In this document: piece by piece, positions 1-34,471 of the stretch | How positions within the stretch are numbered: position 1 is the stretch's first letter | Layout: each line of letters opens with the position of its first letter | Origin: a virus | Length of the DNA stretch: 34,471 bases | Virus record (IMG/VR): IMGVR_UViG_3300044814_000051 | Coordinates: 1 to 34,471 of that record | Strand: one strand, 5' to 3' | Position numbers and translations under genes: made by a program | Notes under the pieces: model-generated | Seen by the model: only the letters and a program-made list of their open reading frames with translations | The model's database searches: none | What the model was told of the DNA's origin: nothing

Positions 1-170
1 AGCTCCTCCGTGCACTCGCAGTTGTAGTGGTAAGGCGGCCCGGTGCTGCCATCCGGGTAAGCGTCCTCCAGCGGGACCGTCACCCCGTTTTTCACCAGGC
101 AGTCATCGCACGGGCTGCCGTCTGAAACCGAGGTCTTCTCGTACGCCTGTCCCGGACCCGGGGGATGCAT
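1..170 (-). CDS. Small Cys-rich head-module protein, cut by window edge
   Basis: The reading frame runs leftward off base 1. The ATG at 170 is chosen because GGAG lies 9 nt upstream; the frame is also open further upstream but has no better start. It shows a CxxC (residues 21-24) and a PPYHYNCEC motif (residues 45-53). The pattern resembles the PPxHPNCRC tail seen at the end of Mu F/SPP1 gp7-type minor head proteins, but without their main domain, so the similarity is only suggestive. It lies between scaffold and, if the window is circular, the capsid gene. If base 1 is joined to base 34471, the frame continues for 8 codons and stops at TAG (34447-34449), giving a 64-residue protein. Function unknown; a zinc-stabilised head accessory protein is a guess. 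Confidence 0.55.
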   Translation of the reverse strand, partial: MHPPGPGQAYEKTSVSDGSPCDDCLVKNGVTVPLEDAYPDGSTGPPYHYNCECTEE

Positions 171-247
171 CGCCGCGTACTCCAGCAGCGCGTTCACCTT
201 CCGGCGGGTAGCATCGGTGCGCGCGTTCCTCTGGGCGGGACTCTGAG

Positions 248-817
248 TCAGCTCTTGCCCCCGGTGATCTGCTCGGCCAGGATCTGCGCGCTGGTCTTCG
301 GCTTAGCGGGCGGCGCGGTACGGTTGCCGATGTTGATCGCGCCCGGGGCCGGCGGTGCGCCATTCGCCTTCACCTCACCGAACAGGCCCGGGTACTCCGT
401 CTTCAGCAAGTTCACCTGCGTGTCCAGCCCGGTCACCTCGCCGTCGTCCCCGACCGTCACCGCGTCCAGGTCCAGCAGCGGCACCAGGCGCACCGCAGGT
501 CCCTTCAGCCCCGCACTGGCAAGCGCCGCGCGGGCGGCCATCTTCTTCAGCTTCGCATCGGCGTCAGACTGCACCAGGCTGACTTTTTCCTGCCACGCCT
601 TGTCCGAGTCGGTCATCGACTTGGCCTCAAGCTCTGACAGCCGGGCCGCCGCGTCACGGTGCAGCTTGTGCTCTGCGGCCAGGGCCTTCTGCAGGGCTGC
701 CCGGTCGGCAGCGGTAAACGTGCCGTTCTCCGGCGGCTCCGTCGCCGGGTCAGTGGCCGGAGGGCTAGTTTCTGGTGCCGGAGGATCACCCTGCGGCGGC
801 TGCGGAGGCGTCGTCAC
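248..817 (-). CDS. Capsid scaffolding protein (putative)
   Basis: 189 residues from a GTG start (AGG just upstream). The N-terminal 35 residues are Pro/Thr-rich and disordered. Residues about 36-95 are charged and helical (repeated A-L-E/K spacing) and probably form a coiled coil. The C-terminal half is Gly/Pro/Ala-rich and ends in a short helix. This build, with its position after portal and before the capsid gene, fits the phage scaffolding family (SPP1 gp11/GP20-like), which guides assembly of HK97-fold shells and is lost before maturation. No protease motif is seen here or nearby. The call rests on composition and gene order rather than on a unique motif. Confidence 0.7.
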   Translation of the reverse strand: MTTPPQPPQGDPPAPETSPPATDPATEPPENGTFTAADRAALQKALAAEHKLHRDAAARLSELEAKSMTDSDKAWQEKVSLVQSDADAKLKKMAARAALASAGLKGPAVRLVPLLDLDAVTVGDDGEVTGLDTQVNLLKTEYPGLFGEVKANGAPPAPGAINIGNRTAPPAKPKTSAQILAEQITGGKS

Positions 818-838
818 GATGCCTGCCTTTCACTATTG

Positions 839-1048
839 TCAGTCGTCTTCCGTGTATTTAATGCCATAGCGCTTTCCCGCTGCCTTAATCCGGCCTTTAA
901 TAGCCCGCAACTGGGCAGCGGTATAGAACTTAGCATTTTTCGGCATGTTTATGTACGACCACGCTGCCCGGACATGCAATTCGCTGTCCAGCTTGTATCT
1001 TGGCTGGTTGTCGGACTGGTACCCGGGATCAGCGTGGACATTTGTCAC
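839..1048 (-). CDS. Small conserved phage protein, DUF6582-like helical
   Basis: 69 residues, GTG start overlapping the TGA of the upstream gene (GTGA), so probably translationally coupled. The segment from about residue 25 (HVRAAWSYINMPKNAKFYTA) to AAGKRYGIKY resembles the short helical motif in actinophage head-region proteins in which xAAxSYI...A..Y...QLxAIKxRIxxAAKxxGI recurs (DUF6582-type; recalled, not searched). The role is unknown. The position between portal and scaffold suggests a head-assembly accessory. Confidence 0.6.
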   Translation of the reverse strand: MTNVHADPGYQSDNQPRYKLDSELHVRAAWSYINMPKNAKFYTAAQLRAIKGRIKAAGKRYGIKYTEDD

Positions 1049-1227
1049 TGGGCCAGTTTCACCACTACAGTGGCAGCTTCCAGCTCAGCGACCCTGGCCT
1101 TCAGCATCTCGATCTCGGCCATGGCCCGCTTGTACTTGACGACCAGCTCAGCGTGAACCAGGTCGTCGGCGTCACGCTGCGCGGCCGGGGCGAAGGGAAC
1201 CTCGCCGGGGGGGCGTCTCTCTTCCAT
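1045..1227 (-). CDS. Small coiled-coil protein
   Basis: 60 residues. The ATG at 1227 has GGAAGG 6 nt upstream and lies just after the portal stop. The C-terminal half (YKRAMAEIEMLKARVAELEA) has a clear heptad pattern and should form a short coiled coil; the N-terminus is Pro/Arg/Glu-rich. No family is recognised. It overlaps the following gene by GTGA. It is likely co-translated with the portal and scaffold genes and may be a minor head or assembly factor; function unknown. Confidence 0.55.
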   Translation of the reverse strand: MEERRPPGEVPFAPAAQRDADDLVHAELVVKYKRAMAEIEMLKARVAELEAATVVVKLAQ

Positions 1228-1228
1228 G

Positions 1229-2920
1229 TCAGGCCTTCCCCGTCTTCAGTGCCGCCCCCTGGCCAGCGGCCCCTGGGACTGCCTGCTCAGCAGCCGGGGT
1301 ATTCGGCTTCGGCTCACTGCCGCCCTGGGTGGCCAGCCTGCCCTCTTCGGCCACCGCCGGGGACTCCTCACCCTCAGCGGTCAGCGCGGCGGCCTCGCTG
1401 CGGGCACTGAACGGCCACGGCTGCGGAGGCGTCGCCTTGAAGTCGGCCGGCTGCAGGTCCCAGGTGTCAATCTCGTCCTGGGTGTACCCGGTGTCCCGGT
1501 ACACCTGGGCCAGCGGCACCCCGGCGCGGATCTTCCAGATGAACGCGGGCACGTTGCCGTAGGCGTCCTGGTCATCGGTCGGGTTGAGCGGCTTCCACGT
1601 CACCCGGACCTTACCGGAGACGGTCAGGCCGCCCTGCCGCAGCGCGAACGTCAGCGTGTCCCGCCACGCGGCGGCGAAGACGAGACGCCGCACGCCGATC
1701 TTCTGCTTCAGCGGGATGTCACTGGCCCGCAAGCTGTCCCCGGACGGGTGCTGGCCGGTGGGATCGGTGAAAAACCGCATAGGGGTCTGGGTGGCCGCCG
1801 CCATCGCGGTGATGCACTGCCCCCAGACCGACAGGAAGTTAGCCGACTGCGCCGGGGTGAACTGACCCACCTCCCTGGCCCGCAGCGCCCACAGCTCGCC
1901 CGGTCCCTGGCGCAGCCCGGAGGTGCGCCCGGCGTCATCGGTGATGAACGAGTCCGGCTGCTCCTGGTCGAAGTCACTGAACTCCCCGGTGCCGCCCGCC
2001 TCCGCCATCTCCACCAGCGCGTACCGCTGCGGGAAGCCAAGGAAGTCGAGCGCCGCGAACAGGGTATTGGCCGTCTTCACCAGGCCGTCCTGCGGCCCGT
2101 AGGCATCGGCGTGCTCCGGGGTGCCGTACGGGACCGAGTCCCCGGCGCGGAAGTGGAACACCGGCACCGCCCCGTACGGGTTGACCATCGGCCAGCCCCC
2201 GTCCGGCTCCGGCCACTCCTGCCACAGCTTGCCCTGGTTGTAGCTGACGAACTTGTACACGTACCCGGGGAAGTAGAGGTCCGTGCGAACCGTCTTCGGG
2301 TCGGTCAGCCAGCTTTTCACCGCGTGCGTCTTCGTCCGGGAATCCTCCGGGTCGTAGAACAGCCTCGTCGTCAAAGGGTTATTCGGGGAAATCTGCACAC
2401 TGCCGTCCGCCTTCGGCCACGCGATGAGGTAATTGTCCCCGTACTTCAGCGTGTCAATAGTGAAGACGTGCTCCTCCAGGTCCAGCCCGTTAGCGTCCCA
2501 CAATTCCGCGATGGCATTAGTGGCCACCTCGTCGCCCGGCACGGAAATAGAGGAAACCGCCATCCGGTTGGCCACCGCCTTCACCGGGATAGCCGCGTAG
2601 TTCAGCGCGTAGGTGTCCTCGCTCAGGCCCAGCAGCCGCCGCAGGTTCGGGTCAGCGAACACCTCCGGGCTGATGCCCTTGAAGTACTTGTCCGCCCGCG
2701 TGTAGCCGTCCCGCGCCGCCAGCAGCTCCAGGTACGCCTTCTTCAGCACCGGCAGGATCGTCGCCAGGTCGTACGACTGGCCAGTCTGGCTGTCCTCCCC
2801 GGGCGGGGCCTGCATCACCTGCGCCACAGCGTCGGCTACCGGTGCCCCGGTCATCATCGCCGTGGCGTCCGCCTGCTGCGGGGCGAGGGAGGTGCTCACC
2901 ATCCCGAACGGAGTGGTCAC
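1229..2920 (-). CDS. Portal protein (SPP1 gp6-like)
   Basis: 563 residues. Portals form the dodecameric ring at one capsid vertex through which DNA enters and leaves, and which docks the terminase and the connector. The sequence has the typical order: helical N-terminus (LPVLKKAYLELLAARDGY), YFKG, LGLSEDTYALNYAAIPVKAVANRM, a wing domain with YGDNYLIAWP and a Y/F-rich beta region (YKFVSYNQGKLWQEW), then VPVFHF and the stem/crown helices (GLVKTANTLFAALDFLGFPQRYAL...GECITAMAAATQTP-like). The final 60 residues are Ala/Gly/Glu-rich linker. The GTG start overlaps the TGA of the two-TM gene (GTGA). Placement after large terminase supports the call. Confidence 0.92.
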   Translation of the reverse strand: MTTPFGMVSTSLAPQQADATAMMTGAPVADAVAQVMQAPPGEDSQTGQSYDLATILPVLKKAYLELLAARDGYTRADKYFKGISPEVFADPNLRRLLGLSEDTYALNYAAIPVKAVANRMAVSSISVPGDEVATNAIAELWDANGLDLEEHVFTIDTLKYGDNYLIAWPKADGSVQISPNNPLTTRLFYDPEDSRTKTHAVKSWLTDPKTVRTDLYFPGYVYKFVSYNQGKLWQEWPEPDGGWPMVNPYGAVPVFHFRAGDSVPYGTPEHADAYGPQDGLVKTANTLFAALDFLGFPQRYALVEMAEAGGTGEFSDFDQEQPDSFITDDAGRTSGLRQGPGELWALRAREVGQFTPAQSANFLSVWGQCITAMAAATQTPMRFFTDPTGQHPSGDSLRASDIPLKQKIGVRRLVFAAAWRDTLTFALRQGGLTVSGKVRVTWKPLNPTDDQDAYGNVPAFIWKIRAGVPLAQVYRDTGYTQDEIDTWDLQPADFKATPPQPWPFSARSEAAALTAEGEESPAVAEEGRLATQGGSEPKPNTPAAEQAVPGAAGQGAALKTGKA

Positions 2921-3108
2921 AGCCGGTCATTCCACTGCGACCAGCCGCCGCCCAGCAGGAACGACAAGACCATAGCTGCCAGCCCGCCGCCCAGGAACCA
3001 GGTTTCCCCGCTCCTCCAGACAGCGCCCTCTACCAGGGCCAGCAGGACGAAGAACACGAACGCCGCCAGCATAAACACTGTCGCCCAGAAAGAACGGTCA
3101 AGGTTCAC
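2917..3108 (-). CDS. Small two-TM membrane protein (possible holin)
   Basis: 63 residues from a GTG that overlaps the last codons of the large terminase gene; its stop overlaps the portal start. Two hydrophobic segments are evident, about residues 7-26 (FWATVFMLAAFVFFVLLALV) and 37-54 (TWFLGGGLAAMVLSFLLG), separated by a short Glu/Arg-containing loop, with a basic-acidic C-terminal end. Small two-TM proteins in phages are often holins. The location between terminase and portal is not a usual lysis position, and no endolysin gene is adjacent. Holin is therefore only a candidate role, raised because no other membrane protein was seen in the window. Confidence 0.6.
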   Translation of the reverse strand: MNLDRSFWATVFMLAAFVFFVLLALVEGAVWRSGETWFLGGGLAAMVLSFLLGGGWSQWNDRL

Positions 3109-5521
3109 AGCCTGCCCCTATCGGTAATCCAGCGTAATTAACCCGCTTCGCCACCAGCGGCGCGCTCAACCGCCGCTGCACGGCGATCCTCCTCCTGACC
3201 TCGATCAGGGCGGAAGTCAGCGCGTCAACGTCGTCGTCGTGCACGACGTTCGGGAACGCGCACAGCTGCCTTTCCAGCTCCGGGAACGTCCCGTCGAACA
3301 GCACCCGCCCCCCGGCGAACTCAGCCGCCGCCCGCTCGGCACGCATCTCCTTGGACTCCTTCTGGTGCACCGTGGCCACCGGCACGTCCAGCCCCTTGAA
3401 CACCCCGCCATCATCCGTCCACAGGTCCCCGCCCTGGTTGACCTCCACCAGCACGCCGGTGATATCCGGGAACTCCTGCAGCAGCGCCTTCACCCGGCTT
3501 TTCAGCCCCTTAGAGCCCGTCCGCACCTTCGAGGAGTGCCGCACGGTGAACTTGTCCTGCACCCGCGAGTAGGACACCACCGCCAGCCCGGTCCAGTCAC
3601 TCGTCGACTTCTTAGAGACCGCCGGGTCCACCGAGAGCAGGGTAAGGCTCCACGGCAGCGCGGTCCCGTACAGGAACGTCGCGGCATCGAAGAAGATCCC
3701 GTTCTCGTCCACCGGCTGGTTCTCGAAGTTCTTCGCATAGGACCGGGGGTTCCTCCTGCGCTCCGCCTCCAGCCACTGAGCGGGCCACTTGGCGGGCCAG
3801 CAGCTCCTTACCTCCCCGGACTCCGGGTCGACGACCAGCGCCGGGAAGTACCGGGGCCGCCAGCCGTCCGTCTCGATCCAGCTCGCGTGCTCCTGCCCGT
3901 CGCTGTCCCCGCCGGAGGTGCAGTACCGGGTCAGGTCGTCCAGGATCGAGCCGCTCATGGTGGTCGTCCCCGAGAGCAGCACCGTGGCGTTCAGCCGCAG
4001 CGGCAGGATGGTGTCCTGCACCGTCCGCAGCCTTTTGGCGGCCTGGGCCACCGAGTACTGGCTCTCGCCCTTCTCGATGTCGTCGAGAATGATCAGGTCC
4101 GGCCGCCGGTCGCCCTCCTTCATCCCCAGGATCGCGGTGTCGATCCCGCGCGCCACCATGGCGAACCCCGACTTCGCCCGGTACTCCTTCGCGCTGTTCC
4201 CGGTGAACGCCAGGGTGCTGGCCCGCCGCTGCGGGGTGCACAGGCTCGGGAAGTCCTCGCGCAGCAGCGCGTTCCCTTCCGTCTCGTTCCGGAACGCGTC
4301 CAGGTGCTGCGTCGCCTGCGTCCCCGAGTCAGCGAACGCGGCGATAAACATCCGGTGCCGGTAGGCTGCCGCCCACAACGGCAGGATCTTGAACAGCCAG
4401 GTGCTCTTACCCGAATCGCGGGGAGCCACGTACGCCAGCCGCCACGTCCTACTACCGACTGTAGTAATTTTTCCGGAAATATCCGTCGATTGCGCAGTGT
4501 CCGGTTCGTGCCCCCCGCCTGCACCCCCCCACCCTTGGGCCTCAGGGTCCTGGGCTGGCCCGTGAGTCCCTGGACCGCCGCCGGGTGCGCGCTCAGCGTC
4601 AGCGGGCGGTGCGGGGGGCTCAGCGTGGCGGTGTGCCCCTGTCCCGGTGGCCCCGTGCGCTGAGCTGGCGACTGAGCCAGCGCTGCCAGCCAGCGACGGG
4701 GCGGCGGGCGCGGTCGGCAGCGGCGCGGTGCCAGCGCTAGCGTGCTGGTCACTGGTTACCACCCCTGGAACTAGGCCGGCCTTATCACTTACGCACGGAT
4801 TCTCCTGAACATCCCGAAGATTCTCTTGACAATCGTCAACCGATGAGGTATTCTTTGAGTACAAGGAAGAACGAGAACCAGGGAGAACATCATGGAAAGC
4901 TGCAAGTGCAACGCCAACTGGCTCACCTCCAAGAACATCCAGCACGACGCCTTCGCGATCACCAGGGCCCTCGGCGATGCCACGTTCTTCTACGGCGACT
5001 GGATTCCCGGAACCTTCATGGACAGTGACGGGAACTGGACCAGCGGCGGACGCTGGACCGGCTTCGAGGGCTACGGGGAAGTTGTCCGCCATCACCCCCG
5101 CTGCATCGCTGAGATGCGAAGCTGGCGTCGCAGCGGCTGGTGATCCCTCGCGGTCTGCGCCTCTCGCCGAACTGGCGGGGGGCGTTTCTGCGTCGCCGAG
5201 ATGCCTCCATGCCGGGCACCCGTCATCCTCCCCCGGATGCGGAAGAACCCTTCCCCGGATCTGCCCTAGTCCCCAGGACCTGGCATCCCGGCAGGCCTGG
5301 AGGTGCAGGTCAGCGAAGGTAATCTCGCCGGCTGTCTCCTCGCTTGCCAGCGCACCGGGCAGGTAGATCAGCGCGAACATCAGCGGGTCCCAGCGTGCCA
5401 GCTCCCTGCGCCCCTCGGCATACTCAAGCAGCCGGTCGTCTGGTATCGCAGCTGCCAGGTAGGCCTGAAGGCTGAAGGTCCCGGCATGGAGGGGAACTCC
5501 GTGCTCGTCGCACAGGTACAT
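3098..5521 (-). CDS. Terminase large subunit with a ~270-codon internal expansion
   Basis: 807-residue open frame; the ATG at 5521 has GGGAG about 10 nt upstream. Residues 1-83 look like the usual N-terminus of actinophage terminases (WDPLMFALIYLP, ITFADLHLQACRDA). The ATPase core follows at about residue 358: Walker A APRDSGKS (G371-K372), Walker B LIILDDIE near residue 480, then SGTTT motif III. The nuclease part carries LLSVDP (about 630), VEVNQGG (about 696) and HDDDVDAL (about 762), the acidic residues expected of the RNase H-fold nuclease. This enzyme drives DNA packaging and cuts concatemers. In related proteins as I know them, the N-terminal piece and AYVAPR are separated by only about 20 residues. 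Here about 270 Ala/Pro/Gly-rich residues intervene (5272-4455), and an opposite-strand gene lies there. Whether one long protein is made is unproved. Confidence 0.88.
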   Translation of the reverse strand: MYLCDEHGVPLHAGTFSLQAYLAAAIPDDRLLEYAEGRRELARWDPLMFALIYLPGALASEETAGEITFADLHLQACRDARSWGLGQIRGRVLPHPGEDDGCPAWRHLGDAETPPASSARGADREGSPAAATPASHLSDAAGVMADNFPVALEAGPASAAGPVPVTVHEGSGNPVAVEERGIAEGPGDREGVVLDVLGGEPVGVALAAFHDVLPGSRSSLYSKNTSSVDDCQENLRDVQENPCVSDKAGLVPGVVTSDQHASAGTAPLPTAPAAPSLAGSAGSVASSAHGATGTGAHRHAEPPAPPADAERAPGGGPGTHGPAQDPEAQGWGGAGGGHEPDTAQSTDISGKITTVGSRTWRLAYVAPRDSGKSTWLFKILPLWAAAYRHRMFIAAFADSGTQATQHLDAFRNETEGNALLREDFPSLCTPQRRASTLAFTGNSAKEYRAKSGFAMVARGIDTAILGMKEGDRRPDLIILDDIEKGESQYSVAQAAKRLRTVQDTILPLRLNATVLLSGTTTMSGSILDDLTRYCTSGGDSDGQEHASWIETDGWRPRYFPALVVDPESGEVRSCWPAKWPAQWLEAERRRNPRSYAKNFENQPVDENGIFFDAATFLYGTALPWSLTLLSVDPAVSKKSTSDWTGLAVVSYSRVQDKFTVRHSSKVRTGSKGLKSRVKALLQEFPDITGVLVEVNQGGDLWTDDGGVFKGLDVPVATVHQKESKEMRAERAAAEFAGGRVLFDGTFPELERQLCAFPNVVHDDDVDALTSALIEVRRRIAVQRRLSAPLVAKRVNYAGLPIGAGCEP
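4826..4854 (+). promoter_or_regulatory. Sigma70-type promoter for the nested plus-strand gene
   Basis: A perfect -35 TTGACA (4826-4831), 17-nt spacer and -10 TATTCT (4849-4854), pointing at the gene starting at 4892. The -35 lies in a dyad TTGAC-AATC-GTCAA (4826-4839), which recurs at 6092-6105 and is a plausible operator. It is inside the large terminase ORF but oriented against it. Confidence 0.75.
4892..5143 (+). CDS. Small protein nested antisense inside the terminase ORF
   Basis: 83 residues, unrecognised. The ATG has AGGGAG 6 nt upstream, and a good promoter ends 38 nt upstream, so expression is well supported even though it lies antisense within the terminase expansion. The protein has Cys residues at 4 and 6, an aromatic- and Gly-rich centre (FFYGDWIPG, NWTSGGRWTGFEGYG) and a C-terminus HHPRCIAEMRSWRRSGW. 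It looks like a soluble early accessory protein. A regulatory link to the gene at 6050 is suggested by the shared operator-like dyad at both promoters. Function unknown; it could be a moron acquired together with the surrounding insert. Confidence 0.75.
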   Translation: MESCKCNANWLTSKNIQHDAFAITRALGDATFFYGDWIPGTFMDSDGNWTSGGRWTGFEGYGEVVRHHPRCIAEMRSWRRSGW

Positions 5522-5761
5522 ATACGGCTTTCTCCCAGGTATGCAGCAGCCCGGGCACCCCCGGGTCAGGCGGAGTGTAGCACTCCAATATCACTGTCTG
5601 TAGTTTTAGTTTTTACCCGGCCCGTGAGCGATGCGCACTTCGTGTCCGTTTTGTCCATGTTTCGTGTGGTTTGTGTGCGTTACTGCGAGTGAGATCTTGT
5701 GCTACATGTGGTGCGGACCTGACTGCCCGCCTGCGCGTTTCCCTTAGTCTACCCGATGAAG
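5522..5761 (-). other. Leader region of the large terminase gene, no gene seen
   Basis: About 240 bases between a terminator and the terminase start, less GC-rich than the genes around it. I see no convincing ORF or sigma70 promoter on either strand; the best minus-strand -10-like box is TACACT near 5580 with a poor -35. The 11-mer TACCTGGGAGA (minus, 5541-5531) supplies the terminase ribosome-binding site and is repeated exactly at 6081-6071 upstream of the other minus gene. Late promoter, packaging site or both could lie here. Confidence 0.35.
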
Positions 5762-5802
5762 GGAAAAAGGCCTATGCCTCCTGTACGGCCCGGAGAGGCC
5801 TT
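5762..5802 (-). terminator. Rho-independent terminator
   Basis: On the minus strand AAGGCCTCTCC pairs with GGAG-GCAT-AGGCCTT (4-nt bulge), followed by a run of T (positions 5768-5764 read TTTTT on the minus strand). It starts at the stop codon of the 5802-6050 gene and separates that unit from large terminase. Confidence 0.7.
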
Positions 5803-6050
5803 CACACGGCGACCCAGCCCTGATCCCACAACTCCGGGTGGCACAGGGGATTCCGCATTTCATCGCCGCGCTTAGTCCGCCAGACGCTAACCCCGGTACT
5901 CCAGTTTTCCACCCAGAGCATCAGCCGGTCATCGTCTCCGTAGTCAGCGAACTCCGGGTCGACGATCAGCCGGCCAGGCTTGCCTCCGCGTCCCCTGACG
6001 ATGCGGAACGTGGCGCTGTCCGGGTCACCGAACGTGGCCTCTTTACTCAT
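5802..6050 (-). CDS. Hypothetical small protein
   Basis: 82 residues. The ATG at 6050 is preferred over an upstream in-frame start (6098) because GGGAAG sits 7 nt before it and the upstream extension overlaps the promoter. The protein is acidic and aromatic: FRIVRGRGGKPGRLIVDPEF, then DDDRLMLWVENWSTGVSVWRTKRGDE. It looks like a small globular beta protein. No family is recognised. It is a one-gene unit with its own promoter/operator and terminator, which suggests an early or regulated accessory role rather than a virion part. Confidence 0.65.
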   Translation of the reverse strand: MSKEATFGDPDSATFRIVRGRGGKPGRLIVDPEFADYGDDDRLMLWVENWSTGVSVWRTKRGDEMRNPLCHPELWDQGWVAV

Positions 6051-6075
6051 TTCCGTACTTCCCTTCTCTCTCTCC

Positions 6076-6105
6076 CAGGTACCCAAAGAAGTTGACAACT
6101 GTCAA
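6076..6105 (-). promoter_or_regulatory. Promoter with operator-like dyad
   Basis: Minus-strand TTGACA (6105-6100) forms the -35; the -10 is weak (GTACCT/TACCTG after 17-18 nt). The -35 is half of a perfect dyad TTGAC-AACT-GTCAA (6092-6105), the same architecture as at 4826-4839. It drives the gene starting at 6050. Confidence 0.55.
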
Positions 6106-6205
6106 GATTGAAGATCAGTACTCACGGGGCGTAGTCACACCCGTATCAGTCATTTCTCTGGTCCCATTCAGCGGATTCTGTTTCTATCCGGCCCGTGGGG
6201 ACTTC

Positions 6206-6691
6206 TCATTCCTGGTTACTGTCCGTGTAACCTGGCCCGTACTCAGCCAGTTGATGATTCTTTCCCCTGACCGCCGTCAGCATCTTCCGCAGCGGGATAT
6301 CCTCCGGCATCACCCGGTGGGAAACCTCCACGTCAAGCTGTACCGGAGCGTCGATCCCGTTCATCTCCCGCAGTGCCTTGAGGATCTTAAGTGCCGTCTC
6401 AGCCGAGGATGTATCACCGTTAGCGATGCCAGGGACCAGCCTCGCGTACATCCACGCGTACTGGGCACCGATCTGTGCCCTCATCTCGGGAACGTTCTCA
6501 ACCGGGTGTGCTTCCGCGTAGGATCTCCAGCGCCGCTCAACAACAGAAGGTCCTATCCCTACGGCATCGCAGATCTCCCGCTGTGTTTTCCCCTCAATCC
6601 TCAGCGTCCAGACCTGGTGCTCCTGATCCGCTATCTGGGCAGCGTTCCACGTTCTCTCCCTCTTCCGTGGAGCACTCAGGCGGGCAGTCAC
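6206..6691 (-). CDS. Terminase small subunit (HTH type, putative)
   Basis: 161 residues. The GTG at 6691 is uncertain: in-frame codons continue upstream without an ATG, and an AGGGAAAAGG tract lies about 20 nt before. Residues about 25-60 form a helix-turn-helix (VWTLRIEGKTQREICDAVGIGPSVVERRW) like that of actinophage small terminases, which bind the packaging site and recruit the large subunit. The C-terminal half is helical (AETALKILKALREMNGIDAPVQLDVEV), consistent with an oligomerisation part. It precedes large terminase on the same strand but is separated from it by the 6050 gene and a terminator. A transcription regulator is the alternative. Confidence 0.65.
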   Translation of the reverse strand: MTARLSAPRKRERTWNAAQIADQEHQVWTLRIEGKTQREICDAVGIGPSVVERRWRSYAEAHPVENVPEMRAQIGAQYAWMYARLVPGIANGDTSSAETALKILKALREMNGIDAPVQLDVEVSHRVMPEDIPLRKMLTAVRGKNHQLAEYGPGYTDSNQE

Positions 6692-6734
6692 GGCCTTGTC
6701 AATCGGTATTACCCTTTTCCCTGCTGGCCCTGAC

Positions 6735-6796
6735 GGTACGTGTACCGCAACAGCATCCCTGACGGTACTGGGCGATCACCTCGTGGTTACAGTACC
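6735..6796. repeat. Cluster of GGTAC inverted repeats upstream of small terminase
   Basis: GGTAC-GT-GTACC at 6735-6746, and GGTACTG (6764-6770) facing CAGTACC (6790-6796) with a 19-nt loop. CTGACGGTAC precedes two of the copies. The 180 bases between the ATPase stop and the small terminase start hold no ORF I trust, so this may be an operator, a hairpin leader or part of a packaging site. Confidence 0.4.
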
Positions 6797-6872
6797 GGTG
6801 ACTTTTCCCGGATACGGCTGAACCACCCGGGGTTGCCGGGCGGCTCTTATCGCAGATGAAAAGGGCTGTAGT

Positions 6873-7826
6873 TCAGGCTGCTTCCCTCAGGGCGATTCCG
6901 CTGCCGTCGCTGATCACCAGGCGGTAGGCGTTCGTCTTATCGCAGATGACTGTTCCCGCTTTTACCATCCTGCTCAGCGTCACCCGCACCGTGGGGTACG
7001 AAACCCCTGACTGCGCGCTGATCCACTGCCCGGTGTGCTCCAGTCCAGACATCACCGCTGTCACCCTCGCCCGTGCCGTGTCCTCCGGCCGCGCGTTCTT
7101 CTCTCCCTGGGCGATCCACTCGCAGGTACCCGCCGCGCTGATCCGGAACATCGCGCCGGACTTGCTCCCCAGGTTGGTCTTCTCCACGTTCAGCACCCGG
7201 ATACGGGGGTCATTGCCGTCAGGGGCGATCAGCAGCACCTGGCGAACGCTGTCCGTGATGGCCTTGCTGCCCGCGATCACCTTGGCGTTCTTCGTCGTAT
7301 GGTGGACGAGAACCACGGCAGCGCCAGTCTTCTTCGCCAGGTCCAGCATCGGCCCCATCACCTTCGCCCGGATCGCGACCGGTGAGGAAAGGCTGACCGG
7401 GCTCGCCGCCGCCAGGGTGTCAACCACCACCAGCGCCGCTGCTGACTCGCTGACCACCCGGCGCAGCCAGGCACTGTCCCGCACGATGTCGAACGGTTCC
7501 CCGTTGGCGTTCTCGCTGGCGTCCAGGACGTTCCCCAGGTCCGCCCCGGCAGCGTCCAGGCGCTTCACCAGGCTGCACTCAGCGGAATCCTCCAGGGACA
7601 CGTACACGACCACCTGAGGGGCCTGCGCGCTGTCCTGGGGGCATCCCGGCATCTCCCGGCCGGCCGATACCCTTGCAGCCACGTCCAGCATCGCCAGGCT
7701 CTTGCCGGTGCCGCCCGGTGCCGCCAGCACGGTGACGGTGGCGGAGGGGATGATCCCGTCCCACAGCCACTCCGCCTCCAGCACTTCCACGTCCGCGAAG
7801 CTCCTCGGCATGATGTCCTCGTTCAT
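6873..7826 (-). CDS. RecA-fold ATPase/helicase, RepA-like (AAA_25), with C-terminal winged helix
   Basis: 317 residues; the ATG at 7826 is preceded by a G-rich SD. It carries Walker A AAPGGTGKS (35-43), SLED (77-80), Walker B ALVVVD (131-136) and motif-3-like VLVHHTTK (172-179), the order of RepA/GvpD-type hexameric ATPases (AAA_25 in Pfam terms). Residues about 255-310 form a winged-helix module (VMSGLEHTGQWISAQSGVSYPTVRVTLSRMVKAGTVICD). Such proteins act as replicative helicases or helicase loaders in small replicons. With the putative initiator at 9593-10309 it would form the replication module; no primase or polymerase is seen. It is driven by a TTGACA promoter 40-70 nt upstream. Confidence 0.8.
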   Translation of the reverse strand: MNEDIMPRSFADVEVLEAEWLWDGIIPSATVTVLAAPGGTGKSLAMLDVAARVSAGREMPGCPQDSAQAPQVVVYVSLEDSAECSLVKRLDAAGADLGNVLDASENANGEPFDIVRDSAWLRRVVSESAAALVVVDTLAAASPVSLSSPVAIRAKVMGPMLDLAKKTGAAVVLVHHTTKNAKVIAGSKAITDSVRQVLLIAPDGNDPRIRVLNVEKTNLGSKSGAMFRISAAGTCEWIAQGEKNARPEDTARARVTAVMSGLEHTGQWISAQSGVSYPTVRVTLSRMVKAGTVICDKTNAYRLVISDGSGIALREAA

Positions 7827-7864
7827 GATTCCCCCCGTGTGCTCGTGTTCTTCCTTATGCCTCC

Positions 7865-7893
7865 AATGTATCAGGTGTAGTGGGTCGTGTCAA
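7865..7893 (-). promoter_or_regulatory. Sigma70-type promoter of the ATPase gene
   Basis: Minus strand TTGACA (7893-7888), 17-nt spacer, TACATT (7870-7865), 39 nt before the ATG at 7826. Unlike the promoters at 4826 and 6100, no TTGAC-N4-GTCAA dyad covers the -35. Confidence 0.7.
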
Positions 7894-7912
7894 CGTCTTT
7901 CCTGTCTTGGGG

Positions 7913-7976
7913 TGTAACAAAATAGAGTTTCCGCAGGTCAGAGGCCTGTTACAGGATCTGCAACGCCCCTGTTACG
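7913..7976. promoter_or_regulatory. Repeated GTTAC/GTAAC boxes in the divergent control region
   Basis: TGTAAC at 7913-7918, CTGTTACAG (odd palindrome) at 7946-7954, and CTGTTACG at 7969-7976. They lie between the divergent ATPase and ribbon-helix-helix genes. Repeated short boxes next to a ribbon-helix-helix gene suggest autoregulatory operators; this is inference. No strong plus-strand -35/-10 pair was found. Confidence 0.4.
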
Positions 7977-8040
7977 CCTTCTTCTGCTGTAGTGGTGTGC
8001 TACGGTGAAAAGGACAACACTGGCAAGGGAGAAATGACAG

Positions 8041-8292
8041 ATGAACGAAGAAGAGAAGCAGTCGGCATCAGTGGTCGTCACCACCCGGATCTCACCAGGA
8101 CACCATGCCCTGCTTGCCCGGATGGCAGCGGCCGACGAGCGCACTGTTTCCTGGCTGGCACGCAAGCTGCTCGAATCCGCCATCGACTCCCAGCCCGTCA
8201 GCGGCAACCTCGTCGAGACGGAGAAGCCGCCGCCACCGGACTACCGTGCCCCGCTGCGCGAGTCCCCGGACTTCGGGGAGAAATGGGCATGA
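8041..8292 (+). CDS. Ribbon-helix-helix DNA-binding protein
   Basis: 83 residues; the ATG has GGGAG 9 nt upstream. Residues about 8-45 (SASVVVTTRISPGHHALLARMAA..RTVSWLARKLLESAID) show the strand-helix-helix pattern of CopG/Arc-type repressors: alternating V/T strand, then two amphipathic helices. The C-terminal 35 residues are Pro-rich and charged. It is the first gene of a short plus-strand unit divergent from the ATPase, and repeated GTTAC boxes upstream may be its own operators. It is probably an early transcription regulator; an antitoxin-like role is possible, but no toxin partner is obvious. Confidence 0.75.
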   Translation: MNEEEKQSASVVVTTRISPGHHALLARMAAADERTVSWLARKLLESAIDSQPVSGNLVETEKPPPPDYRAPLRESPDFGEKWA

Positions 8293-8651
8293 TCCCGGTC
8301 CCGCTCGGAGTTCCCGGTGAGAAAGTAACCGCTGAGCATATCAGGGACGGGCTGAGGATGTGGCGGCATTCCCGGTGGATCGCCCTGGAGTTCCCGTCGT
8401 CCGCAGCCGGGCAGACCCATGTCGTCTACGTCTTCCCGTCCGGTGACATCATCTGCACCTGCAACGGGTTCCGCTACCGGCAAGCCTGCAAGCACGCGGA
8501 AGAAGCAGGGAAATCTGTTCAGGTCCTGCAAAGCTTAACGGGGCCGTCCCGTACTTCCGCGCGTTCTTTGCCCTGTCGGCGGCGCGGGCGTACATGGCCT
8601 CCCGGGCGGGCCAGTCATCGTCATCCTGCTCAGCGCCTGGTTCATCCCTGA
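8289..8651 (+). CDS. SWIM-type zinc-finger small protein
   Basis: The ATG at 8289 overlaps the previous TGA (ATGA) and has GGAG 8 nt upstream. The trusted part is residues 1 to about 83: a small alpha-beta domain (HSRWIALEFPSS, HVVYVFPSGD) followed by CTCNGFRYRQACKHA, a CxC...CxH pattern typical of SWIM zinc fingers found alone in many actinophages. After about 8537 the frame stays open for 38 more codons that are Arg/Pro-rich and antisense to the convergent ribbon-helix-helix gene, so they look non-coding. The true end may therefore be near TAA at 8536-8538 in another frame (possible one-base error), or the tail may be real. Probably a nucleic-acid-binding accessory. Confidence 0.65.
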   Translation: MIPVPLGVPGEKVTAEHIRDGLRMWRHSRWIALEFPSSAAGQTHVVYVFPSGDIICTCNGFRYRQACKHAEEAGKSVQVLQSLTGPSRTSARSLPCRRRGRTWPPGRASHRHPAQRLVHP

Positions 8652-8802
8652 CCTCGATCAGTCCCTGTGCCCGCAGCCCGGCCGCCAACTGCAGCAGGTT
8701 CACGGCCTCCCCGGAGACGCTCCGGCCTTCCAGCGCCGCCAGCTGCTCGATCCTCGCGTACAGCTGGTCCGGGACCTTTCGCATGTGAATGCTCCTGGGC
8801 AT
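8449..8802 (-). CDS. Ribbon-helix-helix protein, Arc-like
   Basis: 117 residues from the ATG at 8802, chosen because GAGG lies 8 nt upstream; an ATG six bases earlier is too close to that SD. Residues about 3-45 (RSIHMRKVPDQLYARIEQLAALEGRSVSGEAVNLLQLAAG) match the Arc/ribbon-helix-helix pattern seen in FitA-like antitoxins and phage repressors. The middle is acidic (EQDDDDWPAREAMYARAADRAKNARKYG). The last about 35 residues run antisense across the SWIM gene and may not be native. It is convergent with the plus-strand pair; regulation of the early region is the likely job. Confidence 0.6.
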   Translation of the reverse strand: MPRSIHMRKVPDQLYARIEQLAALEGRSVSGEAVNLLQLAAGLRAQGLIEVRDEPGAEQDDDDWPAREAMYARAADRAKNARKYGTAPLSFAGPEQISLLLPRACRLAGSGTRCRCR

Positions 8803-8825
8803 TTTCATCACCTCGCGTAGTGATA

Positions 8826-8879
8826 CCCCGGCGGGCCTGCCGACCGAAGTGGAGGCCTGAATCTGGAAACCCGCCGGGG
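8826..8879. repeat. 10-bp perfect inverted repeat upstream of the minus RHH gene
   Basis: CCCCGGCGGG (8826-8835) and CCCGCCGGGG (8870-8879) with a 34-nt spacer, lying in the leader of the gene starting at 8802. No T-run follows on the minus strand, so it is not a simple terminator; it could be an operator or mRNA leader structure. Confidence 0.4.
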
Positions 8880-8931
8880 GAGAGCGAAACACCAGGAAGA
8901 TGCAAAAAGATTTCCGCCCTCGCTATCGATG

Positions 8932-9240
8932 CTACTCCCACGGGGGCGGCACCGCTATTCCCAGTCGCCCCGCTGCCCTCGCCGCTGACCTCTCGTCCAC
9001 CATGGCCGCTTCGAAGCTCTTCCGGTTCGCCGGCTGCGTCCTGCCCACCAGGTAGCCGTTGCCGCCTCTGCGCTGAGAATCTGAGCCACTTTGACGCCCT
9101 CTGGCCCATCTCAGGTCCCTGACCGCCGGAAGGTCGCTGAGAACCGCCCCCCAGCCCCGTGCGTCCGGGCACTCGTACCGGTCCTCCAGTGACCTGATCA
9201 CCACGGCGAACTCGGCACGGCTCAGGCTGAACGGCTCCAC
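8932..9240 (-). CDS. Hypothetical protein in replication operon
   Basis: 102 residues. The start is taken as the GTG at 9240, two bases after the TGA of the zinc-motif gene; the frame is open upstream, but that stretch is antisense-frame noise over the previous gene. Readable parts are EPFSLSRAEFAVVIRSLEDRY, ARGWGAVLSDLPAVRDLRWARGR and a basic middle, ending GRLGIAVPPPWE. No domain is recognised. High third-position GC supports coding. It is the last gene of the putative initiator operon. Confidence 0.5.
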   Translation of the reverse strand: MEPFSLSRAEFAVVIRSLEDRYECPDARGWGAVLSDLPAVRDLRWARGRQSGSDSQRRGGNGYLVGRTQPANRKSFEAAMVDERSAARAAGRLGIAVPPPWE

Positions 9241-9242
9241 GA

Positions 9243-9596
9243 TCAGGAGTACGCGTCGAAGTCCCGCTCCCACCGGGCCAGCTCGGAAGCCTGCCGCACC
9301 ATCTCGCCCTGAGCGAGCCGCACCTTCGCTACCCTGGCAGCGGACGGGCCGGCGGCTATTTCCCGCTCCTCGCGCAGCTTCCTGGCCAGGACCGCAATCT
9401 GCCTCCCCGCCAGTCCGCACGCCCTGGCCTGCCGACGCCAGTGCGACGCCTCCCTCGGCACCCCGCCGTTGCCCTCGCACAGCTCACCCGGCCCTCTCCG
9501 GCAGGTCGGGCACTGTACGCCCCGGATCTCCTCCCGGCTCGGGAACCGCCCGTTCTCCTCGAAGAACGGACTCTGCTCCAGGTCGCCGCTGTTCAC
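9243..9596 (-). CDS. Zinc-motif (CPTC...C...H) phage protein
   Basis: 117 residues from a GTG overlapping the stop of the upstream gene (GTGA). Residues about 28-60 read VQCPTCRRGPGELCEGNGG...ASHWRR, the CxxC-x7-C...H zinc pattern common in small actinobacterial and actinophage proteins. The C-terminal half is a long charged helix (RKLREEREIAAG...VRQASELARWERDFDAY). Probably a nucleic-acid-binding accessory of the replication module; no enzymatic function can be read. Confidence 0.7.
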   Translation of the reverse strand: MNSGDLEQSPFFEENGRFPSREEIRGVQCPTCRRGPGELCEGNGGVPREASHWRRQARACGLAGRQIAVLARKLREEREIAAGPSAARVAKVRLAQGEMVRQASELARWERDFDAYS

Positions 9597-9723
9597 GCTG
9601 CCCCTCCAGCCTTCTGCCGAACTCGTCCTGTGCCTGCTGCCACCCTGACCCCCAGCTGTACGCCGTCCTGACCCACCGCAGCCGCACCGCCCGCTGCTGA
9701 GCGCCCCACTCTGACTGATCCAT
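9484..9723 (-). other. Possible overlapping ORF or frame displacement between initiator and zinc gene
   Basis: From the ATG at 9723 a second frame reads MDQSEWGAQQRAVRLRW...GWQQAQDEFGRRLEGQ. Between 9723 and about 9600 its third codon positions are far richer in G/C than those of the initiator frame over the same bases, so coding signal appears to move from the initiator frame to this one and then to the zinc gene frame. No good SD is seen. Either a small overlapping gene or sequence errors could explain it. Confidence 0.3.
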
Positions 9724-10309
9724 TCCAGGTACTACCCGCAAGCAGCTCGTCGAACGCCGCCGACCCGCTGGGCGCGCTCTTGACTTCCATGCCGGATAGC
9801 CCGGGGGCGTAGGGGGCGGCGTTATTTTCATTCCCCTTCAGTCCGAGCGAAGCGAGTACATCAGTCTCACTATGTTGGTCCGGCAAGATCTTGCCAGACA
9901 GTGCGGCAAGATCTTGCCGGGGTAGTGCGGCAAGATCTTGCCAGACTTCGACCGTAGTCGAGTGATCGTTTAGCCGGTACCTGGACGAGTGCCCTGGGTG
10001 GTGCTCGACACTGATCCAGCCTGCGGCTACCAGATCGGCCAGAGCGTACCGGACCTTCCGTACCGACCAGCTGAGATCATCCGCCAGGGTCTGCTCCCGG
10101 GGGATGGCACCGTGCCTCATCGAGTCGTAGTGCTTCAGCCAGCCGAACAGTGTTTTGCCCCGGTCACTGAGCTTAGGGTCAGAAAGCACGTCTAGCAGCT
10201 GCTTGACGTACGGAGGTTCCGGCTCAGCGGGAGCGGGAGGGCCGCCGTGCCTGACGTTGCGCCTGCCGGTCATCGCGCGGAGAATCCCGTAGTCGGCTTC
10301 GTCGCTCAC
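9593..10309 (-). CDS. Winged-helix putative replication initiator
   Basis: 238 residues; GTG start with weak SD. Residues about 30-110 form a winged-helix domain of the HTH_36/replisome-organiser type: LLDVLSDPKLSDRGKTLFGWLKHY, IPREQTLADDLSWSVRKVRYALADLVAAGWISVEHH. Proteins with this fold act as phage or plasmid initiators that bind origin repeats. The gene contains three copies of the palindrome GGCAAGATCTTGCC (9882-9942) coding for the linker after the domain, an arrangement like lambda O, whose origin iterons lie inside its gene. The C-terminal about 40 residues are Gly/Ala/Val-rich with poor codon use and may be out of frame. It is followed by two coupled small genes. A plain transcription regulator is the alternative. 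Confidence 0.65.
   Translation of the reverse strand: MSDEADYGILRAMTGRRNVRHGGPPAPAEPEPPYVKQLLDVLSDPKLSDRGKTLFGWLKHYDSMRHGAIPREQTLADDLSWSVRKVRYALADLVAAGWISVEHHPGHSSRYRLNDHSTTVEVWQDLAALPRQDLAALSGKILPDQHSETDVLASLGLKGNENNAAPYAPGLSGMEVKSAPSGSAAFDELLAGSTWNGSVRVGRSAAGGAAAVGQDGVQLGVRVAAGTGRVRQKAGGAA
9882..9942. repeat. Three palindromic iterons, candidate replication origin
   Basis: GGCAAGATCTTGCC occurs perfectly at 9882-9895, 9905-9918 and 9929-9942. The start-to-start steps are 23 and 24 bp, about two helical turns, so all copies lie on one face of the DNA. The middle copy extends to a 16-bp palindrome. Flanks share AGTGC before the second and third copies and CAGAC after the first and third. Because one step is not a multiple of three, the copies are translated in two frames, which points to selection on the DNA. 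Confidence 0.7.
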
Positions 10310-10324
10310 GACTGTGCCCGGTCT

Positions 10325-10332
10325 GCTATAGT
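10325..10332 (+). promoter_or_regulatory. Extended -10 promoter
   Basis: TG-C-TATAGT (TG at 10324-10325, -10 at 10327-10332) is an extended -10 element on the plus strand, just upstream of the initiator start (which runs the other way). The -35 position has no match to TTGACA. It would start an RNA near 10340 leading into the terminator at 10398 and then the gene at 10483. Confidence 0.45.
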
Positions 10333-10397
10333 CATGACAGATGACCTTTCGCCTGGTCGTTCATGAAGAAACCTCTCTTAGGTGGGGATCGTTCTTC

Positions 10398-10439
10398 AGC
10401 AGCCACCCGGACGTCCAGCCGGGTGGCTGCTACTTTTTT
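10398..10439 (+). terminator. Strong rho-independent terminator/attenuator
   Basis: A perfect 13-bp stem AGCAGCCACCCGG / CCGGGTGGCTGCT (10398-10410, 10419-10431) with an 8-nt loop, then AC and TTTTTT. It sits between the extended -10 promoter and the small plus-strand gene at 10483, so it ends a short RNA of about 95 nt or attenuates that gene. Upstream AGGTGGGG (10380-10387) could pair with the CCACC of the stem as an anti-terminator. Confidence 0.85.
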
Positions 10440-10482
10440 GCCTTCCTGATCCTAACAGGCAGCCGGGCAGGTATCAGTAACC

Positions 10483-10677
10483 ATGCGCACGCACTCGTGG
10501 AACCGCCCTATCCCGCTGCCAGGCAGCGGCGACAGCAGGATCTGCGTCCGCTGCCAGGGCCACTTGCGCTGGATGCCGGACGAGTACTGGTGGCACCCGA
10601 AGGGTCACTACAACAGGGACCCGCTGGTCCTGGCAAAGATCCCAGAGTGCGAAGCAGAGCCCTGGTTCCCGCACTAG
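10483..10677 (+). CDS. Small CxxC protein
   Basis: 64 residues, with a weak SD (AGG about 11 nt before the ATG). It is basic and aromatic with one CVRC motif (residues 21-24) and a following HLRWMPDEYWWHPKGHYNRD stretch; His residues could complete a zinc site. No family is recognised. It stands alone on the plus strand between a strong terminator and a 12-bp hairpin, and converges on the glycosyltransferase operon. Codon use looks genuine. Confidence 0.6.
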   Translation: MRTHSWNRPIPLPGSGDSRICVRCQGHLRWMPDEYWWHPKGHYNRDPLVLAKIPECEAEPWFPH

Positions 10678-10683
10678 GACAAA

Positions 10684-10719
10684 GTCCCCTGTCTCAGAGA
10701 CCGGCTAGAGACAGGGGAC
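10684..10719. terminator. Hairpin between convergent genes (probable bidirectional terminator)
   Basis: A perfect 12-bp stem GTCCCCTGTCTC / GAGACAGGGGAC with a 12-nt loop, 7 nt after the stop of the plus gene and about 45 nt after the stop of the last glycosyltransferase on the minus strand. Only a short TTT follows on the minus side, so termination strength is uncertain. Confidence 0.65.
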
Positions 10720-10763
10720 CTGGCGGCTCCGGCTTGATCATGACACCAGGAGAAGCCGCGCCC

Positions 10764-11753
10764 TCATAGTACCGACTCGTACGCTTCCAGCCACCGGTAG
10801 GCGTTGCGCTGGATTGTCATCCCCTGCGTGTAAGCTCTGCACTCTTCCAGCAGCCGTTTCCGCTCGGCAGGGTCGAGCAGGGACCTCAGTGCCCGGTACC
10901 AGTCGGCGGCGGAGGCACACCGCAGTCCCGGGTAGCCCTCGTACGCTGCTGCGCCAGAAAATACAGGCACTATCCCGAGCATGGAGTACTCAGTGACCTT
11001 CAGGGCGCTCTTAGAGGCGTTAAAAGCTGAACGCTGCAGCGGCGCGAGGCCGATGTCCATCGACAGCGACTCGTAGTAGCGGGGAACGCTCATCTGCCAG
11101 GGAGTGAACCTCACCCGGCCCCGCACCGAGCCAGGCAGCATCTTCGCGAACTCCGCCCCGACGAAGTGAATCAGCACGTCCCGGTTGCGGGTCAGGAACT
11201 TCCCGGTCCCGGCTGCCGGCTCGCCAGCCCAGTCGCCCGCGTGACTGGCAGACCCGCCGAAGCCGATCGTCAGTGCCTCAGTCGGCTTGCGGCTGACGGA
11301 GAGGATCATCTCGTCCGGGTAGTTGGGGATGACAGCCACGTTCGGGTTGATCTTCCGCAGCACCTGCGCGAGGGGCTCTGTCGTGGTGGTGACCAGGTCG
11401 GCTGCCTCGCAGCAGCGCCTCAGCCTTCCCAGTCTCGGCTGGTCCTTAACGTAGAAGTCCCAGGCCTGGGAGTTCGAGCGGTCGATCTGCCAGAGGTCGT
11501 CGTCGATCTCGAAGACAAGACGGTACTTCCTCAGCCAGCGGGGCTGAGCGGCCAGCTTCAGCCACTCGTCGTGCGGCCCCTGGTTGCTGACCCGCTGCCC
11601 GACGATGACGTCGAAGTCCCTGGCATCGTGCTTGCCGCTGAAGAGAACTTCATGCCCTTGCCGCTTCAGTTCACCGAGCGGGAGGAAAATCCGGTAGTAA
11701 CCGCATCCGGTGCGGTCCCCGGCCATTCCGAGGATCTTCACCGGTAAAGGCAC
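10764..11753 (-). CDS. GT4-family (GT-B fold) glycosyltransferase
   Basis: 329 residues; the GTG start overlaps the previous gene by 16 nt. N-terminal domain: RTGCGYYRIFLPLGELKRQGHEV, typical of GT4 enzymes; LVFEIDDDLW and DLVTTTTEPLAQVL follow. C-terminal donor-binding domain: LTIGFGGSASHAGDW, MDIGLAPLQRSAFNASKSALKVTEYSMLGIVPVFS, where the K..EY..G.PV pattern replaces the EX7E motif that binds nucleotide-sugar. The family transfers a sugar from NDP- or GDP-sugar to a varied acceptor. It is the last of three glycosyltransferase genes read from the late operon, so the acceptor may be a virion protein, phage DNA or the host surface; the sequence does not say which. Confidence 0.85.
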   Translation of the reverse strand: MPLPVKILGMAGDRTGCGYYRIFLPLGELKRQGHEVLFSGKHDARDFDVIVGQRVSNQGPHDEWLKLAAQPRWLRKYRLVFEIDDDLWQIDRSNSQAWDFYVKDQPRLGRLRRCCEAADLVTTTTEPLAQVLRKINPNVAVIPNYPDEMILSVSRKPTEALTIGFGGSASHAGDWAGEPAAGTGKFLTRNRDVLIHFVGAEFAKMLPGSVRGRVRFTPWQMSVPRYYESLSMDIGLAPLQRSAFNASKSALKVTEYSMLGIVPVFSGAAAYEGYPGLRCASAADWYRALRSLLDPAERKRLLEECRAYTQGMTIQRNAYRWLEAYESVL

Positions 11754-12277
11754 GGTGCCCAGGTGTCGACGGTGAGGTCAGGGGTGTGCACCCACTGCAC
11801 GCCTGCCGTCATCCACTGGGAGACCAGGTCCCAGGTGCTGAACGATGCCCACGGTCCCCAGTCCATGATGAGAGCCAGCCCTGCCCGGTAGACCAGGGCG
11901 GAGGCCGCGATGCCGTCCCTGGAGGGAGGGTCAGTGCCGATCTTCCGTTCCTCCCCGAGTGAGCGGTGCTCCCGTGCGATCGTATAGCAGAACCCTGCCT
12001 CCGGGTGAATGGCCATGGACTCGGCCAGCAGCAGCAGGTGCTCCGGCATCCAGGCGTCTCCCTCACCGATGACCGCGATCAGGTCGGCGGGGCCGCCTGA
12101 CCAGCGCTTCGCCAGGTCCGCCAGCACATGGCCTCCCTGGCAGCCTTCCCGCTCGCAGTCGTCTAGCCCGGTCAGCCACTCGTCCGGCGGCCGGAGCTGG
12201 CCTCGTACGGACTGGGCGGTGACAGTTTCCAGCAGCGCCAGTTTCCCCTTGCTGACAGTGAGCGCGGTAACGATCAC
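11738..12277 (-). CDS. Short GT2-like glycosyltransferase
   Basis: 179 residues; the GTG overlaps the previous stop (GTGA) and has AGGGG 9 nt upstream. The N-terminal nucleotide-binding part is reduced. The centre GGPADLIAVIGEGDAWMPEHLLLLAESM resembles the GT2 region around the DxD motif (DLI..lgEGDaw.PeHL), with only GD left of it. SALVYRAGLALIMDWGPWASFSTWDLVSQWM matches the later GT2 segment seen in its upstream neighbour. It is probably a diverged partner that may act with the 12274-12852 protein or be inactive. GT2 proteins usually have 220 or more residues. Confidence 0.6.
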   Translation of the reverse strand: MIVTALTVSKGKLALLETVTAQSVRGQLRPPDEWLTGLDDCEREGCQGGHVLADLAKRWSGGPADLIAVIGEGDAWMPEHLLLLAESMAIHPEAGFCYTIAREHRSLGEERKIGTDPPSRDGIAASALVYRAGLALIMDWGPWASFSTWDLVSQWMTAGVQWVHTPDLTVDTWAPCLYR

Positions 12278-12852
12278 CAGCGGTCACCCCTTCCTGATGT
12301 GTTCATCCCGTTATGATTCCAGATGAACGTTTCCTCGGGAAGGTGCTCGAAGCTCGCGCCCCAGCTCAGCAGCGCCAGCCAGAGTCCCCAGTCGTCGTAG
12401 TTCCCCCCGTCCGGGGGACGCTGGAAGCCGCCTGCCTCCATCGCCAGGCGAGTCCGTACCAGGCTGGTGGTCTGGATGTAGGACCGCTGCCGCAGCACGC
12501 CAGGGTCGAACGGCTTGCCGTACTGCGGCTCCGTCTTAGTGAACTCCGGGAACTGCGGCACCACCGGGATCGAGTACACCACGTCAGCGCCTGATTCCCG
12601 CTGCCTTTGCTCCAAGGCCCTCAGGTGGTGCGGAAGGAACTCGTCGTCGCTGTCCAGGAACGCGGTGAACTCGGTGGTGACCTGGGAAAGCGCCCGGTTC
12701 TTAGTCGCCGCAGCGCCAATGTGATCATGGTCAATGGCGACAACTATTGCCTCCGGCTGACGTTCCTGCATGCACACTGAGTGCAATGTCACGGGAAGGG
12801 TGGTATTCACCCGGGGGGTGTGCGCGGAAATAGCTACGGTAATGTAGGGCAT
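12274..12852 (-). CDS. GT2-family (GT-A fold) glycosyltransferase
   Basis: 192 residues; the ATG overlaps the TGA of the HNH gene (TGATG). It begins MPYITVAISAHTPR with the usual beta-strand; EAIVVAIDHDHIGAAATKNRAL then FTAFLDSDDEFLPHHL give the nucleotide-sugar site, with D67-S-D69 the metal-binding DxD. The acceptor part includes YIQTTSLVRTRLAMEAGGF and DDWGLWLALLSWG, as in GT2 enzymes. It ends right after FIWNHNGMNTSGRG, shorter than most relatives but with all main motifs. First gene of the three-gene sugar cassette downstream of the tail genes. Confidence 0.85.
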   Translation of the reverse strand: MPYITVAISAHTPRVNTTLPVTLHSVCMQERQPEAIVVAIDHDHIGAAATKNRALSQVTTEFTAFLDSDDEFLPHHLRALEQRQRESGADVVYSIPVVPQFPEFTKTEPQYGKPFDPGVLRQRSYIQTTSLVRTRLAMEAGGFQRPPDGGNYDDWGLWLALLSWGASFEHLPEETFIWNHNGMNTSGRGDRW

Positions 12853-13337
12853 CAGGAGTCGTATCTCCGGTGATGTGAACTACACAACGGCATGAAGTCA
12901 TTCACGTCCGGCAGGTACTCATGGCTGATATTTGCCCACTCCATCAGGCCTCTGCACGTCTCGTCCGCATGCGTGCACGGGTACCACGAAGCAGGACCAC
13001 GAGCCCTGCGCACTCTGGAATGAAGACCAAAATACTGAACATCATCACCGATCCACTTACCTGATTCAGCTCCGCTGGCATGAAGTTCGGTCGGCTTAAC
13101 TTTCTTGTTAAACTCAGCCGTCTTTTCACTGCGAACACATCCGCAATTAGTGGACAACCTGCGCACAAGATTGCTTAGCAGCACTTGCCTAATCGTCTTC
13201 TGCACACAAGAACAATGACACATTACTGCTAGACGAGTTGCACGACCGGAGCCAACCGTAAACTCTTCACTAATTACTCGCCAACGGCCGATCACAGTAT
13301 CTACCGGAAGGTATTCTATAGTTCGTGGCCTTCCCAT
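12852..13337 (-). CDS. HNH endonuclease (homing type)
   Basis: 161 residues. The ATG at 13337 is chosen because GAGG sits 6 nt upstream and it leaves an 8-nt gap after the tail gene. The N-terminal part (GRWRVISEEF...MCHCSC...LSTNCGCVRS) is the zinc-ribbon-like module that often precedes phage HNH domains. The C-terminal part has HSRVRRARGPAS, C...C, WANISHEY and DFMPLCSSHHRRYD, with candidate HNH residues in SHEY, VND and SSHHRR. Its DNA is visibly less GC-rich than both neighbours, suggesting recent arrival. Free-standing HNH enzymes spread by cutting gene-less alleles; it sits exactly between the tail and sugar genes. Confidence 0.85.
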   Translation of the reverse strand: MGRPRTIEYLPVDTVIGRWRVISEEFTVGSGRATRLAVMCHCSCVQKTIRQVLLSNLVRRLSTNCGCVRSEKTAEFNKKVKPTELHASGAESGKWIGDDVQYFGLHSRVRRARGPASWYPCTHADETCRGLMEWANISHEYLPDVNDFMPLCSSHHRRYDS

Positions 13338-13345
13338 AGACAGCC

Positions 13346-14629
13346 TCACCCCCAAGAAGTGTAATTACTCAACACAGTACCCAAAGATGTAGAGAAGCTC
13401 TGTACAGGAGTAATTGTAGCAAGGCAGCTATCGTCGTCGTAACTGTACGCTCCTACCGGGAACCGGATTTTACCTGCGGTGACCTCACCGCCCTGGGGGG
13501 CGTCCATGCAGTACAGCTGGCAGACCATGCCGGCCCGTGCGGTAGGCAGGTCCACCGGTGACCCGCCCAGGTTGCGGAGCTGCCCGTACCTGATGCTGAA
13601 GGGACTGACGAACGCGGCCCGGGTGTACTTCTGCATCACCATCTGCGCCAGGTCCTGCGCGTACTCCGTGGTGATCTGCCCGGCGGGGCTCAGGTCCAGG
13701 TACGCCTCGAAGGTGCCGTGGACGCCCGCTGCGGCAGCGTTGACGTAGGAAGTTGTATCGTAGACGACATTTCCCTGCAAGTCGTCGAACAGGACGTACT
13801 TCACCCACAGCGTGGTGCAGTCCCCGAACAGCGTCCTGGGTACCGGGTCCGTCGTCACCAGCAGGTTGGTAACCACGTACGGGAGCGGCCCGGTAGCCAG
13901 GGTGCCGAACCGGTCGACCGACCAGGTCTGCCCGTTCTTGGACGTGACCGAGTTCATGTGGTCGGTGATGCTGGAACTGGCCGGGTCCAGGGGAATCGAC
14001 GGCAGGAAGCCAGCGGCGATCCCCGGGTTCTTCCAGTCGAGTCCCCGGCTGATCGCTGCGTCGACGGGGGAGTTCAGCGACTGGTCGTAGACCGTCAGCC
14101 ACGTCCCGGTGTGGGCACTGGCGCTGGCCGGCAGGCTGATGGTGTACCCGGAGCCGGGGACCGTAGCCGTGATCACGGTGCCGTCCTGAATGCCGGAGCC
14201 CGCGATCGACAAGTTCAGGTCGGCACTGACCGCGAACGGGTCCAGCACCGTAGTGCTGTTGTAGGTGACGGTGATCCCGGAGTTGTCGTTGCGCACCGGG
14301 TACCAGGCGGCGAAGTCACCGCCCGTCACCCCGCGCCCGGTGGCGATGACCGTCCAGCCGTCCGGTGAGGGAGCGGGCTCCGCCAGGCGGCCCGTCCATA
14401 CCTCCAGTGCCCCCCGGACGACCTGCACCTTCCGGCCGGGATTCAGCGCCGCCGGGCGGTCAGAGGCAGGCCGCTGCAGCAGGCAGGACATCACCGCGTC
14501 GCCGCCGGGCAGCACGCTGCCGAAGTTGAGGGAGCCGACATGGCCGAGCGAGCCCATCCAAATCTTGGTGCCGACAGCGCCGTCCGGTGCGTAAGTGCAC
14601 ACCTGGCAGGCATCGGAGTGGGCGGACAT
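13346..14629 (-). CDS. Minor tail protein (tail-tip/hub region)
   Basis: 427 residues. It starts MSAHSDACQVCTYAPDG and continues as a beta-rich protein: MSCLLQRPASDRPAALNPGRKVQVVRGALEVWTGRLAEPAP (a ring-forming hub-like fold, cf. ReqiPepy6 gp37-like siphovirus proteins), then helical TEYAQDLAQMVMQKYTRAAFVSPFSI near the end. The last of the contiguous tail genes, it follows the fibre protein at 14631. The hub/RBP-anchor assignment rests on position and general form; no catalytic site is seen. Confidence 0.65.
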   Translation of the reverse strand: MSAHSDACQVCTYAPDGAVGTKIWMGSLGHVGSLNFGSVLPGGDAVMSCLLQRPASDRPAALNPGRKVQVVRGALEVWTGRLAEPAPSPDGWTVIATGRGVTGGDFAAWYPVRNDNSGITVTYNSTTVLDPFAVSADLNLSIAGSGIQDGTVITATVPGSGYTISLPASASAHTGTWLTVYDQSLNSPVDAAISRGLDWKNPGIAAGFLPSIPLDPASSSITDHMNSVTSKNGQTWSVDRFGTLATGPLPYVVTNLLVTTDPVPRTLFGDCTTLWVKYVLFDDLQGNVVYDTTSYVNAAAAGVHGTFEAYLDLSPAGQITTEYAQDLAQMVMQKYTRAAFVSPFSIRYGQLRNLGGSPVDLPTARAGMVCQLYCMDAPQGGEVTAGKIRFPVGAYSYDDDSCLATITPVQSFSTSLGTVLSNYTSWG

Positions 14630-14630
14630 C

Positions 14631-15317
14631 CTACGAGCCCTCCAGGACCAGGACGGTGATCCCGGTGTGCGTGGACCTGATCAGGGCATCTCCGGAGATG
14701 CCCGCCCACGAGGCCCGCAGCTTGGCGGTGTAAGTGCCAGCCGTCACGTTGGCGACGTACCAGGTACCGGACAGCGCGTAGCGCCCGGTGGTGCCGTTCA
14801 GCACCACCTGAGGGGTCTGGTCGCTGCCGTTCCAGTTGCAGAAGCCGACGAGGGCGTTCGTGGTGTCGGCCTCCGCGTCGAACACCCCGGTGATCAGCAC
14901 GTCCGACCCGGTGATAGTCACCGTAACGCTGACCGTGGCACCGGGAACGTCTGCCTCCGTGGTGAAACTGGCCAGGTTGCCGGAGGCGTTCGCGTGGTAG
15001 CCGTGCGGGGCCAGCGGGGTCCCGTGCACATGGTCGCTGCGGCTGACAGACGTAGCCGACCCGTTCGCCGGGGCCCCGCCGTAGACAGCCTGGGAGGTGA
15101 CATTGCCCAGTGCCCCGGCGGCAGGAGTGCCGTGTGCGTGATCGCTGTGGCTGACTGTTCCCGCCGTGCCGTTGGACGAGGCAGCCCCGGCGGTCGTCTG
15201 CGCGGTGACATTGCCGAACACGGTGCTGTTCACGGCACCGGCCAGGTTGCTGACCTGGTGCTGGACCGCGTCCAGCCGGGAGCGGATATTGGTGAGCTGC
15301 TGGGCGGGAGTGATCAT
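14631..15317 (-). CDS. Tail fibre-like protein with HxH metal-binding motifs
   Basis: 228 residues from the ATG at 15317, which overlaps the previous TGA (ATGA) and has GAGAG 6 nt upstream. Residues about 1-30 are helical (PAQQLTNIRSRLDAVQHQVSNLAGAV), probably a trimeric coiled coil. Then two SDHAHGTP/SDHVHGTP motifs occur, each after a GNVT...GSA..VS repeat. Such HxH motifs bind metal ions along the axis of trimeric fibres (as in T4 gp12 and lactophage receptor-binding proteins). The C-terminal 110 residues are a beta-sandwich-like domain (TVSVTVTITGSDVLITGVFD...GTYTAKLRASW), likely the receptor-binding head. Confidence 0.75.
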   Translation of the reverse strand: MITPAQQLTNIRSRLDAVQHQVSNLAGAVNSTVFGNVTAQTTAGAASSNGTAGTVSHSDHAHGTPAAGALGNVTSQAVYGGAPANGSATSVSRSDHVHGTPLAPHGYHANASGNLASFTTEADVPGATVSVTVTITGSDVLITGVFDAEADTTNALVGFCNWNGSDQTPQVVLNGTTGRYALSGTWYVANVTAGTYTAKLRASWAGISGDALIRSTHTGITVLVLEGS

Positions 15318-16078
15318 GACAATCTCTCGGACCACCAGCGCGGGAAGTACGAGCCCGCGATGCCAGGCCCTGACGGCAGCCCGTAGACGAACAGCAGCCC
15401 GTTGCCCGGGTCCACCGTGATCGGCCCGCCGGAGACCTGTGCCCACTGCAGGACGTTCACTGTCCGGTTACGCAGGCTGACGCTCCCGCTGATCCGGCCG
15501 ATGTCGTCAGTTGCTGACGGCTCGTCAAAGTACCAGTTGTCGTACGCCATCGCCCCCGGCAGGTCCACGTACAGCAGCTGGCCGGCAGTGTCAATGAAGA
15601 GGATGTCCTGCAGCCGGTCCAGGGGATGGTCGGAGTTCCAGGCCACTTCGAACACGGCATCGACGTTGTCCGGCGGGATCTCCCCGACCGGCAGGGTGAC
15701 CTCCCCGATGGCGACCAGTCCGTTAGGGGCGTCGACCGCCGGGACGAAGGTTCGCTGCGGCAGGGGGTAGCAGGCCATCGCGCTGGCAGAGCCCGGGTAC
15801 TCGTACTGGCGCACGGTCACGTTCACCGTGTGCTCGTCACTGGGGTTGTCCCAGTTGAAGCCGCTGGTCATGACCGTGTAGGTCCCGGACGGCCTGGCGT
15901 TCAGGTTGGGGATGAGGGACGGCCAGGTGTACCACGCGGACATCGGGGCGTCAGTGGCCGGTATCACGACGCAGGGATTCACCGTCGGGTCGGCATCCGG
16001 TCCCGGGCGGTGGACGATCACCGTGCTGGACGCCTGGACCAGTGCCGTGCTGGTCTGGGCTGCGGGCAGGTTAACCAT
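15314..16078 (-). CDS. Minor tail protein
   Basis: 254 residues, beta-rich throughout (TSTALVQASSTVIVHRPG, SGTYTVMTSGFNWDNPSDEHTVNVTVRQYEYPGS, GLVAIGEVTLPVGEIPPDNVDAVFEVAWNSD). No catalytic or binding motif is recognised. It sits between the LamG-like tail protein and the fibre gene, with overlaps on the fibre side, so it belongs to the tail-tip assembly unit. Confidence 0.6.
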   Translation of the reverse strand: MVNLPAAQTSTALVQASSTVIVHRPGPDADPTVNPCVVIPATDAPMSAWYTWPSLIPNLNARPSGTYTVMTSGFNWDNPSDEHTVNVTVRQYEYPGSASAMACYPLPQRTFVPAVDAPNGLVAIGEVTLPVGEIPPDNVDAVFEVAWNSDHPLDRLQDILFIDTAGQLLYVDLPGAMAYDNWYFDEPSATDDIGRISGSVSLRNRTVNVLQWAQVSGGPITVDPGNGLLFVYGLPSGPGIAGSYFPRWWSERLS

Positions 16079-16087
16079 AAGTTCACC

Positions 16088-17344
16088 TCAGATGACATTG
16101 ATGCCTCCCACCAGCATCGGCTCCGGGCCGTACTCGGTGCCGGAGTAACCGCACGAGAAGTAAGCCAGCATGTTCTGGAGCTGCGTCGCGGTCATGACGT
16201 GCGTGCGCGAGTAGAGATTCGTCCAGGATGTCCCGTCAAAGGAATTGTCCCAGTACACCGTGCCGGAGCCGAGGTTGGTCTTCAGGGTCAGGGCAGCTGT
16301 AATCCACTCTGTTGATGACGGGTAAGTAGCCGTCACGGTGTCAGTGGTCGTACCGGTGGCGTACTTCCAGTAGGCATGTGCGGTGTAGCTGCCGTTAGCG
16401 ACCTTGGACTTGCCGTTGCCAGGAGTTACCGCCTCTGCCCAGCCTGACGGTGCCGCAAGCGGGTCAAGGCCAGCGTAATTCGAGAAGAACGACACTTCCA
16501 TGTCTCCGGCAATGGACATAGTTCCAGTGGCAACGGACGGCGTGGTGCTAGTGCCTGTCGCTATAGTGTCAGTGTCCAAAGTGTAATAACCCGGCGCGGA
16601 CCAGGCACTGTAGGACAAATATGGTCCTGAAGAAATAGGCCAGTTACCGTGGTAGTCAAAGAAGATAGTATCGTTCGCCTTAGGACTCAGTGTCGTGCAG
16701 TTATTCGCCACCCAGACATTGAGAATACTGTTATTACTGCCCCCGCTGCTAGTAAGAACCCTTGTGTAAGAGTTTCCCCGCGAATCACCAAAACCAAGAT
16801 TGACATTCGAGTAAGAATAGCCGGTAGCTACCAAGATAATTGCGTCACCGGTAGTAATACCTTGCAGCAACCCGGTGCCAATAGCAGTACCAGGCGAAAT
16901 TGAAGGAAGTGCGGCGTGATTACCATTCAAGTCAACCGAACCGTTACTCCCGCCAAAGTTAGGGTCGCTCAGGTTCACCCAGCCCAGCAGGTTCAGCGGG
17001 AAGACAGGCGTCCCGACCCTGATCCGCCAGTAAGGACCAAGGTTCGCGTACGACCCGTACGTGTCGATGACCAGCGTGCCCGCCTGGCACAGGTCAAAGT
17101 ACAGAATCCCGCCCAGCACCCGCCAGCCGAAGTAATTGCTGGTGTCGTACTGCGCCCGGAACTGCGACTGGATGCCGCCCGCGCCCGTCCCGGGGATCTG
17201 GGAGACCTTGGCGAACAACGTGGAGTTCTGCATGTTAAAGACAGCCGGGGTGCTGGCCGAGCACCCGCTGCTGGTGCACGGCAGTGTCAGGTAGCCACTG
17301 GAAAACGATGCCGGGCTGACCGGGGTGATGGTGGTAGTAGCCAC
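16088..17344 (-). CDS. Tail protein: LamG-like domain split by an inserted jelly-roll domain
   Basis: 418 residues. Residues about 30-115 (STLFAKVSQIP, FRAQYDTSNYFGWRVLGGILYFDL, YWRIRVG) and about 357-418 (GTVYWDNSFDGTSWTNLYSR, MLAYFSCGYSGTEYGPEPMLVGGINVI) together read as one concanavalin A/LamG-like carbohydrate-binding domain. Between them, residues about 117-356 form a separate beta domain (GDAIILVATGYSYSNVNLGFGDSRGNSYTRV ... GDMEVSFFSNYAGLDPLAAPSGW) coded by less GC-rich DNA (about 16996-16277). The same kind of domain opens the protein at 28166. Likely a host-surface-binding part of the tail tip. Confidence 0.65.
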   Translation of the reverse strand: MATTTITPVSPASFSSGYLTLPCTSSGCSASTPAVFNMQNSTLFAKVSQIPGTGAGGIQSQFRAQYDTSNYFGWRVLGGILYFDLCQAGTLVIDTYGSYANLGPYWRIRVGTPVFPLNLLGWVNLSDPNFGGSNGSVDLNGNHAALPSISPGTAIGTGLLQGITTGDAIILVATGYSYSNVNLGFGDSRGNSYTRVLTSSGGSNNSILNVWVANNCTTLSPKANDTIFFDYHGNWPISSGPYLSYSAWSAPGYYTLDTDTIATGTSTTPSVATGTMSIAGDMEVSFFSNYAGLDPLAAPSGWAEAVTPGNGKSKVANGSYTAHAYWKYATGTTTDTVTATYPSSTEWITAALTLKTNLGSGTVYWDNSFDGTSWTNLYSRTHVMTATQLQNMLAYFSCGYSGTEYGPEPMLVGGINVI

Positions 17345-17353
17345 GAAGCCTCC

Positions 17354-18457
17354 CTATGCCAGTCCGACCTGAAGTGAAACCGGTGCGGGAGCGGTGCCCA
17401 CCACGCCCTGCAACTGGTAGCAGATGCCCCGGGCCGGCAGCGTAGTCTGCGCCGTAGTCGGCGGCACCGCGTTCAGCCCGGCCAGGAAGACGTCCGAGCC
17501 CGCCACGTAGCTGTTAACCGAGTTGGTGACCTGGATAACGCAACTGGCCACCGACGAGTAGGCGAACGACTGGCCCTGCGGGATCGGCGTGCTCACCTGG
17601 TACCAGACCGGGTGGTTGGTGTCCCGGCTGGGACTCTTGTGCCAGGTCTGGCCGAACGTCATCGAGTGCGTGGTGGAGTCCGTCAGCGTGTACTTGACCG
17701 CCAGGTTCCCGTAGTCGGACGTGGAACCGGTGGGAACCAGCTGAGCCCCCGGGCTCAGTGCGGTGCCGATCCACTGGCTGATCGCCGTCATCCCGGTCAG
17801 GTTCAGGTTGGACAGCACGGAGGTGTAAACAGCCGGGACACTCGTCAGGGGATTAGTCCAGTGCGCTGCGGCCCCGACCGGCGAACTAGCCGTCGCCTTG
17901 CTCCAGCCGGTGCCGGTGACCGTGCCGAAGGTGTCCAGCACGATCGGCGCGTACGAAGTGGAGAAACCCCCGACGCCCCCGGAGAACGCCAGCGCCTGCG
18001 GGAAGTACGACCGCCCGAACGGCATCGCCGGAATCGTCAGGGTCAGCTTGCAAGTGTGCTGGCGCTCAAAGAGCACGTTGTACTCCGGCTTGGACGCCTG
18101 CGCGCGGAAGCAGTCGAACAGCATCGGCAGGCCGCCCTCCTTCAGCCACTGCACCGGGAAGTCCTGCTGGTCGACCAGGGCCATCAGCAGCTCCCTGGCA
18201 GCCAGCACGATCGTCCGGGTCGGCGCTGAGATGCCCACCGGGATCACCAGGGTCCGGTTACTGAACCGCCGGCCGACCGGGCGCTCCCCGTTGATCATCA
18301 AGGTGCCCAGAATCGCGGTGACCGGCTGCGGAGCCCCCAGGTCGTAACCGGGGAACAGCTGGTAGACCGCGCCCAGGCAGCGAGGGTCAGCCGACGCGAT
18401 ACCGGAGGGGCCACCCATAAGTTCCACTTGCCCGGCAATAATGAGGCTGTCTGGCAC
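17354..18457 (-). CDS. Distal tail protein (Dit-like, putative)
   Basis: 367 residues. The N-terminal domain (LGAVYQLFPGYDLGAPQPVTAILGTLMINGERPVGRRFSNRTLVIPVGISAPTRTIVLAARELLMALVDQQDFPVQWLKEGGLPMLFDCF) has the NRxLxIPV..W form of actinophage distal tail proteins, which form the hexameric ring at the tail end and carry the tip. From about residue 175 a galactose-binding/jelly-roll-like domain follows (ATASSPVGAAAHWTNPLTSVPAVYTSV...). It lies directly downstream of the tape measure, as Dit genes do. Confidence 0.7.
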   Translation of the reverse strand: MPDSLIIAGQVELMGGPSGIASADPRCLGAVYQLFPGYDLGAPQPVTAILGTLMINGERPVGRRFSNRTLVIPVGISAPTRTIVLAARELLMALVDQQDFPVQWLKEGGLPMLFDCFRAQASKPEYNVLFERQHTCKLTLTIPAMPFGRSYFPQALAFSGGVGGFSTSYAPIVLDTFGTVTGTGWSKATASSPVGAAAHWTNPLTSVPAVYTSVLSNLNLTGMTAISQWIGTALSPGAQLVPTGSTSDYGNLAVKYTLTDSTTHSMTFGQTWHKSPSRDTNHPVWYQVSTPIPQGQSFAYSSVASCVIQVTNSVNSYVAGSDVFLAGLNAVPPTTAQTTLPARGICYQLQGVVGTAPAPVSLQVGLA

Positions 18458-18463
18458 GCTCTG

Positions 18464-20089
18464 TCACCCGCCATATCCGGAACCGGTTGAGTAGAGTGCC
18501 CGGCCTGACGAGCTGGTGGACACGCTGTTGAGTGCCTGCGCGAGGGACCCGCCGGTCCTGCCGGGAGATGCCTCAAGCGCGGCGAGAATACGCTCCAGCA
18601 GCATGACAACGGAACTGTCATCCGCCTGGGCGGTGTGCGAGTGAGCAGGCTCGGCGGGCCGGGGAGCGGGAGACGACAGGCTGGACGGCATCGTCCACCC
18701 CTTACGGTCAAGAGGGCCAACGGCAGCCTGCCCGCCAGCCGCAGCAGCGTGCGGAGCGGCGATCCCAGGGACATTGTGCCTGACCAGGATAGGAGCGGCC
18801 ACTGACAGCACCTCGGGCACCGCTGCCTTCGGCACGATCAGCTCACCAGGCATCGTGTTGATGAGCACGCTGTCCTTGTCAGGCACCCCGCCAGAGATCA
18901 TCCCGCCGGCTGCCCCGGCCTTGTTGCAGTCACCGTGACATCCGCCGCCTACCGTGCCGCCACCGCAGAAACCGGGAACAAGCAGGCCGTCAGCAGCCCC
19001 GGCCTTGTCACAGTTGCCGCCTACCGTGCCGCCACCGCAGAAACCGGGAACAAGCAGGCCGTCAGCGGCTGCGCAGCACTCCGGCAGGCCAGGGTGCCCG
19101 CAGTTGTCAGGATTCTGCTGCTGCTGATCAGGGGGCAGGCCGCCTTCGGCCACGCACTTGCTGACACCGGAGCCGGACCCACTGCCAGAACCACTGCCAG
19201 AACCACTGCCAGAACCACTGCCAGACCCAGAGCCGCCAGTACCCGTCGGGTACTTACAACCATAGGAACATGCCCCGCCGGGACCCGACACAACCTGTAC
19301 CGCAGAGCCGCCTCCTGGGCAGGGATCGGCTGGCGGGCATCCTGTGCTGCCTCCAGTGCCACCACCCCCTCCAGGGCCAGTGCCAGTAGGAGGCGGGGTA
19401 ACCTGCGTTACCGGGGCACAAGCCGCCCCGACGATACCACCAGCTGCCGCGCCGCCCCGGGTGACAATGGTGATGACCTTGGTGCAGGGCGCGCACAGCC
19501 TGTCCAGCTCAGCCGCCGCCTGGCCGCCTGGATCAGTGGCATGCGCACTGATCATGACACTGCGGTTCCGGGACAAGTTATTCATCTCGGCGTCGACCGC
19601 ATCCGGGTCCACGTGCGCGAAGATCGTGGTATTGCGGTTCCGGGACAAGTTATTCATCTCGGCGTCGACCGCATCCGGGTCCACGTGCGCGAAGATCGTG
19701 GTATTGCGGTTCCGGGACAGGGTGTTCATCTGCGCGGCGACAGCGTCCGGGTTAAGGTGAGCGAAAATCGTAGTATTACGGTTCTTGTCAAGGGTGTTCA
19801 GCTCAGCCGCTACCGCGTCACGGTCCAGGTGGGCAAAAATCGTGGTGTCACGGTTCTTGTCAAGGGTGTCCAGTTCCTCGGCTACCGCATCCTTGTCAAG
19901 GTGAGCGAAGATCGTGGTGTCACGGTCGTGCGCCAGGTCGTCAAGCTCAGCGGAGACAGCGTCCTTGTCCAGGTGGGCGAAGATCGTGAGATCACGGTCG
20001 TGCGCCAGCGCGTCCAGCTGCTCCTGGATGTCGTTTTCCGCGAGGCGCGGCTTAACCTCTACGTAGCACTCGGAAAGCGGCCCTGGCAT
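18464..20089 (-). CDS. Tape measure protein, short and atypical
   Basis: 541 residues in the tape-measure slot (after chaperones, before distal tail). Residues 24-191 are six full and one partial 24-residue repeats (consensus ELDxLxxDRDTTIFAHLDxDAVAA), the kind that opens actinophage tape measures. Then come Gly/Cys-rich stretches, a long Gly-Ser run (about 19170-19240), a duplicated DGLLVPGFCGGGTVGG, and a C-terminal MPGELIVPKAAVPEVL typical of tape-measure ends. It lacks the long helical middle and the hydrophobic segments usual in the family. Since tape length sets tail length, the tail should be short, or the Gly/Ser/Cys part is an insertion. The ATG start overlaps the upstream stop. Confidence 0.7.
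   Translation of the reverse strand: MPGPLSECYVEVKPRLAENDIQEQLDALAHDRDLTIFAHLDKDAVSAELDDLAHDRDTTIFAHLDKDAVAEELDTLDKNRDTTIFAHLDRDAVAAELNTLDKNRNTTIFAHLNPDAVAAQMNTLSRNRNTTIFAHVDPDAVDAEMNNLSRNRNTTIFAHVDPDAVDAEMNNLSRNRSVMISAHATDPGGQAAAELDRLCAPCTKVITIVTRGGAAAGGIVGAACAPVTQVTPPPTGTGPGGGGGTGGSTGCPPADPCPGGGSAVQVVSGPGGACSYGCKYPTGTGGSGSGSGSGSGSGSGSGSGSGSGVSKCVAEGGLPPDQQQQNPDNCGHPGLPECCAAADGLLVPGFCGGGTVGGNCDKAGAADGLLVPGFCGGGTVGGGCHGDCNKAGAAGGMISGGVPDKDSVLINTMPGELIVPKAAVPEVLSVAAPILVRHNVPGIAAPHAAAAGGQAAVGPLDRKGWTMPSSLSSPAPRPAEPAHSHTAQADDSSVVMLLERILAALEASPGRTGGSLAQALNSVSTSSSGRALYSTGSGYGG
19517..20020 (-). repeat. 72-bp tandem repeats in the tape measure gene
   Basis: Seven 72-bp units (24 codons each) running from codon 24 to codon 191 of the tape measure. 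The stretch around 19564-19705 is almost exactly duplicated, indicating recent expansion; units nearer the start are more diverged. Confidence 0.8.
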
Positions 20090-20286
20090 CAGCTCACCCC
20101 GTTGATCACGACGGGGGACATGCCGAAGCTGGCGCTGCGAGCCCTGATCGACGCGGCCCTCGCCCTGGTGCCCGCAAAGTCGTCGTTCAACTCGAAGTCA
20201 AACCTCTGACGGTCGTCAGTGCCCATGTTCCGCACGTGCATCTCGTACACGATGCCACACGCCCGCCGGATGCCGATCACGTTCAT
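20089..20286 (-). CDS. Second tail assembly chaperone (T-like, putative)
   Basis: 65 residues; the ATG overlaps the TGA of the upstream gene (ATGA). It lies between the first chaperone and the tape measure, where lambda-like phages carry the T extension made by a -1 frameshift. This ORF is in the -1 frame relative to its upstream neighbour and stays open upstream across its end, but I see no canonical slippery heptamer, so separate coupled translation is the simpler reading. Sequence: short helical CGIVYEMHVRNMG, then ELNDDFAGTRARAASIRARS. Confidence 0.55.
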   Translation of the reverse strand: MNVIGIRRACGIVYEMHVRNMGTDDRQRFDFELNDDFAGTRARAASIRARSASFGMSPVVINGVS

Positions 20287-20780
20287 CCACTCAGCTCCCG
20301 CAGGGTGTCTGCCGTCACCGGCTCGAAGCGCGGCTTCGATTCCGATCCCTGCCCTGAGGACTTCCGCTTCGAACTGGCTGAAGTTGCCGTCCCTGACTGC
20401 CCATCCGATGAGCCGCCAGACGGCTCCTGCGCTTTTCCCGACTCATCAGCAAGAACGGCATTGATCATCTCCATCAGCGCGTCCTGCTTAACGTGCTGGC
20501 GGATCGTGCTCTCCTTGAACCGCTCCAGCTCCTGGGCGGCAGTGCGCTCAGTCACCGGGTTAGCGGCGACGATCTCCGTCAGGAAGGCCATGGTGGCAGC
20601 CGAGTGGTCTTCCGTCTTCCCGGACGCGTGCGCCTGCGCAAGCATTCCGAAAGGCGTAAAGCCCACGTCGGAATTGACGTAGAACTCGTCCTTGTCCGGC
20701 CCGAGGTAGACCGTCGCCGGCTCGTCGTCCTGCCGGGCCTCAGCGGCAGCAGATCCGAACTCCCCGATGACACGCGGCAT
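20283..20780 (-). CDS. Tail assembly chaperone (G-like, putative)
   Basis: 165 residues. The folded N-terminal part has FYVNSDVGFTPFGMLAQAHASGKTEDHSAATMAFLTEIVAANP and a helical middle (ERTAAQELERFKESTIRQHVKQDALMEMINAVLA), as in siphovirus chaperones that coat the tape measure during tail assembly; the last 55 residues are Ser/Gly/Lys-rich linker. It lies immediately after the major tail protein and before a -1 frame small ORF, the usual G/GT arrangement. Confidence 0.7.
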   Translation of the reverse strand: MPRVIGEFGSAAAEARQDDEPATVYLGPDKDEFYVNSDVGFTPFGMLAQAHASGKTEDHSAATMAFLTEIVAANPVTERTAAQELERFKESTIRQHVKQDALMEMINAVLADESGKAQEPSGGSSDGQSGTATSASSKRKSSGQGSESKPRFEPVTADTLRELSG

Positions 20781-20820
20781 CAGCTAACTCCTTCTTCGTG
20801 ACAAGAATAGTAACTCTATG

Positions 20821-21459
20821 TCACCATGCAGTCCCTGCGAGGTACCAGCGCCAGGGCACCACCTGAGTGGAGGTGTAGCCGTTGTTCGTGTCAGGGTTGG
20901 TAGCGGGCAGCTCGCCCTTCAGCCCGATCGACAACTCCTGGGCATTGGGGTTCTTGTCAAAGTGGGGGCTCACGACCGAGTTAACGCCCTGGTAGATGAA
21001 CACCACCTCGTCGTCGTTCTCCGACTGCCAGCCGAGCATCGAGCGAACCTCCTTGCCCACCAGGGGCGCGGAGAACCCGGTGATGACGTTGGCCCCGGTC
21101 CCGGAGGTGGTGTAGTTGCCGCCCGTGCCCGCCAGGGTGTTGGCGTCCGCCATGTTGAAGGCGAAGGCGAGGTTCACCTTGCTGATCTCGTTGAGGACGC
21201 ACGAGCCCTCGATGCTGTCCCCGGTGCCCAGCACGTGGGTCGCGTAATACGACTCAGCCGGCACGAAGTCAGAGAACGTCGGCGTGCGAGAGACGGTCAG
21301 TCCTGCGGACGTTCCGCCGACCGCGAACCACCCGGTCCAGGCCTGGGTGAACTTGCCTCCCACAACGGTGAGCGTCGGCACGGTGGTCCCGGCTCCGGAC
21401 ATGTAAATGGTGCCAGCCCCGAAGTGATTCTTGGTTGGGGTAAGAGTTGCGGTGCCCAT
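20821..21459 (-). CDS. Major tail protein
   Basis: 212 residues; the ATG has AGGAGG 8 nt upstream, a strong SD fitting a highly made protein. The beta-rich sequence (ATLTPTKNHFGAGTIYMSG...TLTVVGGKFTQAWTGWFAVGGTSAGLTVSRTPTFSDF...SIEGSCVLNEISKVNLAFAFN) has the form of siphovirus tail-tube subunits that stack in rings around the tape measure. It sits between tail terminator and chaperones as expected. Confidence 0.82.
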   Translation of the reverse strand: MGTATLTPTKNHFGAGTIYMSGAGTTVPTLTVVGGKFTQAWTGWFAVGGTSAGLTVSRTPTFSDFVPAESYYATHVLGTGDSIEGSCVLNEISKVNLAFAFNMADANTLAGTGGNYTTSGTGANVITGFSAPLVGKEVRSMLGWQSENDDEVVFIYQGVNSVVSPHFDKNPNAQELSIGLKGELPATNPDTNNGYTSTQVVPWRWYLAGTAW

Positions 21460-21474
21460 CCTTTGGGCCTCCTT

Positions 21475-21936
21475 CTAGACGATTACCAGTCCGACGGGCG
21501 TGAACACGAACTCAAGCGAGAGCATGTAACGCGCTATTGCCGCCGGGTCATTGCCAGCGCGGCGCGGCTCTGCCATGCAGGTCACACCGTGCAGGTCCGC
21601 GCTGAGAAATCCACCGGGAATGGTGAAGATCCCGTGCGCGAGGTTGCCAAGGCAGGCGTCCCTGATCGCCTCGGCGGTAATGCTCGCCCGGTTCCACGCG
21701 GGGCGAGTGCTGTTGGGGGCTTTCGCCCAGGCGTCCACCTGCATCACCGCGATACGGGTGGCGATGTACGGGCTGGGCATGCCGCCCAGTGAGGCTGACA
21801 CGGTGACGAAGTCCTGTCCGGGCCAGTCTTTCGGCTGCGGCAGCGTAGTAGCCACCTCAGTCGCTGCCAGCTCTGGCAGGCTCTTCAGCCAGGCCACCGC
21901 CACCTGGAACGATCCAGGTCGCTTCTGCACGGTCAT
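21475..21936 (-). CDS. Tail terminator/completion protein (putative)
   Basis: 153 residues. MTVQKRPGSFQVAVAWLKSLPEL...VATTLPQPKDWPGQDFVTVSASLGGMPSPYIATRIAVMQVDAWAKA and IRDACLGNLAHG show the helix-strand-strand plan of tail terminators (lambda gpU/HK97-like), which cap the tail tube. It lies between the neck protein and the major tail protein. Its start touches the stop of the upstream frame. Confidence 0.65.
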   Translation of the reverse strand: MTVQKRPGSFQVAVAWLKSLPELAATEVATTLPQPKDWPGQDFVTVSASLGGMPSPYIATRIAVMQVDAWAKAPNSTRPAWNRASITAEAIRDACLGNLAHGIFTIPGGFLSADLHGVTCMAEPRRAGNDPAAIARYMLSLEFVFTPVGLVIV

Positions 21937-22508
21937 CAGGGACCTCCTGTCGTAGGCGGCGGCGCGGGCGCAGGTGCCGCAGCCGGGCCAGTGACCGGCG
22001 ATGTGACTGCCGGCTGCTTGCTGGCAGCCTGAACAGCCGTCATGGTCAGCCTGATGACGACCTGGAGGCCATTCACGCCAAACCGTAGAATCCCCCCGGC
22101 TATCCAGAAGAACAGACGGCCCGAACGGGCACCGCTAGAACCACGTGAAACAACCCGGGCACCACTGGAACCGCCAGTCCCGGAGCGGCCACGACGACCG
22201 AACCGTACCCACGTGCCGTCGTTCTTACGGTAACCACTCGCACCTGCTGCTACTGCGTCTGCCCTGAGCAGGCGGTTAACCGCAGCATTAAGGCTCTTGG
22301 CGGTGTGAGGAGCCTTAGGAGGAGCACCCTTAAGCAACGCTGCAAACGCCTGCTTTTGTGCTTTCTTCTGGGCGGCGAGCGCCTGCTTTTGTGCTTTCTT
22401 CTGGGCGGCGAGCGCCTGCTTTTGCGTAGAAATCTGCTTCTTCTGCTCAGCCTCATGCTTCTTCTGCGTAGCGAGTCCGAATGGCTGCTCGATTCTAGCG
22501 CTGCCTTC
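21936..22508 (-). pseudogene. C-terminal part of the neck-ART protein in the -1 frame
   Basis: This frame opens after a TAA at 22511-22509 and continues the Lys/Gln-rich coiled coil of the upstream protein (QPFGLATQKKHEAEQKK), then TAKSLNAAVNRLLRADAVAAG, a GTWVRFGRRGR basic patch and a hydrophobic FFWIAGGILRFGVNGLQVVI segment before a Pro/Ala tail. The upstream frame instead becomes Arg/Ser-rich over the same bases. No SD or ATG introduces it (a TTG at 22337 is the only modest start). The two frames probably make one protein, joined by a -1 shift between 22508 and 22480, or were split by an indel or sequencing error. Confidence 0.55.
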
Positions 22509-23626
22509 TTATTGGCAAGCGTAAGCTTGAGATTATCGTGAGTTGTCAGCTTCTTCTGCGTTGCCTCATGCTTCTTGATATTGAGAGCAAAATTATCCTT
22601 GACAGAAACCTTAGGAGTAGCAGTCTTCACTTGCTCTATATCTATTTCCACTTCCGTGTGGCCGGCTTCATCAATGTTCTCCCTACGAGCAATAACCTTG
22701 AACTTCCCAGTCGCTAGCAGGTGTTCTTTCTCGAAATCAAACCCAGTATTGGCTACTGTCTCGATGTTAACAGACTTGGCTCCCTTCAGCCTAAACCCAA
22801 CATGAACAGTTTTGCCTTCAGTAGAAGACAGTGAAAGGTCACCCTTCGCAAAACCCTCGGCAACACGTGGATCACGTGAGTATGACGAAACAGGATCAGT
22901 AAAAACAGAACCAACCTTCTTGTTCGCGAGGAACTTCTCAGCCTGCCGTGGAGTGAAGTTAAAACCACGGTAAAGAGTTGGTGCTGACGTAGTGCCCGTC
23001 TTGAAATGTTCAATGATAGCCCGAGCATCCCTGCAGTCCACTTCCGAACCAGTGCAGACGCGGCCAGCGGAAATTTCCATCATGGCGGCCCGAATTCCTG
23101 TCGAATTGTGCTTCCATGCGTAGATAGCTTCCTCGTACACCCTATTCTTACGCTGCGCGGCGGTAGGAGCCGGCCCGTCGACCTTGCATTCGCTGCACTC
23201 CCAGTGGTGGCCCAGATCACGAACTACCCTGGGCTTGCTGAGATCGCCCCAGTCCTTATAACACTGCGGACGCAGAAACGGAGAGGGAGTCGCACCGGGA
23301 TGGTGAACGGTCTTGCCGAAGAACTGACCGGTGCAGTGATTGTGCAGTTGCCTGCCACTGTGTGAAGTGATGACGTGCGGCCTGGTGCCAAGCTCGACAT
23401 AGCAGGCGTAGAACGCCGTGGCACCAAGGTAGATGTGGCAGTCCGCGTCCACGTTCACGTAGATGGACGCCTTCAGCTCACCAGGAGGATGGGGGTCGCC
23501 GCAGACGGCCACCGGGCAGTCCGCCTCGGCACCGGCCTTCATGCGCTGCGCAAGCTCCTCGATGCAGGGGCGGGCACACTGAATGACCTGCTCCTGCCAG
23601 CCCGCGTTCATCACGACCTGACCCAC
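22250..23626 (-). CDS. HK97-gp10-like neck protein fused to an ADP-ribosyltransferase domain
   Basis: Residues about 10-126 have the gp10-like neck form: AQRMKAGAEADCPV, PPGELKASI, YLGATAFYACYVELGTRPHVI, HHPGATPSPFLRP. After a CxxC linker (ECSEC), residues about 160-335 read as an R-S-E class ADP-ribosyltransferase: TLYRGFNF (R220), VSSYSRDPRVAEGFA (S248/S250, the STS-like motif) and FEKEHLLATGKFKVIARR (E299-K-E301, the ExE motif). Such enzymes move ADP-ribose from NAD to a protein, as T4 Alt does on injection; Arg-specific enzymes have ExE. Residues 336-378 are a Lys-rich coiled coil. From about residue 379 the frame turns Arg/Ser-rich and is not believable. The start is GTG 23626 or, better spaced, ATG 23611. 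ART-coding DNA is visibly less GC-rich. Confidence 0.8.
   Translation of the reverse strand: MGQVVMNAGWQEQVIQCARPCIEELAQRMKAGAEADCPVAVCGDPHPPGELKASIYVNVDADCHIYLGATAFYACYVELGTRPHVITSHSGRQLHNHCTGQFFGKTVHHPGATPSPFLRPQCYKDWGDLSKPRVVRDLGHHWECSECKVDGPAPTAAQRKNRVYEEAIYAWKHNSTGIRAAMMEISAGRVCTGSEVDCRDARAIIEHFKTGTTSAPTLYRGFNFTPRQAEKFLANKKVGSVFTDPVSSYSRDPRVAEGFAKGDLSLSSTEGKTVHVGFRLKGAKSVNIETVANTGFDFEKEHLLATGKFKVIARRENIDEAGHTEVEIDIEQVKTATPKVSVKDNFALNIKKHEATQKKLTTHDNLKLTLANKKAALESSSHSDSLRRRSMRLSRRSRFLRKSRRSPPRRKHKSRRSPPRRKHKSRRLQRCLRVLLLRLLTPPRALMLRLTACSGQTQ
22348..22424 (-). repeat. 33-bp tandem repeat coding for Gln/Lys-rich coiled coil
   Basis: Two identical 33-bp units (22348-22380, 22381-22413) plus 11 bases of a third. 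In the -1 frame they encode an 11-residue QALAAQKKAQK repeat, in the other frame an Arg/Ser/Pro repeat. The length is a multiple of three, so copy number can change without changing frame. Confidence 0.85.
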
Positions 23627-23681
23627 TACAGGGTTCCCCGCCTTCCCGGCTCTAGGGACCTCTGCCCAGTACTATCGGGCG

Positions 23682-24011
23682 TCAGGAGTCAAGCAGACGC
23701 AGGCCTAGCTCCACGTCACCGGGCATGAGCACGCTCCGGGTAACCACCGAGTCCACGGTGTAAATCAGCTTCGTCTTCTCGTCCAGCAGGCGGTCGCCCT
23801 TGCGGCAGTCGGTACCCGGCTTCAGCAGACCGGTCACGTACTCGACAAAAGCCGAGCGACCGGTCTCCGGCGAGGCCACGAACTTGGTCTGCTGAACCAG
23901 CGACGCTGGCACCCCGGTGGCCGCCGGCTGGCTGCTGTCAGCCTCGTCGTCGTCCTCGGTCTGGTACGTGCCCCGCAGGATCGAGCAGGTAGTGGTCGCG
24001 ATGAACATCAC
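23682..24011 (-). CDS. Head-tail stopper/head closure protein (putative)
   Basis: 109 residues, beginning GTG-ATG just after the TGA of the connector gene. TTTCSILRGTYQTEDD...DDSQPAATGVPASLVQQTKFVASPETGRSAFVEYVTGLLKPGTDCRKGDRLLDEKTKLIYTVDSVVTR is a small beta barrel of the kind (SPP1 gp16/HK97 gp7 type) that closes the portal channel: an oligonucleotide-like R/V-E-Y-V-T-G-x-L-x-x-G-T-D...GDRLxD pattern common in actinophages. Position between connector and neck protein agrees. Confidence 0.7.
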   Translation of the reverse strand: MMFIATTTCSILRGTYQTEDDDEADSSQPAATGVPASLVQQTKFVASPETGRSAFVEYVTGLLKPGTDCRKGDRLLDEKTKLIYTVDSVVTRSVLMPGDVELGLRLLDS

Positions 24012-24815
24012 TCACGTCCGCATCTGGTTCCAGGGTGCACCGAGGTCATCATTGATCGTCGGGTTCATCAGCCGCGCGTACGGGAACGGGCGCTGAATCT
24101 TGACACTACGCGATTTCAACCATGTCACCCAGCGAAGGCAGCGCCTGGCCATCGGCCCAATCACCAGCGCGTCGGCCAGCAGAGTCCCACTCGTCCCGGA
24201 CTGGTTGACGTTGATCGCGTCATAGCTGCTGAACGTCCCGGGATTGTCCGTCACCCAGGCGGCCTCCCACGCGGTGGCACACTTCAGCCAGTACTGGTCC
24301 CGGTCGGTCAGCACGTCCTCTTCGGCTCCCAGGCCCACCAGCAGCTCGTACAACGGCCTGCCGATCAGGCCCTCGATCACGCTGTAAGCGACAGCCAGGT
24401 TCGTCTCGTTCACGTCCGTGCGACCGGTGACGCTGGTGACATCGGCCAGCGAGCAGAACGTCTCCGGTGGCGGCCCTGCCTGAGAGAACAGCGACGCCTG
24501 CACCGAGACGGCGATGAACCCGTCGGACGGGAACGTCTGCACACCGCCCGGGTACGACACCTGAAAGCTGGCCAGGTAGTTCCCCGGGATATTTGTGTCG
24601 CCGGGAGCCCAGATGTACTGGACGGTGCCGTCAGCAGGCAGCCCGGTCACCAAAGCCGATGCGTTCACCGCCAGGTTCTGCGATCCCTCGGCGGCCATCA
24701 GGAACTGCACGCCAATCGCCTGCGTCAGGTCGATCGGGTCCCCGAGCGCGTCAGTCAGCGACGTGGCCAGCACTGGCAGAACGTCGCCGCTCTTTATATA
24801 GAAATCAGTTTGCAT
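24012..24815 (-). CDS. Head-tail connector with an N-terminal BppU-like domain
   Basis: 267 residues. Residues about 1-110 (FYIKSGDVLPVLATSLTDALGDPIDLTQAIGVQFLM...VQYIWAPGDTNIPGNYLASFQVSYPGGVQTFPSDGFIAVSV) match the immunoglobulin-like N-terminal domain of baseplate upper protein BppU (PF10651 form). Residues about 118-250 (CSLADVTSVTGRTDVNETNLAVAYSVIEGLIGR, DQYWLKCATAWEAAWVTDNPG) are the helical gp6/gp15-type adaptor that sits on the portal. The adaptor assignment fits its place before the stopper. The join of a tail-associated Ig domain to an adaptor is unusual and coincides with the adjoining fibre cassette. Confidence 0.72.
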   Translation of the reverse strand: MQTDFYIKSGDVLPVLATSLTDALGDPIDLTQAIGVQFLMAAEGSQNLAVNASALVTGLPADGTVQYIWAPGDTNIPGNYLASFQVSYPGGVQTFPSDGFIAVSVQASLFSQAGPPPETFCSLADVTSVTGRTDVNETNLAVAYSVIEGLIGRPLYELLVGLGAEEDVLTDRDQYWLKCATAWEAAWVTDNPGTFSSYDAINVNQSGTSGTLLADALVIGPMARRCLRWVTWLKSRSVKIQRPFPYARLMNPTINDDLGAPWNQMRT

Positions 24816-24818
24816 TTC

Positions 24819-27800
24819 TTACTCACTCTCCCCTGCCAGTATCGGACTCCGCAGGACATTAGAGAATGTGGCGGAAGGACCGACCATTACCCGGCCCTGC
24901 TTTAGCGTCACGTAGCCCAGGCTCTGGCTATTGGTGCCGGATACTTCCGGCAGCGGCAATTGCACTGACCCGGCAGACGAGAATGCCTCAGTACCAGTGC
25001 CTGATGCCCTCATCGGCCGCATAGACAATGAGCCCGCGCAAGAGAACGACTGTCCTGTCCCTCCCGGCTCGGTAAGCTTCTTCAGCTTCAACAACCCGGT
25101 ACCAGTAAAGACTTCCGAAGTGGTGCCAGCCTCAGTGAGCTTTCTGAGTGCCAGCGACCCGGTGCTGGTAAACGTCTCGGTTACAGTGCCTGCCGCTTGC
25201 AGCTTATGCAGAGACAACGACCCGGTACAGGTAAACGTCTCGGTACCCGCAGCCGCCTCAGCCAGCTTCCGGGTTGCCAGGGAACCGGCGGCTGCGAAGA
25301 TCTCGGAGCTGGTGCCTGCCTCCGCCAGCTTACGCAGGGACAAGCTGCCGGTACTGGAGAACGACTGGGCAGCACCGGACTCGGTGAGCTTCCTGGCTGT
25401 CAGGCCACCAGTGCCAGAGAACGTCTCAGCACCAGTGCCAGACATCGACGGCCTGCGCAGAATCAGGCCGCCGGAGCAGGAGAACGACTGGGCGGTGCCC
25501 GACTCGGTGAGCTTGCGCAGTGACAGCGAGCCGAAGGCTGACCCTGCCGGTACCATAACCACGGCACCCTGCTCCTGTAGCTTCTTCAGCTTCAGCGAGC
25601 CCGAACAGGTGAAGATACCGACAGCGGAAGCGGTCACGGTCAGCTTGCGCAGACTCAGGCTGCCTGTGCTAGAAAACGACTGCACCGCCCCGGCTTCGGT
25701 GAGCTTGCGCAGACTCAGGCTTCCCGAGCAGAAGAATGACTGCGCTGTTCCGGCTTCGGTCAGCTTCTTCGGCTTCAGTGACCCCGTACCGGTGAAAATC
25801 TCAGTGCTGGTACCAGCCTCGGTGAGCTTCTTCGGCTTCAGGCCGCCGGTACTGGTAAACGTCTCGGTAACGGTTCCAGCCTCGGTGAGCTTCTTCGGCT
25901 TCAGGCTGCCGGTACTGGTAAACGTCTCGGTAACGGTTCCGGACATCAGCACCCTGTGCAGGGCTAGCGATCCTGCGGTCGCCTGGGGAACATTCAGCCA
26001 TGCGAATTTAGCTGTCTTCGCGGTACTCGGCGGCCCCCATACCGTCGACCACACCCACACGTACAGCGAAGACAGGAGTACCGGATCGGCCGTGCTGTAC
26101 TGGTTCGTCCAGCTCAGCCCGTTCGCACTGGTGTCAAAGTACAGTGTCCCTGCTACCTCGCGGATACGCAGCCACGCGTGGTTGACCGGGTCGAACGCCA
26201 GGAGGTGCCCTGGCCCTGTCCGGTTGCCGACACCACCGCCCGGGTTCCAGTAAACGGTCAGGTTGCCGGCCTCGGACACAAACCAGACAGAAACAGGTCC
26301 CCACTGATTCGGCTCGGTAGCAGTCGACTCCAGGACAAGACCCGACGAGGCACTCTCCCCGCTGATAGCGGCATCACCGCCATCTGGCATGTTGACTGTG
26401 ACAGAACTGCCGGTCAGGTCGTAAGGAGCGTTCGATACCACCCCGGCATCGCTCCAGCTAGACAGGAACACAGGGTTGGAGACATTCAGCGTGCCACCGG
26501 ACTCAGCCACGGTACCTCCGCCAGCTGTCCAGGAATTCCACTTGGTGCTGTCGACGGAAGAACCGGAGAACGGATCAGTCAGCGACAGCGTCTTGGGCAG
26601 CGTCAGCCCGGTCTCCGTCAGCTTCCGCAACGTCAGGGAGCCTGTACTGGTGACCAGCGGAATGTTAGTCCCGGCCATCTTCAGCTTCCTCGGAGTCAGG
26701 GAGCCAGAGGTGGTAACAGCAGCAGGCGAGGCGTTGAACACCGTACCCGCCAGCTTCAGCTTCCTCGGGGTCAGCGAGCCAGAGCTGGTAGGAATGACGG
26801 TACCAACAGCACCACTTATAGCCGCCAAGCCAGTCCAGGCCGATGCAGCTCCTTGAGACTGATCGGCAACGGCCATATTGTCAAGGTAATAAATACCAGT
26901 ATTAGTCTGGCCAAACACCATGTACGGAGAGCTGCAAGTAGTATTCCCTGTGCCACTAGATGTCTGGTAGTCAATTTGCGTACCTGAACTGTTGAAAATC
27001 CATGCCTCAGCCAGGCCAGTGGTCGCGCTCAAGTGATAATGCGTCACCACACGGTACCACTGGCCAGCACTTATTACTCCGGCACCTATAGTCCAGATGC
27101 CAGTCTGGGAACCAGTAGTACCGGACGACGGCGAGTTTGAAACCTCCAGATTCCAGTTACTGCCGTTCGGAGCAAATGCCGTTGCAGCAGCAGCCACACC
27201 AACACTGCTTACTACGTCGCCGGCGCAACGAAAATAGCCGCCTGTCGCGGTGCTCGTTGGAATGTAGATCCAGGCACGTGTGTAAACATCAGTAGAACTG
27301 CCGGTATACGCCCAGTTCAGCTCACCAGTATTAATAGCGTAGCCCAGTGACCCGGATTGCGCTGCTGCCGTAGCGAACGTAGAATTCGCAAAAGCAATCG
27401 AATCAAAAGCGGTACCTGACTGGCCACCGGAATTCGCAGTGGTGACCACCGTAGTATTCGTACCACCCTCGGCAGTATTGTTCCGTATGTAGCCAGGTGA
27501 AGAAATCACCGGATTCTGCAGACTCAGCGAGCCTGAGCAGGTGACGATCGGCACGAACGGCGTACTGAGGCCGATGTTGACCTCAGCGGCCGACAGCGTA
27601 GCGGCGAAAGTCGGAGTTCCGGTGACAGCGGTCGTCTGGTAGTACCCGGCACAGGTAATGCCGGCGACGGTACCGGTGTCACCCGCTGTCCAGCCCGCCG
27701 TGATGCCGGAGAGTGTCTGCCCGGAGCCAGTCCATCCCAGGTTGACGATCCACAACTCATCAGCCATCTGCGTGGCGGTCGGCACCCCGACGTTGATTGC

Positions 27801-28166
27801 CGTGCTAGCCCCGGAGCTGGCCTTATTGGTCGCCCCGTCCACGGTAGGCACCGCTGGCCAGCCCCCGGTGGCGTACCACTCCGTCAGCTCCCACGCCGAA
27901 ACGTACGAGCCGGTCCAGGACACGGCGAAACTGTGCGTAGTAGCTGTCGCCGTCATGGAAACGGTCTGCACCCGTAGGCTCGTGTTGCTGACTGCCCCGT
28001 TGTTGTGCCACCCGGACGGGAAGGTGGGCGTCGGGTTCGCGCCGATGCTGAGCCTCAGGACCAGCAGATTGCCGACCGCCACCGGGTTGGTCACCGACGC
28101 TGTGAAGCTGGTCCCTGCGGCAGCGGACCCGGAGTTGTGCTGGACCCTGGTGATCGTGGTAGCCAT
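24819..28166 (-). CDS. Large repeat-built tail fibre/adhesin with jelly-roll and LamG domains
   Basis: 1115 residues. Order: N-terminal jelly-roll domain (about 1-215; SFTASVTNPVAVGNLLVLRLSIG...HSFAVSWTGSYVSAWELTEW), a LamG-like domain (about 225-450; GYFRCAGDVVSSVG...WNLEVSNSPSSG...TGIYYLDNMAVAD), three repeats, a second concanavalin-like domain (about 520-720; DPFSGSSVDSTKWNSWTAGG...LYFDTSANGLSWTNQYS), then about 16 tandem 20-21-residue repeats with core GSLSLRKLTEAGT, and a short tail. The two sugar-binding-type folds suggest a receptor-binding fibre; the repeats probably form a regular beta shaft. Its start overlaps the stop of the next repeat protein. It lies between capsid and connector genes rather than with the tail-tip genes. 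Confidence 0.75.
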   Translation of the reverse strand: MATTITRVQHNSGSAAAGTSFTASVTNPVAVGNLLVLRLSIGANPTPTFPSGWHNNGAVSNTSLRVQTVSMTATATTHSFAVSWTGSYVSAWELTEWYATGGWPAVPTVDGATNKASSGASTAINVGVPTATQMADELWIVNLGWTGSGQTLSGITAGWTAGDTGTVAGITCAGYYQTTAVTGTPTFAATLSAAEVNIGLSTPFVPIVTCSGSLSLQNPVISSPGYIRNNTAEGGTNTTVVTTANSGGQSGTAFDSIAFANSTFATAAAQSGSLGYAINTGELNWAYTGSSTDVYTRAWIYIPTSTATGGYFRCAGDVVSSVGVAAAATAFAPNGSNWNLEVSNSPSSGTTGSQTGIWTIGAGVISAGQWYRVVTHYHLSATTGLAEAWIFNSSGTQIDYQTSSGTGNTTCSSPYMVFGQTNTGIYYLDNMAVADQSQGAASAWTGLAAISGAVGTVIPTSSGSLTPRKLKLAGTVFNASPAAVTTSGSLTPRKLKMAGTNIPLVTSTGSLTLRKLTETGLTLPKTLSLTDPFSGSSVDSTKWNSWTAGGGTVAESGGTLNVSNPVFLSSWSDAGVVSNAPYDLTGSSVTVNMPDGGDAAISGESASSGLVLESTATEPNQWGPVSVWFVSEAGNLTVYWNPGGGVGNRTGPGHLLAFDPVNHAWLRIREVAGTLYFDTSANGLSWTNQYSTADPVLLSSLYVWVWSTVWGPPSTAKTAKFAWLNVPQATAGSLALHRVLMSGTVTETFTSTGSLKPKKLTEAGTVTETFTSTGGLKPKKLTEAGTSTEIFTGTGSLKPKKLTEAGTAQSFFCSGSLSLRKLTEAGAVQSFSSTGSLSLRKLTVTASAVGIFTCSGSLKLKKLQEQGAVVMVPAGSAFGSLSLRKLTESGTAQSFSCSGGLILRRPSMSGTGAETFSGTGGLTARKLTESGAAQSFSSTGSLSLRKLAEAGTSSEIFAAAGSLATRKLAEAAAGTETFTCTGSLSLHKLQAAGTVTETFTSTGSLALRKLTEAGTTSEVFTGTGLLKLKKLTEPGGTGQSFSCAGSLSMRPMRASGTGTEAFSSAGSVQLPLPEVSGTNSQSLGYVTLKQGRVMVGPSATFSNVLRSPILAGESE
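24960..25950 (-). repeat. Tandem 60-63-bp repeats (21-residue unit)
   Basis: About 16 diverged units coding for the pattern xxTETFTSTGSLxLRKLTEAG. The strongest conservation is GSL.LRKL.E.G; the segment between units alternates mainly between a TETF/SEIF and an AQSF type. Related units fill 28250-29240. Confidence 0.85.
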
Positions 28167-29374
28167 CAGGCATCGACCTCCACGAAGCCCCTGCTATCAG
28201 ATACAGCCGTAAACCCTTGCACGTCAGGCAGGAAGGACGCCCGCTGACTTACACTCCCGGTCTCAGTCAGCTTATGCAGCCGCAGCAGCCCGGTAGCGGT
28301 GAAGATATCAGTGCCGTAGGCCCCGTTGCCGTACCCGCCGCCTCCGTAAACCCCGCCTCCGAACGTGGCTACCGTCAGCCTGCGCAGGTGCAGCGAGCCG
28401 GTACCGGTGAAGACCTCAGAGCCCGTGCCAGACTCAGTGAGCTTCCTCGGCTTCAGCGAGCCGGTACCGGTGAAGACCTCGGCTGCGGTACCTGCTGCAG
28501 CCAGCTTGCGGAGAACCAGGCCGCCAGAGCAGGAGACTGACTGGGCTGCCCCTGCCATGCTGAACTTGCGCAGGCTCAGGCTACCGGTACTGGTAAACGA
28601 CTGAGCCGTGCCAGACATACTCAGCTTGCGCAGTGACAGCGACCCGAACGACGATCCAGCCGTAGCCGCTATACCGCTGCCCGACTCAGCCAGCTTGTGC
28701 AAGGTCAAGCCGCCGAAACAGGTGAACGTCTCGGTGCCTGTGCCAGACTCCGTCAGCTTACGCAGAGACAACGAGCCAGTAGAGGCAAATACTTCTGAGC
28801 CAGTGCCAGCTTCAGCCAGCTTTCTGAATGCCAGCGAGCCAGTAGAAGCGAAAATCTCCGAACTAGTGCCCGCCTCGATCAGCTTACGAGAGGACAACGA
28901 ACCTGTACTGGCGAAAACCTCAGTTGCAGAACCTACTTCAGTAAGTTTGTGCAAACTCAGTGACCCTATACTGGTAAACGCCTCCGAGCCAGTACCAGAC
29001 TCCGTCAGCTTACGCAGAGACAGCGAGCCGGTAGAGGCGAAGATCTCCGACCCGGTACCTGCTTCGATCAGTCTCTTTACTGCCAGCGATCCGGTGGAAG
29101 CAAAGATCTCGGAAACAGTGCCTGCTTCAGTAAGCTTGCGCAGAGACAGGCTGCCCGAGCAGGTAAACGTCTCAGCTGCGGTCCCGGACTCAGTGAGCTT
29201 CTTCAGGCGCAGCGAGCCGGTGCTGGTAATCGCCCCGCCAGACGACGGCAGTGCGACAGCGTCGAACAGGATGACCCCGGCCTGGCCGTCTGGCCAAGGG
29301 AAGACGGGAACCTGCGCCTGCGAGGCCCCGATGACCTTGACTACGCTGCCGTCCAGCGGGAGCACTACAGCCAT
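28166..29374 (-). CDS. Repeat-built tail fibre protein
   Basis: 402 residues from the ATG at 29374, chosen because GAGG is 5 nt upstream and it follows the previous stop by 7 nt; open frame further upstream only mirrors the glycine-rich gene. A 45-residue N-terminal domain (MAVVLPLDGSVVKVIGASQ, VPVFPWPDGQAGVILFDAVAL) probably anchors the fibre. Then about 15 copies of the 21-residue repeat follow (core GSLSLRKLTESGT), interrupted by a Gly/Tyr stretch GGGVYGGGGYGNGAYG, and a short C-terminus. Its repeats are the same family as those of the 24819-28166 protein, so the two probably arose by duplication and form related shafts. Confidence 0.75.
   Translation of the reverse strand: MAVVLPLDGSVVKVIGASQAQVPVFPWPDGQAGVILFDAVALPSSGGAITSTGSLRLKKLTESGTAAETFTCSGSLSLRKLTEAGTVSEIFASTGSLAVKRLIEAGTGSEIFASTGSLSLRKLTESGTGSEAFTSIGSLSLHKLTEVGSATEVFASTGSLSSRKLIEAGTSSEIFASTGSLAFRKLAEAGTGSEVFASTGSLSLRKLTESGTGTETFTCFGGLTLHKLAESGSGIAATAGSSFGSLSLRKLSMSGTAQSFTSTGSLSLRKFSMAGAAQSVSCSGGLVLRKLAAAGTAAEVFTGTGSLKPRKLTESGTGSEVFTGTGSLHLRRLTVATFGGGVYGGGGYGNGAYGTDIFTATGLLRLHKLTETGSVSQRASFLPDVQGFTAVSDSRGFVEVDA
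28250..29240 (-). repeat. Second array of 63-bp repeats (21-residue unit)
   Basis: About 15 units of the same family as at 24960-25950, here mostly of the SEIFASTGSLSLRKLTEAG type, with some stretches nearly identical at DNA level between units. The units are coding throughout, and no spacer/repeat alternation of CRISPR type is present. Confidence 0.85.
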
Positions 29375-29381
29375 GGTCACC

Positions 29382-30281
29382 TCACCAGCACGTGAAGATA
29401 ACAAGCCCGTTGCCGCCGTAGCCGCCAGCGCCACCGGTAGAGCCCCCGCCGCCTCCGCCGCCTCCGCAGCCGATGGCACCGTTCCCCCCGGCCCCGCCGG
29501 TTCCGGCGAAGTTACCCCCTCCGCCGCAGCCTGCGGTGAAAAGCAGCGGGACCCTGACCGCCCACCCGTCAGAGCCGCGCCCTCCGGCAGCGACACCTCC
29601 GGCACAGGCGGGATATACCCCAGCCTGGACAACAAGACCCCCTCCGGCCCCGTTCGCGCTGCCCGTCGTACCGCCCCCTCCGGCCCCGGACATGGTGATC
29701 CCGCCAACAACGGCATTAGCACCACCGACAGTGGCATTCCCGGTAGCGCCTGCCACGCCGATCAACGCGGAAAGGTTGCCCAGGTTAGCCAGGCAGAGGA
29801 CGCCTGCACTAAGGCCAGCAACCCCGCCGTTATTGCCAGCGGCCCCGCCAGTCGTCGCCGTGCCGGCCAGCCCGCCGCCGATGCCGCTGCCCGGCTGCCC
29901 GGAAGCCGTCACCACAGCCAGCGGGTTAGGTGCCGCCCCTGCCGCAGTCGGAACAGTGGAAACGTACGACACACCGCCAGCCGTACCTACCCCGCCTGCC
30001 GCAGCCCCGGCACCGCCAGGGGCCACCCACACGTACAAGGTGTCCGGGAGGAAGGCTGCCGCCACGGTGAATACCGAGACACCGCCGTTCGAGCCGCCAG
30101 CACCGCCGCCTGCCTGCGTCGCGCCGCCAGCCGAGAAGCCACCCCCGCCTCCGCCTGCCCCGGGGATACACAGGATGCTGAGCATCCGGGCATAACGCGG
30201 CTTCGACCACGGCTGAGAATCGCCGGTGTAGTTGAAAACCTGCTGTGCCGCCCCGGCGTCAGCAAGCCCGAAAACGTCCAT
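29382..30281 (-). CDS. Glycine-rich tail fibre tip protein
   Basis: 299 residues, about a third Gly. After a 40-residue N-terminus (VFNYTGDSQPWSKPRYARMLSILCIPGAG) the sequence runs in Gly-rich loops and ends with poly-Gly blocks and GGYGGNGLVIFTCW. This end (GGxGGxGLVIITxW-like) is typical of phage tail proteins with polyglycine-II-type packed tips, such as those related to T-even adhesin gp38. A receptor-binding or tip-assembly role is likely. It is the third of five contiguous adhesin-type genes. Confidence 0.7.
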   Translation of the reverse strand: MDVFGLADAGAAQQVFNYTGDSQPWSKPRYARMLSILCIPGAGGGGGGFSAGGATQAGGGAGGSNGGVSVFTVAAAFLPDTLYVWVAPGGAGAAAGGVGTAGGVSYVSTVPTAAGAAPNPLAVVTASGQPGSGIGGGLAGTATTGGAAGNNGGVAGLSAGVLCLANLGNLSALIGVAGATGNATVGGANAVVGGITMSGAGGGGTTGSANGAGGGLVVQAGVYPACAGGVAAGGRGSDGWAVRVPLLFTAGCGGGGNFAGTGGAGGNGAIGCGGGGGGGGSTGGAGGYGGNGLVIFTCW

Positions 30282-30283
30282 CC

Positions 30284-30721
30284 CTAGTAATCACCGCCAA
30301 TGCAGGAGACAACATACCCGGCCGCCACCGTCGTGCCGAGCACCACGTTGACCTTAAAGCCAGTAGGAATAGCGAAGTTCAGGTTCAGTTCAGCACTCTG
30401 CAATGCGGCGACCGCGCTAATCGTCGTGGCGGGAAGCGTCAGCTCAGAGATCATGGCGTTGTTCGCTACCGTCGCGTTCGTACTCCCGTTGTTCAGGAAC
30501 ACCCGCAGCACGGAAGCGATGTTGGTACCAACCGGGCGGGCGATCAGCCGCTGAAGATACGAGCCGTTCGTCCCTGCCGTGAAAACAGTCAAAACAGTTC
30601 CGGTGCCGTCATAGGCGGTGTTCTGCGTCTTCAGCGGCCCTGCCGTACCGCCGTTGCCGTCAGCAGCTCCCCACGCCACATCCGGAACCAGGGTGAAAAT
30701 CGGGTTGGTGTTCTGTGCCAT
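30284..30721 (-). CDS. Conserved tail-tip-associated protein
   Basis: 145 residues; the ATG at 30721 has AGGAG 6 nt upstream and is preferred to the GTG one codon earlier. Beta-rich: YDGTGTVLTVFTAGTNGSYLQRLIARPVGTNIASVLRVFLNNGSTN, then LPATTISAVAALQSAELNLNFAIPTGFKVNVVLGTTVAAGYVVSCIGGDY. This is a recurrent small phage protein (R.F.NNG...LPA...P.G....V.lGt.vAaG....gGdY) usually next to fibre genes. The exact role is not known to me. Confidence 0.65.
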   Translation of the reverse strand: MAQNTNPIFTLVPDVAWGAADGNGGTAGPLKTQNTAYDGTGTVLTVFTAGTNGSYLQRLIARPVGTNIASVLRVFLNNGSTNATVANNAMISELTLPATTISAVAALQSAELNLNFAIPTGFKVNVVLGTTVAAGYVVSCIGGDY

Positions 30722-30730
30722 CACTGGCTC

Positions 30731-32725
30731 CTAACTCATCACGAACGCAGGCAGGTTGGAAAGTGCCCCGGCACCGGACGGCGTAATAGGCGTCGGCAGG
30801 GCCGTGTAAGACCCGGCCACGTTGTAAAACCCCGACAGGAGATTTGCCGATGTAAGTCCAAGGTTAGTATTAGCGCCAGCACTAACCGAACCTGCAGCGG
30901 CAAAAGTAGGACAGGTGGTCATCGCTCCTATAACCAGGCCAACCCGGTACAACGTTCCGACTGTTACCGCTAGCGGAGTACTAAGCGCTGCTGCCCGTAC
31001 TGCTGCTGTCATCATGTTGGTACTCTGATCAGTCGAGCACGACCCGAGCAGTACCCCGGCCATTGAGTAAATGCCAAGGAACGCATTAGTCAAGCCTGCG
31101 CCAGCAATAGACACAATGTAATTGATATTGTTTATGTTTCCGGCGGCTGGTGTCTTGAATGTCCAGAACAGCAAACGCCCGGCATACGTAGCTGCTACGT
31201 ACGTAGCAGTAGTAGCAGCCAAAGCCGGGTTGACTGTCCACCCGATAACCCCCAGATCAGACGGCTGAAGGCTGCCACTGCCCCCTCCCACGCCGCTGAC
31301 CGCAGTACTGACAAACTGCGTCGTCGCCAGCTTAGTGGAGTTGTCACCCGCCGTCTGCGTCGGTGCGGTCGGACCACCCAGGAGCCCGGCGTTGGTCAGC
31401 GGGGCGAACAATGCCGGGTTGGTGTCCAGGTTAACCCAGGCAGCACCAGTGTAGACAGACAACAGGTCACCGGCTACCGGAGTGACGTACACGCCGGTCG
31501 ATACCGTGTAGTTGACGTAATTACGAACGGATATCTGCGCCTGGTTAGCTGTAGGAACAATACAACTGGTCCTTGCCCCACCCGCCGAGAGGTTATCGAA
31601 CGTGACCACCCCGGGCCTGTTAGAAGCGGACCCAGTGATAACGAACGTGCCAAGAACATAGCCGCCGTTCACGGTATTCTGGACATTAGTTGCATTGAAG
31701 TTCTTGAAGTGCCAGATACCTCCGTAGATATTAGCTATGACATTGCCTGAATTCAGGTTGCCTGTCTTTATCTCGACATCCTCGAATGACACGGGCACCG
31801 GAGTAAAGCCACTGACAGTTGTCAGGAACTGGTTACAGCTCTGCGACTGAACATTCCGGATAGAGCACTGCGACCCGGGATTCATGTAGAAGTCAGAGAA
31901 GTTATTTGCCGGCTGCGCGCCGTCTAGGGAAAGACTGGAGGCATTAATCTTGTAACCATAGTAGAACCCGGCGGCATCAATGCCGAGTCCTACGTGATCA
32001 TAGTTGTTGGCGAACGTCCCGTTACCAAACACAAAGCCGTTCACCGAATTGCCTGTGGACGCCCAGTTCCCTGGATACTGAGCCCCGCTCAGGTTGACGT
32101 TGACCAGGACAGTACCGTCAACCTGAGCCGAGGCATTTCCGGCCAGCGAGAAGTAAGTGATGGCATTGGTAGCCTTGATCCAGATGTTCTCGAACTTGTT
32201 CCCGGTCGTGCTCCGTGCCGAGCTGGCCGCGACGTAGTCAAGCCTGATCGCGTCCTGCATCTGCTCGGTAGTATCACCCTGAATATAGAAATCCCGGAAT
32301 ACCCCGTTGGCCGCACCGTTGATGAACAGGCAGGCCTTAGTGAACCCAGTTCCGGAGGGCATAAGCCGCGACTGCTGGCCATCCCCGAAGAAGGTAAATC
32401 CCTGAGTCGACACAATGTTCAGGTCGGCGGTTACCTTGTATATCCCGGTCGGCAGATAGACCGGGGCGATAGGAGCACGGATCGTGGTAGCCGGGTTAGC
32501 TGCTCCGGTAGCGGCGGCAATAGCCGCGTTAATCGCCGCTGTATCGTCATGAATTCCGTTGCCTATAGCCCCGTACTTCGGGTCTTTCACGTTGATAACG
32601 TCAGAAATACCGTTCACCTGGGCGGCGGACCCGTCAGCGTTATGCGCGGCCAGCAGCCACGCGTTGAGCTGCGTACCCCAGCTATTGGCACTGCCGCCGA
32701 CCGTGGGAAGCGAAGGCGTAGTCAT
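30731..32725 (-). CDS. Tail spike with pectate-lyase-like beta-helix
   Basis: 664 residues; GGAGGAG lies about 7 nt before the ATG. After an N-terminal anchor (SLPTVGGSANSWGTQLNAWLL) comes the hallmark VINVKDPKYGAIGNGIHDDTAAINAAIAAA...PVYLPTGIYKVTADLNI of pectate-lyase-superfamily spikes, then a right-handed beta-helix to about residue 420. A linker (AWVNLDTNPALFAPLTNAGLLGGPTAPTQTAGDNSTKLATTQFV, a common tail-fibre segment) follows, then a C-terminal beta domain (about 510-664). Such spikes bind and often cut surface polysaccharide; catalytic residues cannot be identified by eye. It lies near the capsid gene. Confidence 0.85.
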   Translation of the reverse strand: MTTPSLPTVGGSANSWGTQLNAWLLAAHNADGSAAQVNGISDVINVKDPKYGAIGNGIHDDTAAINAAIAAATGAANPATTIRAPIAPVYLPTGIYKVTADLNIVSTQGFTFFGDGQQSRLMPSGTGFTKACLFINGAANGVFRDFYIQGDTTEQMQDAIRLDYVAASSARSTTGNKFENIWIKATNAITYFSLAGNASAQVDGTVLVNVNLSGAQYPGNWASTGNSVNGFVFGNGTFANNYDHVGLGIDAAGFYYGYKINASSLSLDGAQPANNFSDFYMNPGSQCSIRNVQSQSCNQFLTTVSGFTPVPVSFEDVEIKTGNLNSGNVIANIYGGIWHFKNFNATNVQNTVNGGYVLGTFVITGSASNRPGVVTFDNLSAGGARTSCIVPTANQAQISVRNYVNYTVSTGVYVTPVAGDLLSVYTGAAWVNLDTNPALFAPLTNAGLLGGPTAPTQTAGDNSTKLATTQFVSTAVSGVGGGSGSLQPSDLGVIGWTVNPALAATTATYVAATYAGRLLFWTFKTPAAGNINNINYIVSIAGAGLTNAFLGIYSMAGVLLGSCSTDQSTNMMTAAVRAAALSTPLAVTVGTLYRVGLVIGAMTTCPTFAAAGSVSAGANTNLGLTSANLLSGFYNVAGSYTALPTPITPSGAGALSNLPAFVMS

Positions 32726-32766
32726 GTCTCAGCTCCTCCAGGACGGTTTCCTACGCGGTGAGCCCC

Positions 32767-33195
32767 TTACTGTTCAGGCATCACGATCGTGAAGGCCGAG
32801 CAGCTCACCGTCGCTCCCAGGCTGATCGCGAGGGAGTTCAGGTTCAGGTCCGCACCAGAGGTGCCCACCGACCCGTACGCGTGCACCGTGGTCCCGTTGG
32901 ACGCCTCCAGCGTGAAGTACCCGGCGGTACCAGACGCCGCAGCGGTAGCATTGGTGATCGCGTTAGCGGTCGCCGTCACCAGGCGTGATCCTGCTGTACC
33001 GGAGGCCACGGCCGGGGTAATGAAAGCGGTCGCATTCAGCACCAGGTCAGCCAGCAACGTGCCGGTAATCGCGGAGTTCGCATCAGTCGGCTGCGCCCCG
33101 GTGTAAATCTTCAGGTGCCCGGTGTTGAGCAGCCCGGTCACCGCGTTCACCGCAGCGATTACCGCAGCGTCACTGAACATCGGGCTGTTAGCCAT
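32767..33195 (-). CDS. Small phage structural protein
   Basis: 142 residues. VIAAVNAVTGLLNTGHLKIYTGAQPTDANSAITGTLLADLVLN..AF, SGTAGYFTLEASNGTTVHAYGSVGTSGADLNLNSLAISLGATVSCSAFTIVMPEQ match a recurrent phage protein seen near capsid and fibre genes (LDGG..LrIYtG..P...lLA.l.l...AF....G.A..fR...dGt.v..GsVg..gaDl.l....i..G..V...sftit.P). It is probably a virion component; decoration or adaptor role unresolved. The ATG overlaps the end of the 33188-33334 gene by 8 nt. Confidence 0.65.
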   Translation of the reverse strand: MANSPMFSDAAVIAAVNAVTGLLNTGHLKIYTGAQPTDANSAITGTLLADLVLNATAFITPAVASGTAGSRLVTATANAITNATAAASGTAGYFTLEASNGTTVHAYGSVGTSGADLNLNSLAISLGATVSCSAFTIVMPEQ

Positions 33196-33334
33196 CCGAA
33201 TCGTCCTCCTGCTGCAGGGCCGCGATCAACGGGAGGGTGATACCGCCACTGCACGTTATCGCAGATGGCGCTACTTCCTGCCCGGCCTCGCCGTGGCCCT
33301 CGTCGCTGTCCTGCACGTACTTGTCATCTGTCAT
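33188..33334 (-). CDS. Very small acidic protein after the capsid gene
   Basis: 48 residues. The ATG has AAGGAG 6 nt upstream, a near-ideal SD, and the TAA overlaps the next start by 8 nt. It begins MTDDKYVQDSDEGHGEAGQEV and ends ITLPLIAALQQEDDSDG: acidic ends around a short hydrophobic core. No family is recognised; tight coupling to the structural gene downstream supports it as a real head-module gene. Confidence 0.6.
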   Translation of the reverse strand: MTDDKYVQDSDEGHGEAGQEVAPSAITCSGGITLPLIAALQQEDDSDG

Positions 33335-33355
33335 TTCCGGCTCCTTTCCGGTAGA

Positions 33356-33395
33356 CCGGGCGGGCACGGGCTCCAGGCCTCTTGCACCCGCCCGG
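33356..33395 (-). terminator. GC-rich hairpin downstream of the capsid gene
   Basis: CCGGGCGGG / CCCGCCCGG (33356-33364, 33387-33395), a perfect 9-bp stem with a 22-nt loop, 7 nt after the capsid stop. There is no T-run on the minus strand, so it is more likely a partial attenuator or mRNA 3'-end stabiliser than a full terminator. It would keep capsid expression above that of the fibre genes. Confidence 0.5.
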
Positions 33396-33402
33396 GGATC
33401 TG

Positions 33403-34365
33403 TCAGGCTCCGGAGTACTCCAGCACGGACCAGGCCTGCGGGAAGCCGGTGTGGTAACCGCGCCGCGAGCGGTACATCAGCTCGATGGTGTCCTTGCCCG
33501 GCAGCCGTTCCTGCTTCGTCTCAGGACCAGAGCGGACACCGAGGATCAGGTGATCGCGGTTGCCGATGAACATCAGCGGGTTACCAGTGGGAGAGCTGGA
33601 CGGCACTCCGCCGGTCGCCACGCGGGCACCCAGCGACCAGAAGACCGGGGTATCCACGATCGACGGCACCTCGCGGGCGGTCGCCTCTTCTGTATAACCG
33701 GTGACGGTCGTCAGCCCTGCCGCGTCCCGGAACATCGGCTGCCCGGTGGTCGACAGGACATTGCGCAAGAGGCGCTTGAACCTGGGATGCGCGATCACGA
33801 CACTGCGGGACTCGCTGAAGAACCGCGACTCCTGGTAGAGACCGAACGCGGTCATCAGCGTGGAATAGCCGCCGGAACCGGTCAGCGTGGACACGGTAGC
33901 GTAGTTGGCGTTGGCGGTGTAGCCCGCGCCCGTGTCGCTGGTGGTGACCGCTGAGTAAAGCGAGGTAAACGGGGTCGCCGTCTCCCGCACGCCCGCACCG
34001 GTAGCGCCCAGGCAGGCATTGTCCAGGTGGATCGCGTACGACCCGGCCCAGTCAGCGCCACGGGTGCTGATCACGTCGATGATCCCGGCCAGGTCTGAGA
34101 GGTCCTCGTCCGTCAGCGGGACACCCTGGGCGAACTTGCTCGCCTGCAGAGTCACCTCGTCGTCAGTGGAGGTGTCGTCCGTGTACGCAGTGTTCCTGGC
34201 GGTGACCGTGGAGCCGACCCCGCCGGAACGCGGAACGGCGCGGGCATTGGTACCCATGAGAGCGCGGCGGGCGCAGAACTCTACTGCCGATGACTGCACA
34301 ATCCTGGTAATGACACCGGAGTCCATTTCAATGGGAATCCAGTTGTCCTCCGCGCGGTATGCCAC
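33403..34365 (-). CDS. Major capsid protein (HK97 fold)
   Basis: 320 residues from a GTG with AAGGA about 12 nt upstream. The sequence follows the HK97-type plan: N-arm (EDNWIPIEMDSGVITRIVQSSAVEFCARRALMGTNARAVPRSG), E-loop/P-domain strands (VTLQASKFAQGVPLTDEDLSDLAGIIDVISTRGADWAGSYAIHLDNACLG), then ESRSVVIAHPRFKRLLRNVLSTTGQPMF and a C-terminal FIGNRDHLILGVRSGPETKQERL...YHTGFPQAWSVLEYSG. It forms the icosahedral shell. No maturation protease is visible. If the window is circular, it directly follows scaffold and the small Cys-rich gene, as expected. Confidence 0.9.
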   Translation of the reverse strand: MAYRAEDNWIPIEMDSGVITRIVQSSAVEFCARRALMGTNARAVPRSGGVGSTVTARNTAYTDDTSTDDEVTLQASKFAQGVPLTDEDLSDLAGIIDVISTRGADWAGSYAIHLDNACLGATGAGVRETATPFTSLYSAVTTSDTGAGYTANANYATVSTLTGSGGYSTLMTAFGLYQESRFFSESRSVVIAHPRFKRLLRNVLSTTGQPMFRDAAGLTTVTGYTEEATAREVPSIVDTPVFWSLGARVATGGVPSSSPTGNPLMFIGNRDHLILGVRSGPETKQERLPGKDTIELMYRSRRGYHTGFPQAWSVLEYSGA

Positions 34366-34446
34366 GGAGCCTCACATCCTTCCGTTCGAGCTTTGTATCA
34401 CAGTTAGCCGTCACGGCTAGATCGCCTCACGCGGTCTGAACTCGTA

Positions 34447-34471
34447 CTATCGGATAATCTGCATCGCGAGC
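34447..34471 (-). other. Probable last 8 codons of the gene cut at base 1
   Basis: If base 34471 is joined to base 1, the frame of the 1-170 gene continues here as LLAMQIIR and ends at TAG (34449-34447), 81 nt before the capsid start. Bases 34366-34446 hold only the capsid ribosome-binding site; nothing else is seen there. Confidence 0.45.

Follow-up and report, generated by a model that had tools for sequence, protein, structure and literature searches.

Introduction

Virion-borne ADP-ribosyltransferase (ART) effectors are known from phages; the Alt protein of T4, which modifies RNA polymerase, is a free internal head protein present in many copies, unlike the putatively one-copy fusion that we describe here. 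In the Alt/VIP2 clade, phage ARTs fused to MuF or to portal proteins have been described, and the interval between the MuF and capsid genes is the usual location of head-packaged effectors (PMC9503650). The main text of that report makes no mention of neck, connector, head-tail or gp10, and in the open-licence literature we found no report of an ART on a tail-completion protein (TCP). The TCP as an ART carrier thus appears not to have been described, as an earlier note on this DNA had supposed for neck proteins in general.

For comparison, the TCP of phage 80alpha is a monomer inside the neck, where it stacks on the last base pair of the DNA and binds the N-termini of the tape-measure protein; it presumably exits with the tape measure and the DNA (PMC11661146). 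We have analysed a virus record of 34,471 bases, the whole of which is called the window below, and observed that a gene on its minus strand (22250-23626) combines a TCP (Neck1) domain and an R-S-E class ART domain.

Results

Gene order of the record

The GC content of the window is 63% (mean 0.631, standard deviation 0.048 per 550-nt segment). This value, together with nearest neck proteins that come from Mycobacterium, Gordonia and Streptomyces phages, suggests an actinobacterial host, and the virus is probably an actinobacterial siphophage. The minus strand reads, in order, capsid (33403-34365), fibre-like genes, adaptor, head closure, the fusion gene (a 458-aa open reading frame with a GTG start), tail terminator (21475..21936, phrog_123, E 9.6e-5), tail tube (20821-21459), tail chaperones and a probable tape measure (18464-20089), several of these roles being assigned from gene order alone. 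Thus, the probable adaptor or head-tail connector (24012..24815) matches phrog_22288, a family of unknown function (E 4.1e-12), and has homologues that adjoin the capsid gene in relatives; the probable head-closure or stopper protein (23682..24011) was assigned from its position and from homologues that lie behind the adaptor in relatives. Genes for the terminase (3098-5521), portal (1229-2920) and scaffold (248-817), also on the minus strand, are near the opposite end of the record from the capsid gene. The window has no tRNA and no Rfam family match. An assembly chimera at the fusion gene is unlikely, as structural genes flank it on both sides in their usual order.

Several other features of the record were noted. 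The terminase has about 270 additional residues (84-357), rich in Ala, Gly and Pro, immediately ahead of the Walker A region; they are missing from relatives, are not intein-like and match no Rfam intron family. The probable tape measure is short (541 aa) and starts with repeats of the DKNRNTTIFAHLDPDAVAAE type, followed by a long Gly/Ser run. A 1115-residue protein (24819-28166, minus strand) contains many repeats of the TGSLxxRKLTEAGT type and has a related protein behind the capsid gene of the sister contig discussed below. Between the capsid and connector genes, which is an unusual location, there is a tail-spike-like gene (30731-32725, minus strand) with a pectate-lyase type domain (PF12708, E 1.2e-8). 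Finally, a run of glycosyltransferase-like genes occupies 10764-12852 of the minus strand, with matches to PF00535 at 12274-12852 (E 7.3e-9) and, weakly, to PF13439 at 10764-11753.

The tail-completion domain

The N-terminal domain of the fusion protein (residues 1-131; 23234..23626, minus strand) was recognized from sequence and, independently, from structure prediction of that part alone, both of which support the gp10-like neck assignment of the earlier note. The family phrog_5, 'tail completion or Neck1', matches residues 22-120 (E 1.5e-6 with the whole reading frame and 2.1e-7 with the domain alone), as it does all 16 members of our TCP alignment. Fifteen neck proteins of relatives could be aligned from end to end, their C-termini falling near residue 127 of the fusion protein, which indicates that the extra sequence was added past the natural C-terminus. 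Also, the TCP gene lies between the head-closure and tail-terminator genes both in the window and in the relatives. The fusion protein has no match to PF04233 (MuF), and its N-terminal domain belongs to phrog_5, so that it is not a MuF-ART fusion.

An AF2 model, which was built from the alignment with these 15 neck proteins (pLDDT 81), has a sole good match in the PDB, the gp51 of 80alpha/SaPI1 (9mu2_P, HK97-gp10 family), with a VIA-align Z of 9.6, an rmsd of 4.2 and 102 of 109 residues aligned; the next match has a Z of 3.1. Foldseek gave E 0.4 and a probability of 0.98 for the same entry, which was also, independently, the sole though weak match of the TCP sequence profile (E 0.44). The two proteins are alike in this fold, in an ExGT-type motif and in a gene position directly before the tail terminator. 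They differ in that gp51, of about 115 residues, carries no enzyme, and identity to the TCP domain is 17%.

The ART domain and its homologues

The TCP and ART domains share one continuous reading frame, with in-order neighbour genes on both sides. They are separated by a junction (residues 132-150; 23177..23233, minus strand) that includes a CSEC sequence and lies past the ends of the relatives' neck proteins, and in which model confidence is low from residue 132 onwards. A joint alignment of TCP and ART had its ART rows misaligned, and was excluded from the results. No second TCP-ART fusion was found in related loci, the neck reading frames found there being plain.

Judged from its sequence and predicted fold, the segment of residues 151-335 (22622..23176, minus strand) is an R-S-E ADP-ribosyltransferase, made up of a helical N-lobe and an R-S-E core, with its catalytic signature intact. 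The landmarks are at the residues given in the earlier note: R220 in LYRG (codon 22967..22969), the STS-type motif S248-Y249-S250 within SSYS (22877..22885) and the E-x-E motif E299-K300-E301 (22724..22732), all on the minus strand. Pfam, NCBIfam and PDB sequence searches of the domain returned no ART match, and its best PHROG match when isolated, phrog_832 (RNA polymerase ADP-ribosylase), was below threshold (E 0.042). In phages and plasmids, tblastn yielded matches that were weak, antisense or fragmentary only. IMG/VR and GTDB were also scanned for patterns taken from the ART, from the whole protein, from the tail-tube protein and from the three-way ART alignment described below, and no further relatives were found; such scans depend on short conserved words, and distant relatives may escape them. 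A search of 50 records with a profile of the three-way alignment matched the window and one sister contig alone.

Structure prediction of this part, done separately by AF2 from a three-row alignment, gave a model of moderate quality (pLDDT 68, pTM 0.52, with the E-x-E loop below 50) that shows the ART order of elements. All 50 of the PDB matches listed by Foldseek are ARTs or ART-containing effectors (best E 5.8e-7). With VIA-align, the model scored Z 10.5 against an ART toxin-immunity pair, although at 9.8 A that fit is poor; against XopAI, the score was Z 10.0 over 99 residues at 2.9 A. The highest-ranking viral model is one from Gordonia phage Stormageddon that is annotated as an ADP-ribosyltransferase (E 4.4e-10), and the next ones are head-morphogenesis, portal and Alt-type relatives, MuF and portal fusions included. 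The ART call of the earlier note is thereby supported by sequence and by fold.

The sister contig, L002, has the closest capsid protein (79% identity). When 12,095 reading frames of related loci were searched by phmmer with the ART domain, the two best matches (E 0.039 and 0.29) were both from L002, in proteins encoded at 6490-8613 and 8783-9697. These are 25-27% identical to the window ART along the entire domain, helical N-lobe included, and the three proteins keep LYRG/LHRG, S-[YWF]-S, A..F and E-x-E. The three-way alignment has 27 invariant columns, and R220, S248, S250, E299 and E301 all fall within them; under random placement of such columns, the probability of this is P = 4.5e-5. Since these residues had been named beforehand, and since the top two phmmer matches fall in L002, the motif appears to be more than chance.

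As for their setting, the L002 ARTs are encoded upstream of the capsid gene, between it and a MuF-like gene, in the head-gene cluster. They share with the window ART the N-lobe and the catalytic residues, and differ from the window fusion in being attached to another N-terminal module, which recurs on a kinase-like protein. Three adjacent proteins (L002:5484-9697) have this module in common, in four copies that are 49-64% identical to the first; one of the three has a PI3/4-kinase-like domain (PF00454, E 1.2e-5) and two have the ARTs. The trio have the appearance of head-packaged effectors built on a modular plan. An IMG/VR pattern scan found no copy of the module outside L002. We also noted that the window record stops right past the scaffold gene on one side (1-250) and right before the capsid gene on the other (34365-34471), pointing to a permuted genome that lacks precisely the stretch in which the effector genes of L002 lie.

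Base composition

The ART-coding DNA is, as had been noted earlier, less GC-rich than its flanks (50.5%, against 63% for the TCP part and 63.1% for the window), and the linker after the ART is lower still, at 44%. The 550-nt segment with the lowest GC content in the whole record starts at 22501 (0.469, to be compared with the mean and standard deviation given above). In L002, the two ART homologues have 63% and 56% GC, as compared with 65% for the locus. The AT-rich DNA and the absence of the domain from the neck genes of relatives fit the earlier suggestion of an acquisition; the AT-rich DNA also fits a recent one.

A frame switch near position 22490

A codon-usage scan of the fusion gene followed frame 0 down to about 22490 and the -1 frame thereafter, with a posterior near 1 on each side. 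The switch can be placed within 22470..22511 (minus strand); a stop at 22509-22511 closes the -1 frame, which is open below that point alone. By this measure, the Arg-rich end of the listed reading frame, which extends from about residue 380 to 458, is probably a reading artefact, not natural coding sequence. The -1 frame reads IEQPFGLATQKKHEAEQKKQ...AFAALLKGAPPK... to a stop at 21936-21938, which overlaps the start of the tail-terminator gene. The probable natural C-terminus (21936..22490, minus strand) would then consist of a Q/K/A-rich coiled coil followed by a basic, Pro/Ala-rich tail. A perfect 33-base tandem repeat of 2.4 copies (22347-22424), read as QKQALAAQKKA in the -1 frame, is located within the coiled-coil region. 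Taken alone, the downstream -1 reading frame has a TTG at 22337 as its sole start, and no ribosome-binding site was seen upstream of it.

The simplest cause of the frame break is a one-base loss, either genuine or a sequencing error. We considered programmed -1 frameshifting and rejected it, as there is no strict slippery heptamer near 22490; those found elsewhere, at 22856 and 22097, are about the number expected by chance. The break falls past both the TCP and the ART domains.

Discussion

The earlier interpretation, of an ART carried by a neck protein near the DNA exit channel, stands as regards both domains, and the proposed placement agrees with the matching 80alpha protein as seen by cryo-EM (PMC11661146); that interpretation, which also envisaged a putative NAD-dependent activity, injection and a possible use against competitors, took account neither of the frame switch near 22490 nor of the homologous ARTs of L002. 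With these included, we somewhat favour a reading in which the protein is a TCP with an ART added at its natural C-terminus, followed by a coiled-coil tail, and in which the ART would be co-ejected with the DNA as a virion effector. As the 80alpha TCP caps the DNA end in the neck and presumably leaves with it, we infer the same departure for the ART. By this model, the TCP domain, in single copy inside the neck as in 80alpha, would cap the genome end and hold the tape-measure protein; upon opening of the tail, TCP, ART and DNA would go into the host together, where the enzyme may ADP-ribosylate a host protein to favour early infection, in the manner of T4 Alt. Judging from the E-x-E motif, the modified residue would probably be an arginine. 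By our estimate, a single enzyme copy could, at ordinary turnover, modify thousands of target molecules within minutes. Alt is used here as a model of how a virion-borne ART entering with DNA might work, and no membership in the Alt family is claimed. Also, the headful packaging and the host of 80alpha may not apply to the window phage.

Delivery is favoured by the L002 homologues, which occupy the usual place of head-packaged effectors. Against it, the frame break may mean a damaged gene; the 20-kDa domain, about 3.6 nm across by estimate, would have little room in a tail channel that also contains the tape measure; and the moderate ART model (pLDDT 68) rests on three sequences. Neck placement is further weakened by the statement of the 80alpha authors that the location of the HK97 TCP is unclear (PMC11661146).

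The strongest of the other explanations, though an unlikely one, accepts the fusion and places the ART at the tail tip or on the exterior of the neck, where it would act extracellularly or be released at adsorption and not be injected. The TCP of T5 is indeed on the side of the tail tip, outside the neck, and is missing from the map after receptor binding (PMC11784142), which counts against placement in the neck. Together with its coil, the ART exceeds its TCP carrier in size and would be awkward inside the tail channel; yet, the sole good structural match is to a TCP inside the neck. Moreover, NAD, which ARTs require, is in short supply outside cells, and the sister phage has homologous ARTs among its head genes.

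It is also conceivable, at rather long odds, that the ART is produced late in infection and works inside the cell that makes it, for instance to counter superinfecting phages or host late functions, its presence in the virion being incidental. The fusion gene does lie within the late structural operon; however, a low-copy virion part would be a poor vehicle for a free late effector, no separate ART start was seen, and virion-borne ARTs are the common pattern for the class (PMC9503650). About as improbable is a decaying locus, in which the neck gene took up a foreign ART and then suffered a frameshift, the TCP part alone still being functional. Such decay would account for a frame switch that has no slippery site, for AT-rich DNA and for the plain neck genes of relatives, but the roughly 230 codons past the TCP remain open and keep their coding-frame signal, all catalytic residues are intact, and a one-base sequencing error suffices to explain a break that spares both domains. 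That the C-terminal domain is not an ART, its motif being a coincidence, is hardly credible in spite of the missing Pfam, NCBIfam and PDB sequence matches, given uniformly ART fold matches among the 50 listed and five catalytic residues invariant between proteins at 25-27% identity.

We therefore return to co-ejection as the preferred reading. The fusion resembles the MuF and portal fusions of the Alt/VIP2 clade (PMC9503650) in bearing an R-S-E ART on a virion protein encoded in the structural gene cluster. It differs from them in its carrier, a tail-completion plug that belongs to the tail-facing side of the neck and is expected in one copy, and in an ART too distant for Pfam or BLAST matches. 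By analogy, and more tentatively than the co-ejection itself, the TCP plug might be viewed as a natural injection vehicle, which would carry a one-copy enzyme in with the front of the genome, as one of the earliest proteins to enter the host. Within this group of phages, ART payloads might switch carriers, from a head-effector module in L002 to the DNA plug here.

Where TCPs lie, and whether they would enter the cell, became clearer with the 80alpha structure, and the question stands for most other phages. An enzyme fused to a TCP is a natural, assayable tag; were it active in a cell just after infection, ejection of the plug would be demonstrated. If the proposal is true, a tail-side carrier would join the head-side routes, Alt, MuF and portal, for delivery of ARTs by phages.
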